Part shown: piece by piece, positions 1-64,000 of the stretch
Layout: each line of letters starts with the position of its first letter
Numbering within the stretch: position 1 is the stretch's first letter
The notes under the pieces: generated by a model
What the model was told of the DNA's origin: nothing
The model's input: only the letters and a program-made list of their open reading frames with translations
The model's database searches: none
NCBI GenBank assembly: GCA_031292625.1
Contig: JARLGU010000053.1
Span: 186,001 to 250,000, forward strand
Source: Capsulimonadaceae bacterium
Lineage (GTDB): Bacteria; Armatimonadota; Armatimonadia; Armatimonadales; Capsulimonadaceae
Length of the DNA: 64,000 nt
Direction: 5' to 3'
Made by a program: the position numbers and the translations under genes

Positions 1-340
1 CCGCGTAGTACACGCCGGCGCACAGAAGCATCCGTAACAGCTCGCCGATCGCGAACGGCTGCAGGATCCGGGCAGCGTCGCCGGCCGAGTGCGACGGCGG
101 GTAGACGACCAAGAACACGCACCAGGCGATCAAGGCGCATAGCCATGGCAGCACCCCGCGCAGCGATTCGCGCCACGATGCCTTTTCTTGACTTTCCCGC
201 GCCGCGAGAAACGCAAACAGCGCGATCACAAGCGCCTGCAAAAGATGCGCGCGCGCGGGACGCGGCAACCATGGCATCTCCGCAATGAGGGCGATGACCT
301 GAACGACGATCAAGACAAGCGCGGCGACGTGGCGCTTCAT
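1..340 (-). CDS. Polytopic membrane protein, possibly O-antigen ligase/polymerase-like (partial)
   Basis: A minus-strand reading frame is open from an ATG at 340 to the window edge, so the C-terminal part is missing. About 113 residues are visible. They contain alternating hydrophobic and basic stretches: a first helix after MKRHVA, a second around LQALVIALFAFLAA and a third around PWLCALIAWCVFLVV. This is the pattern of a multi-spanning inner-membrane protein. It lies downstream of three glycosyltransferases and a sugar transferase on the same strand, where Wzy/O-antigen ligase-type proteins are often found. The family call rests on context and topology only, because no diagnostic motif lies in the visible part. 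The start is uncertain and no strong ribosome site was seen. Confidence 0.5.
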   Translation of the reverse strand, partial: MKRHVAALVLIVVQVIALIAEMPWLPRPARAHLLQALVIALFAFLAARESQEKASWRESLRGVLPWLCALIAWCVFLVVYPPSHSAGDAARILQPFAIGELLRMLLCAGVYYA

Positions 341-472
341 CCACGGAAGGACCGTGGACGTTTGCGAACCATTTGGGGTAGACGTGCCGTGCCGATGGTA
401 ATGTTTGTGTTCTGCTGTGGGGCTCAAAAGACCTCGTTCGCCGCCCGCCAGTCGTCGGCGGCAGCACCTCGA

Positions 473-1696
473 CTAGAGTGTGGGACGATTCCGGCGACCG
501 TACTGCGACGCCGGATCATTGCCGTGAAAACGAAACTCGTGTGATTCGTCGGCCAAACCGCCGCGCATATGGCTGCGATGGTCCTCGACCGCCCAGGCGA
601 CGAAATTGCTCAGCTGCTCGCGGAACGAAGCTACGTCGAATCGCGCCGCATGCGCTTGCAAAACCTCGGGCAAAACGCTCAACGTTTGGATCTCCATCAG
701 AGCGCTTGCCAATGAGTCGACGGTCTGTTCCGCAAAAAACAAGCCCGTCTGGCCATCTACGATTGTTTCAAGCGCTCCACCGCGGCCAAAGCCAACGACC
801 GGGCGGCCACTCGCCATGCATTCAAGCGGCGTCATGCCAAAATCTTCCTCGCCGGGGAAAATCAGCGCCTTGCACCGCGCATACTCGTCCGCCACTTGCG
901 CATCGGGCAGCCTGCCCAGAAAGGATACGGTTGGCCCAGCGAGCCGGCGAAGAGTATTCTCCTCTGGTCCTCCGCCGACAATGCGCAACGGAAGGCGAAG
1001 GCGGTTGCACGCCTCTATCGCGAGATCGATGCGCTTGTAGCCGACCAACCGGGACACGATCAAAAAATGTTGTCCCACTTCATCGGGCGGCGCAGGACGG
1101 TACAGGCGAGTCTCGATCGGCGGGTAGATGACTGCCGCAGGGTCGCGCCGGTAGTATTTGCGGATCCGCGAGGCGACATTGTTCGAGTTGGCGATGAAGT
1201 AGTCGACGCCAAGCGATGATGCGACGTCCCACGTCCGCAGCCGGCTCAGCACGTTGCGCATGAACGGCGCAAGCAGCCGGGTCATCGCACTGCGGCTCAA
1301 ATATTCGTGGTGACGCCAGACAAACCGCGCCGGGGTGTGGCAATAACAGATGTGGCAGGTTTCCGGCGGGGTAATCACGCCCTTGGCGAACCGGCTGGAG
1401 CTGCTCAGAACGACGTCGTAACCGCTAAAATCGAACTGCTCAAAAGCCACCGGATACGACGCAAAAGCGAATTTATGTAGCCGGCGATTTGAAAGCGGCG
1501 ATTTCTGCAAATACGAAGTGCGAACGTCTGCGTCGGCAAACGCCCGAAGGGTTGACCTTGGATCGTAAATTGCCGTGTAAATGGGCGCATCGCGATACAG
1601 ATCGTGCATCACGGCCACCACCTTCTCGGCTCCGCCCGCCTGCATGAGGTCATCGTGCACCACGGCAAGATTATAAGAACGATCCGTCATCACCAT
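473..1696 (-). CDS. Glycosyltransferase family 4 (GT-B)
   Basis: A 407-residue retaining glycosyltransferase that probably adds a sugar to a lipid-linked exopolysaccharide repeat unit at the cytoplasmic face. The N-terminal Rossmann half opens with LAVVHDDLMQAGGAEKV, the acceptor side with a GGAEKV loop. The C-terminal nucleotide-sugar half has SRLVGYKRIDLAIEA (about 215-229, with K221 and R222) and the EX7E motif at E284-E292 inside GEEDFGMTPLE. The HTPARFVWR stretch near 120 is common in this GT4 group. The ATG overlaps the end of the upstream glycosyltransferase by 7 bases, which indicates translational coupling in one operon. The acceptor and sugar cannot be read from the sequence. Confidence 0.88.
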   Translation of the reverse strand: MVMTDRSYNLAVVHDDLMQAGGAEKVVAVMHDLYRDAPIYTAIYDPRSTLRAFADADVRTSYLQKSPLSNRRLHKFAFASYPVAFEQFDFSGYDVVLSSSSRFAKGVITPPETCHICYCHTPARFVWRHHEYLSRSAMTRLLAPFMRNVLSRLRTWDVASSLGVDYFIANSNNVASRIRKYYRRDPAAVIYPPIETRLYRPAPPDEVGQHFLIVSRLVGYKRIDLAIEACNRLRLPLRIVGGGPEENTLRRLAGPTVSFLGRLPDAQVADEYARCKALIFPGEEDFGMTPLECMASGRPVVGFGRGGALETIVDGQTGLFFAEQTVDSLASALMEIQTLSVLPEVLQAHAARFDVASFREQLSNFVAWAVEDHRSHMRGGLADESHEFRFHGNDPASQYGRRNRPTL

Positions 1697-2982
1697 GTCG
1701 ACCGCGCATCTTCATTTCTGGTCCCGGAAACGTCCCCGGACTGAGCGGCTGTTTGAGAAACCCGCTTACGGCCTAGCCGTCCCCCGGCAATGCCGCGCCG
1801 CTCAATAATATGTTCATAGACGCTCTGCATACTCGCAACAGTGTGTTCGATCGTGAATCGTCCACGGACTCGAACCTGTCCGGCGCGTCCCATTTTTCGA
1901 GCGGCAACGGGGTCGCTTAGCAGCCGAATAATTGCCTGGGACATCGCCATTGCATCGCCCATCGGGACGAGGATGCCGCTCTCGTCATGAACAATGATCT
2001 CCGGCAGAGCCCCGCCATTCGTTGCAATCACGGGCTTGGCTGAAGCCATACCCTCAATCACCACCTGGCCAAACGGTTCACCGAGCGTGCTTGCGTGAAC
2101 GACGATATCGACTTCGGGCATCAGCACATCCACATCAGCCCGAAAGCCAAGGAATTCGACTCGATCCTTAACCGATAACTCTTCCGCCAGGATCCGAATT
2201 GACTCATCGTACTCCTGCTCGCCAAACATCGCGGATCCGATTACCCAAAACTTGCAGCGCGGAAATGCCTTTACGACCTCGGCAGCCGCCCGGATAAAGA
2301 TATGCTGTCCCTTCCACGGGCTAATACGGCCAATCAGGGCAATGACGGGCTCTTCGGGCCATTTGGCGCCGGCGGCGTCCAACGAATCCTCGACCGTATC
2401 CCTATCCGGAACCCGGACGGCTCCGCTGTAGATAACAGCCGTATGGGCGCGGCGCGGTAGCTGAACGGTTCGCAGCGTGCTCTGAGAATTGGCGACGACC
2501 GTATCTGGAATCATCCGGGCAAGCAAACGAAAAATCGAAACCATAATACGTGGAAGATAGTCCGCCGTGATATTGTCGCGAACATGCCAAATCGCCGGAA
2601 TATTCTCGATTCTAGCCGCGATTCCACCGTAGATATCGGCTTTGAGGCTGTTTGTATGTATGATGTCGACGTCATTTTCCCTGGCAAAGCGGGCAATCCG
2701 CAACGCATACGATAACACCCGCCAGACCTGGCGGAGCTGCAGGAACGAGAAAAATCCAAGCGAATCCTTGCGTCGCTCGACCACGCTCTTGTCCAAGGGG
2801 ATAATGTGCGTCTCAATACCGGAACGCTCGAACTCGCCCGCAAGCTTGCCTTCCGACGCCAACACGACAATCGGGCGGTAGCGCGTCTTATCGAGGGCGC
2901 GAATCAGGTTGAGGAGCGCAATCTCTCCTCCGCCCAGGCGCGCGGTATGATCCACATACAATATAGTTACACGATTATTCAT
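1690..2982 (-). CDS. Glycosyltransferase family 4 (GT-B)
   Basis: A retaining glycosyltransferase of about 430 residues. From the chosen ATG at 2982 the protein opens MNNRVTILYVDHTARLGGGE, a typical GT4 N-terminus with the glycine-rich acceptor loop. The C-terminal half carries LIGRISPWKGQ and an EX7E motif in GEPFGQVVIEGMASAKPVI. A longer frame starts at 3081 with a possible GAAGG-type ribosome site, but its 33 extra residues do not resemble a GT4 N-terminus. I therefore prefer 2982, without certainty. It sits between two other GT4 genes on the same strand and overlaps the downstream one, so it is probably a middle gene of the polysaccharide operon. Sugar specificity is unknown. Confidence 0.87.
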   Translation of the reverse strand: MNNRVTILYVDHTARLGGGEIALLNLIRALDKTRYRPIVVLASEGKLAGEFERSGIETHIIPLDKSVVERRKDSLGFFSFLQLRQVWRVLSYALRIARFARENDVDIIHTNSLKADIYGGIAARIENIPAIWHVRDNITADYLPRIMVSIFRLLARMIPDTVVANSQSTLRTVQLPRRAHTAVIYSGAVRVPDRDTVEDSLDAAGAKWPEEPVIALIGRISPWKGQHIFIRAAAEVVKAFPRCKFWVIGSAMFGEQEYDESIRILAEELSVKDRVEFLGFRADVDVLMPEVDIVVHASTLGEPFGQVVIEGMASAKPVIATNGGALPEIIVHDESGILVPMGDAMAMSQAIIRLLSDPVAARKMGRAGQVRVRGRFTIEHTVASMQSVYEHIIERRGIAGGRLGRKRVSQTAAQSGDVSGTRNEDARSTW

Positions 2983-3186
2983 TATTCCGGCAATACCCGG
3001 CCTACCGACACTTCCCGCCGATTCCCGTTGAACGGAGTCAAGGCCTTCGGAGGACAAGTTTTTGGTCGGCCGTATGAGCATGTATACCCATTCCTTCTCA
3101 ATGTCCGCGGATCAAATCACGAATAATGCAGAATAACGGAGCAGGCGCCGCAGGTGCATTGGAAGCGCGGAGGTTATCTAATAAAC

Positions 3187-4413
3187 TTATTCGGTTAGCG
3201 TCTTGTTCCGCTCGACCAGGCGTTCTCTTCCGGCAAGCGCCCTGAGATAAATCTCTTCCATCGCCGCCGCGTGGTGCTTCCACGTATAATTACTCTCTAC
3301 AAAGTCGTGAAGACGTTCTCGCGTGAGAATGCTGGACCACGCCTCGTCAAAAAATCTCAATATCGCAGCGCCCAACGCCTGAGAATTGGTCCCATCGGCC
3401 ACGAGCCGGCCATCGAGGCGCCGCAACGTCTCGGGGATTGCGCCAACGGGAGTTCCAATGACGGGTACGCCACACGCAAGCGCTTCAACAATCACGAGCC
3501 CAAATCCTTCAAGAGCGACCGTGGGCAAAACAAAAAGATCGGCTGCTTGATAATATGCAGGCAAATCCTGATCCGATACAAAGCCAATCAGGCGCACATG
3601 CCGTTCCAGGTGAAGTTCGTTCACCATTTGTTGCAGGCGCTCGCGCTCGGGCCCCTTGCCGCCGATCAGGAGCAAAACGTCCGGATTACGAGCGACCACG
3701 TCCGGCATGGCCTGGATCAAATTGTCGAGCCCCATCCGGGGCGCCAACCGGCGGATCGACAGGATTACCCGGCGGTCCAAAGGGATCCCGAGTCGTCCCC
3801 GCTCCCCAAATGCGTTCCCTAATTTGAACCGGGAGATATCGGCGCCGCCCGGGACAATGCTTATCTTATCTCTCGAAACACCATAACGGTCGACCAGGAT
3901 CTGAGCGAACGCGTCGCTTAATGCAACCACATGCTGGCTCGCCGCCAGGTTGGAAGTCTCGACGTAACGGCAATATTGCTTCTTCGCCCACGTGCTCAAC
4001 CGGTGGCCGGGAGACGAGTCGTGACGCGTCTTCTGGATCCAAAGTTCCTGATCCCACGGGCCGTGAAACGAACGGATCCGAGGAACCGAGCGAGGAACCG
4101 CGCGAAGCGGCCCAACAGACGCGTACGCAAAGTGCGTATGGACAATGTCGAATGGCTCCTGGGCAACCAGGCGCGCACACGCGTTCCGGCCATTGCGGAT
4201 AAAGTCCAGCGGCTTTCCAGCGCCATCGTAGCGAATGGTGCGAAAGCCATAAGCATTCATCTCGTCCGCCGGCGCGGACTCGTTGTGGCGGGCACAAAGC
4301 AGAGTCACTTGGTGTCCTGCTAGGACGAGCTCCGATGCCGTTTCTCTGGCGACGACGCGGGAGCCGCCTGGGAGGTCATCCCAAACCGCGTCGGCCAAGA
4401 AAAGTATTCGCAA
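3187..4413 (-). CDS. Glycosyltransferase family 4 (GT-B), TTG start
   Basis: A 408-residue GT4 enzyme. The frame is open back to 4677, but that would run 86 bases into the upstream sugar transferase and give an N-terminus unlike any glycosyltransferase. A TTG at 4413, seven bases after an AGGGAG ribosome site, gives the expected opening MRILFLADAVWDDLPGGSRV. The acceptor half contains HTHFAYAS. The donor half has SIRRLAPRMGLDNLI and the EX7E motif in ALEGFGLVIVEALACGVPVI. It is probably the second gene of the polysaccharide operon, separated by 178 bases from the sugar transferase that initiates the repeat unit. Donor and acceptor sugars are unknown. Confidence 0.88.
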   Translation of the reverse strand: MRILFLADAVWDDLPGGSRVVARETASELVLAGHQVTLLCARHNESAPADEMNAYGFRTIRYDGAGKPLDFIRNGRNACARLVAQEPFDIVHTHFAYASVGPLRAVPRSVPRIRSFHGPWDQELWIQKTRHDSSPGHRLSTWAKKQYCRYVETSNLAASQHVVALSDAFAQILVDRYGVSRDKISIVPGGADISRFKLGNAFGERGRLGIPLDRRVILSIRRLAPRMGLDNLIQAMPDVVARNPDVLLLIGGKGPERERLQQMVNELHLERHVRLIGFVSDQDLPAYYQAADLFVLPTVALEGFGLVIVEALACGVPVIGTPVGAIPETLRRLDGRLVADGTNSQALGAAILRFFDEAWSSILTRERLHDFVESNYTWKHHAAAMEEIYLRALAGRERLVERNKTLTE

Positions 4414-4591
4414 AACCGCTCTCCCTGCCACCTTGCGAGGAAAAGACGTAGATACCGCGACCAAGCAGCCGCTGCACCGACGAACATTCACGTAGAGTGG
4501 ATTAGAATCGAAAGTCCGTCTAAACAACACCGAACACGAGACATAAAACTTCCCCCTCAGCCGGGCAGCCGGAAGGCCAAGGGGATGCTGC

Positions 4592-5293
4592 TCAATAGGC
4601 GCCGCGCCCTGAAACGACGGCGGGAATGGTAAGCGCCAAGATCCGTATATTTGTCCAAAGACACCGCTGTTGCACATAGAGCAGGTCGAGCTCTATCATG
4701 CTTTCAAATGAAAGGCTCGCCCGGCCGGACACCTGCCACAAACCGGTCAATCCCGGCACGACGGCCAAGCGGCCAACCTGATGATCCGTATATTGAGCGA
4801 CTTCCGAGGGAATCGCGGGACGCGGGCCGACCAGACTCATATCTCCAAACAAAACGTTGAGCAACTGGGGCAGCTCGTCAAGAGACGACCGTCGAAGAAA
4901 TCTCCCAACGCCGGTCACTCGAGGGTCGTTGCGCATCTTGAAAACCGGCCCCGACCGCTCGTTCTGCTGCTCCAACCGCTTGCGCAACGCTTCGGCATCC
5001 GTGCGCATCGAGCGAAACTTAAAGCAATTGAAAATTCGTCCATCCCGCCCAACCCGCTTCTGTACAAACAAAACGGGGCCCGGACTATCGAGTTTGATGG
5101 CCATCGCAATGGCCAGAAATACGGGAAGCAACACGATCAGGCCGCACACGACCAGGGCCAGGTCCAATGCACGAATTGCCAAATCTTGCGCGTCAACAGC
5201 CATGCCAATAGCGGCGGCCGAACTTACGTGCCCATTGCGTTCATCGCGAACGCCCTTGGACCGGCTCGTTACTGCTAGCTGTTCCAGGTTCAT
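4592..5293 (-). CDS. Undecaprenyl-phosphate sugar phosphotransferase (bacterial sugar transferase)
   Basis: This protein transfers the first hexose-1-phosphate to undecaprenyl phosphate and so starts exopolysaccharide repeat-unit synthesis at the inner membrane. It has 233 residues from an ATG at 5293, chosen because AGGAG lies seven bases upstream. An upstream in-frame ATG at 5356 has no such site. The order is a short cytoplasmic N-terminus, one hydrophobic segment (ALDLALVVCGLIVLLPVFLA) and the conserved catalytic region: SPGPVLFVQKRVGRDG, FNCFKFRSM, DELPQLLNVLFGDMSLVGPRP and PGLTGLWQVSGR. This is the short WbaP/WcaJ catalytic core without the four-helix N-terminal bundle. It is the first gene of the glycosyltransferase run on this strand. 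Confidence 0.93.
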   Translation of the reverse strand: MNLEQLAVTSRSKGVRDERNGHVSSAAAIGMAVDAQDLAIRALDLALVVCGLIVLLPVFLAIAMAIKLDSPGPVLFVQKRVGRDGRIFNCFKFRSMRTDAEALRKRLEQQNERSGPVFKMRNDPRVTGVGRFLRRSSLDELPQLLNVLFGDMSLVGPRPAIPSEVAQYTDHQVGRLAVVPGLTGLWQVSGRASLSFESMIELDLLYVQQRCLWTNIRILALTIPAVVSGRGAY

Positions 5294-5665
5294 GCCTTTC
5301 TCCTGTAATCTCCTAACAAACAGCGCCGTTGCCGATGCCTCGCAATTCGAGCGCACCGGTAATAGTGCCCAAAGGCGGCCTCAACGCTAAGCATTAGATG
5401 CTCCGCCCGGAGCCGAAGTGCAATAAATAGCATCCTGATTGTTGCGAACGTCAGCACGGCTCTGCAAACGTTGAACATTTACTGGAGAATACTGCAAACG
5501 TAGAAAATCAATCCAAATGCGAGGAATGCCGAACCAAGCCGGCGACGCCAGCAGAAATGCATGCCCGCGCGGAGGCGGAAAACGGATCAGTCCAAGCCGC
5601 CGCGCCATCGCACACGCGGCGCGCGGTGCAGGATCGCCTACTGTATTGCTACACTTGCAAATATA
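5294..5665. other. Intergenic region upstream of the sugar transferase
   Basis: These 372 bases between the peptidase stop and the sugar transferase start hold no frame I can support. The short frames here have no recognisable domain and no ribosome site. The promoter of the polysaccharide operon presumably lies here, but I could not find a convincing TTGACA/TATAAT pair. Confidence 0.4.
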
Positions 5666-6466
5666 TTAATGCGTTTGGCTCGCGGAGGAGCCCTGGGTCA
5701 GCTCCGTAGCGGACGTGCCGCCGGCGTCGGCGACCGTTACAAGGGCGGTCGCCTGCAACTCGGTCGCCGTCGCAATTTGAGGGAGAGGAACGATAACAAG
5801 GGGAGCGTCGACGTGCGGCGTCTCGCTGGGAATCGAGAGCGCCATGCGGCTCGGTTCGCTGGGGATCCGTTCGGCGGACCATTGGGCGAGAAAGTCGAAG
5901 GAGGCCTGATCCTTCGCGCGCAGTCCGTCAGGATCCGTAATGAAGAAGGCGAACGCCTCGGCGAACCCTTCTTCAAGGTTCACGCCTGCGTAGTCGGTGA
6001 TCAAGCAATGGGCGCTTCGAGATCGATTATAGATATTGCGATATGCGTTTCGATCGGATGAGTCAAAGACGTGAAACCAAACATAGTGACCATATTCGTG
6101 GGTAAGCGTCACTCGATCGAAACCTCCCTGGGCGTTGATTCGCAGCGAAATCCGCATGTGACGATTGTCGAAGAGCCCGTCGATGACTCCGGCGCTGCTC
6201 GCCGCATAAGAAGTTCCATCCGCGAGGCCGACCGACCGCAGATAACCATCCATAGCGCCGTCGTTGTATACGTACAGCGTCACATTGTCGCCGCCTCTGA
6301 AGCTGCCCGGAATATCCCTCTCATACCAGGAAGAAACAACTTGCACGGAAGGCCCCGAGGTGTCCCGGCACACGAGATCCGCCATGGCGTTACGTGGATG
6401 CGCCGAAGCAATGGCAAAGGTCACGACCGCAAGGCATATTAGGCGGATATTGATGTCAGCTCGCAT
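5666..6466 (-). CDS. Secreted zinc metallopeptidase, HEYGH type
   Basis: A 266-residue protein with an N-terminal signal peptide (LICLAVVTFAIASA, probable cleavage near residue 29) and a gluzincin-like active site. HEYGH at 123-127 supplies two zinc-ligand histidines and the catalytic glutamate. NLEEGFAEAFAFF at 163-175 supplies a downstream glutamate-rich helix with a probable third ligand. This arrangement resembles the ATLF-like (anthrax lethal factor-type) peptidase fold, but the family call is tentative. The last 60 residues are low-complexity and rich in Ala, Thr and Ser. It lies between the tyrosine phosphatase and the polysaccharide genes, so a role in processing envelope or matrix proteins is possible but inferred from position only. 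Confidence 0.75.
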   Translation of the reverse strand: MRADINIRLICLAVVTFAIASAHPRNAMADLVCRDTSGPSVQVVSSWYERDIPGSFRGGDNVTLYVYNDGAMDGYLRSVGLADGTSYAASSAGVIDGLFDNRHMRISLRINAQGGFDRVTLTHEYGHYVWFHVFDSSDRNAYRNIYNRSRSAHCLITDYAGVNLEEGFAEAFAFFITDPDGLRAKDQASFDFLAQWSAERIPSEPSRMALSIPSETPHVDAPLVIVPLPQIATATELQATALVTVADAGGTSATELTQGSSASQTH

Positions 6467-6690
6467 AATCGTAGTTTTTCTCTGAAAATTTGCTTCTTAT
6501 TACCCACAAGTATCTTTAAGAAACCATTCTTGTTACGGTCAGACTGGTTTCGAGAAACTTAGTTGGATAAGCCTGCATTGAAGCGGTTCCCCCGGTTCAG
6601 GTATCGGCGCAAAACCGAATTCTGGTCAGGTAAAAGAGCGACAATACAGGTGAATTTAGCTAAAATCAGGTACTACTGCGAGGAAAATGC
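6467..6690. other. AT-rich intergenic region upstream of the peptidase
   Basis: The 224 bases before the peptidase ATG are markedly AT-richer than their surroundings and contain several TAAA/AATT tracts. They probably hold the peptidase promoter. No clear -35/-10 pair and no coding frame with a domain were found. Confidence 0.35.
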
Positions 6691-6708
6691 CCCGGTAAAC
6701 TTACCGGG
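6691..6708 (-). terminator. Intrinsic terminator after the tyrosine phosphatase
   Basis: A perfect hairpin with an 8-bp stem CCCGGTAA/TTACCGGG and a 2-base loop is followed on the minus strand by GCATTTTCC. It lies 26 bases past the phosphatase stop. Confidence 0.7.
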
Positions 6709-6733
6709 TTTAGCGGACATGCGGCGGGAAATG

Positions 6734-7228
6734 CTAGAGCTGGTACTGGCGGCGAAGGGATGCCAGAAGGGCGTCGCAACTTGAGGAAATTAGATCATAA
6801 ACCTGAGAAAATTCGCCGGTTTTCATGGGGTCTGGGATCTCATCGACCTTGCGATTGGGCGCATATTTCACAAACGGCTGGACTTTCGCGCTTGCACGGC
6901 CAACCGCCCATATAGAGCGCAACACATCGTTGTCCATCGCGAGCAGATAATCCCATGAAGACAGGTCCGCCGGGCCGAAGAGGCGCGCGGTGTGCGCATA
7001 CTCTATGCCGTTGGCGCTTAGCATCGCCAAAACGCGGGAGTGAGGGGGGGAACCGATATGCCACAAAGCGACTCCAGCGGAACCGGTCACGATTTGCTCG
7101 GACAGCCCGGCGGCGGCGACGCGGCTGGTAAATATCGCCTCTGCAAGCGGCGAACGGCAGATGTTCGCTCTGCACACGAACAGGATTCGAATTGGCGTCC
7201 CGGGGTCAGTGGGGATCGTCTCGAACAT
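6734..7228 (-). CDS. Low-molecular-weight protein tyrosine phosphatase
   Basis: A cysteine phosphatase of 164 residues that probably dephosphorylates the tyrosine kinase or other tyrosine-phosphorylated proteins controlling polysaccharide export (Wzb/Etp type). The P-loop is VCRANICRSPLAE, with the nucleophile C19 and R25 in the C-X5-R spacing. The usual glycine before Asn is replaced by alanine. The general-acid loop is DEIPDPMKTG, with Met where most family members have an aromatic residue after DP. The ATG at 7228 is preferred over an upstream one at 7279 because AGGGAG lies six bases before it. No cognate kinase is in the window. Its neighbours are the secreted peptidase and a small secreted protein. 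Confidence 0.88.
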   Translation of the reverse strand: MFETIPTDPGTPIRILFVCRANICRSPLAEAIFTSRVAAAGLSEQIVTGSAGVALWHIGSPPHSRVLAMLSANGIEYAHTARLFGPADLSSWDYLLAMDNDVLRSIWAVGRASAKVQPFVKYAPNRKVDEIPDPMKTGEFSQVYDLISSSCDALLASLRRQYQL

Positions 7229-7303
7229 CGACTGCTCCCTGCAAAAAATGCGCCGCGCCGACAATCGGCAACGGCGCATCCTTGCTAGTTTCGTATCCGG
7301 CGA

Positions 7304-7645
7304 TTAGTGTTTCGCGGGAACGGACCCGATCGGTCCCTGGGGCTGATAGATATAGCTATCGAGGTTGCCGGAGGGCCACGCCGGAGTTCCGAGTCCGCCA
7401 GCGGGGGTCTCAGACGAGTGGCGGCGCCGGGCGAACAGGGTCTTGCCAAAGCCGCCTGCCGCGCCGTATGCTGCCGTACCCGCGACACCGGCAAGAACGA
7501 CGCCTTGCGTTGTGCTGGTGGCGGATCCGCCGTTACAGGCCCCGCCCGCGGCGAGCGCGGTTCCCGTATCGGGAAGCAACGCCGAAATAAAGCCGAAGAG
7601 AAGAAGTGCGAGGCCAACTCGCGTGATCCGAGCCGAAATTTTCAT
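7304..7645 (-). CDS. Small secreted or membrane-associated protein, unknown
   Basis: A 113-residue protein starting at the ATG at 7645, six bases after GGAG. It opens with a basic segment and a hydrophobic stretch (VGLALLLFGFISALL) ending in TALAAGG, a plausible signal peptide. A second small-residue segment follows (GVVLAGVAGTAAYGAAGGFG) that may be a membrane helix with glycine-zipper character, then a proline- and glycine-rich tail. I do not recognise the family. VPEP/PEP-CTERM-associated and exopolysaccharide loci often carry such small proteins, but no sorting motif is visible. It precedes the phosphatase by 75 bases and is probably co-transcribed with it. Confidence 0.6.
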   Translation of the reverse strand: MKISARITRVGLALLLFGFISALLPDTGTALAAGGACNGGSATSTTQGVVLAGVAGTAAYGAAGGFGKTLFARRRHSSETPAGGLGTPAWPSGNLDSYIYQPQGPIGSVPAKH

Positions 7646-8075
7646 TTTTATCTCCAATGGACCCGCTATCTAGGTCCGGATCAGGGAGCCGTTCACGTCG
7701 AAACCATGCTCCAGCGTCAATATCTTATTGCAATCTACTACGTGCATGATTCGTGCCATCCGGAACGAACAAGCTCAGCAATTGCGAATCTCTTCGCGCA
7801 CATGCTACCTTTTCCATGCTTACTTGTCAAGAGCGACTCTCGCCAGACCGAATTTACTCGACCTTGTTCCCTCGACAGGCACTTTGGAAGAACAGGCCCT
7901 TTCCGTAGGATCTTTTCAATTGGGACGAACAGAAAGATCATTGTGGAAGAGGCAGCGCTTTGCTGCACCGCATTTGCGGCGGCTCATCAATCGAGCGCTC
8001 GATCACATCTACATCGCTTAACGGCGCCTCTTTGAGAAAATGGGTACAGGCGAGCAACCTGGGCGAACTCATGGC
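7646..8075. other. Intergenic region without a supportable gene
   Basis: These 430 bases lie between the GH71/99-like gene stop and the small secreted protein start. Overlapping frames exist on both strands, but none has a ribosome site, a domain or a consistent codon pattern. No strong terminator hairpin was found after the GH71/99-like gene. Confidence 0.4.
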
Positions 8076-10040
8076 TTACTTAGAACGTAAGTTGTCGGGC
8101 TCAGGCGGATCGTACGACACGACCCGGATATCCGAAAAGTCCGCGCTGTCGCCGCTGGTCCAAGCGCCTGCCTTGCCGTATTCTCGCTGCGTAGCGTCCT
8201 TCCAGTCGGGCCAGTCGGAGACTTGCGCGACCAGCTTGCCGTCGATAAACGCGATGTGATACTCGCCAACAATGTCCAGGCGCAACAGATGCGAGAGCCC
8301 AGGCGCAAGCGTCCCGCAGGCCAGCATCTTTGCCGCGCCCTTGACGACCTTGTCCAGCCGCCATTGCGCCGGTGCGCCGCTGCTCATCACGAGGCGTATC
8401 GCGCTGAGACCGTCATCCGTCGAATGGAGGACGACGCCGGCGTCCCCGCTTTTGAGCGTCACCTTTGCGGAGATCGATGCATCGCCGATCTCCAGCGGGT
8501 CTCCGAAAAGCGACAGGCCGCGCCCGCTCCATGACGTCGAGACGAGCGTGCGAGGCGGATGCGCCGAGTCCGCGCCGATGAACCAGAGGTTCTGTCTGCC
8601 CGGATGCGCGGTAACCGGCGCGGGAGAAACCACGCTTGCGACCGTCTTGCCGTTTCGCTCAATGTGTGCGGACTGAACGCCAAGCGCAAAGGGCTCGACG
8701 AACGACTGCACGCCAGCAGGAACATCCTTGCGATAGACTTTGTCGCCGCTTTCGATCACGAGCGTCGCAGGTTTCGTCAGGAACGCCAGCGCCTCGACGA
8801 CATCGTTCGGCTGATCGAGCTGAAACTTGGGCATATCCTGGACGCGGAACGAAACCTGCGTCGGTTGCGCATCGAATGGATGCGGACGGTGGAAGATCTC
8901 GATCAAGTCGCGGTCGATTTTGGGCTGATTGCCCGTCTTGAACCAGTCCGCATAATAGCGCGTCACCGGCTGCCATGACATGAAGTGGTTTACGGAAGGG
9001 GCAATACCCGTCTCTCCCCAGTCGTTCCATGTGACAAGCATGATCCAGCGATATCGATCCCGGTGCGCGACAGTCCATTCCCATCGATGCCGGTAGGCTG
9101 CACTGAGATCACGTGCACCCGCCGTGTATTTGTATCCCGTGTTATAGTAGACGAACGAATTTTCCGACATGAGCATGAGTGACGGCGGCCAGTAGTCGAG
9201 CGCCCTCTGAAAGATGTCGTCGGCAGGTACCGGAGTGAATGAGCCCGCCGCGAATGCGTAGGTCTGGAAGCCCGTCGCAGGATCGTTCGCGTAAGGCGCC
9301 TTGTAAACCGGATGGATCAGGCCGATGCTCGGAGCATAAGCGATCGGCTCGCCCTGCGCGGCAAACCAATCGACCAGGTCGCGCTTTTCGCCAACTGGCC
9401 AGCTCTCGCCCGTTTCCCGAAACCGACCATCCGGAAATCCAGCGCCATAAGGGAACACGACCGGCTTGCCATCGTAACGCAGGAACGCAGGCGACTGCAT
9501 GCCGATATCGACCCAGTTCTTGATTTGCTCACGCGCCTGAGGACGGAGGGTCGGCGCATTCAAGCAGGCGTAGTCGGGCATCAGGCCTATCTTGAAGCCG
9601 CCCACGATCTCGGCCGCTTGAAGGAGCATTCTCCAGACCGCGCGATACCGCTTTCCGTCTCCCGTGTCGCCATCAGAAAGCTCATCGACCAGAAATCCGT
9701 CGATTCCGTACTGCTTGGCAATTTGCATGTCCCAAACATACGCGCTCACGTCCACATTCGCGGCGTCCGTGGGATGAAGAATGGGCCTTGCGGTAACACC
9801 GCGCCTTACTCCAGCCGCCGGCGCATACGGCTCGTTGTACCAGTAGTTGTTGGTCGCCGAATATCCGTACGCAGGATAGTTGGGCATGTAGTGCGCGAAA
9901 ACCATGTACGGCCCCTTGCCAGGAGCAGGTCCGTTTGGACCTGCAATTAGGGGCTGCGCGATCAGAACCAAAACGGATATTGCGACCACGGTCCGGCTAA
10001 TGCGCAAGATGTATCGTAATAACTGCCGCGTTTTATTCAT
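8076..10040 (-). CDS. Secreted GH71/GH99-like glycoside hydrolase with C-terminal LamG-like domain
   Basis: A 654-residue enzyme, probably an endo-acting alpha-glucanase or alpha-mannan-type hydrolase. A signal segment (VVAISVLVLIAQPLIAG) is followed by the opening strand VFAHYMPNY (47-55). Then come DGFLVDELSDGD (114-125) and TWNDWGETGIAPS (337-349); the aromatic WNDWGE loop is characteristic of the GH71/GH99-like group. From about residue 490 a beta-sandwich resembling LamG/DUF1080 modules follows (ISAKVTLKSGDAGVVLHSTDDG), ending DFSDIRVVSYDPP. The ATG lies 5 bases after the pilin-like gene stop with GAGG just upstream, so the two are translationally coupled. It is the last gene of the first cassette. 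Exact substrate and GH family need a profile search. Confidence 0.8.
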   Translation of the reverse strand: MNKTRQLLRYILRISRTVVAISVLVLIAQPLIAGPNGPAPGKGPYMVFAHYMPNYPAYGYSATNNYWYNEPYAPAAGVRRGVTARPILHPTDAANVDVSAYVWDMQIAKQYGIDGFLVDELSDGDTGDGKRYRAVWRMLLQAAEIVGGFKIGLMPDYACLNAPTLRPQAREQIKNWVDIGMQSPAFLRYDGKPVVFPYGAGFPDGRFRETGESWPVGEKRDLVDWFAAQGEPIAYAPSIGLIHPVYKAPYANDPATGFQTYAFAAGSFTPVPADDIFQRALDYWPPSLMLMSENSFVYYNTGYKYTAGARDLSAAYRHRWEWTVAHRDRYRWIMLVTWNDWGETGIAPSVNHFMSWQPVTRYYADWFKTGNQPKIDRDLIEIFHRPHPFDAQPTQVSFRVQDMPKFQLDQPNDVVEALAFLTKPATLVIESGDKVYRKDVPAGVQSFVEPFALGVQSAHIERNGKTVASVVSPAPVTAHPGRQNLWFIGADSAHPPRTLVSTSWSGRGLSLFGDPLEIGDASISAKVTLKSGDAGVVLHSTDDGLSAIRLVMSSGAPAQWRLDKVVKGAAKMLACGTLAPGLSHLLRLDIVGEYHIAFIDGKLVAQVSDWPDWKDATQREYGKAGAWTSGDSADFSDIRVVSYDPPEPDNLRSK

Positions 10041-10045
10041 GAGCC

Positions 10046-10780
10046 TCAGTCCGCAATCGTTGTAAAGTAGGGATAGTTGCCAGCGCTATTCTTTACGGCT
10101 AGCTGTTGAATCGACAGCCATTTTGCGTGTCCGTCGACAAAGTCGACGACGCAGCCGCCAGAGTGGCGCGCCTCGAACGCCCCCTGACCGTTCGAAGCGC
10201 TGCCATCGCCCAGCTTAGGAACTGGCCCGGTTGTATCGATAACGAGCGAACAACCGGATTGTCCGCTCGGCAAGCACGGCACCTGGAAGTCGTTGAGGGT
10301 ACTCGACCTACTGTTGAGCGCGCCGCCGTCACCCAGCCAGACCGTCCCCGCCGGATCTTGAATAGTCGCTATCGGATAGCCAAAGATCCCGCCCAAAGAA
10401 GGCTGATTCCAATAAACGGCGTTGAGCACATAGGAAACGGCGCGGTCGGACCAGCTTAATCGGTATATGTCTGTTGCGCTTGGACAGATGAGGAGCGGAT
10501 TGACAGCCAGCCCTCTTCCTGAGTAGTAGGCTTCTATAATGTCGAAGAGCGCCACATTTCCACCCGACGTGGCCTCACACGGGAAAACCTCATCGTAATC
10601 CTGGGTGTACTGCATGACCGCCATTCCGATCTGCTTCTCGTTGCTGATACACGCCGATTGCCTGGCCTTCTCTCGCGCCGAAGAAAACACAGGAAACAAA
10701 ACCGCTGCGATAATAGCGATAATAGCAATAACAATTAGAAGCTCAATTAACGTAAAACCAACATTCTGCTTTGAAGGCAT
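10046..10780 (-). CDS. DUF1559 pilin-like protein (H-X9-DG), short subtype
   Basis: A 244-residue type IV pilin-like (pseudopilin) protein. The N-terminus is a class III leader, [20 protein letters not shown], with Gly at -1 and Glu at +5, cleaved and methylated by a prepilin peptidase and anchored by the following hydrophobic helix. The globular part is the DUF1559 domain ending in the H-X9-DG box ([12 protein letters not shown], then HAKWL). Its size and [21 protein letters not shown] opening define the shorter subtype seen in this window. It lies 24 bases after the GntR/LacI hybrid regulator and 5 bases before the GH71/99-like enzyme, as the middle gene of the cassette. Whether it forms a pilus or assists secretion is unknown. 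Confidence 0.92.
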
Positions 10781-10804
10781 AGTTTTGTACTCGCTTTCGT
10801 AAAG

Positions 10805-12022
10805 CTATCCGATCGAGGCACAACCAATGTCCTTACACGTAGACTCTCGTATTGTTATATGCGACAGCAGGCTAACCGATCGCGATTTTGGCTTGCCGTG
10901 AACGAGGTCGACGCAAAGCATCGCGGCCTCCTCGCCTAACTCCGCCAGCGGAGGGCGCAAGCTTGTCAAACCGTGATCCCGCGCCTTGTTATCGACATCG
11001 TCGAAACCAACGATGCCAAAATCCCGCCCGGCAACTTGACCAGCGGCCGCGGCGGCATCCATAATCCCGATTGCCAATAGATCGTTGGCCGCTACGATGC
11101 CGTTGACACCGGGCCAGCGCTCGAAGAGCAGACGGCCAGCCTCTACGCCTCGAGCGTAGTAAAATTGATGGGCGTGGATCGTTGGATCGAAGGGCTGGTA
11201 GTTAAGGTCCACGACGGGCAACTCGTCGCGAGATCCACTGCGCGATTCGACCGCCAACCGTACTCCGCGCAAACGATCAAGCGACCATGGTTCTCCATAA
11301 TGGGTCACGTACGCAAGTCTATCCCAGCCTTTTGCAAGCAAATGGCTGGCCGCCTGAAATCCCGCATCGTGGCTGCTATAGTGCGAATAGCATATCGGTT
11401 GATCGACGTCGAATGACGTGACGAAAACGAGCGGCGCATCCATTCCGCCCACCTCGCGGAACACATCATTGATACTGAAGTTTGACATAGCAACCGCAAG
11501 AACAAGAACCGCCGAGCAACCGTCGCTCAACATCCGCACAGACTGTTCCCCCACCGGCAAGTCCACGTGCGCATTGCCAATTCGCCACGACGGAATCGCA
11601 ATGATACCGTGCTTTGAAAAAACGCTTTCGGCGCCATGCAGCACGATTTCTTCCCACGAATTCGGCAAATGGTTCAGTACGATGCCAATTCTCTGGGTGA
11701 GTTGCGGAACCGTCGGCGCCAATGGTTCGCTTGGACCGTAAGAGTGAGCTTGCTTTTGGCCAGTCGGCGGAACTCCCGTTACGAACGTGCCGCGTCCGTT
11801 CTCGGCTCGCAGGATTCCCTCGCCAATGAGTCGCTTAACGGCTTGTTCAATCGTCATTGGGGCAACTTCATATTCTTCGGCAAGCAACTTGCGGCTTGGA
11901 AGAATGGCCCCCTGACGATATCGCCCATTCGCGATTTGTTGTCGGATCTGATCGGCCACCCGTTCGGAACGAGAAGCCCAGCCGTTTTGCCTCAGCCGTT
12001 TTGCTTGAGAAGCGGTAGTCAT
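10805..12022 (-). CDS. GntR-type HTH / LacI-type sensor hybrid repressor
   Basis: A 405-residue transcription regulator of AraR-like architecture. It has a GntR winged helix at about 18-85 (SERVADQIRQQIANGRYRQG, LPSRKLLAEEYEVAPMTIEQ, RAENGRGTFV) and a periplasmic-binding-protein-like sugar sensor for the rest. Sensor landmarks are GIVLNHLPNSWEE, a VNGIVAANDLLAIGIMDAA strand and DFGIVGFDDVDNKARDHGLT followed by SLRPPLAELGEEAAMLC, as in LacI family effector domains. It is the first gene of a three-gene cassette. A palindrome overlaps its own promoter (12045-12059), which suggests autorepression relieved by a sugar released by the downstream glycosidase. The effector is unknown. Confidence 0.92.
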   Translation of the reverse strand: MTTASQAKRLRQNGWASRSERVADQIRQQIANGRYRQGAILPSRKLLAEEYEVAPMTIEQAVKRLIGEGILRAENGRGTFVTGVPPTGQKQAHSYGPSEPLAPTVPQLTQRIGIVLNHLPNSWEEIVLHGAESVFSKHGIIAIPSWRIGNAHVDLPVGEQSVRMLSDGCSAVLVLAVAMSNFSINDVFREVGGMDAPLVFVTSFDVDQPICYSHYSSHDAGFQAASHLLAKGWDRLAYVTHYGEPWSLDRLRGVRLAVESRSGSRDELPVVDLNYQPFDPTIHAHQFYYARGVEAGRLLFERWPGVNGIVAANDLLAIGIMDAAAAAGQVAGRDFGIVGFDDVDNKARDHGLTSLRPPLAELGEEAAMLCVDLVHGKPKSRSVSLLSHITIRESTCKDIGCASIG

Positions 12023-12044
12023 AGGTTAACCATCACGAAAATTA

Positions 12045-12081
12045 TTATGGTCATCATAACACTGCCGGGGTTGTTTGTCAA
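12045..12081 (-). promoter_or_regulatory. Sigma70 promoter with overlapping palindromic operator
   Basis: On the minus strand a -35 TTGACA (12076-12081) is followed after 17 bases by a -10 TATGAT (12053-12058). The palindrome TTATG-N5-CATAA at 12045-12059 covers the -10 box. It lies just before the hybrid regulator start, as expected for an autoregulatory operator controlling the whole cassette. Confidence 0.78.
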
Positions 12082-12166
12082 GTGGAGCGAAAACGTGGCA
12101 TCAACGTCTGACGAATCCTACACAACGACACGGCGGTCCTTCGAGAAGTTGGCAAATAATCGAAAT

Positions 12167-12365
12167 GCCTTTTAGACGGCTTCGCTGCCGTCGTGGCCGT
12201 ATTTGGCAAAGGGTCGTCGCGGAGATTTCACGAGTTCGCGATGCGCTTTGCAATCGAACGTTGGCGGCAAACGCCGTACGCGTGTCGACGTGGCTTCGCC
12301 GATCGCCGCGGTGCACGAAGCGCGGGCGAAAAATGGCCCCGGCGGCCCGAGCCGACCTGAATCTT
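12167..12365 (+). repeat. Dispersed ~200-bp repeat with inverted ends, copy A
   Basis: This copy lies between the regulator promoter and the terminator of the next cassette. Its ends are imperfect inverted repeats (GCCTTTTAGACGGCTT at the left, complement of GAGCCGACCTGAATCTT at the right). Inside, GGCGGCAAACGCCGTACGCG matches the other copies. Length (199 bp) and order of blocks equal copy B at 41566-41766. It may be a MITE-like element or a structured RNA. No transposase is present. Confidence 0.65.
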
Positions 12366-12404
12366 AACATCGCCTATCTAAAGCAAAACTCCTAAACAAA
12401 CACT

Positions 12405-12439
12405 CCCGCCGGTTGCCATCGCTTTGGCAAACCGGCGGG
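12405..12439 (-). terminator. Intrinsic terminator of the second cassette
   Basis: A 13-bp hairpin CCCGCCGGTTTGCC / GGCAACCGGCGGG is followed on the minus strand by the T-rich AGTGTTTGTTTAG. It lies 31 bases past the glycosidase stop. Confidence 0.85.
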
Positions 12440-12469
12440 ACATTGCAACGCTATCTATACAGATGGAAA

Positions 12470-15142
12470 TTACTCCCCGAGCTCGTACCACACGGTCCGG
12501 TACTCCGGCCCGATCGTAAACGATGCCGCGCCCCCGGCAACCGTGACCGGAACCGCCTTCGCCCGCGCGCCGGTCGGGTCGAGCGCCCAGACATGCTTCA
12601 CGTTCGCGTTCGCAAGCGTCACCGTCGCCGGGATGCCCTCGGCCTGCACGGGACCGTGTCCCCAGTTCTTTCCGACACTGGTTCGATCCGCGTTCCAGCC
12701 CATATCGAGATTCTCCGCCTTGCCCGTGATGGTCAGCAACAGTCGGCGCGATGTGTTTAGCGGCTTGGTGTCGAGCGAAACAAGCGTGAATGCCGCGAAG
12801 TTGTTGCCAAACGGAGGAAAGGTTAGCTTCGCAATGCCGGGATCTAGCGATTGACCGCCAACGAATCCCGCAACGGCCACGCCCTTTTCGCCCTGCCCGA
12901 TATAGATCGCGCCGTTTTCGCCGTGCTGGACACGCGCGCCCGAACTGCCAGATCTCGTCACGAACTGCTGGGTCAACGCGCCCGCCGAGAGATCCTGGGA
13001 TAAACGCGTCTGCAGGCGCGAGCCGAAGATATCGAGCGGCTTGCCCTTACCTGCGATTGCCCACTCCCCTTTGGCATCTCCCGAAGATTCGACGGACGAT
13101 TTGGCGAGGTTCAGAGTCGTTGCTGCCGGAAGCGGTGAAAGGGCGCTATCTCGAAAAATGATCGCGGCCGAGGGATAGAACGTTACCCTGGCAGGATCAT
13201 CGGTGACGTCGAAGAAGGATCTTATTTGATCTTGCTTGCCGGCGTCGCTGTAATACCTTTCCATCGAGAAGAAAAAGATCATGTCCCAGTCCTGAAGCGC
13301 GGCAAATGTCGAAAGTTCCGGCATCATCTCGGCCCGAAATTCGCTCGGCGCTGGATGGTCGTACTCGGAAACCGAGAAAGGTTTATCGGCAATTCTTCTC
13401 GATGCAAGACTATGAAATGTCACAACCTTTCCATCCGCCATATCCGAAACCATTGGCGTGTTGCGAATGATCCAATGTGAATTATCCCAGCGACCAGTTG
13501 GAAAATTTGGATGCTGCCAATAAGCGTGCATATCCGCGTAATCGCTCCCTGCCTCGCGCGCGAATCCGGAAAGGCCCCCATAGCTCACCTGCGTGTCCGT
13601 AATGCAGGACATGACGCCAAGGTCACGATGCAGAAATGTTCGCATTTCGTCGGCATAACTGCTCTCCGTATAAACTAAAAACCGGTGCCAATCTGCTGTT
13701 GCCACAGTCGCCCCGCCGGACGGGATTGCAACTGTCCCGTTCTCCACGGATTGATGCTCCATGGTTGCCGCGATATCGTCAATGGTCGTTCGCCTAAAGC
13801 CAATATCACTTAGCTTCACCGTTCCCGCGGCATCGCCAACCGGGATCGAAAGCCGGACTCCATTTCGTATGACCTGCGAGGCGCGGAAGATTAGATGAAA
13901 CACTTGCCAGTCTGGCGACAGCGTAACAACTCGGTCAAGGCCGACACAGCGCCAATCATTCTGCGCTTGGTGCTGCTCGGCGCAAGCGTATAATCTAATC
14001 GGCCGCTCCGCATCTGCCCTCGCACGAAAGGAAAGCGTGTACTCATCGTCTTCGTGAAGATCCAGACCATAGATCAAGGCCTGAACTTGCCAGACTTGCG
14101 ACGGCTTAACGGGACTGTCAATCTGGACGCTGGCCGGATCGTCCTTCGTGCCGCCGCCAGTTTGCGTCAGTTTCGCGAAGCCAGTACGGTCCTCTAGCGT
14201 CCAGATCGGATGATTGCTTCCTCCGAAAACCGAAGGCGGCTCCGAGCTTGCAGGAAGTGCTCCAAGAGACCACGCAGCAATGAGGGCGCCGTCGGTGCGG
14301 TACTTGCGTTTGAGCCAAGCGTTCCAAAGATCGATAAGCTCTCCGTGAAACGGTTCAGGAAGTTTGTCGAAGAAATCAAAATCTGATCGATCACCGTCTC
14401 CGACTAGCGAATCTTCGTTGTTGATCTCGACCACTGCGACACATGGATCGGCCGCGTAGCTAAACCCAGTGTACGGGTTGACATGGGACAGGTAGTTAAG
14501 CGCAAACTGTTTTTGCAGTTCGATCATACGATGGTCGTAAATATCTACACGCTTATCGAAAATGGAGTCAATTCGCAATACGGACTCTGGGAAACCATCA
14601 GACGGAATATAGGACCGTCCTACGTGCAGATTCAGATCTACATAGATCCCATTCGCCTTGAGTTGTGCAATCAAGTAATCAAGTCGATCCAGAGCCTGCA
14701 CGGAAAACCGAGCCGGCCCCATACCATCGCTTTCCCAAAGGTCGGAGTTCAGTCCTCGAGCTGGATTGCGGTCGTCCTCGCCGTGCATCCGCACGATGTT
14801 GATGCCCAGCCGCGCCAAGCACCCTGCGATCCGTTCAGCATCTGCATGACTAGGGAATTCGTTATCCGGACCAAAACCTATTCCCAAAAAACGTACACGA
14901 TCTCCGGTGCGAGATGCGACAAAGTGCCCATTTCTGACGACGATCCTACCGTTCACTCCCGCTGGTTTCGCGTTCAGAAACGAAACGTCAATAGACGTTC
15001 CCAGCGATGCTTCATTCCAAGGAATAACGAATGGAAACATGGAAGCCGGCTTGGTTTGCTCTGCAGCTTCAAGTGTGGAGGGAGCCGTGATCCCGACAAA
15101 GCAGAGAGCTAACGAGAATAGGATACGAAGTAGGTGACGCAT
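12470..15142 (-). CDS. Secreted GH5-like (clan GH-A) glycosidase with CBM-like insert and conserved tail
   Basis: A protein of 890 residues from the ATG at 15142, which gives a proper signal peptide (MRHLLRILFSLALCFVG). The start at 15193 would add a non-signal extension. The order is: MFPFVIPWNEAS and DVSFLNAKPAGVNG; barrel strands with VRFLGI, INIVRMHGED and GIYVDLNLH; the acid/base pair in VVEINNED (E243); a beta-sandwich at about 315-465 resembling CBM4/9 (YTLSFRARAD, VRLSIPVGDAAG); the nucleophile strand FSVSEYDHPAPS (E593); beta-sandwich domains; and the tail EGIPATVTLANANVKHVWAL to WYELGE. About 350 residues separate the two catalytic glutamates, far more than in ordinary GH5. Subtype FPFVIPW, paired with the long pilin subtype. 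Substrate unknown. Confidence 0.85.
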   Translation of the reverse strand: MRHLLRILFSLALCFVGITAPSTLEAAEQTKPASMFPFVIPWNEASLGTSIDVSFLNAKPAGVNGRIVVRNGHFVASRTGDRVRFLGIGFGPDNEFPSHADAERIAGCLARLGINIVRMHGEDDRNPARGLNSDLWESDGMGPARFSVQALDRLDYLIAQLKANGIYVDLNLHVGRSYIPSDGFPESVLRIDSIFDKRVDIYDHRMIELQKQFALNYLSHVNPYTGFSYAADPCVAVVEINNEDSLVGDGDRSDFDFFDKLPEPFHGELIDLWNAWLKRKYRTDGALIAAWSLGALPASSEPPSVFGGSNHPIWTLEDRTGFAKLTQTGGGTKDDPASVQIDSPVKPSQVWQVQALIYGLDLHEDDEYTLSFRARADAERPIRLYACAEQHQAQNDWRCVGLDRVVTLSPDWQVFHLIFRASQVIRNGVRLSIPVGDAAGTVKLSDIGFRRTTIDDIAATMEHQSVENGTVAIPSGGATVATADWHRFLVYTESSYADEMRTFLHRDLGVMSCITDTQVSYGGLSGFAREAGSDYADMHAYWQHPNFPTGRWDNSHWIIRNTPMVSDMADGKVVTFHSLASRRIADKPFSVSEYDHPAPSEFRAEMMPELSTFAALQDWDMIFFFSMERYYSDAGKQDQIRSFFDVTDDPARVTFYPSAAIIFRDSALSPLPAATTLNLAKSSVESSGDAKGEWAIAGKGKPLDIFGSRLQTRLSQDLSAGALTQQFVTRSGSSGARVQHGENGAIYIGQGEKGVAVAGFVGGQSLDPGIAKLTFPPFGNNFAAFTLVSLDTKPLNTSRRLLLTITGKAENLDMGWNADRTSVGKNWGHGPVQAEGIPATVTLANANVKHVWALDPTGARAKAVPVTVAGGAASFTIGPEYRTVWYELGE

Positions 15143-15234
15143 TATTGATGAAGTAACCTTTCCAGAATGGTTGGCGCCTGACAGTGTCGGCATCGAGTGC
15201 CGGAAGGCGTGCGAAGCTCACTGGAGTGGCTTCT

Positions 15235-16113
15235 CTAGAGCAAAGAGAACGTGGCCGCATACGAGACCGGATTGCTGCAACCGACTGTTGGTGCAGCGGC
15301 GTCGAATCCCGGAGGACATGTGGCAGAAATGAGGGATCCTCCTTGAATAACATCTTTCCCCGCGCCAACCATGCCGGGCTGCAGAAACTTTGCGTGGCAA
15401 TCCGCCATGAGATAATTCGCGCCGTTTTGATGACGCCCCAATCCGCCAACCGTGAAATACGAGTTCGCCGTGATGTCGGCTGGATTGCCGTCTGAAGACC
15501 ATGTGGTCGTGACGGCGGCATTGCCGAGAAGCCCCGTCGCAAATTTAAGAGACGTTGCAGCCTGACCGTAGTTTGCTCCGTTCGGAGTGAGGCCGTTCCC
15601 GACAGGAGAGCACTGGGAATCGCCGCTCGTTAACCCACTGCGCAGACTTACCGACCAGTTTCCATTACAATTGACGACCTCAAAAAGCATCACCGTACTC
15701 GCTGGCGCAGTCATCTGCGAAAGAATTGCGGGGATGGCAGTGGCTGGAACCGTAGTCCCATTTCCTTTATATCCGACCATATTTGTGTTCGCGGCATAGG
15801 ATATGACATCCCCCGGCGCTACGTCATCCGGGCAAAGATAGGTCGCCGTGCTTTTGACATACGGATAAACTTGATTTGCCCAACCGTTGCCGCCCCCCCA
15901 ATTGTTTGTGCCGCAAGGAACCGTCTCGTCATAGTCCTGCTCGTATTGGTTATATGCTAACCCCAGCTGCTTGAGATTGGATAAGCATGCACTCATTCTT
16001 GCTTTCTCTCTTGCACCTGCGAACACTGGAAATAGAATCGCTGCCAGTATTGCGATGATTGCTATAACAACTAATAGTTCTATAAGAGTAAACGCCATTA
16101 CCTTTCGATGCAT
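15235..16113 (-). CDS. DUF1559 pilin-like protein, long subtype
   Basis: A 292-residue pseudopilin. The leader is [20 protein letters not shown], with Ala rather than Gly at -1 and the conserved Glu at +5. The globular domain has [35 protein letters not shown] and GDVISYA, which mark the long subtype. In the C-terminal box [12 protein letters not shown] the usual DG is DC. GGAG lies eight bases before the ATG. It sits 31 bases after the regulator and 92 bases before the glycosidase. Codons of the leader helix are AT-rich against a GC-rich gene. Confidence 0.92.
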
Positions 16114-16144
16114 TATGGTTTCTCCTTCTCCACGACCTTCAGCA

Positions 16145-17413
16145 TTACAGTGTTGCTCTGGCTAGCGGCAGTTTCAAACGCGACTTTAAGAAGACATTTG
16201 GCTCGTGCGGACTGTCCTCCATCATGAGCGAGAGCATCCGGATCATTTCGTCAGCGAGAACAGCCGGGTCCACTTCCATGAGAGCGAGGTCACGCTCAAA
16301 TCGATGGAGAGCATCGGATCCTCTGTTCGCTGACGAGGCGATCTTGATGTCTTTCCCAATTTTCAGACTGAGGTTTAGGGCGGCATACAGGCATCCTCGT
16401 GTTAGGAAATCATCCATAACAACAATTCCTTCCAAATGCTGTCCCTCACTGTTCAAAGTTCTCCATAGGTCGGACAGGGCCTGAAAGCCTTCTGCTTCAC
16501 CGCGAGAAACGGTATACCGTGCGCCGATCGGCATATAGTCGCAAGGATCCCACACCCAGTCTGAATTGTACTCAAGCCCTAGTTCATCAAGAGCCTCACG
16601 AAAGTGAACAGCGTCTGGACACGCCGCGAGATATTGCGTATCCCCAGCGCGTAAATCACTAATGAGACCAATTCTGCGACATGATTGGCGAGCAAGCCCA
16701 TCTACTCCCATTCGAATGAGTTCTTGCCGACTGTATTGCACACAAACGCACTTGTCAGAATGTATTGATTTGGGCAATAAATGCCCCGAGACGACCGGCA
16801 CGCCGCTCGCCAAAAGCCATGGCACTTGTCCAAGCCCTTTTGGGTAACCACCGAAAATCACACCGTCTATTTCCTTTGCTCGAAGGGCATGGACGAGATC
16901 GGCGAAGGTCGGATCGTTCTCCGCCTCTTCGTCTGAACTCGGAGATCCATAAAACGTTAGAAACCGTCGGTCTTGCCCTAGCGCATGAGTGCGGCATGCG
17001 TTAAGGAGGATCATCGAATAGGGTTTGCCCATCACAACGTTGACTTGATCGCCAAAAACCAACGCGATCGTTTTTCGCTTGCTCTGGGGCTCGCCAAGGC
17101 CGCTGCTCAGCCAATGAACAGTAGGCGCATCGGGATTGTCTCCCGACCACACTTCCTTGCCAATGCCTGTTGTTTTCGCAACGAATGTGCCGCGCCGCCC
17201 ATCCGCTCGCAGGACCGATTGTTCGAGTAAGCTTCCGATTGCCCTTTGGATCGTTGACAACTCAACGTTATACTCATCCGCAAGAGAGCGCCGACTGGGA
17301 ATCAATGCGCCCAGCTGCCACTCCCCGCTGATAATCCGGCGTAGAAGATCAAGCTCTATTTGCTGATAGGGAGCAATCGACCTCATTTTCACTTTCTCAG
17401 TCGTAGTAGACAT
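16145..17413 (-). CDS. GntR-type HTH / LacI-type sensor hybrid repressor
   Basis: A 422-residue regulator. The N-terminal GntR winged helix (about 10-85) has [40 protein letters not shown] and [12 protein letters not shown]. The rest is a periplasmic-binding-like sensor with [25 protein letters not shown] and a [15 protein letters not shown] strand. It is more divergent at the C-terminus than the other hybrids, since the usual GFDD-SLRPP motif is absent. It probably controls the pilin-like gene 31 bases downstream and the GH5-like glycosidase. Its promoter region carries three AGTAC repeats that could be operator sites. The effector is unknown. Confidence 0.9.
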
Positions 17414-17419
17414 GTTAGT

Positions 17420-17490
17420 AGTACAATCTCATTACAGCAGTACTTTTATCTCAGTACAATCATGGTAGCATGACCTCCGGGGTTTGTCAA
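17420..17490 (-). promoter_or_regulatory. Sigma70 promoter with AGTAC repeats
   Basis: On the minus strand TTGACA (17485-17490) is followed after 17 bases by TACCAT (17462-17467). Downstream of the -10, towards the regulator start, AGTAC occurs at 17420, 17439 and 17453 on the plus strand. These are candidate operator half-sites for the hybrid regulator encoded next. Confidence 0.68.
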
Positions 17491-17573
17491 GGCGTTGTGC
17501 TAAATAGTTGTGCTAAATAGCTGTGGCACCTAAATACCGGATTAAAAAAATGTGCGTCCTAAAAGTGAAACAA

Positions 17574-17619
17574 CCGGACAGGACGAGTACGGGGCCAAAG
17601 CCCCCACCCGTCCGTCCGG
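17574..17619 (-). terminator. Intrinsic terminator of the third cassette
   Basis: A long imperfect hairpin runs from CCGGACGGACGG through a TTT loop to CGTCCTGTCCGG. It is followed on the minus strand by TTGTTTCAC and lies 33 bases past the glycosidase stop. Confidence 0.8.
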
Positions 17620-17651
17620 CACCTTCTTGATCGATTTTCCGCTCTGTTCGC

Positions 17652-20264
17652 CTACTCCCCGAGCTCGTACCAAACGGTCCGGTACTCCGGCCCGATCGTG
17701 AACGTCGTCTGGCCGCCGCTCACGGTCACCGGAACCGCCTTCGCCCGCGCGCCGGTCGGGTCGAGCGCCCAGACATGCTTCACGTTCGCGTTCGCTAGCG
17801 TCACTGTCGCCGGTATGCCCTCCGCAAGCGCGGGGCCGCTGCCCCAGTCCTTGCCGACGCTATTGTGAGCCTCATTCCAGATCTGCCCGGCCTTTTCCGT
17901 TCGCCCCGCGATCGTGACGAGAAGCGAACGGGATTCGGAAAGCGCCTTACCGTCGCGGCCGATGATCGTCAGCGATGCGAAGTTGTCGCCAAACGCCGGA
18001 AATGAGAGGGTCACCGGCCCGCTGGTCCCGGTCTGCCCGCCAACAAACCCGGTCATCACGAGCGCCCGGGATGACGTGGCGACGTAGACCGGTCCCGATG
18101 GAAACTTGACGACGCGCACGGTCTGATCCCCATTGGATGACGACGGAACCGGACTAGAAATCGATATTGCGCTGGCCTTTTCATCGACGCTTCGCCCTAG
18201 CCGGGTCGTCAACAGATTCGGCAAGCTGAGCTTCGCCGCGCGCGCTAGCTCCATCGTACTTGCAACATTCGCCAGCGACGCCGACGGCAGTGTCACGATC
18301 GCTTCGTTAGCGGCCGGTGCGATCGCTCCTTCACGGAAAATGGCGGCGGCGGCGGGGAAGAACGTCTCCTTAGCCGGGTTGCCGCCGCAATCGAACCACG
18401 GATTGATCGTTGCCTTGTCCGCGAACCAGAAGACCCCATCCCAATCCTGCAGGGCCGCGAAAGACATATACAGCGGCACGCCCTCGACCTGGAAATCGCT
18501 GGGAGCTGGATGGTTGTACTCGGATACCGTGAACGGCCGTCCGGCAACCCGCTCGATCGCGCTCCAGCCAAGGTACGCCTGATCGTCCCGCCCTAGATCA
18601 TCGACAACAGGCTTGTTGCGCTGTGTCCAGTTCTCCCTTCCCAAGGACTTGCCGCCGGTCGCGCTGGGATGGTCCCAGTAGGAATGGTGGTCGATGAAGT
18701 CACTGAAAAGCTCCCGCCTTAGTCCTGCGACGCCGCCATAGCTCACCTGGGTATCGACAACATTGGCCTCGCAGCCGATCTCGCCCTTAATCAGTGCGCG
18801 CATACGCTTCGTATAGGCAATATCGAGGTCGGAGAGGAACTGGGTCCAATCGGCCGTTATCGCAGGAAGATTTAGCGTGGGGATGTCAATGCTGCTCGTC
18901 GCAAGGCTCGCTCCCCGCGCGATCACGGATTCGATCGTGGCAGGCTCCAACCGCACATCCGCAACGTCAACGGCTCCGGTGTCGTCGCCTGGGCCAAACG
19001 AAAGCCGGACACGATTTGCAACGGTCGCCGATGCGACAAACCGCATCACGAATGTTTGCCAGTCCGTGGTTAAATCGCAGCGGCGACTAAGCCCCGCGGA
19101 ATGCCAATCGGGGATTTCAAGGCTCACGCCAGCCCGAAGCGGACGAGGCTTATCGGCCCTTGCGCGAAACGAAAGCGTATAAAGCCCGCCATCGACGAGA
19201 TTGAGGTCTTCGATATGCACCTGCTCCTTGTAGAGCATATCGGGCTTAACTGGGCACTCGAAATGAAACGGCGGAATTGCGCCGTCGGAAGCCGGCTCGC
19301 CGGCTGCGAGCTTGGCGACGCCAAGATGATCTTCAAGATGCCAGGTCGGTGTCTTCGTAAGGCTCGCGAACGGCGACGGCGACGGCAAACGCGCCCCGGA
19401 GAACCAGGCGCTGCTCAGCGCTTCGTCGCTCGAATAGCGTTTCTTTAGCCAGTCGTTCCACTTGCCGCGAACTTCGGAGCGAAACGGTTCCGGGAGATTG
19501 AAATAGTAGTTGCCATCGCCAACGGGCATACCACTTAGAGTCGAGTCCTCGTTGTCGATCTCGACAATAGCGACCACCGGATCCTTGGCATAGGAAAGGC
19601 GCGTGTAGGCGTTTACATGGCTGAGATAGTCTCGCGCGAACTTTTCCTGCAACTCGATCATGCGCTCATCGATGCGAGCGAGGTGCTTCTCGAATGGCTT
19701 AGGCAGAGTCTCCACCGAGGGAGGCATCCCGTCGCTGATACGGAACGAGCGCCCCGCATGCAGGTTTAGATCCACGTAGATGCCATGCTGTTTGAGTTGG
19801 AAAATGTAGTAGTCCAGCCGGTCGAGGCCGTCAGGATCGAACTGGGGATCCGTGCCCATCGGCTTCTTCCAGATCTGGCTCCCGTTGCCATCGACCATGT
19901 GCAATCGAACGAGGTTGATGCACATCTTTGCATAGTGCGCGGCGATCGCATCCGAACCGGCATGATCGGGGAACATAAACATGGAGTTGAGACCCAGGAA
20001 GCGAACACGCTTGCCGGTCTTCTCCTCGACGAAATGGCTGCCCTTGACCACGATGCGCCCTCCCGCACCGGCAGGCAGCGCATTGAGGAAGGACATATCG
20101 GTCGCGTTCCCCGCCCCCGAGCCATTCTGCGGTATGTCGAACGGAAAAAGACTGTTCGCAGCCGAAGGCCCCGCCGAAGCGCTTGAGAGACAGCCAAGGC
20201 CGGCAAGAAGCCAAACCAAAACCAACGGAAAAGAGAACTGCCGCAGCAAAGTCTTTGAGGTCAT
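17652..20264 (-). CDS. Secreted GH5-like (clan GH-A) glycosidase with CBM-like insert and conserved tail
   Basis: An 870-residue paralogue of the enzyme at 12470-15142. A signal peptide (FSFPLVLVWLLAGLGCLSSASA) contains a cysteine, so lipidation is possible but the lipobox is imperfect. It then has SLFPFDIP, MSFLNALPAGAGGRIVV, INLVRLHMVDG, GIYVDLNLHAGRSF, the acid/base VEIDNED (E239), a CBM-like insert at about 305-445 (YTLSFRARAD, VRLSFGPGDDTG), DTQVSYGG, the nucleophile FTVSEYNHPAPSDF (E582) and the tail EGIPATVTLANANVKHVWAL to WYELGE. Subtype FPFDIP, shared with the enzyme at 53651-56248; both are paired with short-type pilin-like genes. It starts 30 bases after the pilin-like gene. The substrate is unknown. 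Confidence 0.85.
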   Translation of the reverse strand: MTSKTLLRQFSFPLVLVWLLAGLGCLSSASAGPSAANSLFPFDIPQNGSGAGNATDMSFLNALPAGAGGRIVVKGSHFVEEKTGKRVRFLGLNSMFMFPDHAGSDAIAAHYAKMCINLVRLHMVDGNGSQIWKKPMGTDPQFDPDGLDRLDYYIFQLKQHGIYVDLNLHAGRSFRISDGMPPSVETLPKPFEKHLARIDERMIELQEKFARDYLSHVNAYTRLSYAKDPVVAIVEIDNEDSTLSGMPVGDGNYYFNLPEPFRSEVRGKWNDWLKKRYSSDEALSSAWFSGARLPSPSPFASLTKTPTWHLEDHLGVAKLAAGEPASDGAIPPFHFECPVKPDMLYKEQVHIEDLNLVDGGLYTLSFRARADKPRPLRAGVSLEIPDWHSAGLSRRCDLTTDWQTFVMRFVASATVANRVRLSFGPGDDTGAVDVADVRLEPATIESVIARGASLATSSIDIPTLNLPAITADWTQFLSDLDIAYTKRMRALIKGEIGCEANVVDTQVSYGGVAGLRRELFSDFIDHHSYWDHPSATGGKSLGRENWTQRNKPVVDDLGRDDQAYLGWSAIERVAGRPFTVSEYNHPAPSDFQVEGVPLYMSFAALQDWDGVFWFADKATINPWFDCGGNPAKETFFPAAAAIFREGAIAPAANEAIVTLPSASLANVASTMELARAAKLSLPNLLTTRLGRSVDEKASAISISSPVPSSSNGDQTVRVVKFPSGPVYVATSSRALVMTGFVGGQTGTSGPVTLSFPAFGDNFASLTIIGRDGKALSESRSLLVTIAGRTEKAGQIWNEAHNSVGKDWGSGPALAEGIPATVTLANANVKHVWALDPTGARAKAVPVTVSGGQTTFTIGPEYRTVWYELGE

Positions 20265-20294
20265 TTGGTTACCATTTCGCGCTTATCGCGTCTT

Positions 20295-21083
20295 CTACAT
20301 ATTGTACAAATCGGGATTACACGCGCCCGTCACCGACGACCGGCCCCACATCGCCGCATTCGCACTCGAATACGTGCCGGCAAGCGTCTGCGGCATCCAT
20401 TTCATGTGCCCGTCGCAGAAAAGAAAGTTCGCGCCGCCGCTGTGCGGCCATCCCTGGCGCTGGCAATCGCCGGCGCTGAGCAGCGACGAAGTGCACGTGC
20501 TTGGGGTCGAGGCGTATACCTCGTCATAGCAGCCATTAACCGTTGCATAGGTTGTCGAGTAGATATAGGCCGGCGCGATGCTCGTCTTGTTAATGCCGGG
20601 CCCCTCCGCCATCGCGATAATCGACGACGACGACGGGATCATGGCCTGAGTCACCGGCAAATACGGTCCATTCGCGCCGTAATAGCGGCAAGTAATGTAC
20701 CAGTCAACCGTATAGCTGGTTGTGATGTTCCCGCTTTGCCCCGGCGACGTGAACGTCGCCCCGTAACTGTTTTGCTGCAGGTCGGGACAGACAAACGCGC
20801 CAGGCGACTTGATATAGGGGTAGAAGCAGCTCATGAAGTACATGCTGCTTGGGGGCACCCACGCGCTGGTGACATTGTTCCAATATTCAAGCGGAAACGA
20901 TTCGTCGTAATCCTGAACATACTGCATCATCGCCATGCCGATCTGCTTCTCGTTATTGGCGCATGATGTCTGCCGCGCCTTTTCCCTGGCAGTCGCAAAG
21001 ACCGGGAACAGAATTGCCGCCAATATGGCAATTATTGCAATCACAACTAGCAGCTCGATTAATGTAAACCCTTTAGTCTTCAT
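20295..21083 (-). CDS. DUF1559 pilin-like protein (H-X9-DG), short subtype
   Basis: A 262-residue pseudopilin with AAAGGAG six bases before the ATG. The leader is [20 protein letters not shown], with Gly at -1 and Glu at +5. The domain continues [20 protein letters not shown] and [18 protein letters not shown], and ends with the canonical box [12 protein letters not shown] then HMKWM. It lies 11 bases after the hybrid regulator and 30 bases before the GH5-like enzyme, in the tightest of the cassettes. A prepilin peptidase must be encoded elsewhere, as none is in the window. Confidence 0.93.
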
Positions 21084-21094
21084 ACGTAGCTCCT

Positions 21095-22357
21095 TTATGC
21101 TCGTACAGCGTCACCGTGATGCCGGTTCGGGCTTTCCGCTCGCTCGCCAGCAGGAGTTGGCCTCGCGGGTTTGCTCGTCGACGCCCGTGTCACCAAGTGG
21201 GATCGGAGTTTGACTTGCTGCGGTAGTTGCCGTCCGCTTACCGCATCGAGAAGCAGGTTCGCCGCCTCATGTCCCATCCATTCGAGCGGCGGCCGCAGCG
21301 TACTCAGGTTCACGATTCGGGAGTCGGGGACATCGTCGAACCCGATGATCAGGAAATCGCGCCCGGGAAGCCTATCGCATTCAGCGGCAGCCTGGATGAC
21401 CCCGAATGCGGCATGGTCGTTCACCGCAATAATGCCATCCGGACATTCGCCAGAGCCAAACAGCGCCTTACCGCTTTCGTATGCGGCGGCCTGGACAATC
21501 TGCTTATTGGTCTCATACTCCATATCCGGCTCGGTCGAGTTCCAAGGCGCGATCTCGGGGCAATCTGGCTGGACGCGCAACGATTGCTCCCGCAATCCCG
21601 CTGCACTCACGGCATGGCGGATTCCCGCCTCGCGCTCCTGTCCCCAGTCCTCGAGGAATGGCGCAACGAACGCAAGACTCATACAACCCTGATCCAATAG
21701 GTGCTGAGCCGCTTGGAAACCCGCATCCCGGTTGTCGAAGTAGATGTGCGGCAACGGAGCCGCCAGTTCGCGGGACGCGATATAGACGATGGGAACCTTA
21801 ATCTTTCGCGCCATTGAGAAGACGCGATTGACTTTGTCTGGCTCATCGCTGAAAACAACCACAATCCCATCGATATGCTCGGCCAGCAGGGCGTCTATGG
21901 CCTCATCGACCAGCAAATGCTTTCCATCAGGCTGAACGATGTTCATGAAGCGAGTCGTCAACGCCTGCTCCGAATAGACCTGCTCGACCGCCTGCACCGC
22001 GACCCTCTGCTCAAAGTAATTGCCGTCAGATCGCGGACTGCCTTGCGCGGGCAACTCCGCAACGATCCCCAATGTGAGCTTCTTGCCAGGCGTATCCATC
22101 GCGTAGCGATTGTCGAAGTGGCCGAAGGCTCGAACGGGGGCCGCCTCGCCCGACACGAACGTCCCCTTACGCGGGTGAGCTCGCACCGTTCCATCGCTGA
22201 GCAGACTCGCGATCGCCCGCTGCACGGTCACGCAGGTGACGCCATACTCTTTGGCAAGATCGCGCCGGCTCGGAAGCAAGGCGCCAGGCGTCCACTTGCC
22301 GTACCGGATCTTGGCCCGCATGTCCTGCTCGATCTGTCTGAAAGAAGTCCCCGCCAT
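21095..22357 (-). CDS. GntR-type HTH / LacI-type sensor hybrid repressor
   Basis: A 420-residue regulator. The GntR winged helix spans about 5-75 ([52 protein letters not shown]). The sensor has [46 protein letters not shown] and [20 protein letters not shown] with [19 protein letters not shown], the full LacI-type effector-domain signature. It heads the third cassette, 11 bases before the pilin-like gene. Two copies of a TACTAC-N5-GTAGTA-like palindrome surround its promoter and are the probable operators. Effector unknown; likely an oligosaccharide released by the cassette enzyme. Confidence 0.92.
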
Positions 22358-22387
22358 CCCCGTAAGGCCTCATTGCGCTCATATTGA

Positions 22388-22452
22388 TACTACAGAGAGT
22401 AGTACAGCTATGCTACTTCCTGTAGTATATACCCTCGACGGCGATCTGTCAA
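22388..22452 (-). promoter_or_regulatory. Sigma70 promoter with two palindromic operators
   Basis: On the minus strand TTGACA (22447-22452) is followed after 17 bases by TATACT (22424-22429). One palindrome, TACTAC-N5-GTAGTA at 22388-22404, lies downstream. A second, GCTAC-N5-GTAGTA at 22412-22427, overlaps the -10. The pair also forms a larger inverted repeat. This is the clearest operator arrangement in the window. Confidence 0.85.
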
Positions 22453-22573
22453 TAGGTTTTGAGGATTTAGATTTCCGATGCTTGAGGCGCATACCGTAGC
22501 ACCGCTACGTTGCATGGAATCACATTCTTGCTTGAGCGCACGACGGCAGCGCACCATGCGCAAAAATGGCTTC

Positions 22574-22978
22574 CTATCGCGGCCAGACGGAGTAGTCGAC
22601 GAATCCGTCCCTTTTTCCCGCTCGCTGAATCGTCAATCTCACATTATAGAACCCGGAAATCGGAGCGTGTATGACGACAATATAGCGGCCATTGCCGAGC
22701 GACGTCCCGGGCCGCGGCGCGGTAGTGATCCCAGTCATAGGCGTTGTCGCGACGGAAGAGATGTGGGCATCCGAAATGGGATCGCCTGACGAGGTCTTCA
22801 GTGTAACATTCAGCAGGCTGTCTCCAACCGGCACGGGCGAACACGCGGGAAGTATCGATACGTTCAGATCGGCAACAGTAAAGGTTTGAGGCGCGGCATG
22901 CTGGTCGTCGCGGGCGCATCCCCCAACGACGACGCAGAAAACAATCGCGAGGCCGGCCCCGATCGCAAAACGTACCAT
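22574..22978 (-). CDS. Small lipoprotein with YtkA/FixH-like domain
   Basis: A 134-residue protein from the ATG at 22978, seven bases after GGGAG and 19 bases after the GH127 stop. The N-terminus is a lipoprotein signal (VRFAIGAGLAIVFCVVVGGC) with a VGGC lipobox. The mature part is an Ig-like beta-sandwich resembling YtkA-like domains: VTLKTSSGDPISDAHISSVA, then a Met-Thr-Gly segment, LGNGRYIVVIHAPISGFYNV and LTIQRAGK. The function is not known. Such domains are found beside copper or oxidase proteins, but here the context is a sugar cassette. It is the last gene of the fourth cassette. No good terminator was found after it. Confidence 0.7.
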   Translation of the reverse strand: MVRFAIGAGLAIVFCVVVGGCARDDQHAAPQTFTVADLNVSILPACSPVPVGDSLLNVTLKTSSGDPISDAHISSVATTPMTGITTAPRPGTSLGNGRYIVVIHAPISGFYNVRLTIQRAGKRDGFVDYSVWPR

Positions 22979-22997
22979 CGAGCATCTCCCATCCGCG

Positions 22998-25328
22998 CTA
23001 ACGGGCGAATGCCGCGAGGCCGCAGCAGGAACTAAACGACTGCGAAGCGTCGTCGCCGCTCGCTGGCGCACCAAGCACACGGACCGCGACCACGGATACA
23101 GGAGCAAAAGCCGCCTCGAATTTCCGCCCTGGCTTTAGCCCGCCGGCAGCGGTCTTTGTCGTATCCGGATAGCTGCTGAGGGTCGCAACCGTCACCCACG
23201 CCCCGCCAGCCGTCTGCTGGACCTGTACAACCGGTTTCCCCGCCGAACCGGACGTATCGAACCAGCCGCCATCGTGAAACGTCTGCCCATGCGCAAATAC
23301 GACTCTGCTAGCCGTGACAGGCTTTGCCATCGTCACGGCATACCAATCTAGCGGCGCCAAGCGTCCGTCGTACGTAACGGTCAGCGAACCATCGTCGTTT
23401 GCAAGAGAACCGCTCCTGTTTCCAACTCGAGACGTCGACGTCACACCGCCTGAAAGAAGAGAAAGGGCAGTCGTGCAGCGCGGAATCCACACCTCATAAT
23501 GACTTGTTCCGTTATGTCCGGCGAATGCGAACGGTACAAGGTTGAGCGTCACCGGCTGATCATTGACATCGAGCCCCGTAGCTTGAAACACCGGTTCGCC
23601 CGCCAGTGAATGTCCGGAAACAAGCCGCGGATTTAGCTTATTCGCGGAGTCGGAACTGAGCTTTACGCTGCCGACGCCAGGGATCCCGGGGTTGTCAGCC
23701 TCATCGAGCGCAAGAACCAGCGGGCCGTACTCCACGGCCGCGGTTCCTTCGACGGCGGACTTGCCGAGAACGATTCGCTGGCTCAGCTTGAACGCGATCC
23801 CAACACGATCACCCTGCCTCCACGCCCTGTTCACGACGGCGTACGTTCCCGGCGCCGCGGCGACGTGCGAAGATTTGCCGTTGACGGTTATAGCGGTCCC
23901 ATTTGCCCATGACGGAATGCGCAGGCGCAACGGGAATTGCTGCCCATTGCGGACCGGATGCACATACAGGTCAACATGGCCGTCAATTGGATACCGGGTC
24001 TCCTGGCGAACGGAAACGACTCCTGACGGAATGCGCGCCTGCGCAGTGCTGGGATTGTAGAGATTGACGACGATCCCGCCGTCGGAGCTCGTCATGTAGG
24101 CGATGGACGTTAGCAGCGCGATGCCCCTCGGACCGCTCGAATGACAGCATGTGGTAAAGCGGTCATACTGCTTATGTCCGTCGAGCGGCGTGTAGTAAGC
24201 CCAGTCGTCGCCGGTTGGTTTCTGCGCCGCCAGGAGATGATTGTAGACGGTCTGCTCGATCGCGTCGGCATATTTGGCGTCACCCGTTAGGCGCGCGAGC
24301 TGGAGGTTAAATTGCTCCCAGGTCACGGTGACGCAGGTTTCGCAAATATTATCGAGTTGAGCGCTAACCGACTGCTTATCTTCGATAAAATGCTCGCCCG
24401 CAGATGCGCTGCCAGTCGGATAGAGGTGGTTCTCGACAATATCGTCCCAGCCGATTTTCATATTGCTGAGCAGATCCGAGTCCCCAGTCGCCCGGTACAG
24501 CTCGAGGACGCCATTGAAATTGGACAGCATTTCGTACGCCTTGGCGTTTCCAACGCGTTCGACCGAGTGGTATTGCTTGAGCGCGCTAAGGAGTTTCGGG
24601 CCGGTAGGAGCGTCGTAATGCAAGATAATATAGTGCGCAAAATCCTTGTATCGTTGATAGCCAGTCGCACGATAGAGCAGCACGATTGGCTCGAGAACGC
24701 TATCCGGCGCGAGGCCCATATGGCCGCCTGCCAGATTAATATCTCGTTGACCGGGACCGGGCCCGAAGGTCTTCAAGAGGAGATCGCCGATTTTAACGCA
24801 AGCCGACAACACGGCTTGACTATGCGTGTATTGATAGTAAGCGAGAAGACCGAGTAGATCGTATTTATGAGTCCAAACGTCCCAGCTCGTCCATCGATTC
24901 TTACTCGCGTACGTGCCAAGGTACCCATCCGGCTCCTGCGTTTTCAATAGGCGATCCGCCACGCGATCGGCCTTGGCCCGGAGCGCCGCGTCTTTTGTGC
25001 AGGCCCAGGTTAACATCGCAGCGTGAAGAAATTTGCCGCAATGTTCTCCCTGCCACGCTTGGTGGTCAACATCGCGGCGTTCAAACGCATCCAGCAGATC
25101 GTTCTCGTCGACGTTCAGCAGGCGGTTGGTCTCGTTGGCATTGTAGCGATCTCCCAACAATCCGCCGTTGAAATGTACATCCTCGGGCATGAGTGGAACG
25201 AATCGATCCGCCACGGCCTGGGTCCCGGGGACCACTAGACCGCTTGGGTTCTGTTGGGCGTGCGCCGCGGAAAGGCAGAGCAATGCGCAGAAGCAAACAG
25301 ACGGAAGAAACTGGCAAACAGCCTTCAT
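22998..25328 (-). CDS. Secreted GH127 family enzyme (beta-L-arabinofuranosidase type)
   Basis: A glycoside hydrolase of 776 residues that probably removes terminal beta-L-arabinofuranose or a related sugar. The ATG at 25328 follows AAGGA by eight bases and gives a signal peptide (FLPSVCFCALLCLSAAHAQ). The (alpha/alpha)6 barrel has FNGGLLGDRYNANETNRLL, EPDGYLGT and ILHYD. The active-site set of the family is complete: GEHF (E312, candidate acid/base), ICETC (E330 and C332, metal ligands) and TTCCHSSGPRG (C394 nucleophile candidate and C395). A C-terminal beta-sandwich and a discoidin-like segment (GVTSTSRVGNRSG onward) follow. It lies 131 bases after a GH5-like enzyme, so the cassette encodes two different hydrolases. 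Confidence 0.9.
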   Translation of the reverse strand: MKAVCQFLPSVCFCALLCLSAAHAQQNPSGLVVPGTQAVADRFVPLMPEDVHFNGGLLGDRYNANETNRLLNVDENDLLDAFERRDVDHQAWQGEHCGKFLHAAMLTWACTKDAALRAKADRVADRLLKTQEPDGYLGTYASKNRWTSWDVWTHKYDLLGLLAYYQYTHSQAVLSACVKIGDLLLKTFGPGPGQRDINLAGGHMGLAPDSVLEPIVLLYRATGYQRYKDFAHYIILHYDAPTGPKLLSALKQYHSVERVGNAKAYEMLSNFNGVLELYRATGDSDLLSNMKIGWDDIVENHLYPTGSASAGEHFIEDKQSVSAQLDNICETCVTVTWEQFNLQLARLTGDAKYADAIEQTVYNHLLAAQKPTGDDWAYYTPLDGHKQYDRFTTCCHSSGPRGIALLTSIAYMTSSDGGIVVNLYNPSTAQARIPSGVVSVRQETRYPIDGHVDLYVHPVRNGQQFPLRLRIPSWANGTAITVNGKSSHVAAAPGTYAVVNRAWRQGDRVGIAFKLSQRIVLGKSAVEGTAAVEYGPLVLALDEADNPGIPGVGSVKLSSDSANKLNPRLVSGHSLAGEPVFQATGLDVNDQPVTLNLVPFAFAGHNGTSHYEVWIPRCTTALSLLSGGVTSTSRVGNRSGSLANDDGSLTVTYDGRLAPLDWYAVTMAKPVTASRVVFAHGQTFHDGGWFDTSGSAGKPVVQVQQTAGGAWVTVATLSSYPDTTKTAAGGLKPGRKFEAAFAPVSVVAVRVLGAPASGDDASQSFSSCCGLAAFAR

Positions 25329-25459
25329 AAGCGGGGTCCTTCTCGTTGCGTTGTAATATGCACCGGGGACAATCACAATCATCTTTATGATAGACGCATA
25401 AACGCACGAATTGGCCCAAAACTCCTCGCCGTATTTCAACGCAATCGCCGCCGCGCCGT

Positions 25460-28108
25460 CTACTCCCCGATCTCGTACCACACCGTCCGGTACTCCGGGC
25501 CGATCGTGAACGACGCCTTGCCGCCGCTCACGGTCACAGGGACTTCCTTCGCCCGCGCGCCCGACGGATCGAGCGCCCAGACATGCCTCACGCTCGCGTT
25601 CGCCAGCGTCACCGTCGCCGGGATCCCCTCCGCCTGCACCGGCCCATGCCCCCAGTGATTGCCCACCGATGTACGAGAGGAGTTCCAGACCATGCCGAGG
25701 TTTTCAGCCTTGCCCGTGATCGTCAAGAGGAGGCGACGGGAAATCCCGAGCGGCTTAACGTCCAGCGAAACCAGCGTCAACGCCGCGAAGTTGTTGCCGA
25801 ACGCGGGGAACGTAAGCGACGCAGGTCCAAGCGCGACCGTTTGCCCGCCGACGTAGCCCGTTGCGGCTATTGCGGCCCTGCCTTGGGCTAGGTACTGCGA
25901 ACCCGAAGCTGTCGTGATTGCCCGAACGCCGGCTTCCGTATGAGCGGCTTGTGTCTTCACGAGTGTTGTGCTTTTAACCTTACGATCAAGCACTGTCTGG
26001 AAGCGAGCCGACATCAGATCAGGGGAATGCTGGCCGCATGCGTCAGACCAGGCCCCCGTCACACTACGATGCCCAGAGGGAAAACCGGCTGGCAGGTGAA
26101 GGGCGGCAACGAACGACAGCGGCGAAATCAGTTCCTGGCGGAACAGCAATGCGGCGGAAGGGAAGAACGCTTCCTTCGCCGTGTTTTGCGCGAGACCGAA
26201 GTGGTCCTGTATCCGGTCGTGCGGTCCGGTAGACGTGTAATAATGCCCATAGGCGAAAGGATAGATCATGTCCCAGTCCTGCAGCGCCGCGTAGCTCGAT
26301 AGGATTGGCATCATCTCAGCCTGGTAGTCGCTCGGAGCGGGATGGTTGTACTCGGAAACCGTATAGGGCTTTCCGGCAAGCCGGTACGCAGTCAACCACG
26401 TCAGCGTGTTTCCCTCTCCCTTGGCCAGCGCATCCGTCATCGGCGTGTTCCTAATGGTCCAATTCGACGAGTCCCAGTGTTTGCCCGGAAACTCAGGGTG
26501 CTGCCAGTAGGCGTGGATATCCAAAAGGTCGCTGCCCCCTTCGCGCGCCAGCCCTGCCTGCTCGCCGTATTCGACCTGGGTATCGATGATGTTCGCGTGG
26601 ACCTTGAGATCCTTACGCAAGTATGTCCGCATCTCATCGGCGTAGGCGCCCTCCGTATCCATGAGAAACCGGCGCCAATCGGCCGTCGACGCGTCGACGC
26701 CGTCTACTGGGATTTCAACAGTCGCTTGTTCGACGCTTTGGCCGCGAAGTGTCGATGCGACATCGTCGGCGGTCACACGCTTGAGACGGACATCGCTCAG
26801 CCAGACTGCCCCAGTCGCGCCGCCGATAATGAACGACAAACGGTTCCGATTGGCAAGAACCTGTGACGCCGGAAATAAGAAGCGATAACCGCGCCAGTCC
26901 GAACCGACGTTGAGATCGCGCATCAGACCGATATTGTGCCAATCATGATGCTCTGGATCGTCGCTCGTTGCGCAGACTTCAAGGGACCGATCTGTATCGG
27001 CTTTCGCGCGAAACGATAGCATATACTCGGCGCCCTCTTGAAAATCGAGGTCCCGGATCAGAGCCTGAACTTGCCAAGCTTCCGCTGGCATCACCACACA
27101 GTCGACCTGAACGGCAGCGGCGTTTTCCGGCGATTGGTCCCCAGCATTCGTCAGCCTCGCAGATCCCGTATGGTCCTCAAGCGTCCAAGTTTTGTGACTG
27201 AGTTTATTGAGCGCCGCATCATCCACAGCGTCTTTGCCGCTCCACGCGCCAAGGGTCCACGCTGCGCGAAGCGCGTCGTCGCTCGCGTACCTGCGCTTCA
27301 GCCAGGCGTTCCATTGACCGACAAGCTCTCCGCGGAACGGCTCCGGAAGTTTGTCGCAGAACGCAACATCGCCGACCTCAGAGGCGACGAGCGAGTCCTC
27401 GTTGTTAATTTCCATGACCGCGACGCAAGGATCTTGCGCGTAGGTCATCTTCGTATATGGATTAACATGGGTCAGGTAATCCCGCGCGAACTGCTTCTGA
27501 AGATCAATCATGCGCCGGTCGAAGTTGTCGACCCGCTTATCGAATTCCGTCGGAATCTGCGAGACCGAGTCGGGAAAGCCATCCTCAGGGAAATAGGCGC
27601 GAGCCGTATGCAGGTTCAGGTCAACATAGATGCCCTGCCTCTTAAACTGGGCAATAAGGTAGTCGAGACGCTCAAGGCCATCGCCGCCGGGCCTCGCCGG
27701 ACCCACTGCGGATTTGTCCCAGATTTCTGAAATATGGCCGGGCGTCCGCCAGTCCTCATGATGGACTCGCACGATATTGATGCCCATCCGAGCAAGACGA
27801 ACCGCGACTCTTTCCGCGTCCGCATGCGTAGGATAGTTCGACATGGTGCCGAACGTGATGCCGAGGAACCTTACGCGTTTGCCCGTCTTGCTCTCGACGA
27901 AGTGGCCATTCTTGGCGACGATGTATCCGTTTATTCCCGCGGGTTTTACGTTGAGCGAAGAGACGTCGATCGCGCTGTCCTGCGACGCTTCGTCCCAGTT
28001 TGCGACGAAGGGAAACAGCGCGGGTGACGGAACAGGCTCGCCCTGACCCGCAATCGCAGCAAAAACAAATATGGCGACGCAAATAGTTGATACGTTCAAT
28101 GTACGCAT
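25460..28108 (-). CDS. Secreted GH5-like (clan GH-A) glycosidase with CBM-like insert and conserved tail
   Basis: An 882-residue member of the paralogous family. Its signal peptide is MRTLNVSTICVAIFVFAAIA. Subtype FPFVANWDEAS with DVSSLNVKPAGINGYIV, close to the enzymes at 12470 and 30307. Catalytic landmarks are INIVRVHHEDW, GIYVDLNLHTARAYF, the acid/base VMEINNED (E237), the CBM-like insert at about 308-445 (YMLSFRAKAD, LSFIIGGATGAVWLSDV), DTQVEYGE and the nucleophile YTVSEYNHPAPSDY (E586). The tail reads EGIPATVTLANASVRHVWAL to WYEIGE. It lies 86 bases after the pilin-like gene and is followed by GH127. Substrate unknown; pairing with an arabinofuranosidase hints at a branched plant polysaccharide or glycoprotein glycan (inference). 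Confidence 0.85.
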   Translation of the reverse strand: MRTLNVSTICVAIFVFAAIAGQGEPVPSPALFPFVANWDEASQDSAIDVSSLNVKPAGINGYIVAKNGHFVESKTGKRVRFLGITFGTMSNYPTHADAERVAVRLARMGINIVRVHHEDWRTPGHISEIWDKSAVGPARPGGDGLERLDYLIAQFKRQGIYVDLNLHTARAYFPEDGFPDSVSQIPTEFDKRVDNFDRRMIDLQKQFARDYLTHVNPYTKMTYAQDPCVAVMEINNEDSLVASEVGDVAFCDKLPEPFRGELVGQWNAWLKRRYASDDALRAAWTLGAWSGKDAVDDAALNKLSHKTWTLEDHTGSARLTNAGDQSPENAAAVQVDCVVMPAEAWQVQALIRDLDFQEGAEYMLSFRAKADTDRSLEVCATSDDPEHHDWHNIGLMRDLNVGSDWRGYRFLFPASQVLANRNRLSFIIGGATGAVWLSDVRLKRVTADDVASTLRGQSVEQATVEIPVDGVDASTADWRRFLMDTEGAYADEMRTYLRKDLKVHANIIDTQVEYGEQAGLAREGGSDLLDIHAYWQHPEFPGKHWDSSNWTIRNTPMTDALAKGEGNTLTWLTAYRLAGKPYTVSEYNHPAPSDYQAEMMPILSSYAALQDWDMIYPFAYGHYYTSTGPHDRIQDHFGLAQNTAKEAFFPSAALLFRQELISPLSFVAALHLPAGFPSGHRSVTGAWSDACGQHSPDLMSARFQTVLDRKVKSTTLVKTQAAHTEAGVRAITTASGSQYLAQGRAAIAATGYVGGQTVALGPASLTFPAFGNNFAALTLVSLDVKPLGISRRLLLTITGKAENLGMVWNSSRTSVGNHWGHGPVQAEGIPATVTLANASVRHVWALDPSGARAKEVPVTVSGGKASFTIGPEYRTVWYEIGE

Positions 28109-28194
28109 TCGGGAGTTGATATCCTTTTGGCAAATCGTGCGATAGGTAGTTGGTGAAGCTCATTCTTCGAGCGACGGATTGGGATCGTTTCCCG

Positions 28195-29070
28195 TTATCG
28201 CAAGGCGAACGTCGCGGTGAGCGGCGGATTATTCGAGCCGATGCACTCCGTTGTGATGGCTAGACTGTTCCACGTGCCCGCACACGTCGCAAGATCGTTT
28301 TGATGAAGCCAATCCCAGCCGGCGCAGACCTTCGAGGCCAACAGCCATTTAGCGTGGCAATCCGCCATCAAGTAGTTTGCGCCGTTATTGTGGATGCCGA
28401 GGCCTCCTGGGAGAAAATGGGAATTCGTCGGGGTGATGTTTGCAACATTATTGTCAGGGTTGATATCCGCATAGGCATTGTAAAACACGCCCGTGTTGAA
28501 CTTGAGCCCCGTTGCCTGGGGCGAGGTCCCATTGTCATTTGCGCCGTTGAGCCCGTTGGATCCCGAGGAACTGATGCCGTTGCCGACTGGCGATCGCTGA
28601 TTGTCAGTCGATGGACTCGTCAGCGAAAAGCCCGACGCCTGGCAATTGACAACCTCAAATAGCTGAACCGTACAGGACGGAGCGGTAAGAATCGATGTCT
28701 GCGCCGGAACAGGCGTTAGCGGTGAAGTAATGTAGTCGACCAGATTGCAATTCATCGCGTAGGATATGACATCGCCGGGCCTTACGTCATCGGGACACAA
28801 AAACGCCGCCGTGCTCTTAACGTAGGGATACACCTGAGCGCCCCAGCCCGGACCAGCCCCCCAGGAGTTTGTGCCAACTGGAACCGTTTCATCAAAATCT
28901 TGTTCGTACTGCGCCATGGCTAAACCGATCTGCTTCAGGTTTGACAGACAAGCCACCCCCCGCGCCTTCTCACGCGCCGTCGCGAACACGGGAAACAATA
29001 TTGCTGCAAGAATCGCAATAATAGCTATAACAACTAGCAGCTCTATAAGCGTAAACCCACGATGCTTCAT
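28195..29070 (-). CDS. DUF1559 pilin-like protein, long subtype
   Basis: A pseudopilin of 291 residues from the ATG at 29070, chosen because AGGAGAGAG lies upstream and the leader then begins [20 protein letters not shown]. The in-frame start at 29172 would put 34 residues before the leader. Gly is at -1 and Glu at +5. The domain has [35 protein letters not shown] and GDVISYA. The C-terminal box is [12 protein letters not shown] then HAKWL, with DC in place of DG. The regulator stop lies 17 bases upstream. Confidence 0.92.
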
Positions 29071-29087
29071 CACGGCTTTCTCTCTCC

Positions 29088-30140
29088 TCAATCTACAAAC
29101 TCGCGAAGTCCTGCTCGCTTCCCATCGGTTAAATACGCAGTCGACTTGCGCAAGATCAATTCGACCGGCCAATTCACCTTACGCGGGGCAACATTGGGCG
29201 CCGCAATCATATCGAAAAGCATCCGCGCCGCCTCGACTCCAAGCGCCTCAAGGCGCTGACTGACCGTCGTCAATGCCGGCACGGAAACCTCTCCGTCGAA
29301 CTCGCCGTTGACTCCGACCACAGATATCTGCGTGGGGACCTGCACCCCGGCTTCACGAAGACCTTGGATCGCCTCGAGGGCAACCCGGTCCGTCGCGCCA
29401 AAAAGCGCGGTAACCTCAGGCAGAAGAGCGGCGGCCCGTTTGGCGTTTTCAAACGGCGAGCATAACGGCCTTCGCCCAAACACGAGCCGTTCATCGAATG
29501 GCACGCCGCCTACCGCAAGGGCGGCCTTGTAGCCCTCAAGCCTTTGATGCGTAAACAACCGCTCTTGCCCATCGTAAAAGAAGGCAATTCGTCGATGACC
29601 AAGCTCCAGCAGGTGCTGCGTGGCGATCTGTCCCGTTTGAAAATTGTCGATGTCGATGGAGCTCATATCGGCAGGCGTTTCGCCGCTGTTTACCGCAACG
29701 AACGGAATATTGGCGCATTGCAAGCCCTGCGTCAGCCCTTGGATCTCCAGCGCCGCGATGACGATAAGTCCGTCACAGCGGCCGTCCAGAAAAATCAGCC
29801 TGTCGGGATCATCCGGAGCCCATACATTGCCATCGAAAAGCGCCATTGTCTGCCCTGTCTGCATGGATGCATCTAGGACGCCGCCAATCACCTGAACAAA
29901 GTACGGCATCGTAAACAGGTGAGGATGCAGGGGTGTTACGACCCCGATCATGTTCGTTCTGCCCTTGCGCAACGAACGCGCCGCTGCGTTGGGGCGATAG
30001 CCAAGTTCCTTCGCCGCCTGCAAGATGCGATGCCGTGTTTCGTCGGTCGTTCGCGTTCGCGGCGAGCCGGTTAAGACCTGCGCTACCAGACTTCGGGACA
30101 CATTCGCGCGACGCGCAATGTCGGACTGGGTCGTTGCCAC
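29088..30140 (-). CDS. LacI family repressor
   Basis: A 350-residue regulator. The N-terminal LacI HTH is [20 protein letters not shown], with the hinge region [18 protein letters not shown] at about 50-67. The sensor domain has [68 protein letters not shown] and [20 protein letters not shown]. It heads the fourth cassette, ahead of the pilin-like, GH5-like, GH127 and lipoprotein genes. The near-perfect TGATAAC-N4-GTTATCA palindrome sits inside its own promoter spacer, a classic autorepression arrangement. The effector sugar is unknown. Confidence 0.94.
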
Positions 30141-30163
30141 GTGTTATCAAACCTCACTACACC

Positions 30164-30192
30164 ATGATAACACCAGTTATCAGATTTGTCAA
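30164..30192 (-). promoter_or_regulatory. Sigma70 promoter with LacI-type operator
   Basis: On the minus strand TTGACA (30187-30192) is followed after 17 bases by TATCAT (30164-30169). The palindrome TGATAAC-N4-GTTATCA at 30165-30182 covers the -10 and most of the spacer. Bound repressor would block the polymerase. Confidence 0.87.
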
Positions 30193-30219
30193 CCATTCGC
30201 GCAATCTCAAAATGAAATA

Positions 30220-30267
30220 GCCGGATACCGTGGGCGGCGCGTATAGCGTCGCTCCCAGGTATCCGGC
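30220..30267 (-). terminator. Intrinsic terminator of the fifth cassette
   Basis: A strong hairpin with a 10-bp outer stem GCCGGATACC/GGTATCCGGC and further internal pairing is followed on the minus strand by TATTTCATTTTG. It lies 40 bases past the glycosidase stop and ends just before the promoter of the next cassette. Confidence 0.85.
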
Positions 30268-30306
30268 ATGCTGGCTTTAGCTTCTTTCGCTATGCCTTTC
30301 GTCCGC

Positions 30307-32922
30307 CTACTCCCCGATCTCGTACCACACGGTCCGGTAATCGGGACCGATCGTAAACGACGCCTTGCCGCCGCTCACGGTCACAGGGACTTCCTTCACC
30401 CGCGCGCCCGTCGGGTCGAGCGCCCAGACGTGCTTCACGCTCGCGTTCGCAAGCGTCACCGTCGCCGGAATCCCCTCCGCCTGCACGGGGCCACGCCCCC
30501 AGTTCCGGCCGACACTTGTCCGATCCGCGTTCCAGACCATGCCGAGGTTCTCCGCCTTGCCCGTGATCGTCAACAACAGATGGCTCGATTGCCCGAGCGG
30601 CTTGGCGTCCAAGGTCGTCAGAGTCAGCGCCGCGAAGTTATTGCCGAACTCCGGAAAGGTCAGCTTCGCGGTCCCAAGGTCGACCTGTTCGCCGCCAAAG
30701 AATCCCGCCGCCGCGGAGGCTGCGCTGCCGACCGCGAGATACTGTGAACCCGCCGGCGACGAAACGGCCTTGACGGATGTAGCCGATGCAGGTCCCGTCG
30801 AGCGCACCAACTTCGGCGCCGTCACCGTGCGATCGACGACGGTCGCGATCCGGTTCGCGGTAAGATCCGGCAGCTTACCGTCGCTCGCCTTGCGCCACAA
30901 CTCCGTCGTCATGTCGATGCCGTACGGAAAGCTCGCCGGCACGTGGAGCGTCGCTTTGGACGATAAGGGGGCGATGAGCCCCTGCCGGAAGATCAACGCC
31001 GCCGCAGGGACGAACGCCTCTTTCGCGGGGTTGCCCTGCATGGTGAAGAAGCCCTGGATGCGGTCGAGGGTGCGACCGGTTCCGTAGTTGCCGTAATCGA
31101 ACTGGAAGATGGCATCCCAATCCTGCGCCGCCGCGTAGCTGGCGACCTCCGGATACATCTCTGCCTGATAGTCGCTTGGCGCTGGATGGTTGTACTCGCT
31201 CACCGTGTACGGCTTCCCGGCCATGCGCTCGCAGGCGAGGTGCGCAAAGTTGCCGCCATTGCCCTTGACAAGATCATCCGTCATTGGAGAGTTCGGGACC
31301 AACCAGTTGACCGGGTCCCAGGGTCGGCCTGGGAAATGAGGATGCTGCCAATAGGCATGGTTGTCGATAAAATCGCTGTCCGCCTCGCGCAAGAATCCCG
31401 CGGGATCGCCGTAAGACATCTGCGTGTCCACGATGTTGCCGTGCACCTTCAGGTCGTTCCGCAGGTAGGCGCGCATTTCGTTGACATAGGCGAGTTCCGT
31501 ATCCACCAGGAACTTACGCCAGTCGGAGCGCTGCTCGTTCGTCGTGAGCATCGGAAAATCGAGGTTGTGCGCTTCAAGAGACTGCCCCTTATCGAGTACG
31601 TCGTCGCTTGTCGTACGCGAAAGCTTGACGTCGGCCAACGAGAGTTCGCCTGCGCTGGTTCCGAGGATGAATGAGAGGCGAGCATGGCCCGGCATCGTAC
31701 GCACAGCCTGGAAAACGTACCGGAACGTGTGCCAGTCGGGACCGACCTTCAGGGACGCATCCAATCCTAAATGATGCCAGTCATCCTGATCCAAACTCGT
31801 ATACGCTTGAACGACTTGCTCTCTGTCGGACTTCGCGCGCAAACTCAGCATATACACGCCGCCCTCGTTCAGGTTAAGCCCGGTGACGTGCAGCTGCTTC
31901 CACCACGCTTGCTCCGTCGGCCCCGGGTTCACGATGTCTACCGCAGGCATCGTGGATGTCGTGCCAGGTCCGACGGTGGTGAGCTTGACATCGCCGACGC
32001 GATCCTCGACGCGCCATTTGAGGTTCGAGCCGAGCAGGTCGACCGGCCCGGTAGCCGCGGCGGCCGGCGCCTTAACCCACGCCTTGCGGAGCACGGCGGT
32101 TGTGCGGTACTTGCGCAACAGGTAATCGTTCCATAAGCGAACAACTTCGCCGCGAAAAGGTTCTGGAAGCTTGTCGAAGAATTGGTTCGGACTTTCCGTC
32201 GGCCAGCCCGCCAACGTGTTCTCGTTGTTGATCTCGATAATCGCAACGGCCGGATCATTTACGTAGCTAAGGCCGGTATACGGATTAACTCGGGTCAGGT
32301 AGTCCTTCGCGAACTGTTTCTGCAGATCGATCATGCGCCGGTCCAGGTTGTCGATCCGCTTATCGAATTCAACATCCGTGATATCGTTCACCGACGCCGG
32401 GAAGCCATCCGCCGCCGTGAACTTGCGGCTGACATGCAGGTTCAGATCGACATAGATACCGTTCTTCTTAAACTGAGCAAGCAGATAGTCGAGCTTATCG
32501 ACCGCAACCGGATCGAATTTCGTATGCCCGCCAGTGGACTTGTCCCATAGAGGCGAATGGTCAATATCGTGGTGGTGGATGCGCACAAGGTTGATGCCAA
32601 GCTTCGCCAGGTGCGCCGCGACCTTATCGGCGTCTTCGTGCGACGGGAAATCGGACGCGAACGTGAAGTTCGTCGCCATGAAGCGAATCCGCTTGCCCGT
32701 TTTGGCTTCGACGAAGCGACCGTCCTTCACGACGATAAATCCGTTCACGCCCGCCGGCTTCGCGTTCAAATAGGACACATCGACTGCCGTCCCGGGCGTA
32801 GCGTCGTCCCACGGGATCACGAACGGAAACATCGAAGGCAATTTAGCGTCATCCGCCCGAGCAAACACAGTCGTTGCCGCTAGACAGATGAGCCCAAGTG
32901 CGAAGACAATGAAGGTACGCAT
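30307..32922 (-). CDS. Secreted GH5-like (clan GH-A) glycosidase with CBM-like insert and conserved tail
   Basis: An enzyme of 871 residues from the ATG at 32922, which gives the signal peptide RTFIVFALGLICLAATTVFA. The frame extends to 33090 without signal character. Subtype MFPFVIPWDDA with DVSYLNAKPAGVNGFIVVKD. Landmarks are INLVRIHHHDIDHSPLWDKS, GIYVDLNLHVSRKF, the acid/base IIEINNEN (E234), the CBM-like insert at about 305-440, DTQMSYGD, the nucleophile YTVSEYNHPAPSDY (E576) and the tail EGIPATVTLANASVKHVWAL to WYEIGE. Unlike the other cassettes it is 473 bases from its pilin-like gene and has its own promoter (33102-33130). Substrate unknown. Confidence 0.85.
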   Translation of the reverse strand: MRTFIVFALGLICLAATTVFARADDAKLPSMFPFVIPWDDATPGTAVDVSYLNAKPAGVNGFIVVKDGRFVEAKTGKRIRFMATNFTFASDFPSHEDADKVAAHLAKLGINLVRIHHHDIDHSPLWDKSTGGHTKFDPVAVDKLDYLLAQFKKNGIYVDLNLHVSRKFTAADGFPASVNDITDVEFDKRIDNLDRRMIDLQKQFAKDYLTRVNPYTGLSYVNDPAVAIIEINNENTLAGWPTESPNQFFDKLPEPFRGEVVRLWNDYLLRKYRTTAVLRKAWVKAPAAAATGPVDLLGSNLKWRVEDRVGDVKLTTVGPGTTSTMPAVDIVNPGPTEQAWWKQLHVTGLNLNEGGVYMLSLRAKSDREQVVQAYTSLDQDDWHHLGLDASLKVGPDWHTFRYVFQAVRTMPGHARLSFILGTSAGELSLADVKLSRTTSDDVLDKGQSLEAHNLDFPMLTTNEQRSDWRKFLVDTELAYVNEMRAYLRNDLKVHGNIVDTQMSYGDPAGFLREADSDFIDNHAYWQHPHFPGRPWDPVNWLVPNSPMTDDLVKGNGGNFAHLACERMAGKPYTVSEYNHPAPSDYQAEMYPEVASYAAAQDWDAIFQFDYGNYGTGRTLDRIQGFFTMQGNPAKEAFVPAAALIFRQGLIAPLSSKATLHVPASFPYGIDMTTELWRKASDGKLPDLTANRIATVVDRTVTAPKLVRSTGPASATSVKAVSSPAGSQYLAVGSAASAAAGFFGGEQVDLGTAKLTFPEFGNNFAALTLTTLDAKPLGQSSHLLLTITGKAENLGMVWNADRTSVGRNWGRGPVQAEGIPATVTLANASVKHVWALDPTGARVKEVPVTVSGGKASFTIGPDYRTVWYEIGE

Positions 32923-33395
32923 AGGCGAGGTTTTCCTTTTGTTTGGCTGCCGTCCCGAAGAAGACGGCGGCGTTCTGAAGCGATTATTACATCCGCTGGA
33001 TGCATGTCGGAAGCTGAAGGCTGGCTTCCGCGATTCGTGCAAAGAACACGAATTCTTAGACGTCGAGAGGCACAATTTATTCGTGCACAAACGCTCGTGC
33101 TATTCTATCACCATGCGTTCCGCGTGTCAAGCGCCAACGCGGAACGCGAGCCGGGCGATCGCGTCTATAACTGTTAACAGCTGCGCGAGTCCGGTCCTGA
33201 AAGGGCCGGCCTGTGTTGAGACAGCCCGTGAACGGGCCTAATCGGTAGACCGCCAGCATTTTCGTGATCCGGCAGTCCCGTTGATGGGGCTTGAAATCTC
33301 AGGACGGTCGTTCACGGCCGGAAACTGCGCCAATATCGGTGACAATCGTTGATATGAGTAGATGCGATTACCCTTCGGAACGCGAGCAGGCTTCG
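32923..33395. other. Long leader between pilin-like and glycosidase genes
   Basis: These 473 bases hold a promoter at 33102-33130 and short GC hairpins on the minus strand. One is GCCCGT-TC-ACGGGC at 33226-33239, without a T tract. A TTCGTGCACAAA near-palindrome at about 33080-33091 could be an operator. I see no gene here. The region may let the glycosidase be expressed separately from its cassette. Confidence 0.5.
33102..33130 (-). promoter_or_regulatory. Internal sigma70 promoter for the glycosidase
   Basis: On the minus strand TTGACA (33125-33130) is followed after 17 bases by TAGAAT (33102-33107), about 180 bases before the glycosidase ATG. The hexamers equal those of the LacI-type gene promoter at 35396-35424, so the two may have a common origin. 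Confidence 0.75.
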
Positions 33396-34289
33396 CTAGC
33401 GAAGTGAGAACGTCGCCGCGTAGCCAATCGGACTTGTGCAACCCACCGTCGGCGCGCGGTCGTTGAACACCGGCGGACATTGAGCCGCATAAAGCGTCCC
33501 CTCGGCGATCCAGTCTCGACCGGCTCCAACCATGGCCGGCTGAAGGAACTTCGCATGGCAATCCGCCATCAAGTAGTTTGCGCCGTTTTGATGCCGTCCA
33601 AGCCCTCCAACCTGGAAGTACGAATTGGTCGGCGAAATATCCGCGGGATTGCCGTCGCTCGATGCGTTCTTAGAGGCCGCATTTCCGAGCAGGCCGGTCG
33701 CATACTTGAGGTTCGTCGCCCCCTGCCCCTTATTGTAACCGTTCAGCCGTCCATCCCCCAGCTCGTCGCTGCCATCCCCGCATGGGGAGTTCTGGGTGTC
33801 GCCGCCAGACGCCCCGTTTGGCACGCTGACCGACCAAGGGCCGTTGCAGTTGACGACCTCGAATAGCATCACCGTACTTGCCGGTCCCGCCATTTGCGAG
33901 ATGATCCCCGGGATTACGCTCACCGGTATCGTCGTGCCATTTCCGTTGTAGCCAACCATGTTCCTGTTTACCGCGTACGATATGACATCCCCGGCCGCGA
34001 CGTCGTCAGGACACAAATAGGCCGCCGTACTCTTGACATACGGATAGACCTGATTGGCCCAACCGTTGCCGCCGCCCCAATTGTTCGTTCCGCAAGGGAC
34101 CGTCTCATCGTAGTCCTGCGTGTACTGACTGTACGCAAGTCCCAACTGCTTGAGATTTGACAAGCAGGCAGTCATCCTTGCCTTTTCGCGCGCCTGGGCG
34201 AACACAGGAAATAAAATAGCCGCAAGAATCGCAATAATAGCTATAACGACGATCAATTCAATTAATGTAAAAGCACGATTTGTTTTCAA
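33396..34289 (-). CDS. DUF1559 pilin-like protein, long subtype, TTG start
   Basis: A 297-residue pseudopilin. An AAAGGAG ribosome site lies six bases before a TTG at 34289, which gives [20 protein letters not shown]. The upstream in-frame start at 34337 has no such site and overlaps the regulator. Ala is at -1 and Glu at +5. The domain shows [35 protein letters not shown] and AAGDVISYA, and ends [12 protein letters not shown] then HAKFL with DC for DG. It is very similar to the protein at 15235-16113. It lies 44 bases after the LacI-type regulator. Confidence 0.92.
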
Positions 34290-34333
34290 TTTCGACTCCT
34301 TTAATGCGTTATAAGGTCGTTCGCTCCATACGC

Positions 34334-35368
34334 TCACGGGAAACCAACCAGCTCATTCGTCCTTACACAAACCGACTCGCGTTCAACAAGATGCACCTGC
34401 CAGACCGTATGACCAGCCTCGGAATCCGGGTTCTCAATCGCACCCATCAGAGTACGAGCCGCCTCGACGCCAAGCATCTCCAGCGACTGGTCCAGCGTCG
34501 TCAGTTTCGGAAACGATCGTGCGCCGTCCAGCATTCCGTCGATGCCGATTACGGACATATCCGCCGGGACCCGAACGCCTGCGTCACGAAGGCCCTGGAT
34601 GGCGCCGAGCGCGAGCAAATCGGTCGCGCAAAAGAGCGCGGTCAAGGCGAGAGACGGATCTGACACAATGTTCGTCGCGTGCTCGTAACCCATCTCGGAA
34701 GCGTTGTTGCCAACAAAGCTCCAGGCCGGGTCAAAGTCGATTCCGCAATCCGACAAGGCGTTCCGGTAGCCTTCAAAACGATCGATAGAAAACGCGCGCG
34801 TTTCGTCCGCATGTAAGAAGCCTATTCGCCGGTGCCCGCGTTCCACAAGATATCGCGTTGCATCGTATCCAGCCTTGATATTGTCAATATCGATCGTATG
34901 CACGTTGTTCAGTGCTCTTCCCCCGTGCAAGACGACGCAGGGCAGCTTTGACTTCGCGACCGCATCAAGGACATCGAAATCCGGTATCCCCACCATAATC
35001 AGCCCGTCACAACGACCGTCCGAGAAGATCAGGCGGCTTGAATCGTTGCGCTTCCAGACCGTCGCACTGAAGAGCGTCACGGTTAACCCGAATTGAGCGG
35101 CTTCGTCTACGATGCCCGCGATGATCGACGCATAATATTGCAAGCCCAGGATATGCGGCACCTCAGGCGTCCATATCCCAATCGCACCAGCCCGCTGCAT
35201 CGACAGCCCGCGCGCCAAAGCGCTGGGCTGATAGTCCATTCGCTTCACCGTCTCCAGGACCCGCTCCCGCATTTCGCGGCTGATCTTCCGATCGTTGCCG
35301 TTCATGACGAGCGACACGGTTGTCTTCGACGTCCCGCAGGCTTTAGCAATGTCGCTAATCGTGGTCAT
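34334..35368 (-). CDS. LacI family repressor
   Basis: A 344-residue regulator. The LacI HTH is [20 protein letters not shown] with the hinge-helix region [20 protein letters not shown] at about 48-67. The sensor domain shows [72 protein letters not shown] and [20 protein letters not shown]. It heads the fifth cassette. A consensus LacI-type operator with a central CG (GGAAAACCGGTTTACC) lies four bases upstream of the start codon and below the promoter, so binding would block elongation or initiation. The effector is unknown. Confidence 0.94.
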
Positions 35369-35371
35369 TGT

Positions 35372-35424
35372 GGAAAACCGGTTTACCTTCCCCCAATTCT
35401 ATCATGCCAATCTTTACGTGTCAA
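35372..35424 (-). promoter_or_regulatory. Sigma70 promoter with CG-centred LacI operator
   Basis: On the minus strand TTGACA (35419-35424) is followed after 17 bases by TAGAAT (35396-35401). The operator GGAAAACCGGTTTACC at 35372-35387 is a near-perfect palindrome of the LacI family type and lies directly before the regulator start codon. Confidence 0.9.
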
Positions 35425-35574
35425 GAGGATCGCGGAAAGATGTGCGACTCTCGATAATGCACAGCGCCCCAAAGCAAGCGCGCTCCGATCATGGCCAGCG
35501 CTGTAAATGATTCGGCAGCGGTGATTTCTCCAACCACGACGCCCGTGTAGCTCCGAGGCCGTGCCAGGCGACAT

Positions 35575-35739
35575 CTACGCGCAGGTCCGCCGGTAATACA
35601 CGCCACCCGCACGCCTGCTTTCGCCGCCGTAGAACCGCTCCCCGAACAGCGTCAGGCCGCTCTCGCTGTCCGCGAAACCCAGCAACTGCGCGCCGAAGCT
35701 AGCGAACGGGTCGGCCAGCGTGCCTCGCAAGGGGCCTTA
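35575..35739 (-). pseudogene. RHS core fragment
   Basis: On the minus strand the frame reads LADPFASFGAQLLGFADSES then GLTLFGERFYGGESRR and stops at 35575. This matches the region just before the RHS-repeat-associated core hallmark (usually GYYTDSETGLxLLGxRYYD). No start, no YD-repeat body and no toxin follow, so it is a remnant. Twenty bases, CTGACGCTGTTCGGGGAGCG, are shared with the fragment at 36072-36722. That points to a common parent gene and recombination at this site. Confidence 0.75.
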
Positions 35740-36075
35740 GTTAATCCACCAATCACCAAGCCTCATTATCGTTGCTATTCCTGTGGCGACTAGGGTCAAA
35801 AGGACGGCGGCGATGCCGAAGGATAGCGCCGCAATCTTGTTCCGCCTATACGTCAGAACTGTCAAATACGCCTCAAGTGGCAGAGCCAACAGGAGTACTA
35901 CCTGCGGAACGTGGATATCGTCACCCCATTGCAGATGTACTAACCCAACCATATACCCAACGGCCAATGACAAGAGCGACGCGACAGCTAGTCCTGCGAC
36001 CGATCCGAGCATCGCGATACCAACTGAGGCTAATAGCGCCGCAATGCGTGTCTTTACGTCCGCAAATGGCTTCAT
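35737..36075 (-). CDS. Small membrane protein, candidate immunity to the RHS tip
   Basis: A 112-residue protein with about three to four hydrophobic segments: VGIAMLGSVAGLAVASLLSL, VPQVVLLLALPLEAYLTVL and FGIAAVLLTLVATGIATIM. Its ATG overlaps the stop of the upstream toxin-like tip in an ATGA, so the two are translationally coupled. A small membrane protein coupled to an RHS C-terminal tip is the usual arrangement of an immunity gene, but the family is not recognised and immunity is inferred from position. Its end lies just at the next RHS fragment. Confidence 0.6.
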   Translation of the reverse strand: MKPFADVKTRIAALLASVGIAMLGSVAGLAVASLLSLAVGYMVGLVHLQWGDDIHVPQVVLLLALPLEAYLTVLTYRRNKIAALSFGIAAVLLTLVATGIATIMRLGDWWIN

Positions 36076-36722
36076 CGAAATGACGCTCCAGTCGGAACCT
36101 GAACACCCGCGGACGGATGATGCTGATAGTAATACCAGTAGCCGTCTTCTATAGCGTCCTGTTCAATCTGCGGATGGTAGCCGGATTTATGCCACAGTGA
36201 CAAAGAATGCCCAGCCGCCAGAAGTGTATTTAGATCATATCCCAGTGCGGCTCCCATTGCTCCGAAGTTGAAATTCGCCCCCAATCGCCGCTGCCATGTC
36301 AGAATGTGGTCATGTGGATCCGGGTATAGCTTGAAGTTCTTGCCATAATCTCCGACAGACCAGTTAGAGCAATTCGCGTTAAGATACGCGTACTTCGCAA
36401 GATTCTGCTGGCAGAGGTTAGCCAGCGATCCTTCAATGAGCTGACTTTGCCTAATGGCGTTAGCAATGTTGACATCGACATTTTGACCATGCGGAATGTC
36501 AACAGTATACGACCTATGATCATATACTACGCCCCAGTGCAGCCCATAGTGATCCGGATTGCTGATACAAATCGGGTCCAGCCCCCACGGATCCGCCCCC
36601 TCCACCGGATCGTTCCCGCAATAGGAGTAGACGTTGATCCCGCCTGCGTAGCCGATCGGATCGCGCGTCAGCCACCGCCCCGTCCCGCTGTCGTAGTAGC
36701 GCTCCCCGAACAGCGTCAGCGC
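36072..36722 (-). pseudogene. RHS C-terminal tip with Ntox44-like toxin domain, detached from its core
   Basis: From 36722 the minus-strand frame reads ALTLFGERYYDSGTGRWL then TRDPIGYAGGINVYSYCGND, the RHS-repeat-associated core. It continues through ADPWGLD, the pre-toxin junction, into a unique domain of about 170 residues. That domain ends FNFGAMGAALGYDLNTLL, then QIEQDAIEDGYWYYYQH, and resembles polymorphic toxin type 44 (tentative). An in-frame TAG at 36729-36731 lies immediately upstream, so the several-hundred-residue RHS shell and any export signal are missing. A GTG at 36605 could initiate the tip alone. The downstream membrane gene overlaps its stop. It is probably an orphan tip left by recombination; activity is unknown. 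Confidence 0.72.
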
Positions 36723-36750
36723 AATACCCTATATTCACTTCGCGACGAAC

Positions 36751-37050
36751 TTAACGCTTGCTATGAATTTGGCTTTTTATATGCCGCAGCAAGTGCCAAA
36801 TTGCAGTATGTATGAGTCCTGGCACGCTGCCATAGTCCAGGAACAATGGCATAAACCACCAATTCTTGAGAACTGGGACAGGTAGCACCAAAATCCCCAA
36901 TACACCCATAATTCCGCCTAATAACGGTACCCAAGAGGGAGCTTTCGTTTTTAGAACTTCCCTCGTATAAAATACCGAGGCGTTCAAGACCGCTATATGA
37001 CAGAACGCGAGTAATAGGAGCGTTCCCCCTGCCCACGAAACGATATTCAT
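36751..37050 (-). CDS. Small membrane protein, candidate RHS-associated immunity
   Basis: A 99-residue protein with an N-terminal hydrophobic helix (VSWAGGTLLLLAFCHIAVLN), a second segment (VPLLGGIMGVLGILVLPVP) and a distinctive WWFMPLFLDYGSVPGLIH stretch before a basic C-terminus. Similar small proteins are common beside polymorphic-toxin genes, but I do not assign a family. Its GC content is lower than that of the flanking cassettes. It sits 29 bases upstream of the RHS tip fragment on the same strand and 54 bases after another small gene. It is probably the immunity gene of a toxin that has been lost. Confidence 0.55.
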   Translation of the reverse strand: MNIVSWAGGTLLLLAFCHIAVLNASVFYTREVLKTKAPSWVPLLGGIMGVLGILVLPVPVLKNWWFMPLFLDYGSVPGLIHTAIWHLLRHIKSQIHSKR

Positions 37051-37104
37051 TGGACCACCCTGACATACGCGATCCTGAGTGATTCGATAGGATGCGTACG
37101 CCGC

Positions 37105-37479
37105 TCATGGAACGCTTTCACCTGATTGCTTCTCGCTCAGGGCGACTTCGAAGCCTGAGCAATGAAATCTGAACGTGGTGTCCTGCTCGCCATTAAACAC
37201 TAAATACCTTAGTGTGGGTGAGTGATAGTCTGCAAGCAAGTGAATTTCTAGCGCCCCAGGCTCGACAGGAAAGTGACCGGCCTCTACATGAAAATCGTGA
37301 ACGCCATAGAACATCATTGTCAGTCGCCTCCCATCGTTCGCTTCCGCGCGCAGGACCATCCGCAGTATGGTCCTGGCCGAACCATCATCGGTTGAGGTTT
37401 GAAGTATCTCCAGCCGTTCCACGACCGAATAATTTTTGGGTTCAAGCGCACTAAATGCTGCGATGTTTTCATCGATCAT
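37105..37479 (-). CDS. Small cytosolic protein, candidate immunity protein
   Basis: A 124-residue protein from an ATG at 37479, about ten bases after GGGGGA; the frame is open back to 37611. It is rich in beta-strand-like segments: YSVVERLEILQT, RTILRMVLRAEANDGRRLTM, MFYGVHDFHVEAG, LEIHLLADYHSPTLRYLVF and FRFHCSGFEVAL. There is no signal or helix. The upstream codons in frame (DEFGRLAGRT, then ATHYHAYGY) look like an RHS YD-repeat remnant, so the gene seems to lie directly behind a lost RHS end. Immunity is inferred from context. Confidence 0.5.
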   Translation of the reverse strand: MIDENIAAFSALEPKNYSVVERLEILQTSTDDGSARTILRMVLRAEANDGRRLTMMFYGVHDFHVEAGHFPVEPGALEIHLLADYHSPTLRYLVFNGEQDTTFRFHCSGFEVALSEKQSGESVP

Positions 37480-37795
37480 GGATCGATATTCCCCCGGAAC
37501 AAGATTGAGGAACGGACAGTCAACCGTGTTCTGATACCCATACGCATGATAATGCGTCGCCGGTATGCCGCGCGCCGAGTTTCCTGCATCGCAATCGGTC
37601 CGGCCGGCCAATCTACCAAATTCATCGCAATACGCTTTTCACGGCTGCACTCCGCCAAGGTCGCCAACATACAGGTCCTCAGGAAACCTGGTTCCAGATG
37701 CGACCTGCTTTGGGGCATTGCCAGCCAAATGCTCGCCTACGCCAGCCTCACCAATCGCCCCGTCGCACAGCATGCCGCCGGCGCAAGCACCGACG

Positions 37796-37935
37796 CCGCG
37801 GTCAACTGCTCACCACACGCGTACGGCCGTTTGCAGCCAGCGTCCGATCCCAGCGCACATCGTGAAGCGCTGAAAGCGCTGCGCCGTCCCTTTCCCAAAA
37901 ACGGCCACGGCGGCCGACGAGCCGTCTTAAAAGGC
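37796..37935 (-). repeat. Dispersed repeat, partial copy C
   Basis: On the minus strand GCCTTTTAAGACGGCTCG, then the CGCCGTGGCCGTTTTT block, GGGACGGCGC, GGCTGCAAACGGCCGTACGC and GTTGACCGCGG occur in the same order as in copies A (12167) and B (41566). The far inverted end is not recognisable, so the copy is truncated or decayed. It abuts an RHS fragment at 37936, consistent with insertion into the RHS gene. Confidence 0.55.
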
Positions 37936-38056
37936 CTTTCGGTTCCTTACACACTTTCTCAGCGGCGCGGCGCTGCGGATCGAACGTGTAGAATTGGCTT
38001 GCGGTCGCCGTCGCGCGAGAGAGCAGCCCCGTCTCGCCGATCGTGTTATCGCAGTG
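37936..38056 (-). pseudogene. RHS YD-repeat fragment
   Basis: The minus-strand frame reads NTIGETGLLSRATATASQFY then TFDPQRRAAEKV. This resembles the RHS segment TGLLSRT..SQFYTFDPQGN. It has no start, runs straight into repeat copy C, and lies just below the M14 peptidase stop. It is a remnant of the same kind as those at 35575 and 36072. Confidence 0.6.
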
Positions 38057-38063
38057 CGCCCCG

Positions 38064-39233
38064 CTACCGCTTGCCCGTCCGGGTCAGCACGTGGCGCTTG
38101 TACTCGCCGCTGGGCACGTACACAGCGCGGGAGATCGGACGGCCGTCTTCGTCTTCGCCGACGCGCTCGATGCGGATGTAGCCGGGCTCGCGGGAGACGG
38201 GACGAAGGCGAGCGACGCAGATGGCAACGACAACGTATGCAGCGATCGCCCACAGGATGTGCACCGGGAAGCCTCTCCGATGCGGCGCGGCGGGAGGCGC
38301 AGGAGCCTTGGCGACCGTCGACGCGGCGCCAAACGTCAGGGAAGGCGCAATACGATCGCAGGCCGACACCTTGACCAGATGCTTCCACGCATCCGGATGG
38401 GCTGCCGTGTCGCGCAACAGCCAGAGAATCGTCGCGCGCGCTAAGCCAACTCGGCGGTCGAAGCCCGGTCCGCTGCTCGGACCGGCGGCGGTCTCAAAGA
38501 GGAGCGACGGCACCTCGAGCCAGCCGGTCATGTAGCGATGGCAAAGCGTATCCTCGATGCCGGAATGGTAGCTCGTCGCGGAAATCGCCTGCCCCGTGCC
38601 GTCCGAGATTTCGTCGACGGCCCGCCGCTGCAGATCGCGTTCTGCGGACGCCGCCGCGCCCGCGTCGCGAGAGGCTTCAAAGCAGTTCGAGCGAAACGGA
38701 TCCGGCTGGTCCCAGGAGTGCATATCGAGGACAAAAGCAGGACGGATCGACCGGCAGGCCTTGTTGACGAGGCTCGTTTCGGCGGCGTTAAAGTGCCCCC
38801 AGTCGCGGTTAAGGTCGACTTTCTTCGCGTTCTCGCGCGTGCCAAGGTCGGCCCCGTCCGGATTGACCATCGGCACGATGTAGAGCGACGCATGCCGAAG
38901 CGCATCCCGCGCTCCGGCGGCCGTGCCGTTCGCGACATGGTCAAGGAACTCGAGCGCGGCCTCGGTGCTTGCCGGTTCATCGCCGTGCTGGCGGCAAAGG
39001 ATGAGTATCCGGACGGTCTTGCGCGGATCGACCGAAGGGTCCGAAACGGACGTGAGCCAAACGGAGCGATCGCCGCTGCTCGATTTGCCCAAATCGTACA
39101 GCTTGATCAGGCTTGACCGGTCCGCCAGGTTCGCCAGTCGCCCCACCATGGTCGAGTAGCTCGTGACGGCGTGCGCCGGCAACGTAAGCAGCATCGAGAT
39201 CCCAAGACTTAGAACGAACGCCCACCTGAGCAT
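38064..39233 (-). CDS. Secreted M14 family zinc carboxypeptidase with C-terminal membrane anchor
   Basis: A peptidase of 389 residues from the ATG at 39233, which gives a signal peptide (RWAFVLSLGISMLLTLPAHA). The frame itself begins at 39386. The zinc site is CRQHGDEPAS (H83 and E86), with the distal histidine in LDMHSW (H172). The substrate-binding stretch NAKKVDLNRDW and the catalytic Glu in LLFETAAG (E247) are present, so the M14 site is complete. After a Pro/Ala linker, a transmembrane helix (HILWAIAAYVVVAICVA) and a basic tail of about 50 residues anchor it in the membrane with the peptidase outside. Substrate could be peptidoglycan stem peptides or proteins. No operon partner is evident. 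Confidence 0.85.
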   Translation of the reverse strand: MLRWAFVLSLGISMLLTLPAHAVTSYSTMVGRLANLADRSSLIKLYDLGKSSSGDRSVWLTSVSDPSVDPRKTVRILILCRQHGDEPASTEAALEFLDHVANGTAAGARDALRHASLYIVPMVNPDGADLGTRENAKKVDLNRDWGHFNAAETSLVNKACRSIRPAFVLDMHSWDQPDPFRSNCFEASRDAGAAASAERDLQRRAVDEISDGTGQAISATSYHSGIEDTLCHRYMTGWLEVPSLLFETAAGPSSGPGFDRRVGLARATILWLLRDTAAHPDAWKHLVKVSACDRIAPSLTFGAASTVAKAPAPPAAPHRRGFPVHILWAIAAYVVVAICVARLRPVSREPGYIRIERVGEDEDGRPISRAVYVPSGEYKRHVLTRTGKR

Positions 39234-39397
39234 ACTGGTATTTTCGGCAGGTTCGCGGCAATGCACGAGAGGCGGTAAGCAGGCTTGCCGCAATAGTCGC
39301 GGCTCGCCGCTCCGCGCAAACTTGCGCCTCGCCCAGGATGAGCGGCGGGTAGGATTTAGCGGGCTTAAGAATCTTCGGCGAATCAAGCGGAGTCATG

Positions 39398-39455
39398 TTG
39401 ACAAACAGACATAAGCCTGTTACAATTGGACTAGTAAATGCATTCAGTAAATGCT
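39398..39455 (+). promoter_or_regulatory. Sigma70 promoter with AGTAAATGC direct repeats
   Basis: TTGACA (39398-39403) is followed after 17 bases by TACAAT (39421-39426). Two copies of AGTAAATGC at 39433 and 39447 lie between the -10 and the regulator start; the second overlaps the ATG at 39451. They are candidate operator half-sites, 14 bases apart. Confidence 0.8.
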
Positions 39456-40587
39456 TAACTGGGGCCGTGAAGTGACAATACGCAGACACCAAAAATCGAC
39501 AATCAAAGATGTCGCCGAGAGGGCGAAAGTCTCCGCGACAACCGTCTCGATGTTTGCAAGCGGACGCGAGAATGTCTGCTCGCCCGACACGGCGGAGCGG
39601 ATTCGCGAAGCGATCACTCACCTGCGCTACACGCCTAACTCGCTCTCCCGCAGCCTGCGCACGCGTTCCACCCAGACCATCGGCATTTCGATCAGCAGAC
39701 CCCAGCGGGCCAACGATGCGCGCTATTCGTACGTGGACCGGTTGTGGGCGGGGATCGACACGGCCACGGATGAAGCCGGATACCTGCAACTCTGCTACCC
39801 GGCCTCCATGCGATACGGCACGTCGCTTGATCCATTCCTCGACGGACGTATCGACGGCCTCTTGTTTGCGACGAGCTTAAACGACTACCGCGTTCGAGAA
39901 ATCGCCGATACCGGCATGCCAATTGTGCTCGTCGGACGAGGTCTCGAAATCCCGGAAGGCTGCGGAGCGGTCTACGCCGACGAGCAAGATACGATGAACC
40001 TGGGGCTTACGCATCTTTGGGAACTCGGTCATCGCCGGATCGCTCATATTGCGGGACCGTGCGTCGATATCCAGGCAACGGCGCCGTTTGGCGGAATCCG
40101 TTCCGCGATCGCCCTCCAAAGGCGCGCGGCATTCGTGGATTGGATGACCGCGCATGGCGCTTTCGATCCTGCGCTGGTAGCCGCGACCGCGCGATGGGAA
40201 CGCGACGAATCGCGAGACGCCGTGCGCTCGATTGTCGAGCAATGGCTCTCGACCGCCGATCCGCCTACAGCAATCTTTAGCGCGAACGATGCTCATGCGT
40301 TGACGGCCATCGAGACGATTCAGTCGCACGGACTGGATGTTCCGCATGACATTTCCGTCCTTGGCGTCGATAACCAGATCCAGGCGATGCTCGCCCAACC
40401 AGCGCTCACCACGATTGCGGTTCCCGCCGAAGCGATAGGCGAGCGTTCTGTCCGCATTCTGCTCATGATGATAAGCGGTGCGAGCCCCAACGAATGCCAT
40501 GAAATCATACCGGTCACCGAACTGATAGTGCGCGGTACGACGGCGGCGGCGAAGCCGGTGCCGCAGCCCGTTTTTGCAAGTGTCTAA
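39451..40587 (+). CDS. LacI family repressor
   Basis: A 378-residue regulator. The HTH starts [20 protein letters not shown] and the hinge region is [20 protein letters not shown]. The sensor has [71 protein letters not shown] and [20 protein letters not shown]. The start is uncertain: an ATG at 39451, or a GTG at 39472 that would shorten a non-conserved leader. It heads the sixth cassette, on the plus strand, followed 17 bases later by a pilin-like gene whose AAAGGAGG ribosome site overlaps its last codons. The effector is unknown. Confidence 0.92.
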
Positions 40588-40604
40588 AGGAGGTTGTCAA
40601 GACC

Positions 40605-41528
40605 ATGAAGGGTAATAGCATCAAGCTCGCGTCGCGCGGTCGCCGCCTGCATAAAGCATTCACATTAATAGAACTACTCGTCGTTATCGCAATTATTGCG
40701 ATCCTAGCAGCAATTCTGTTTCCGGTGTTCGCGACCGCGAGAGAGAAAGCCCGTGCCGCCTCCTGCCTGTCCAATCTCAAGCAGATCGGGCTTGCCTACA
40801 CGCAATACGAGCAGGACTACGACGAGACTGTTCCGTGCGGACACAGCGGTTACGGATGGGGCACGGGGTGGGCATCGCAGGTCTACCCCTATGTCAAGAG
40901 TACGGCGGCGTTCCTATGTCCTGACGATGTCGGCCCTGGAGACATCATCTCTTATGGCGTCAACGCGAACACAGTTCCTTATAATACAACCGCCATAACG
41001 CCAATTCCAATCGTCATCTCGCAGATGACGGCCCCCAGCGCGACCGTACTGCTGTTTGAGGTACGAAACTGCAGTACGGCATCTGGAAGCTGGAATGTCA
41101 CGAGCCCGTCTTCAGACAACAACAACTCGCCGGGAGGCATCGGTCTCGACGCTTCAGAGCAGCTCAAAGGGGCCAACGCTTGCCAGACCCTGCCCTGCGC
41201 GGGCACCTACCTGAAGTACAACACCGGCCTTCTCGGCATGGTCTGCTTGAACTCGACGGCTGGTTCCAGCTGCGATATAAACCCCAGCGAAGCCGTCGCG
41301 GCGACTTCGTACTACTACTCAGGCGTCACGGGCGTGCACAACGGCGGCGCCAACTACCTGTTGGCGGACAATCACGCGAAGTGGTTTATGCCCACGAACG
41401 TATCTGGCGGTTACGATATTCCCGGCACCAATCACGCCGCAACCTGCAACAATTACGCAGGAGGACAGGCCGTGCCTTCCAACTGCACCCTGCCAAGGGT
41501 GTTTGCCGCAACATTCGCAATCCACTGA
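40605..41528 (+). CDS. DUF1559 pilin-like protein, long subtype
   Basis: A 307-residue pseudopilin with AAAGGAGG eleven bases before the ATG. The leader is [20 protein letters not shown], with Ala at -1 and Glu at +5, preceded by an unusually long basic N-terminus of about 22 residues. The domain has [35 protein letters not shown] and PGDIISYG. The C-terminal box is [12 protein letters not shown] then HAKWF, with DN instead of DG. Extra cysteines ([15 protein letters not shown]) lie near the end and could form a disulphide. It is 289 bases upstream of the glycosidase; the gap holds repeat copy B. Confidence 0.92.
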
Positions 41529-41565
41529 GGTCGCGACCATACTAAGAGGGGTGAATGATCGAGAA

Positions 41566-41766
41566 GCCTTGTAAAACGGCTCTATGGGCGCCGGGGCCAT
41601 TTTTGATAGTGGGACGGCGCTGCGATAGACTGGCTTCGCAAGTAGTCTCCCGGTCGATCGTAGGCGGCAAAAGGCTGTGCGCGTGTTGACGCGGCCTTGC
41701 CAGTCACCGCTATGATGGATACGCAGGCAAAAAAGTGCCCCGGCGGCACGAGCCGTCCTGAATCTT
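41566..41766 (+). repeat. Dispersed ~200-bp repeat with inverted ends, copy B
   Basis: At 201 bp this is the best-preserved copy. The left end ACGGCTC..GCGCCGGGGCCATTTTT and the complement of the right end ACGGCTCGTGCCGCCGGGGC form imperfect terminal inverted repeats of about 30 bp. The interior shares GGCGGCAAA, GCGCGTGTTGACG and CCTGAATCTT with copy A. It lies in the leader between the pilin-like and glycosidase genes, so it would be transcribed in that mRNA and could fold into one long stem. Confidence 0.68.
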
Positions 41767-41817
41767 TCTCGCACCGCCCTCATCAATTTCACACGCTCTT
41801 ACGGATGGAGATGCACA

Positions 41818-44382
41818 ATGCCCAACAACAAATGTGCCGTGGTCGTCTCGATACTCGCCCTTGTGCTTGCCATAATATCGTCCAGTTCTCTTCAGGCCGA
41901 ACCGGCCGCGACCGAATTGCTCACAAACCCGGGGTTCGAGGCTCCGTATGTCGCCGTCTCCCCAGGCACGGGGAAAGCGCGGATTACCGGATCAGTCGCC
42001 AAGGGCTGGACGGATAACTCCAGTTGGGCGGATGTCACGGTGAACTACGCGCGGGAAGCTGACGATGTTCACGGAGGATCGTCCGCGCAAAGGGTGACCG
42101 TGGAGGACGTGCGCGGCGGCCGAGTGCAGCTCGCGCAGAGCATACCCGTGATATCGGGGCATATCTATAAGTTGAGCCTCTGGCTTAAAGGACGCCGCGC
42201 CGTTCAGGCGGGCATCGCGCTCCGGCAAGGACCTGCCCCGTACGAGACATATGGCGAACAGAGCGTCGTGTTGACGGGAGCCTGGCAAAACGTAACCGTG
42301 CTTGCATCGGCCAAGGCGACGACCGAAGGCGAGTTCATGATCTACCCGCCGACTGGCGCCAGCATGCTGATCGACGATGCGTCGGCCGAGGATGTCACGA
42401 CCGCCGTCAGCGACGCGCCGCCCAGGACCGGTAACCTGCTGCCCGACGGCTCGTTCGAGGCTGGCTTTGGGGGCGGCTGGAGCGTGCGCGTGGAGTACGG
42501 AGATGCGTCGACAACTGCCGCACACGAGCTCGCCGATCCAAGAGCGGAAATCGACAAAACCACCGCCGCCGATCAAAAGCAGTCGGTAAAGGTCGTCCTT
42601 CCTTGCGCGGGGAGAGCGGAGTTCTCGTCGGCAAGGACGCCGTTCAACTATGGCCGCCCGCATACCGTCAGTTTATGGATGAAGTCCGATGTCCCCGGCG
42701 CGGAGGCGAGCTTCAAGCTCGAAGGTTTGCCGGCCGTAAAGTATGTCAGATTGACGCCCGTTTGGCAGCGTTTCTCCTTGACAATGGTTGTGCCCTACTC
42801 GTCCGGCGCGCAACTCCTGGTCTCCGAAGAAGTGCCGAAAGCAGGGACCGTCTGGATAGACGGCGCGGAGCTTGTCGAAGGAACGTCGCCATCCGCGAAC
42901 ACGCCGTCCGCGGTTGAACTTGCCCTGCGCGTGGATCGACCCGGCGGCATCTTCTATGACGGCGAACCCGCCGTCATAAATCTTGCAATGGCGAACGCGC
43001 CTGCCGGCTCAACGGTCCGCGCCACGTGCACCGATCTCTATGGCCATACCCAAACGCTCCCCGCGGTCCCGGCATCCGCTCCGGAGTTGCGTCTCCAGCC
43101 GGATCCAACGCACCCGCGCGGCATGTTCAAGGTAACGGCCCAGGTTTACGATTCTGCGGGAATGCGGATCGGTCCAGCCGTCCAGCAGGTCTTCGCCCGG
43201 CTTTCACGCCCCCGAACGATAGAGCCCGAACAGTCCTATTTTGGCGTCCACATTCCGCTTGCGACTGAGTACTTCCAAATCGCCCGCGCGATCGGAGCGC
43301 GGTGGTGCCGAATTCACGACGCAAGCTGGGTCACGATTTGGCCGGTTGTCGAGCACAATCGCGGCGAGTATACGTTCACGGACGACGGCGTGGACGCCGC
43401 TAAGAAGAACGGCGTCGCGATCCTCGGGATGCTCGACGGCGGCCCGGCATGGGCGTCAATCAAGCCGCGCGCCACGCGGGGATATTTCGCCAGTTACAAC
43501 ATCGTCGATGCGCCCGGAGCCGAAGACGCCTGGAAGGCCTATGTGAACAAGGTTGTTACGCATTACAAAGGCAAAATCGATGCGTGGGAGGTCTGGAACG
43601 AGCCGTGGGGCGGCGACTTCAAACCGGGAGCTCCTGAGTTTTACGGTCAGTTGCTTAAGGACGCCTACCCGATCGTCAAGCGCGCCAACCCACGTTCGGT
43701 CGTCGTCGGCATAGATACCTACCGGGGCGGGGATACGTTTACGGACGGAGCATTCAAAGCGTCCGGCGGATCGTCGTCATACGACGAGTTTTCGTATCAC
43801 GATTACTACGAGTCGCTCTACGGCGGCCCAAAATCGCCTTCCGTTTTGGATAGAGCGATCTACGACTCGTACGAGAATAAGTACGGCAAGATCACGCCGC
43901 GCTGGATCACGGAATCGGCGCCGGAAGAGGGCGTACAATCGCTCTATTGGCCGGCCGGCAAGGAGCAAGACACGCGTATCCAATACGCCAAAACCGTTCG
44001 CTTCGATGTCGCGGTGATCGCCGCCGGCGTCAAGCACGTGTTCTACTACTCGCTGCACGCCGATCCACGTTACGGCGAGACCTGCCTGTTTGGCCTCGAG
44101 CACGACCGTACGATACGGCCGATCATGGCCGCGCGCGCCGTGCTCGCATCGCTGATCGACGGCGGTTTATGCACCGGGCGCACTGAGCCGGTCACCGGCG
44201 TGGACTGTTATGGCTTCGATCGCGCGGGAAAGAGCGCCGTCGATGTCCTCTGGAGCTACGACGGCAACGACCACATCGTCCCGATACACAAAGGCGCGCG
44301 AGTTCTCGATGCGCTTGGAAACCCGCTGGCAGCACACGGCGGCGTCAACGTTGGAATGGAGCCGGTGTACGTCGTGAAATAG
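41818..44382 (+). CDS. Secreted clan GH-A glycosidase (GH39/GH5-like) with two N-terminal CBM-like domains
   Basis: An 854-residue protein with GGAG seven bases before the ATG. The order is: a signal peptide (VVVSILALVLAIISSSSLQA); a first CBM4/9-like sandwich at about 33-195 (LLTNPGFEAPYV, YKLSLWLKGRRAVQAGIALR); a second at about 205-360 (LLPDGSFEAGFGGGWSVRVE); a beta-rich linker; and a TIM barrel from about 480 (YFGVHIPLATEYFQIARAIG). The acid/base Glu lies in WEVWNEPWGG and the nucleophile is probably the Glu of RWITESAPEEG. This is the GH39-like arrangement, so a xylosidase- or iduronidase-type activity is possible but unproved. It differs from the GH5-like paralogues and lacks their tail. 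Confidence 0.83.
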   Translation: MPNNKCAVVVSILALVLAIISSSSLQAEPAATELLTNPGFEAPYVAVSPGTGKARITGSVAKGWTDNSSWADVTVNYAREADDVHGGSSAQRVTVEDVRGGRVQLAQSIPVISGHIYKLSLWLKGRRAVQAGIALRQGPAPYETYGEQSVVLTGAWQNVTVLASAKATTEGEFMIYPPTGASMLIDDASAEDVTTAVSDAPPRTGNLLPDGSFEAGFGGGWSVRVEYGDASTTAAHELADPRAEIDKTTAADQKQSVKVVLPCAGRAEFSSARTPFNYGRPHTVSLWMKSDVPGAEASFKLEGLPAVKYVRLTPVWQRFSLTMVVPYSSGAQLLVSEEVPKAGTVWIDGAELVEGTSPSANTPSAVELALRVDRPGGIFYDGEPAVINLAMANAPAGSTVRATCTDLYGHTQTLPAVPASAPELRLQPDPTHPRGMFKVTAQVYDSAGMRIGPAVQQVFARLSRPRTIEPEQSYFGVHIPLATEYFQIARAIGARWCRIHDASWVTIWPVVEHNRGEYTFTDDGVDAAKKNGVAILGMLDGGPAWASIKPRATRGYFASYNIVDAPGAEDAWKAYVNKVVTHYKGKIDAWEVWNEPWGGDFKPGAPEFYGQLLKDAYPIVKRANPRSVVVGIDTYRGGDTFTDGAFKASGGSSSYDEFSYHDYYESLYGGPKSPSVLDRAIYDSYENKYGKITPRWITESAPEEGVQSLYWPAGKEQDTRIQYAKTVRFDVAVIAAGVKHVFYYSLHADPRYGETCLFGLEHDRTIRPIMAARAVLASLIDGGLCTGRTEPVTGVDCYGFDRAGKSAVDVLWSYDGNDHIVPIHKGARVLDALGNPLAAHGGVNVGMEPVYVVK

Positions 44383-44395
44383 CGGGAGCGGACAG

Positions 44396-44429
44396 AAACG
44401 GGCTCCGTCGCATGGCAACAGAGCCCGTT
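44396..44429. terminator. Bidirectional terminator between convergent genes
   Basis: A hairpin AACGGGCTC / GAGCCCGTT separates the plus-strand glycosidase (ends 44382) from the minus-strand GT2 gene (ends 44431). It is followed by CTTACTTCG on the plus strand and TCTGTCC on the minus strand. Confidence 0.75.
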
Positions 44430-44430
44430 C

Positions 44431-45150
44431 TTACTTCGTAAACCGGTATTTGGTCAACGTCCAGATCGCCTCAAGACCGTCGTACCAATGGATCTTCTTG
44501 CCCTCTTCCACGCTTCGCGCGTGGTATTGCACCGGCACCTCGGCGATTTTGTGGCGATCGCGGAGAAGCTTGGCGGTCACCTCGGGGCAAAACTCGAAAC
44601 GTTGGCATTTCAGATCGAAAGAACGAAGCAGGTCGGAGCGCACTGCCTTGTAGCACGTGGCTTCATCCGAAAGGCTCGTCGCGAAGAGGAGGGACGCCGT
44701 AATCGCGAGGATGCGGTTAGCGGCGTAGTTGGCGAACTTCATGCCCGCTGGACGTGCGCCACCGGCGAAGCGGGTCCCGAAAGAGGCGGGAGCGTCGCCG
44801 GCCACGATGGGCGCGATCAGAGCGGGAATATCTGCCGGGTTGTATTCGAGGTCGGCGTCGTGGATCACCGCGATGTCGCCCGTTATCTCATCGAGCGCCC
44901 GCCGGATCGCCGCCCCCTTGCCCCGGTTTACGGTCTGTTCGATAAGAACGATTCCCTCGCCAAGCGAACGGACAATTGCAGGAGTGCGATCCGTCGAGCG
45001 ATCATCGACGACAACGATCTCCTTGTCAAGGTCGCCGAGATCGAGATCGATAACGCCCCTAATCGATTCCTCGATTGTCGCCTCTTCATTGTAGGCGGGC
45101 ACAATAATCGAAACCTTCACGAAGTTATCCTGGCCTTCCGGCGTATCCAT
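44431..45150 (-). CDS. Glycosyltransferase family 2, dolichol-phosphate-mannose-synthase-like
   Basis: A GT-A enzyme of 239 residues that probably makes a polyprenyl-phosphate sugar for a membrane glycosyltransferase. Landmarks are VSIIVPAYNEEATIEESIRG, DKEIVVVDDRSTDRT (with the metal/UDP-binding DD), NRGKGAAIRRAL, AVIHDADLEY and FGTRFAGGARP. There is no C-terminal membrane helix. The ATG at 45150 has AGGGA upstream and lies 26 bases inside the end of the upstream GT39-like gene. The pairing supports the model that the GT2 makes the lipid-linked donor used by the polytopic enzyme. Confidence 0.92.
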   Translation of the reverse strand: MDTPEGQDNFVKVSIIVPAYNEEATIEESIRGVIDLDLGDLDKEIVVVDDRSTDRTPAIVRSLGEGIVLIEQTVNRGKGAAIRRALDEITGDIAVIHDADLEYNPADIPALIAPIVAGDAPASFGTRFAGGARPAGMKFANYAANRILAITASLLFATSLSDEATCYKAVRSDLLRSFDLKCQRFEFCPEVTAKLLRDRHKIAEVPVQYHARSVEEGKKIHWYDGLEAIWTLTKYRFTK

Positions 45151-46534
45151 CACCCATTCCCTGACTGACGTTACTGTAAGCCTGGCTCAGGTGTAACAGC
45201 ATTGATATATCGGCAACAAATAAAACGGCGATGCAAATCCCGATCACGACGCCCCGCCATCGTTGCGGCGCCAATCCTGAAATTCCGCCAAGCAAGAGCG
45301 CCGCGATCGGGACCAAGGCCGGATACAGGTAGCGGCCCTGGGCCTGGAAGAATGTCGTGTTGAACCGTACGAAGACGGCAAGGTTCAAGAGGATCAGCGC
45401 GGCAAATCCTCCAAGCAACGCATGTTGCCACGAGCCCAGTTTGCGCCAGCCGCTCAGCGCGGCAATCACGGCGCCGATCATTGCGAGGAAGCTCAGAATT
45501 CCGGCGGCGTGGACAACGGAATCTCCCATAATCCCCCGTGGAAACCAGAAGGACTCAAACGTCCACAGCGTGTCCAGCGTCCAGTAAGTAGCAACGGATA
45601 ACTCGACACCGCCGGTGAGCTTGCCGCTCATCATATCCTTCGTTGTTGCCGTATTCTGAAACGCCGTCACGAAGATGTGCTGCGCAACCGGGTCGCCATA
45701 AAGCAGCGTGTTTCTGATCATCCACGGCAAGCCGATAATCAGGCCGGCACAGACCGCGAGCGCCCCCGTCTTCGCCAGAAGCCGGCCGCTCGCCACCTTC
45801 CAGTTCGCGAGCATCAGCAGAACAAATACGGTCACCGGGAAAAGCAGCAACGAAGAGGTCTTCGTCCAGATCCCCGCCCCCATCAAAACTCCGAGCCAGA
45901 TCGCCTCACGCCGCCAGTGCTCATGCAGATCGCCCACCCCGGCGCGACGCGCAATGCACGCGATCCGCCAGAGCGCGAGCGCGAAGATAAGATTGGTGAG
46001 CACGTCGTTGGTCACGGACGCCGCAAGAGACAGGTTCATCGGCAGCAGCGCGACAAACCCGGCGGCGCCGACAGCCAATGCTTCGGACGCCGGGATCGCG
46101 GTCCGGACGGCAAGGTAAGCCGCCCATATCAGGAGCAGACCGAAGACGATCGACGGCGCCCGCAGGATCTTCGTTGCGCTCTCGGCCGGCAGCGAGCGCG
46201 CGGCAATCGCGAGAGGGGCCGTTAGTGCGTAATAGAGAGGGGGCTGATGCGCTTCGTAATCCGGATCGCCAGCGCGAAATACGGGAAGATGGCCGGACGC
46301 GATGCGCGCGACGTTCCCGACCTGCGCTTCCTCGTCCGCGTTGCTATCGTGCGCGCGTCCGCTGACGCTGTAGGACAGCGGCGAAATGAGATTGCAGCAG
46401 ACGGCAAGAGCCACGAAGGCAACGCTCAACAGGCCCATAAAGCCGAGCGCCCATCGGGTTGGAGCAGCGGCAAACGTGAGCGCGGGCTGGTTGCGATTTC
46501 GTGCCAGATAGATGGGACCGATTCTAAACACCAT
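45125..46534 (-). CDS. Polytopic glycosyltransferase, GT39/ArnT-like
   Basis: An inner-membrane protein of 469 residues with about eleven hydrophobic segments. The ATG at 46534 (MVFRIGPIYLARN) is preferred; the open frame continues to 46687 and would overlap the previous gene. After the first helix the periplasmic loop contains DEEAQVGNVARIASGHLPVF with an acidic pair, and HQPPLYYALTAPL, as in lipid-donor-dependent GT39/ArnT-type transferases. It probably adds a sugar from a polyprenyl-phosphate donor to an envelope acceptor outside the cytoplasmic membrane. The acceptor is unknown. The gene is translationally coupled to the downstream GT2. Confidence 0.85.
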   Translation of the reverse strand: MVFRIGPIYLARNRNQPALTFAAAPTRWALGFMGLLSVAFVALAVCCNLISPLSYSVSGRAHDSNADEEAQVGNVARIASGHLPVFRAGDPDYEAHQPPLYYALTAPLAIAARSLPAESATKILRAPSIVFGLLLIWAAYLAVRTAIPASEALAVGAAGFVALLPMNLSLAASVTNDVLTNLIFALALWRIACIARRAGVGDLHEHWRREAIWLGVLMGAGIWTKTSSLLLFPVTVFVLLMLANWKVASGRLLAKTGALAVCAGLIIGLPWMIRNTLLYGDPVAQHIFVTAFQNTATTKDMMSGKLTGGVELSVATYWTLDTLWTFESFWFPRGIMGDSVVHAAGILSFLAMIGAVIAALSGWRKLGSWQHALLGGFAALILLNLAVFVRFNTTFFQAQGRYLYPALVPIAALLLGGISGLAPQRWRGVVIGICIAVLFVADISMLLHLSQAYSNVSQGMGDGYAGRPG

Positions 46535-46610
46535 GTCTAATGACCGCCTGAAGGAGACCTCGTCTCGTAAACCTGGCGCATTGATCTTCACGTCCCGTGA
46601 GCCCAGCGCC

Positions 46611-47729
46611 TTACCCCGCCACGATCTCCACATTGGCGCGCGGGACGGTAACCTTGCGACCGTCGAGCAACTCCGCGTCCAGAACACGCACCACCGCGCC
46701 CGATTCGATCACGGCAAGCTCCGGCGGAAGTTTGACTACGGTTCCAAGCGCGCCAAAGTACGGCTCTCGAATGACGCGAATGGACGAGCCAATCGATAGC
46801 TCAAAGTCATCGGCCGACCGGTTGGCGACATTCGTGGAAGCGTGCGGAACAATCACCTCGGGCCGAATCACGCCCGCGCGGATTTGGGTTGCGCCGTTAA
46901 TCGAGCCAGTCTGCCCGCCCAGCGACGACAGTAGCTCGAACGTCCGGCGCGCCATCGGGATCCGTCCAAAACCTTCCGTGACAACCACCGTAATATTGAT
47001 GTTCTCATGGCCCGTAATGGCGACGCCAATATCGTAGCCGAGGAACGCGATCAGATCCTGGTCGACGATGCCGCCCGTCACGATCCCTGCGACGCCAACA
47101 TCGGACGCCCGACGAAGCGCGCTGCCGGTTACGCCCGCGCCAGCGACGAGTAGCTTGCCCGCGTGTTCGGGCAAAATCCCGGCGGCATCCAACACGTCGT
47201 CCGGCGATGCGCTGACCATTTGAACGACACCCGTCCGCTCGCCGCCCACGCCGAAGATGCCCTGAATGAGCGCCCCCTCGGTTTCAACGACGACGCCCTC
47301 GGCCTCGATGATCTCGACAATTGTCCCGGAGATATACGCGCTCAGATCGACGGGAGTCGATGCCTGTCGAATGCCCACGCTGCCCGTCGCATTGGATATC
47401 GTCTCAACCGTTCCAGAAACGGGAGACTTTGCCTCCGATTTGAAGAACCCAAAAAACGACTTGGTCTCCGCCAGGATCTGATCCTTGGCGACCTCATCTC
47501 CCACGCCGACCTTCAGCGCCGCCGCAAGCTCGTCAGGCTCAACACCGAGTTGCGCGGCGACCTTGACGGACTGCATAATGCCGGGCAGGCTGGCGCGCGC
47601 GACGGTATCGGCGGGAGTCACGGGCTGGCCCGCTTTGACGAGCACGTCGCCCTTGAGCGGAAGACGCCGCGTTCTGCGGATGGTCGCGCGAGGGGTAATC
47701 GTCAGTCCCGGAGTGTATGCGCTGCCCAT
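46611..47729 (-). CDS. Conserved hypothetical protein with barrel-sandwich and C-terminal KOW-like segments
   Basis: A soluble 372-residue protein that I do not recognise by name. The N-terminal third looks like a barrel-sandwich hybrid of the RnfC/lipoyl type (GDVLVKAGQPVTPADTVARA, VGVGDEVAKDQILAE, AKSPVSGTVETISNATGSV, then YISGTIVEIIEAEGVVVETE). The middle has a glycine-rich Rossmann-like part (LLVAGAGVTGSALRRASDVG then VAGIVTGGI). The C-terminus resembles a KOW fold (EPYFGALGTVVKLPPELAVI, then VVRVLDAELLDGRKVTVPRA). There is no signal or helix. It starts 4 bases after the methyltransferase stop and is followed by the GT39-like gene, so it is part of that operon. Function unknown. Confidence 0.75.
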   Translation of the reverse strand: MGSAYTPGLTITPRATIRRTRRLPLKGDVLVKAGQPVTPADTVARASLPGIMQSVKVAAQLGVEPDELAAALKVGVGDEVAKDQILAETKSFFGFFKSEAKSPVSGTVETISNATGSVGIRQASTPVDLSAYISGTIVEIIEAEGVVVETEGALIQGIFGVGGERTGVVQMVSASPDDVLDAAGILPEHAGKLLVAGAGVTGSALRRASDVGVAGIVTGGIVDQDLIAFLGYDIGVAITGHENINITVVVTEGFGRIPMARRTFELLSSLGGQTGSINGATQIRAGVIRPEVIVPHASTNVANRSADDFELSIGSSIRVIREPYFGALGTVVKLPPELAVIESGAVVRVLDAELLDGRKVTVPRANVEIVAG

Positions 47730-47733
47730 GGCC

Positions 47734-48537
47734 TTATGACGCCGCCTCCTTCGAGCACTGTGCGAGATGGATATAGACGAGCGAACCGGTCAAGGAATCG
47801 ACGCGCAAATGGCCGGACAGCAGCGAGTGAAACTCGCGACGCGTGAAGCGAAAGAACGGGATGCCGCCATCGTGTTCGCCCTGCTTGCTGGTCGTAAAAA
47901 TGGAATGCTGGTACGCCGAAACAACCACCCGCGCTCCGGGAACTGCAACGCGCGACAGGCCCGAAACGGCGGCCGCGCGAGCCTGCTCGCCGGGGATATG
48001 CTCGATCACCTGGCAGGAAACGACGCGGTCGAACACGGCGTCCTTGAAGGGCAAGTTACAGAGATCCGCCTGGACGAGGTCCACATTGTCCGCGCCCGCC
48101 AATGCAAGCTTGGCCGCGTTAACGCGCAGAGACTCGAAGGAGAAATCGACGCTGACGACATCGCGCACCTGGGTCCGCAGCAACCCGGTCATCCGTCCGG
48201 TTCCGCAGCCCGCTTCAAGCAGCCGGTTGGAGGGAGTTGGCGCGAGACGGCGCAAGGTCATCGGAATCTCGACCTTGCCGAACAGGTTCAGGTACCACAT
48301 TGCCTCATACTGCTCAACCTGCTCGTCCCGAGCCTTGATCTCGCGTTCTTGCTCCGCGAGAAGCTGAGACGGCATCGCGCGGAGGATGCCATCGACGATG
48401 GGAAACGTACGCTTGCACGCACGGCACATGAGAGCGCCGGCATGTACGATTTGAAGCTGAACAACCGCGCCGTCGTCCAGCGTAAGATCCTCCCGGCAAT
48501 CCGGGCAAGCGAGTAAGGGGATTAGTGAAAGGCGCAC
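47734..48537 (-). CDS. SAM-dependent methyltransferase with Trm112-like zinc ribbon
   Basis: A class I methyltransferase of 267 residues. The GTG at 48537 gives VRLSLIPLLACPDCREDLTL, as in other Trm112-fused methyltransferases; the frame is open to 48567. The zinc ribbon uses CPDC and CRAC (about 14-55). The Rossmann domain has motif I LLEAGCGTGRMTGLL, motif II VVSVDFSFESL, LVQADLCNLPFKDAVFDRVV and CQVIEHIP. The substrate is unknown; UbiE/Coq5-like methylation of a small molecule or lipid-linked glycan is possible. It is the first gene of the four-gene operon ending in two glycosyltransferases. Confidence 0.85.
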   Translation of the reverse strand: MRLSLIPLLACPDCREDLTLDDGAVVQLQIVHAGALMCRACKRTFPIVDGILRAMPSQLLAEQEREIKARDEQVEQYEAMWYLNLFGKVEIPMTLRRLAPTPSNRLLEAGCGTGRMTGLLRTQVRDVVSVDFSFESLRVNAAKLALAGADNVDLVQADLCNLPFKDAVFDRVVSCQVIEHIPGEQARAAAVSGLSRVAVPGARVVVSAYQHSIFTTSKQGEHDGGIPFFRFTRREFHSLLSGHLRVDSLTGSLVYIHLAQCSKEAAS

Positions 48538-48765
48538 GCAATAGTATAGCACGGCGGCCGCCGCCAAACGATCACGGACAACGGAAGCTTAACAATTGAA
48601 ACCTTCTTAACACGCAAGCATCAGCGCATTAGGGATCACAAAACGAGGCTACGCAGGTCCAAGGCAAAGGAGCGTGGAACCATAACGTTGGGCCGTCATT
48701 GCTTCGCGGATCGCCTTTGCGACGCGCGCGGTCTGAGATTTGTTGACGCGAAAGGATCGTTCAGT
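48538..48765. other. Divergent intergenic region
   Basis: These 228 bases separate the divergent methyltransferase and ThuA genes and must hold both promoters. I see no clear consensus pair. AAAGGA nine bases before the ThuA ATG decides that start. Confidence 0.4.
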
Positions 48766-49434
48766 ATGTCCAGAAAGAAAGCCCTTTACGTAGGCGGCTG
48801 CACAGCCACTTATCACCAACTCGAGCCCACCGTGGCTCCGATCACTTCCCTGCTCGACGAAATCGGCATCGACACGACGGTCACGGGGATTTACCACCCG
48901 AACGGCGACGAAACGTACGCCGGAGATTACACGGCGCTTAATGCCACAAATCTAGCCGGTTATGACATCCTTGTCCTCTTTACGACCGGACGGGGACGCG
49001 GAGAAGATGTCGACGCCGTTCTCGATTTCGTAAGGAACGGAAAATCTCTGATCGGCATCCATTGCGCTGCCGACTCGTTCCAGGACAGGCAGGATTACCT
49101 CCGCGCGATCGGCGGACAGTTCCGTACGCATCCCGCGCCGCTCGATGTCGCGGTCGAGATCGTCGACGCCGCCCATCCTGTCACGGCCGGGGTTAGCGCG
49201 TTCACCGTGCACGACGAGTTGTACCTCTTCAAGGAGTACGACCCGAAGAACGTCCACCTGCTTGCCCAGACAACCAGTTTCGACGATGGCGCGCCAATCC
49301 CGGTGTCCTGGGTGCGCGAAGAGGGCAAGGGCCGCATCTTTTATGTCTCGCTCGGCCACATGCCCCCTGTCATGAGCGATCCCAATTGGCGTCGCCTCGT
49401 GCAAAACGGCGTAAACTGGACGCTGGATCTATAG
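48766..49434 (+). CDS. ThuA-like domain protein
   Basis: A 222-residue class I glutamine-amidotransferase-fold protein of the ThuA type, linked in other bacteria to uptake and oxidation of disaccharides. The ATG at 48766 (MSRKKALYVGGCTATYHQLE) follows AAAGGA. The frame is open back to 48688 but unlikely there. Landmarks are YDILVLFTTGRGR, GKSLIGIHCAADSFQ with IHCA at the usual nucleophile-elbow position, HPVTAGVSAFTVHDELYLF, PVSWVREEGKGRIFYVSLGH and a C-terminal NGVNWTLDL. No signal peptide. It converges on the sulfatase. A second ThuA protein is encoded at 56497-57174. Confidence 0.85.
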   Translation: MSRKKALYVGGCTATYHQLEPTVAPITSLLDEIGIDTTVTGIYHPNGDETYAGDYTALNATNLAGYDILVLFTTGRGRGEDVDAVLDFVRNGKSLIGIHCAADSFQDRQDYLRAIGGQFRTHPAPLDVAVEIVDAAHPVTAGVSAFTVHDELYLFKEYDPKNVHLLAQTTSFDDGAPIPVSWVREEGKGRIFYVSLGHMPPVMSDPNWRRLVQNGVNWTLDL

Positions 49435-49466
49435 TACGCGCTCATCAGACGGACTGGCTCGGTTGC

Positions 49467-50954
49467 CTAAAGCCACCTGGCGTAGCGCTTCTCGAGCCGG
49501 TCCGCGCTGACGGAGCGGCCCGTCGCGCGCAGACGTTTGATGTAGGCTGGCAGCGGGCCGTTCCCGGCTCCATGGCGCGCATGGAATGGTCCGCCCTCCT
49601 TGACCACCGTCCATAAGGGGTCGACGGCATCGGTTCCGGAGTTCGCGACCTTGCTCATCTGCTGATCGTGCCATCGCTCCAGACGCCAGGCGCCTTGCGC
49701 GCAAACGTCCGGACGGCTTGCCGCGATGTCGTTCTGCTCGTGCGGGTCCTGAGCAAGATCGAAGAGCATCTCGGACGGCCAATCGTGGAAACCGTCGTGA
49801 TATGTCCGCATGTACAGCCAATTGTCCCAACGAACCGAGCGCTGACAAACGTGGCAGCACTGGCTGATCACCAGTTCGTCTCGCCCCGGCGCCTGGCCGC
49901 CCAAGATCGACGGGGCGAAGCTGACGCCATCCCAGATCGGCGCTGGGGGGCTGCCGAGCAGGTCCATGTACGTCGGCGCGAGATCCAGATTGTAGTGCAG
50001 CCCTTTGTCCACGACGCCCTTCGCGCCGCCCGGCCAGCGGACGATCATCGGAATGCGGCATGTCGGCACATCGGCGGTCCCATGCTCACCGTAGATCCCG
50101 AGTTCGCCCTGGTTCTCGCCATGATCCGCTGAGATGACGACCGCAGTATCGTCCCAAACCCCGGCTTCTTTGAGCCGCTCGACGATCTTGCCGACGTGCC
50201 AATCGGCATACAAAACGCCGGTATCGTAACCATCGATCATCTTGCGCATCGATGCGCGATCCGTGATCTTCCCAGGTTGCCTCGGGTAGTTCGGATTCAC
50301 GGAGTCGTCGTACATCGCAATATCCAGCGATGTATGCGGCCCCGGCAATGCGTTGTGCCGCCGGATGAGATCGTCATCGTCCAGCCACTCGGGAAGCGGC
50401 GCGTCCGCGAACGGCTCGCCAAAGCTGAGCGGAGCGCGGTACGGCGTATGCGGGTCCCAGTAATTGATATGCAGATACCAATTGTCGCGTTCGCAATTCG
50501 CGTCCAGCCACTTGTCCACGACGGGTTGAATATGCTCGGCGGATTCCATGCCGCCCATGCCCGTGTTATGAACCTCGTTGAACCCCGCGTAAAACCAGTG
50601 AGCGGCATGTCGCTGGCCGAACGGCGAGATCATCGCCGTGTGGTAGCCCTGGTTCTGTAGACGGCCCGCAAGCCCCTGCGTGTCGAACAAATCGCGGAAC
50701 CAACGCTCCGAGCCCTCGATCTTGGGCTGCGCGGCCGAGCCGCCGTGTCCGACGACGCCTGTCGCAATGCCGAAACGCCCGGAATAGAACGCCGTCCGGC
50801 TGGGCAGACACGGAGCGTCGGGAGTGAAGACCTGATCGAAACGAACGCCGTCCGCCGCAATGGCGTCTATGTTAGGCGACGTATTACGATGATAGCCGTA
50901 GCATCCCAGATGATCGGGACGCAACGAATCGATATCGATATAAAGAATGCGCAA
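49467..50954 (-). CDS. Arylsulfatase-family sulfatase, TTG start
   Basis: A 495-residue type I sulfatase without an obvious signal peptide, so probably cytoplasmic and acting on imported sulfated sugars or esters. The start is a TTG at 50954, nine bases after a perfect AGGAGG. Metal-site aspartates lie in MRILYIDIDSLRPDHLGCYG. The formylglycine motif is CLPSR with C49 (C-X-P-S-R), followed by TAFYSGR. DTAVVISADHGENQGELGIY provides the second metal site, and MIVRWPG is also typical. It needs a formylglycine-generating enzyme, which is not in the window. Sulfatases often accompany polysaccharide degradation, fitting the surrounding cassettes. Confidence 0.9.
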   Translation of the reverse strand: MRILYIDIDSLRPDHLGCYGYHRNTSPNIDAIAADGVRFDQVFTPDAPCLPSRTAFYSGRFGIATGVVGHGGSAAQPKIEGSERWFRDLFDTQGLAGRLQNQGYHTAMISPFGQRHAAHWFYAGFNEVHNTGMGGMESAEHIQPVVDKWLDANCERDNWYLHINYWDPHTPYRAPLSFGEPFADAPLPEWLDDDDLIRRHNALPGPHTSLDIAMYDDSVNPNYPRQPGKITDRASMRKMIDGYDTGVLYADWHVGKIVERLKEAGVWDDTAVVISADHGENQGELGIYGEHGTADVPTCRIPMIVRWPGGAKGVVDKGLHYNLDLAPTYMDLLGSPPAPIWDGVSFAPSILGGQAPGRDELVISQCCHVCQRSVRWDNWLYMRTYHDGFHDWPSEMLFDLAQDPHEQNDIAASRPDVCAQGAWRLERWHDQQMSKVANSGTDAVDPLWTVVKEGGPFHARHGAGNGPLPAYIKRLRATGRSVSADRLEKRYARWL

Positions 50955-51210
50955 CGGAAGTTGCCTCCTGGAAAACGGATGACTTCCCGCGCAAGCCTGA
51001 CGCGCAGGAAGAGTCGGTGCGGCAATGGGCCGTTAATCTATTCCGTTCAAGGCAGCACAATCCTCCCCATAGGCGCAAAAAATACCGTACGCCGCACCAA
51101 AGGCCATATGCGATCGGACGCTCGGCATCGTCGTGGCCAATAGCGGCTGTTTTGTTTGGCGCTCTGCCCCCTCGCAGCAAAAGAGGCTTGAGCGCCGTAT
51201 TGGCCTTTCA
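50955..51210. other. Intergenic region upstream of the sulfatase
   Basis: These 256 bases hold no supportable frame. They presumably contain the sulfatase promoter, for which no consensus was recognised. Confidence 0.4.
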
Positions 51211-51420
51211 TTTAGGTGATCGAGCGATCCCTCTATCAGCGAGGCGATCGATTGCAGGCCGTCCGCCACCTACATTATCCGAAGCCGCGTCCGAAACGGC
51301 GTAGTCCATGTTCGTCCCGTATGGGGCACAATCGACAAAGACAATCGGGTAGCCTTGCGCCTGAGTCCGCTCGAAGACATCCACGCAAGGTTCGGTAAAC
51401 TCGCCCCAAACGAGGAAGCC
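51211..51420 (-). pseudogene. Fragment of a LacI-type sensor domain
   Basis: The minus-strand frame reads GFLVWGEFTEPCVDVFERTQ, then GYPIVFVDCAPYG and DNVGGGRPAIDRLADRGIAR. This is the central part of a LacI or GntR/LacI sensor (dimer-core strand, then the SDN.GGGR.A.EHL..LGHRRIA region). Both the DNA-binding and C-terminal parts are gone, so about 70 residues remain. It lies between the sulfatase and the intact hybrid regulator at 51540 and suggests that another cassette head once stood here. Confidence 0.65.
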
Positions 51421-51475
51421 TGCGTGATGATGATGATCGTATCCGGTTTTTTGTTGCGTTGGCGCCGCAAAGCGC

Positions 51476-51502
51476 TTGACAACATACTTCAAGTGTGATA
51501 AT
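51476..51502 (+). promoter_or_regulatory. Sigma70-like promoter of the seventh cassette
   Basis: TTGACA (51476-51481) is followed after 15 bases by GATAAT (51497-51502), or after 17 bases by TAATAT. The downstream TGTGATAATATTGATACA contains repeated TGATA units that could be operator half-sites for the hybrid regulator starting at 51540. Confidence 0.65.
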
Positions 51503-51539
51503 ATTGATACAATGTGTACTGATTTTAGGGTCATGATTT

Positions 51540-52751
51540 ATGGAGCAGGTCGTTACAACGGAAATTGAGCTCAAAACTCGCAGGAGCGCCTCCGGACGCG
51601 TCGCGCAGACTATTCGGGAGCGCATCGTTTCGGGCGAGTATTCAGCTGGCAGTCGTTTTCCCTCTCGCCGCGCCCTGGCCGAGCAGTACCAGGTTGCTCC
51701 GGCGACAATCGAGCAGGCCGTCAAAATTCTGATTTCGGATGGCTTGTTGTTTGCGGAGCACGGCCGCGGCACCTTCGTCGCTGGCGAGCAAGCAACCAGC
51801 AAGTCGCGTCCAGGTGACGTTATGCCGCCGCGTGCCGCGCCTCGCTCTGCTTCCGCTTTTACGGTAGGCATTGTATCGTCTTCGCCATTGAGCGTGGACA
51901 TCGCATGGAATAACGCGGTCATCCGCGCAATGGAGCATTCGATCAGCACAGCGGGCGGCTCTGTCCGGTATGCGCCGGAACCGGTCGATTGCTGGACCGT
52001 CTCAACTCTTCTCAGTTGTATCGATAGCCTGATCGCGGACGGTGCAGACGGAATTATCCTGGTTGCCGTCCGCGGTCCCCAAGACCTGGCAAACGCCATA
52101 CACGGCGTACGTCAATCCAGGATACCGTCCGTTTATGTTTGCGTTCGCGATGAACGTGTTCCTCTTGTGAACGTCTACTACGATTTTCGCGATGCTGGAT
52201 ATGTTGCGGCCTCGCACCTGGTCGAGCGAGGGGCGAACTCGGTTGCTTACTTTGTTCCTTATGCGGCACGCGCTTATTGGAGCGAGGCCCGTATGGCCGG
52301 TGTCCAGGAGGCGATTAAGTTTGCGGCACGACCAGTTGATCTGCGCCTTTGTCTGGAAGCTCCGCCTGTTGAGAGTTGCGATGATTCCGGATTCGGGGAT
52401 AGGTTTCATGAAAGCGGAGCTTATGAATTCGCTCGATGCCTGCTTCAGGACGGCTTGCCCGCCGACGGCGTCGTTGCCGCCAACGATGCGGTTGCGTACG
52501 GTTTCATGCGTGCGGCTCGCGAGTCAGGCTTCGTCGCGGGGCGTGACTATATGATCGTCGGATTCGACGACGAGCCGCAGTCGCGCGGATTAGGACTGAC
52601 GACGCTCCGGCCGCCGCTTGAACGCATGGGGCGAGAAGCCGTGGCGCTCCTTAGCCGCGAGATATCTGAGCCCGGACACACGATGCGAACGTGCCTAAAG
52701 TCCGAGTTCGTCGCGCGTGCATCGACAATGGCCTTTACGCGGCGTCACTAG
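51540..52751 (+). CDS. GntR-type HTH / LacI-type sensor hybrid repressor
   Basis: A 403-residue regulator. The GntR winged helix at about 15-85 has SGRVAQTIRERIVSGEYSAG, SRRALAEQYQVAPATIEQAV and FAEHGRGTFVAG. The sensor has FTVGIVSSSPLSVDIAWNNA, DGIILVAVRGPQD, DGVVAANDAVAYGFMRAARE, YMIVGFDDEPQSRGLGLTTL and RPPLERMGREAVALL. It heads the seventh cassette, 39 bases before the pilin-like gene. By subtype it is closest to the regulators at 10805 and 21095, which also precede short-type pilin genes. The effector is unknown. Confidence 0.92.
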   Translation: MEQVVTTEIELKTRRSASGRVAQTIRERIVSGEYSAGSRFPSRRALAEQYQVAPATIEQAVKILISDGLLFAEHGRGTFVAGEQATSKSRPGDVMPPRAAPRSASAFTVGIVSSSPLSVDIAWNNAVIRAMEHSISTAGGSVRYAPEPVDCWTVSTLLSCIDSLIADGADGIILVAVRGPQDLANAIHGVRQSRIPSVYVCVRDERVPLVNVYYDFRDAGYVAASHLVERGANSVAYFVPYAARAYWSEARMAGVQEAIKFAARPVDLRLCLEAPPVESCDDSGFGDRFHESGAYEFARCLLQDGLPADGVVAANDAVAYGFMRAARESGFVAGRDYMIVGFDDEPQSRGLGLTTLRPPLERMGREAVALLSREISEPGHTMRTCLKSEFVARASTMAFTRRH

Positions 52752-52790
52752 ACGCGGTTAAGTAGAGTCGCCGGAGAGGAAACGAGAGTA

Positions 52791-53585
52791 ATGTCCAAGA
52801 AACAGCATTATGCATTTACATTAATAGAGTTACTAGTCGTTATAGCTATTATCACAATATTAGCAGCCGTATTATTTCCAGTGTTCGCAACGGCTCGCGA
52901 GAAAGCGCGGCAGTCGGGGTGCTCATCAAACCTCAAGCAAATCGGCCTTGCGTTCGTGCAGTATTGCCAGGACTACGACGAAGCAACGCCTTACGTCTGC
53001 GTCACTGGCAGTTCGGCAAGCTGTGGCGCATCGAACGCCGCGTATGGAACGAGCGCCGGATTCCTCCTTAACCCCTATATAAAATCCACCGGCGTCTGGC
53101 GCTGCCCAAGCGACTCCGTTTCCCCGGCGGCTGTGGCGACATCAGGCAATTACGGCGGCTGGAACAACGTCAGCTACGGATATAACTTCTATTTACTTGA
53201 CAAGTGGAACGCGAGTACGGATTCCGCGGCTGCCCCCATACAGCTTTCCCAATTGCAGACACCCGCGGCGGACATGGTTTTCGCAGGTGATTGGGGCGGT
53301 CCCAGCGCATCTTTTTACTGGTGTCTTGATAATACAGGAACTTTTCCGGAACGGATGGAGGGCAGCGCCGCCGCGGAAGTATGGGTGACCGGTTCCACAT
53401 ACGCGGCGTGCCCGGCGCTGGCGGCGGGCCACAATCAGGGCGGAAACGCCGCATACGCCGACGGGCACGTCAAGTGGTACTCCACCGGTTACCTGGCAGC
53501 GCAAATCAAAATTGAACAGAGTTCGCCAGCAAGCAGCAACAGCGCACGCGCATTCGGTCTTGCGCCAACAATGTTCCACGAATAG
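52791..53585 (+). CDS. DUF1559 pilin-like protein (H-X9-DG), short subtype
   Basis: A 264-residue pseudopilin. The leader is [20 protein letters not shown], with Ala at -1 and Glu at +5. The next part reads [20 protein letters not shown] and [17 protein letters not shown], and the C-terminal box is the canonical [12 protein letters not shown] then HVKWY. Its leader helix is written almost entirely with A/T-ending codons (TTA, ATA, GTT, ATT). That contrasts sharply with the GC-rich rest. It lies 65 bases before the GH5-like enzyme. Confidence 0.93.
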
Positions 53586-53650
53586 ACACCCAATTGCAAG
53601 CATGCTGAGGTGCTGTACAAAAGAACCCTCAAGGCCCGAAAGGCTACTAT

Positions 53651-56248
53651 ATGAAACTCGCTTGTGTCGTGGCGATGGCGATTGTTGTTTCGACTGTACA
53701 CGGGCCCCAAGCCGTAGGCAGCAGCGCGTTAGAACCTTCTGCGACGGATTCCCTCTTTCCGTTCGATATTCCCGCAAGCAACAGCTCCGCCGGCGCGGTC
53801 ACGAACATGTCGTTCCTAAATAATGGTCCGGCAGGCGATCGCGGGCGGATTGTCTCCAGAGACGGGCATTTCGTCGAATCCCAAACAGGCCGCAGAGTCC
53901 GTTTTGCGGGCATTAGCTTAGGTGGACGTGACCTGTTTCCCACTCACGAGCTTGCCGAGCAAACGGCCGCGCATCTTAGTGAAATGGGGATCAATTTGGT
54001 CCGATGCCACCTCCAGGACCTCGACGACTCACCGCTATGGGACAAATCGACCGGCGCACATATAATAATAAATTCTGCTGCGTTCGAGCGGTTGGACTAC
54101 CTCATTTACCAGCTTAAGATACGCGGCATTTACGTCGATCTAAACCTCTTGTCCGGTCGTCGATTCACGCCCGCCGACGGATTTCCAAAATCCGTGGACG
54201 ATTTGCCGGGCCGATTTGGTAGACCGGTAGAACTGTTTGATTCAAGAATGATCGACTTGCAGAAGCAGTTCGCATGCGATTACCTGACGCACGTCAATCC
54301 ATATACGCGCCTGAGCTACATCCAGGACCCCTGTGTGGCGATGATTGAAATAACCAACGAAGACTCGCTTCTTTCCTGGCATCACGATCAAGCATGGCTC
54401 AGTCTCCCCGAACCCTTCCGCGGCGAGCTAGCCTGCCAGTGGAACGCCTGGTTAAAAAGACGGTACGGCACGGACACAAGGCTTCGCAAGGCGTGGCAGC
54501 CGCATTTTACGCCGCCCGCGAAATCGTCGTTGCTCGCGAATCCAGGAGGGCCGATATGGACACTGGAAGACCATACGAGCGCTGCAGCGCTCACGGCAAC
54601 GGGCGACGCCACATTGGATGGACCGCCGTCCATCCGGATCGATACGCCTGTCGTACCCGATGCGGCTTGGAAAGTGCAGGCAATACTGGGCGGATTGGAT
54701 TTAGCGGACGGCACACCTTACGTGCTCTCGTTTCGCGCGAGAGCCGACAGGGATGATCGACCGCTGTCGATCTTTGCTTGCATCGATCAGCCCGATTGGC
54801 ATATCGTGGGTATCATCCGGCATGTGAAGCTGAACAAGGAGTGGAGTTCGTTCAGGTTCGTCTTTGTAGCATCGCACGATATACCAAGGCATGAGCGCAT
54901 TCTATTTACCACCGGAAGCGCGGCCGGTCCAGTCTGGCTCAGCGACGTCGCGCTCAACGTCGCGGCTGCGGACGATATCCCGCCATCCGGCCAGTCGTTA
55001 ACCTCCGCCGCCATTGCCATCCCGGCTGGCGAAAACCCAGCAAGTGCGGAGGACTGGAAGCAATTCCTGATTGACGCCGACCGCGAATATGCCGGCACGA
55101 TGCGCTTATTTCTTCGCAAGGAACTTGGCGTTAAAGCGTGCATCATCGACTCGCAAGTCGAGTACGGCGGCTTAGCCGGATTGCAGCGCGAATCAAAGAG
55201 CGATTATATCGATCATCACTACTATATCGATCACCCAATCAACGCCGAGGATCTTACTAATTGGAGAATCGTTAACGAACCTCTCGTGAACGAGCTCGCG
55301 GCCGGAAATCTAAAGGCGCCACGTGCGCTCGCCTGCAACCGAATCGACAGTATGCCCTTTTCGGTTTCGGAGTTCAACCATCCTTACCCCAGCGATTACC
55401 AGTCGGACACAGTCCCGTTTCTCGCAAGCATAGCGGCCGCGCAGGACTGGGATTCGATCTCATGGTTCGCCTACAATTTGTCAAAGGTGACAATGCACGG
55501 GTGGTTTAACATGGGAGGCGATCCGGCGAAGGAGGCGTTCTTCCCGGCCGCCGCCGCAATCTTCCGCATGGCGGAACTACGGCCAATTCAACGCAAGGCG
55601 CTCCTCACTATCGCCAACCAGGATCTGCTATCGACCGGTCGGCCGGAAGACTTGTGGCAAAGTCTGGGTGAAAGCGCGAACCCGGATGTCTTCGCGACCC
55701 GGTATGCGGTCAAAATCGATCCGCGAGCGAAGGCAAGCAGCGTGCAGGTTACGCCCAGCGCCCATCCGGCTCTATGCGCAATTGGCCTGCAACGAACCCC
55801 ATCTGGCCCAATTTACGTCGCGTCGGGAGCGGGTGCGCTTGCCGCTACGGGGTATGTCGGAGCACAGTCGGTCAACCGCGACGGCGTATCATTTGCCTTC
55901 CCCGCCTTTGGCAATAACTTCGCGTCACTCACATTGACCACCGTAGACGGCAAGCCGATCGCGGCATCGAAGCGCTTACTGCTGACAATTGTCGGGCATG
56001 CCGAGAAAGAGGGCATGGGCTGGAATGCGGATCGCACGAGCGTCGGCACGAACTGGGGCCATGGCCCTGCACTGGCGGAGGGCATTCCCGCGACGGTGGC
56101 GCTGGCGAACGCGAACGTGAAGCACGTTTGGGCGCTAGACCCGACGGGCGCGCGGGCGACGGAGGTCCCGGTCACGGTGAGCGGCGGCATTGCGACGTTC
56201 ACGATCGGGTCCGAGTACCGGACGGTGTGGTATGAGATCGGGGACTAG
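53651..56248 (+). CDS. Secreted GH5-like (clan GH-A) glycosidase with CBM-like insert and conserved tail
   Basis: An 865-residue member of the paralogous family, with AAAGG seven bases before the ATG. The signal peptide is MKLACVVAMAIVVSTVHGPQ. Subtype SLFPFDIP with MSFLNNGPAGDRGRIV, like the enzyme at 17652. Landmarks are INLVRCHLQDLDDSPLWDKS, GIYVDLNLLSGRRF, the acid/base MIEITNED (E237), the CBM-like insert at about 303-440 (YVLSFRARAD, then ILFTTGSAAG), DSQVEYGG, the nucleophile FSVSEFNHPYPSDY (E574) and the tail EGIPATVALANANVKHVWAL to WYEIGD. It ends the seventh cassette. Substrate unknown. Confidence 0.85.
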   Translation: MKLACVVAMAIVVSTVHGPQAVGSSALEPSATDSLFPFDIPASNSSAGAVTNMSFLNNGPAGDRGRIVSRDGHFVESQTGRRVRFAGISLGGRDLFPTHELAEQTAAHLSEMGINLVRCHLQDLDDSPLWDKSTGAHIIINSAAFERLDYLIYQLKIRGIYVDLNLLSGRRFTPADGFPKSVDDLPGRFGRPVELFDSRMIDLQKQFACDYLTHVNPYTRLSYIQDPCVAMIEITNEDSLLSWHHDQAWLSLPEPFRGELACQWNAWLKRRYGTDTRLRKAWQPHFTPPAKSSLLANPGGPIWTLEDHTSAAALTATGDATLDGPPSIRIDTPVVPDAAWKVQAILGGLDLADGTPYVLSFRARADRDDRPLSIFACIDQPDWHIVGIIRHVKLNKEWSSFRFVFVASHDIPRHERILFTTGSAAGPVWLSDVALNVAAADDIPPSGQSLTSAAIAIPAGENPASAEDWKQFLIDADREYAGTMRLFLRKELGVKACIIDSQVEYGGLAGLQRESKSDYIDHHYYIDHPINAEDLTNWRIVNEPLVNELAAGNLKAPRALACNRIDSMPFSVSEFNHPYPSDYQSDTVPFLASIAAAQDWDSISWFAYNLSKVTMHGWFNMGGDPAKEAFFPAAAAIFRMAELRPIQRKALLTIANQDLLSTGRPEDLWQSLGESANPDVFATRYAVKIDPRAKASSVQVTPSAHPALCAIGLQRTPSGPIYVASGAGALAATGYVGAQSVNRDGVSFAFPAFGNNFASLTLTTVDGKPIAASKRLLLTIVGHAEKEGMGWNADRTSVGTNWGHGPALAEGIPATVALANANVKHVWALDPTGARATEVPVTVSGGIATFTIGSEYRTVWYEIGD

Positions 56249-56409
56249 CGAGCGCATCCGATTTTCACCGGGCGGCACGATGCGCAATCTTGCTTTCACT
56301 CACGTCTGAATTCAGGAACGTCACTCAGAGTTCCAAATAGGACGGCGCATAGAGCCCGGTCACGACAAGCTTACCTCGAATCGCCTTGAGACTGACGCTT
56401 ACATAACAA
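56249..56409. other. Intergenic region between convergent genes
   Basis: No gene is visible between the plus-strand glycosidase and the minus-strand ThuA gene. I found no clear terminator for the glycosidase. Confidence 0.4.
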
Positions 56410-56455
56410 CCCGCCATTGCGTTCATGGGCGATGCCTCACAAATACGATGGCGGG
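56410..56455 (-). terminator. Intrinsic terminator after ThuA
   Basis: A hairpin CCCGCCATCG / CGCAATGGCGGG is followed on the minus strand by TTGTTATG, 41 bases past the ThuA stop. The loop is long (about 26 bases), so the call is moderate. Confidence 0.55.
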
Positions 56456-56496
56456 TCAAGATGATGGTTTGCAATCAACCACTGCAAACGCACGCG

Positions 56497-57174
56497 CTAT
56501 GCGGCATCCTCCGCGTGCGCGGCCCAAAGCAGTCCGCGCACCATCAAAGGCAGGATCTCCGCCTGAGCGACGATATCGGCATGGTGTCCTAGCGAATTGT
56601 AGGCGACCCGGCCCTTGCCGTAATAGCGTGTCCAGATTACCGGCATCTCGAATGCGCCGTTGCCGATGTGCGGGCCATCGGCGACGGGAAACGGCGTCGT
56701 CGCGAGCACCTTATTGGACGGATCGACATGCATGTAGTACTGTTCGGACTTCACCTTAAACTCGATCGGCGCTCCCTGCGTGATAAAGTGATTTGGATCG
56801 GTGATCCGTACGACATACTCGGTGCCGTCGTTGCCTGGATGCGCAACCCACTGGCCGCCGGTCATGAATTGGTACTCGGTTTGCGCGCGGAAGGAATCGC
56901 ACATTCCGCCATGGCACCCGGCAATCCCGACGCCGGATTTCACGGCGTCGAGCATCGGGTTAAGCTGTTCGCCGCTGATCTCCCCCATCGTCCAAACCGG
57001 AACGATCAGGTCGAACGATTTCAAATCCGGACAATCCTTGAATGCGTCCAGCGAGTCGCTCACGGTCACGCTGAATCCGCGATTGGAAAGTTCGCGATTG
57101 AAAATCTCGGCAATCTGCTTGGGTTCGTGGCCATCCCAGCCGCCCCAGACGATTAATGCAGTACGTGTGTTCAT
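56497..57174 (-). CDS. ThuA-like domain protein
   Basis: A 225-residue ThuA-type protein with AGGGGA eight bases before the ATG. Landmarks are RTALIVWGGWDGHEPKQIAE, DLIVPVWTMGEI, GVGIAGCHGGMCDSFRAQTE (the nucleophile-elbow position carries GCHGG), FMTGGQWVAHPGN, TDPNHFITQGAPIEFKVKSE, YYMHVDPSNKVLATT and MPVIWTRYYGKGRVAYNSLG. It starts 18 bases after the Gfo/Idh/MocA gene. The two form a small operon that probably oxidises or processes a sugar, as ThuA with ThuB does in rhizobial disaccharide use. It belongs to a different subgroup from the ThuA protein at 48766. Confidence 0.88.
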   Translation of the reverse strand: MNTRTALIVWGGWDGHEPKQIAEIFNRELSNRGFSVTVSDSLDAFKDCPDLKSFDLIVPVWTMGEISGEQLNPMLDAVKSGVGIAGCHGGMCDSFRAQTEYQFMTGGQWVAHPGNDGTEYVVRITDPNHFITQGAPIEFKVKSEQYYMHVDPSNKVLATTPFPVADGPHIGNGAFEMPVIWTRYYGKGRVAYNSLGHHADIVAQAEILPLMVRGLLWAAHAEDAA

Positions 57175-57192
57175 TTTCTAATCCCCTTACAA

Positions 57193-58302
57193 TTAGTCGA
57201 TTTCGTCTTCGCCCAGACCGGTTGGCAGCGCGGCCGGCCGGTCCACGACGCTCTTCAATTCAATGTGACGGCTCGTTCTAGACGAGTCGATCACGCCCAA
57301 CATTACGTCCAGTACGTGGAACGCAAGATCGCCGCTGGCACGATGTGGACGCCCGTGACGGATCGCGGAAGCCATGTCGGCGACGCCAACGCAGCGGCTG
57401 TTCGCCGCAAAACCATGCGTCAGAGGAACCTCGCGCCACTCCTTGCCGGTATGGCGTCGAACCTTGACGACTCCGCCAAATCCGTTCGGATCAGGCACGA
57501 GGATCGTCCCTTCCGTCCCGTAAACCTCGATGTTGGAGTGAGTGTGCGACCAAACGTCGAAGCTGGTGACGAGCGTTCCGATCGCGCCGTTTGCGAAGTC
57601 GAGGGTCGCGGCGAGATGCGTGGGCGTATCGACCTTAATGACCTGCCCGTTCTTCGCCTCGCTGGTAATGGTACGCTCAGCAAACGTTGCCCGCGCCGAT
57701 CCGCTCACCCGCTTGATGCCCCCGATCATGTTGACGAGAGCGGTTAAGTAGTACGGCCCCATGTCGAGCATCGGTCCGCCGCCCTCGGCATAGTAGAACG
57801 CCGGATCGGGATGCCAGGATTCGTGCCCATGGCAGAGCATAAACCCGGTGGCCGCGATTGGCTCGCCGATCTCGCCGTCATCGATCAGCTTCCGGCAGGT
57901 CTGATGCCCTCCGCCAAAGAAAGTATCCGGGGCGCTTCCGACGCGGAGTCCTTTTTGCCGCGCGACGTCGATGAGCCGCTGACCGTCTAACCGGTTCACG
58001 GAAAGAGGCTTCTCGCCATATACATGCTTCCCGCTCTCAAGAGCCGCCAGGGCGACTTCCACATGCGCCTTCGGGATCGTCAAGTTCACGATGATCTCGA
58101 CATCCGGGTCGGCCAATATCTGCTCGACCGTAAGCGCCTTGGGAATACCGTACTGCTCCGCGTTGGCCTTTGCTCTGTCGAGGATCATGTCCGCGCATGC
58201 AACGATTTCAATGTTTTTGAATCGAGCGCCATTTTCAAAGTATATACCGCTGATGTTGCCGCATCCGATAATCCCGATTTTCGTTATGCTGTTAGCTGCC
58301 AC
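57193..58302 (-). CDS. Gfo/Idh/MocA family NAD(P)-dependent oxidoreductase, GTG start
   Basis: A sugar dehydrogenase-type enzyme of 369 residues. The GTG at 58302 is preferred because AGGAG lies seven bases upstream and the protein then starts directly with the Rossmann strand (ITKIGIIGCGNISGIYFENG). The frame is open to 58347. Landmarks are the dinucleotide-binding GCGNIS, the EKP motif in GKHVYGEKPLSVN, GLRVGSAPDTFFGGGHQTCR, the MLDMGPYYLTALVNMIGG substrate-side helix and TATLDFANGAIGTLVTSFD. Substrate unknown, probably a pyranoside. It is co-transcribed with the ThuA gene. Confidence 0.92.
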   Translation of the reverse strand: MAANSITKIGIIGCGNISGIYFENGARFKNIEIVACADMILDRAKANAEQYGIPKALTVEQILADPDVEIIVNLTIPKAHVEVALAALESGKHVYGEKPLSVNRLDGQRLIDVARQKGLRVGSAPDTFFGGGHQTCRKLIDDGEIGEPIAATGFMLCHGHESWHPDPAFYYAEGGGPMLDMGPYYLTALVNMIGGIKRVSGSARATFAERTITSEAKNGQVIKVDTPTHLAATLDFANGAIGTLVTSFDVWSHTHSNIEVYGTEGTILVPDPNGFGGVVKVRRHTGKEWREVPLTHGFAANSRCVGVADMASAIRHGRPHRASGDLAFHVLDVMLGVIDSSRTSRHIELKSVVDRPAALPTGLGEDEID

Positions 58303-58718
58303 TCCTATTCTCCTGTCGCGCCTAATGAGGCAAAATTCTGTAGCCAAAAGACTTGTTAACCGGTTTGATTGTACCTACCTGCTCCCAAACGCGCAATATG
58401 CAAATGAACTGCCGAGGGTATTTCCTTGCAAAACGCAATCGCGGATGCTTCGATGGATAGTGAATACGGTGAGGATCCAAGCGCTTTTCGATAGGGCATC
58501 AAAAACATTGCGCCGGGTGGACGACGGACTATCGTCGCAGGCGGCGCAAGTTCGCTTGCTGGTTTGCCTAACTTGGTTGCTGGCCTCTGGCGCTCGATGT
58601 TGCGCCGGGCTGCGAGGAGGTTGCGCCTGCCGCAACCGGGTGGACGCTTGCGTATTCGCTGCCGAGGACGACGGTAATGGGCATCGAAGAGGCCACAGCC
58701 GCAGTCACGTTGCGCAAG
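58303..58718. other. Intergenic region without a supportable gene
   Basis: These 416 bases lie between the oxidoreductase start and the DUF1080 remnant. Short overlapping frames show no domain. The promoter of the oxidoreductase-ThuA operon should lie in the AT-richer part near 58340-58440. Confidence 0.4.
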
Positions 58719-59153
58719 TTACGCTGGCGAATAGACTTTGGAGCCTTCTTCAGGCAGTTCAACCAGCCAGATGTTCCGATACCAGACGATATCTCCGTGG
58801 TCCTGGAGACGCAGGTGTCCGGGCAATTGAACATTCAGGTCCGAGGGCGGGCCGGTGGGGCCGGCAAGTTCGACGTTGTTGTGGATAATCTGTCCGTTGT
58901 GGAAGGCAGTTAGGCGGGCTCGCTCCTTGACGACTCTTCCCTCGCATCGCGGCGCGCGAAATACGATGTCGTACGTCTGCCGTTCGAGCACCTTGCGACA
59001 AGCGTTCGTGAGCGGCGCATACTGGTTGCAAACTGCGCCGCAGTCGCCAAATCCAGGTACTTTCCAGCCTGAACTACCGAGCACTTGAATCTCGTATCGG
59101 CCCTGTAAGAAGACGCCGCTATTGTATTTTTGCTGCGCCTGCGCTTGAGGCAT
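58719..59153 (-). pseudogene. DUF1080 (3-keto-disaccharide hydrolase-type) domain, N-terminally truncated
   Basis: The frame holds only the C-terminal two thirds of a DUF1080 beta-sandwich. It reads MPQAQAQQKYNSGVFLQGRY, EIQVLGSSGW, GDCGAVCNQYAPLTNACRKV, QTYDIVFRAPRCEG, RLTAFHNGQIIHNNVELAGP and LQDHGDIVWYRNIWLVEL. The usual opening (LFNGKDLSGW and the first strands) is absent. The codons before 59153 are unrelated, and the terminator of the upstream gene lies only 77 bases away. The family is normally secreted and about 220-260 residues long. It is probably a decayed gene, though expression of a short product cannot be excluded. Confidence 0.75.
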
Positions 59154-59229
59154 TTCCGAAGGACCAGGGATTGCGGAAAGAAATGTGGGGGGGCGAAGTG
59201 CAGCCGTCTCGCATACGATCACGAGAGAT

Positions 59230-59267
59230 CGTCAGGCCGCCAGACAATGGCGTCTGGCGGCCTGACG
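59230..59267 (-). terminator. Intrinsic terminator after the DUF4380 gene
   Basis: A perfect 16-bp stem CGTCAGGCCGCCAGAC / GTCTGGCGGCCTGACG with a six-base loop lies 20 bases past the gene stop. The following minus-strand bases (GATCTCTCG) are only weakly T-rich. Confidence 0.72.
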
Positions 59268-59287
59268 GTTTGGCGGAAAAGCACGGC

Positions 59288-60262
59288 CTAATGCGTGACG
59301 GAGTTCTCGCGAGAGAGCGTCCACGTCAGCGTGTAGTGGTACGTTCCGCCGCTCTTTAGCACCTGGATCGGCGAAAGCATTTCGAGCTCGTTATAGTCGC
59401 CATCCTTAACGCCGCTATTCCAGATCTCGACCGGAAAGCCATGCCCCACGGCGCCGTCGGGGTATGTGCCGTCGACCTTTTGCCCCGCGACCGTCAGCCG
59501 AACATCCCCCAATATCGCTGTCAGCGACGCAACCGGCGCGTCCGCGCCGACTTTGTAGTCGCCCGTAGACGAATGCTTCAGCGCGATCGACGATGGCGAG
59601 AGCGGCTGAACGAAGGAAGCCGTATCGCCGCAAATGCTGTAATAGCTGTTCTTGTACGGGCTGTCCGGCCGAACCGGCATCTCGATCGAATCCGGCGGCG
59701 CGATCTGCGTCACTTGCCAGATGTCGACATCCACGGGGGCTCCGCCCTGCTTGTCCAGGCTCTGATCGATTATGAGGCGGCCGCGCGCGTCGAAAGAAAT
59801 GTCGCGCACGATCCGAATACCGGTCAGCCGGCTGCGCTGCGTTGCCAGGACGATATGTCCCTGCGAGGCGCGAACGACCCTGGCCGGCCGGTCCGCCCAG
59901 ACGGGATCGGGGCCCTTTGGCCCGGCGATCATCGCCCAGCGGTTTTCAGCGCCAAGCCAGGTTCGCGAGCCGCCCCAGTTCGTCCATACGCCAAAGTTAT
60001 GGAGCTTGTCTGTATGGTTGATCCAGAGCAGGTTTCGCCCGCCGGCAAATCCAAAGCGGATGATCCGGCTGATCGAGGGAACGACGACCACGTCAGCGAC
60101 CCCGTTGCTGAGGCGAAGCGCCGGCTGGCCGTTCCACTGAGTCCGTTCGATAGCCGGTTGCGTCGATGCCTTTGGCGCAGCCGTTGCGGGCAAGCCCGCC
60201 ATAAGCGCACACAACGCGAGCAAGGCCGGCGTTGCGGTAGTCGTGCGGTATCGTCGAGTCAT
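59288..60262 (-). CDS. Secreted DUF4380 protein
   Basis: A protein of 324 residues from the ATG at 60262, five bases after AGGAG. The signal peptide is around PALLALCALMAGLPATAA. The body is a beta-rich aldose-epimerase-like sandwich with the DUF4380 pattern: LRLSNGVADVVVVPSISRII, RFGFAGGRNLLWINH, FGVWTNWGGSRTWLGAENRW, VRDISFDARGRLIIDQSL and GHGFPVEIWNSGVKDGDYNE, ending LEMLSPIQVLKSGGTYHYTL. The function is unknown; the galactose-mutarotase-like fold suggests carbohydrate binding. It follows the GH101-like gene by 95 bases on the same strand, so it is probably part of the eighth cassette. Confidence 0.82.
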   Translation of the reverse strand: MTRRYRTTTATPALLALCALMAGLPATAAPKASTQPAIERTQWNGQPALRLSNGVADVVVVPSISRIIRFGFAGGRNLLWINHTDKLHNFGVWTNWGGSRTWLGAENRWAMIAGPKGPDPVWADRPARVVRASQGHIVLATQRSRLTGIRIVRDISFDARGRLIIDQSLDKQGGAPVDVDIWQVTQIAPPDSIEMPVRPDSPYKNSYYSICGDTASFVQPLSPSSIALKHSSTGDYKVGADAPVASLTAILGDVRLTVAGQKVDGTYPDGAVGHGFPVEIWNSGVKDGDYNELEMLSPIQVLKSGGTYHYTLTWTLSRENSVTH

Positions 60263-60308
60263 TCTCACTCCTGTGTGTTGTCCCCATCGGCGGGGATCGA
60301 GATCAAGA

Positions 60309-60345
60309 ACGTTGGCCCCTCCTGCATACGAGAAAGGACCAACGT
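60309..60345 (-). terminator. Hairpin between the GH101-like and DUF4380 genes
   Basis: On the minus strand ACGTTGGTCCTTTCTC pairs with GAGGGGCCAACGT, then TTCTTGATC follows. It lies 12 bases past the GH101-like stop. It may terminate or attenuate transcription into the DUF4380 gene. Confidence 0.6.
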
Positions 60346-60357
60346 CTTTGCGTGGGG

Positions 60358-63300
60358 TTATCGAGCCGCGGTCAGCAGGTATCCTACTGCGCTCGACGGC
60401 AAGTGAACCGTCAAAACGCTCCGGCCGTTCTTGACCGGCAACTCCGCCGCCGGGGCGACCGCCTTGCCCGCCGCGTCGATCGCAACCGCCCGGATGTGGG
60501 CAAAGGCCGGATCGATCGCGCGGCCGCTCAGCGCAACCTGGAAGTCATGGTCGCGCGGAAGCGGAATAAGCGTCCATTTGCCAGCGTCGCGCTTCGTCAT
60601 CTCGACGCTGCCATTCGTCGCTAGCTCGCCAAAGTCGACCGTGTGCGTATTCGGCGCATACTCCGATGCGGGAGCAGACGGGATTGGGGCGACCACGATG
60701 TTCTGACCGCCATTGCTGACCGTCAGGCTCGCGAGCCGATACCGGTTGCCGCCGTCATCCAGACCATCCAGGATCAAGCGGCCGCCGCCGGACGGCGACC
60801 ACAACCCGATGCGAATCTCATACACGCCATCCTTTAGGTCGGCGGGCAAAGTCACCGGCACCAAACCACCCTGCGTCCGCGCGCCAACGGGCCAGGTCGA
60901 TGCAGCCGCGTCGATGCCGACGGGGAACTGCATGGCAATGCCGCTGTTCTCTTTAATCGTATCCGAAACGAAGTGAATGAACACCTGGTAGCCGTCTGGG
61001 ATCTTCTGAGTGACGTCGAAGGCGAAGCGCGCCTGGAACTGGCGCGGACCGGTCTGCTTGATGTCGAGGGCCTTCGGCGTCGCATACGTCATTTGGCCCT
61101 TCGTCCGATACACCATCGCCGAGCGCGCATTCGCGTACAATGACGTCGCCGTCTTCGCGAACGTCGCCTTGCCGTCGTTGCGGGTCGCGGTATACGCCAG
61201 TACGCCATCGCCGCTTGCCAGCCAACCGAACTTCGGCAGCACGTAGCTCGACTCGCCGGACGTCACGGTCCACGGAACGTCGCGCAGGTTCGCCCAGATC
61301 GTCAGGCCGTTGTCGTAGCCGATTCGGACGCGGTCGAACCGCGATTCAGCAGCGACTGCGTCCGCCGTGCTAAGCAGCCTCCCATTGACTTCGTACTCAA
61401 TGGTGCGCACTTTAGCGGAAGCATAACGCGAGACGACCGGGATCGCCAGGTTGTGCTCCTCAAACATAAACGGGATGTTCAGGGTCTGCCCCCAGGTGCT
61501 TACAAACGCCGAGTGGCCGAACACGAGCTCTTGCATTCGATAGTCGTCGAGCTGCGCCTGCGTCGGCGGCGTACTGTTTTGTGTATTAAGCCAGCGCTCG
61601 AGGTAGCCCATGCCGTGGTTAATTTGCTTCGGATGAATCTTCGTCAGGTCGAAGTTAGCGAACAGCGGCGGATTCTCCATGTCGAACTGCGCGCTCGACA
61701 TAAACTGCGCCTCGACGCCGTCGAGCATTCCGCTCCAGTACCAGTGGTTCGCGCCTTCCCCAAGCACGGGGCCGCCGTGAACCTCGCGAAGGTATTGCCA
61801 GAGCTCCTTCTGCGCATCCAAACAGGTCGAGAACTTTCCCGCGCCGGGACGAGTGGCGCGCATATCCGTGTGGCCAAACGGGTCGATCGCGGATAAGACA
61901 TCGATATAGCTCGCGTTGGTGCCGATCGTCTTATGCACCTCGGTGGTGATCATGTGCGAGTATTTGCTCATGAGGACGGGGGTCAGAAGATACGAAACGT
62001 GCCCGGCCATCATCCACGCCGGAATGAGCTTGCCCGCCGAGTCCACGGCGACCTCATCCTGATTGTAGAGCGGTCCGTTGGGATAGAAATCGTCGTAGTT
62101 CTCGTGCAACGCGACCCGCTGTCCAAGCGCCTTCGCCTTTGTGGTCAACGTAATGAGCCCGGCGTTGCCGCCAATGTAGTCGTTGGCCGGAAGGACCGTC
62201 GGAAGCTGCTGATCGTAGCCCCCATGTTGCCAGTTGTGGATAATCGTAAAGAAGTGCGTCAAGCCGTACGTCGATGCATCTTCCAGAAAGCCCGCATACT
62301 TGGCCGCGTCTCCGCCCCAGTAGTCGATCACGGCAACGTCGCCCATTGCCTGACGATACGGCGATGCCGCATTGATCGGCGTCGGCAGCACGTCCTCCGC
62401 CTCGGGCGACAACGCATAATACGCAACTTCGTTCACGGCAAGCCGGGCGCCGTCCGTTAGGGCGCGATATTCGGCCGAGTCGGACGATAGGGCGCTCGAG
62501 TTCGAGATTCCGTAATCGATGATCACGTTCGAGAACAGACCGAGGTCGGCGGCATAGCTCACCGAGCCGTAGAACGGCACGGCGATTCTCCTGGAGTACG
62601 CCGACGGTCCGATGCGGCCAAAGTGAACCGACGAGATATACGGGTCGCTCGAGTGAAGTGATACGCGAACGCTGGAACCGTCGTACCGGTCAATGTCGGC
62701 AACAACTTTGATCGTGCGCGAGCCGACGGTATATACGGCGGTGCGGCGGATCACGCTGGCGGATGGCGACGATTGAGTCACCACGCAATGGACATCGGGC
62801 GAAGTCGACGAGACGATCTTACCGTCGGGGCCAACAAGGTCCAGCGACGCCCCGCCAGCGTACGGCAACGTGACGTGCGACGTACCGCTCGTCAGGTGAA
62901 ACGCGAGACCGCCAAGGAGTTCCGTCGCGCCGGCATCCGCAACCGATTCAATCTTCCCAGCCGTGCTCGCAGTGGAGATGTGAGTAGGCGATGCGCTTCC
63001 CCATCCTACTGGCTTGCCATCGAGCGCGACCGGCGGCGCTGCAAATAAACGCCGCACAGTGGCCACCGGCACGCCCGTGCAAACCAAGCGGCGATCGCCC
63101 CAGATGCCGTAGTCCCAACTCGGGTCGTTCTTAGGGCCAGGATCGGCCTCAAATACCAGGGTGATTGTTTGTCCCCCATATTTAGTTAGGTCGAATTTGT
63201 AGTCGGCCCATGTTGCGTCCGTCTTGTTCTGATCGATGAGCTTCTCGCCATTTAGAAAAGCCCGGAACGTGACCCCATCGGACTTGCCGACAACATCGTC

Positions 63301-63690
63301 CCTCATCGCGATCGAAAATGCGAATGTGATCGATTTCGCCTTCGGCAACGCGAGGCGGTACGTCTGATCCGTGTAGCCCGTGCCATCGTGCCAGATCGGA
63401 TGAATCAAGTAGGCGCGCTTCCCGGCCTGTACGCCCATTGGCGTCGCCGAGATACCGGTCTTGTCATCGAAGTGTCCGGACCAGCCCATCGGTTTGCTTC
63501 CGGTGCGACCATCCGTATACCGGTAGGTAACACCGTAGAAGCCGATGTCGTCGATGTTCGTCACGCCGCCCAGCACGGCGGTCACCGGAACGGTCTCGGC
63601 CGCGCGGGCAGCCGGACAGAACAAAAAAAGCGTCGCGAGAGTCGCGATTAAGCACGCGCCAACGCGCGTTCGGAGGGAGATGTTTGTCAT
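60358..63690 (-). CDS. Large secreted GH101-like / DUF5696-type carbohydrate-active protein
   Basis: A 1110-residue protein with a signal peptide (CLIATLATLFLFCPAARA). The first module at about 35-205 is an NPCBM/discoidin-like sandwich: NIDDIGFYGVTYRYTDG, LPKAKSITFAFSIAMRDD, VFEADPGPKNDPSWDYGIWG. A beta-sandwich at about 210-400 precedes a TIM-barrel-like region at about 400-790 (DVAVIDYWGG, RVALHENYDDFYPNGPL, YIDVLSAIDPFGHTDMR, GPVLGEGANHWYWSGMLDGV). That region resembles endo-alpha-N-acetylgalactosaminidase-like DUF5696 proteins. C-terminal beta domains follow (DGVYEIRIGLWSPSGGGRL, HDFQVALSGRAID). The Asp of YIDV and Glu of LGEG are candidate catalytic residues. The fold call is tentative. 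It follows a pilin-like gene, as the glycosidases do elsewhere. Confidence 0.7.
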   Translation of the reverse strand: MTNISLRTRVGACLIATLATLFLFCPAARAAETVPVTAVLGGVTNIDDIGFYGVTYRYTDGRTGSKPMGWSGHFDDKTGISATPMGVQAGKRAYLIHPIWHDGTGYTDQTYRLALPKAKSITFAFSIAMRDDVVGKSDGVTFRAFLNGEKLIDQNKTDATWADYKFDLTKYGGQTITLVFEADPGPKNDPSWDYGIWGDRRLVCTGVPVATVRRLFAAPPVALDGKPVGWGSASPTHISTASTAGKIESVADAGATELLGGLAFHLTSGTSHVTLPYAGGASLDLVGPDGKIVSSTSPDVHCVVTQSSPSASVIRRTAVYTVGSRTIKVVADIDRYDGSSVRVSLHSSDPYISSVHFGRIGPSAYSRRIAVPFYGSVSYAADLGLFSNVIIDYGISNSSALSSDSAEYRALTDGARLAVNEVAYYALSPEAEDVLPTPINAASPYRQAMGDVAVIDYWGGDAAKYAGFLEDASTYGLTHFFTIIHNWQHGGYDQQLPTVLPANDYIGGNAGLITLTTKAKALGQRVALHENYDDFYPNGPLYNQDEVAVDSAGKLIPAWMMAGHVSYLLTPVLMSKYSHMITTEVHKTIGTNASYIDVLSAIDPFGHTDMRATRPGAGKFSTCLDAQKELWQYLREVHGGPVLGEGANHWYWSGMLDGVEAQFMSSAQFDMENPPLFANFDLTKIHPKQINHGMGYLERWLNTQNSTPPTQAQLDDYRMQELVFGHSAFVSTWGQTLNIPFMFEEHNLAIPVVSRYASAKVRTIEYEVNGRLLSTADAVAAESRFDRVRIGYDNGLTIWANLRDVPWTVTSGESSYVLPKFGWLASGDGVLAYTATRNDGKATFAKTATSLYANARSAMVYRTKGQMTYATPKALDIKQTGPRQFQARFAFDVTQKIPDGYQVFIHFVSDTIKENSGIAMQFPVGIDAAASTWPVGARTQGGLVPVTLPADLKDGVYEIRIGLWSPSGGGRLILDGLDDGGNRYRLASLTVSNGGQNIVVAPIPSAPASEYAPNTHTVDFGELATNGSVEMTKRDAGKWTLIPLPRDHDFQVALSGRAIDPAFAHIRAVAIDAAGKAVAPAAELPVKNGRSVLTVHLPSSAVGYLLTAAR

Positions 63691-63726
63691 TGATCCGCCT
63701 TCAGAGCGTAGTGTGGAACTAAGAGT

Positions 63727-63758
63727 GCCGCGACGCCGATTGGGGCTGGCGTCGCGGC
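63727..63758 (-). terminator. Hairpin between the pilin-like gene and the GH101-like gene
   Basis: A perfect 11-bp stem GCCGCGACGCC / GGCGTCGCGGC with a ten-base loop is followed on the minus strand by ACTCTTAGTTCC. It could attenuate read-through from the pilin-like gene into the large enzyme gene. Confidence 0.65.
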
Positions 63759-63780
63759 GAAGAATTTACGTTGCCCAAAA

Positions 63781-64000
63781 CTAGGTCGGGCTAAACGTCA
63801 TCGTGTAAATGTTGCCAGCCGCATCAGTCATACTCGATGTGCCGGCCGCTATTCCGCTGGATGGAGTCCCTGGCGACGTTGCCGAAGCCGCGTCGTTACC
63901 GGGACATACCTTGGTGCCAAACAACCATTTGACATGACCATCCATCGCAAGGAAGTTCGCGCCTCCGCTATGACGCGGCATGCGAACACCTCGCGCGGGT
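63781..64000 (-). CDS. DUF1559 pilin-like protein (H-X9-DG), C-terminal part
   Basis: The minus-strand frame is open to the window edge; the N-terminal leader lies outside. The visible 72 residues hold the canonical box [12 protein letters not shown] then HVKWLFGTKVCPGND, followed by a small-residue tail ending YTMTFSPT. By its DG box and FLAMDGHVKWL it resembles the short subtype (20295 and 52791). It is upstream of the GH101-like gene, as in the seven complete cassettes, so a regulator should lie just beyond 64000 (prediction). Confidence 0.88.
   Translation of the reverse strand, partial: PARGVRMPRHSGGANFLAMDGHVKWLFGTKVCPGNDAASATSPGTPSSGIAAGTSSMTDAAGNIYTMTFSPT

Follow-up and report, generated by a model that had tools for sequence, protein, structure and literature searches.

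The closest described counterpart of the genes analyzed here is the babA/babB/babC family of Helicobacter pylori, whose members vary in the middle and are >90% identical across a C-terminal homology region (PMC4552749). As recounted in that paper, with reference to Pride and Blaser (2002; pmid 11866522), this likeness is attributed to intragenomic recombination and gene conversion. Long-lasting concerted evolution, by which prokaryotic paralogues in the same genome are more alike than their age predicts, has been outlined at the gene level and judged against orthologues (Wang and Chen 2018, PMC6053082), and GC-biased gene conversion has been outlined for bacteria as a raised GC content of recombining regions (Lassalle et al. 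2015, PMC4450053).

We analyzed a 64,000-nucleotide stretch of a Capsulimonadaceae genome (contig JARLGU010000053.1, positions 186,001 to 250,000; hereafter the window) that contains five paralogous genes, e1-e5, encoding clan-A glycoside-hydrolase-like proteins of ~900 aa and clustered within 44 kb. Like the bab genes, these paralogues share a near-identical C-terminal region. The bab products are adhesins of the outer membrane that show phase variation and whose near-identical segments are recent, whereas e1-e5 encode secreted-looking enzymes, with sharing limited to the 3' end and an old conversion. In contrast to the gene-level concerted evolution outlined by Wang and Chen, the shared segment amounts to ~190 bp of 2.6-kb genes. 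The genes, their tails and two control genes are as follows.

12470-15193, minus strand: e1, secreted-looking GH5/42-like enzyme with a CBM4-like insert and a C-terminal beta-sandwich
12470-12660, minus strand: e1 tail, homogenised last ~63 codons plus stop
15235-16113, minus strand: pilin-like DUF1559 gene upstream of e1, control
17652-20264, minus strand: e2, same enzyme family as e1
17652-17842, minus strand: e2 tail, shortest shared segment, silent change-point at about codon -53 to -68 in most pairs
25460-28108, minus strand: e3, same enzyme family as e1, AlphaFold model pLDDT 87
25460-25650, minus strand: e3 tail, 92% DNA identity to the e4 tail
28195-29172, minus strand: pilin-like DUF1559 gene upstream of e3, control
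30307-33090, minus strand: e4, same enzyme family as e1
30307-30497, minus strand: e4 tail, possibly nearest to the donor type, upstream bins also GC3-rich
53651-56248, plus strand: e5, same enzyme family as e1
56058-56248, plus strand: e5 tail, inverted relative to the e1-e4 tails

The true start of e4 is probably the ATG at MRTFIVFALG rather than the listed TTG. The GH127-like gene at 22998-25481 starts, as listed, inside the end of e3, and its real start probably lies further in.

In sequence and fold, the e1-e5 proteins match GH5 mannanases of Thermotoga and other organisms as well as CBM4, and they are also related to GH42. Residues N236-E237 and E586 are invariant in 31 sequences, giving the catalytic acid after Asn (NE) and the second Glu nucleophile of a clan-A barrel. 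From these matches and invariant catalytic residues, we assign e1-e5 a putative activity as GH5/GH42-type clan A glycoside hydrolases. They differ from GH5 mannanase-like enzymes in that full-length family scores are weak, no curated family covers the whole protein, and the barrel sequence is interrupted by the CBM4-like sugar-binding domain. Elsewhere in the genome, proteins carry relatives of this insert as domains in their own right, in some cases in tandem (L025-L031; contigs C26, C55, C34 and C33). The AlphaFold model of e3 shows the tail as strands 821-881, the last seven of the C-terminal beta-sandwich (pLDDT ~95), and several residues invariant across the family fall within it.

Previously, it had been proposed in a first-pass annotation that the five enzymes carry near-identical C-terminal tails on divergent bodies and that the tails agree at synonymous positions too. 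We found all five tails at the 3' ends listed above. Protein identity among e1-e5 was 84-93% over the last ~57-65 codons and 39-51% in the body, and the same codon was used at 67-84% of identical residues in the tail compared with 37-47% in the body. Averaged over the 10 pairs of a codon alignment (tail: last 65 codons; body: all but the last 90), protein identity was 0.85 in the tail and 0.44 in the body, codon identity at identical residues was 0.71 and 0.43, bearing out the synonymous agreement, and identity at four-fold sites was 0.69 and 0.34, so that ~31% of four-fold sites within the tails already differ. Codon identity in body windows of 62 columns never exceeded 0.60 (mean 0.43, sd 0.06). 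At invariant residues, one codon was used in all five genes at 19 of 43 tail positions and at 15 of 158 body positions (Fisher P = 9e-7).

The limits of this likeness are sharp. An unguided repeat search recovered the tails as direct repeats at 12466, 17648, 25456 and 30303 and as inverted repeats reaching 56248, with the highest DNA identity (92%) between the e3 and e4 tails (25456-25755 and 30303-30602). Within the tail, mostly 20-25 of 25 bases match; the last bin before the stop codon retains 20-24 matches, and the likeness falls to about chance immediately past it (2-12 of 25). Silent change-points in the ten e1-e5 pairs had LRs of 13.8-35.5, close to the 99% null value or higher, compared with mostly <10 in control pairs; in one of the latter, G002-G006 (LR 14.2), the change had the opposite direction and lay elsewhere in the gene. 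In most e1-e5 pairs the boundary fell at about codon -52 to -68. It lay farther upstream in e3-e4 (-113), e1-e4 (-171) and e2-e5 (-289), and intervals were wide for several pairs. These differing positions suggest that conversion tracts differ in length; the segment shared by e3 and e4 is possibly longer than the others.

The tails and bodies also have different genealogies. The nearest body relatives of e5 and e4, the copies C45 (64% aa) and C14a (58%), respectively, lie outside the cluster. The e5 tail is nevertheless 82-85% identical to its cluster mates versus 68% to C45, and the e4 tail 82-91% versus 75% to C14a. The body tree was rejected by the tail DNA (AU p = 0.002) and weakly by the tail protein alone (AU p = 0.07). 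When free and scaled branch lengths were compared on the body topology, the LR was 192.5 for the tail versus 30-102 for body windows, the largest of which came from the windows adjoining the tail. In the tail, the e1-e5 branches shrink to 0.05-0.12, whereas those of the other copies stay at 0.2-0.6. Tail ancestry is younger than body ancestry, and the effect is confined to the copies within 44 kb. In the tail, neither a longest-silent-run test (GENECONV-like) nor a mosaic test (PHI-like) was significant; their power is low there as all five genes share the segment. These tests expect a signal solely from recent pairwise events, and they are supportive rather than strictly defining; given their outcome, the exchange is not recent. 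The conversion is old, and no individual recent tract can be identified.

The tails are further set apart by their codon usage. In the e1-e5 tails, Ala is encoded by GCG in 91% of cases, Arg by CGG in 83% and Lys by AAG in 100%, compared with 46%, 24% and 70% across 32 further genes from the window. The tails have a GC3 of 0.87-0.92 and the bodies one of 0.55-0.73, a rise at the 3' end of 0.13-0.31 that is found in e1-e5 only (-0.01 to 0.10 in the other six copies). A general 3' rise in GC3 is not present in 32 control genes, where the change is 0.013 ± 0.064 with a maximum of 0.12. When codons were shuffled synonymously within each tail, the expected codon identity was 0.60 ± 0.016, and the observed 0.714 exceeded all 1000 shuffles (maximum 0.655). 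Codon bias consequently accounts for a large part of the agreement but not for all of it: roughly, the rise from 0.43 to 0.60 is shared composition, and that from 0.60 to 0.71 is position-specific. The high GC3 of the tails resembles GC-biased conversion as outlined by Lassalle et al. Unlike that process, third positions in the tails show a rise in G and none in C, which simple GC-biased conversion does not predict. As only G rises, biased conversion is no more likely than the spread of a G-rich founder tail. The last 120 codons of e4 are GC3-rich throughout, and its tail is on average closest to the copies outside the cluster; for both reasons e4 is possibly the tail donor.

We consider it probable that this pattern arose as linked paralogues underwent segmental gene conversion (partial concerted evolution) while purifying selection held the tail residues. 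The process is already known in principle, and the e1-e5 tails are a new example that is clear through its sharp limits and odd codon usage. The tails would be the 3' part of one ancient paralogous family, overwritten from one another after the genes had diverged by homologous recombination, that is, by gene conversion with possibly some unequal crossing-over. Recombination between linked copies may have begun in the best-matching 3' segment. Downstream, it would have been limited by the unrelated DNA past the stop codon, beyond which exchange could not have passed because that DNA is unrelated, and upstream it would have faded where the bodies are too different. Conversions of the body were probably selected against, as the catalytic and sugar-binding parts differ. 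Conversions of the tail may have been tolerated, since this half of the sandwich is structural and lies outside the catalytic domain, so that its replacement would do little harm. A G-ending, GC-rich type of tail would have spread along with these events, from one founder (perhaps e4-like) or through GC-biased conversion; where exchange began, which way it ran and how the third positions became G-rich are what we infer here. The locus thereby would offer a cleanly bounded, statistically testable instance of partial concerted evolution within a bacterial gene family for polysaccharide degradation, and it links local recombination with a codon-usage anomaly that is likewise local, which is useful for testing composition bias from conversion in bacteria.

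Tail-bearing copies in the genome number 11: e1-e5 (contig C20), C14a, C14b, C45, C22, C26 and a copy split between contigs C30 and C8. A weak DNA match on contig C17 was discarded, as none of the open reading frames listed near it is related to the enzyme family. Among the 61 genomes searched (this genome and 60 relatives), the tail was found in 27; in relatives it always ends a long enzyme-like frame, and it occurs in orthologues across the phylum. The first-pass annotation had named equal synonymous divergence in tail and body, together with absence of the tail from relatives, as grounds for abandoning its claim; we found unequal divergence and tails in relatives. More than one tail match was found in 1 of the 19 genomes of the class, this genome itself. 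In single-copy orthologues the tail is conserved no more than the body, and in same-family orthologues the two are similarly identical (body/tail 61/54% for G001-G004 and 73/70% for G002-G006). Other multi-copy genomes likewise have tails conserved no better than the bodies, and same-family paralogues of four other genomes showed no codon excess in the tail. Within the genome, the C22 and C26 tails are 46-63% identical to those of other copies, about their body level, and in copies outside the 44-kb cluster the tail effect is absent or weak even where the body is closest to a cluster member.

These comparisons bear on the possibility that purifying selection acted alone, a strong shared constraint on the tail having produced the codon agreement as a by-product. 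The C8 copy has a tail protein identity of 81-89% with silent sites near background, demonstrating that selection on tail residues also acts, and together with the residues of the tail that are invariant family-wide it is what favors this explanation. Selection contributes. As the sole cause it is largely refuted by a tail codon identity of 0.67-0.84 and by the conflict between tail and body genealogies. The tails of orthologues, C22 and C26 are conserved no better than their bodies, and the effect is missing or weak in the body sister pairs e5-C45 and e4-C14a. Nor does protein constraint give codon sharing in the pilin control: DUF1559 pilin N-termini from these cassettes roughly equal the tails in protein conservation (73-93% identity), yet their codon sharing stays at background (0.22-0.57). 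The cluster pilins at 15235-16113 and 33396-34337 have ~75% protein identity after the N-terminus with a codon identity of 0.45, and therefore are not being homogenised. We regard selection alone as an improbable explanation.

Less probable still, by a clear step, is direct selection on the tail DNA as a nucleic-acid element, such as an RNA structure, a regulatory site or an integrase target. The shared third positions are G-rich and homology stops exactly at the gene end, as it does at many integration sites. Folding and covariation analyses, on the other hand, revealed no stable or covarying RNA structure in the tails (folding z-scores 0.12 and 0.34; unfavourable covariation term), no common sequence lies past the stop codon, no integrase was seen beside the tails, and the tail DNA is not kept in the other copies.

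The first-pass annotation had offered a choice between gene conversion and a shared sorting, surface-attachment or pilin-docking function. Gene conversion is supported by the genealogy conflict, the restriction to linked copies and the shared silent sites, whereas the functional half of that choice is unsupported, and we judge a sorting, surface-anchoring or pilin-docking module to be slightly less credible even than a nucleic-acid element. The enzymes do have signal-peptide-like N-terminal segments, and most copies sit behind DUF1559 pilin genes. The tail, in contrast, consists of strands of the enzyme's own sandwich and is not separable from the fold (pLDDT ~95 in the e3 model). When the genome was searched with a tail profile, it was found on the 11 copies of the enzyme family only (next match E = 3.3); no unrelated cargo in the genome carries it, as C-terminal sorting domains of the T9SS CTD, PEP-CTERM or LPXTG type would require, so it is no sorting tag. 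In five same-family orthologues that carry the tail, the flanking 1.5 kb on each side contain no pilin motif, the C22 copy has a tail and no pilin, and orthologue tails lack the extra conservation that a docking surface should show. As C22 and 9 of 10 relatives' loci have no pilin (no motif within 1.5 kb of the match on either side), the tail does not depend on association with a pilin. Paralogues can have a strongly conserved C-terminus without its being a sorting signal.

A recent cassette duplication followed by fast divergence of the bodies under positive selection would fit cassettes in tandem and in the same order, and can be set aside, since body silent sites are saturated (codon identity 0.37-0.47), so that the bodies are old and not merely fast-evolving in protein.

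Nearly every copy (window 7000-57000; L060-L064) lies in a cassette of a transcription regulator, a DUF1559 pilin-like gene and the enzyme, with the regulator being of LacI, GntR, TetR-like or AraC-like class in different copies. Only past the e3 tail, where the gene at 22998-25481 lies, is the next same-strand gene something other than a cassette regulator. Searches of the literature for DUF1559 in Armatimonadetes and for Capsulimonas genomes yielded nothing about these regulator-pilin-enzyme cassettes. We think it unlikely, if a little less so than selection acting alone, that the tails are recombination joints of the cassette array, with each direct-repeat interval from e1 to e4 being one regulator-pilin-enzyme unit. 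If they were, an entire cassette would be lost, duplicated or relocated by crossing-over between tails, with every gene left intact, an integron-like shuffling by homologous recombination without a dedicated recombinase. The locus is of interest chiefly as a place to test local conversion and composition, cassette joints being a distant prospect beside it.

A repeated element with the ends AATACCTCGGGGCTTGTCCCCGA appears to interrupt the eleventh copy (end of L064 on C30 and end of L065 on C8) near residue 540. AGGATG is present at each of the two junctions, the pattern expected from a target duplication, and this copy was probably split by an insertion sequence.
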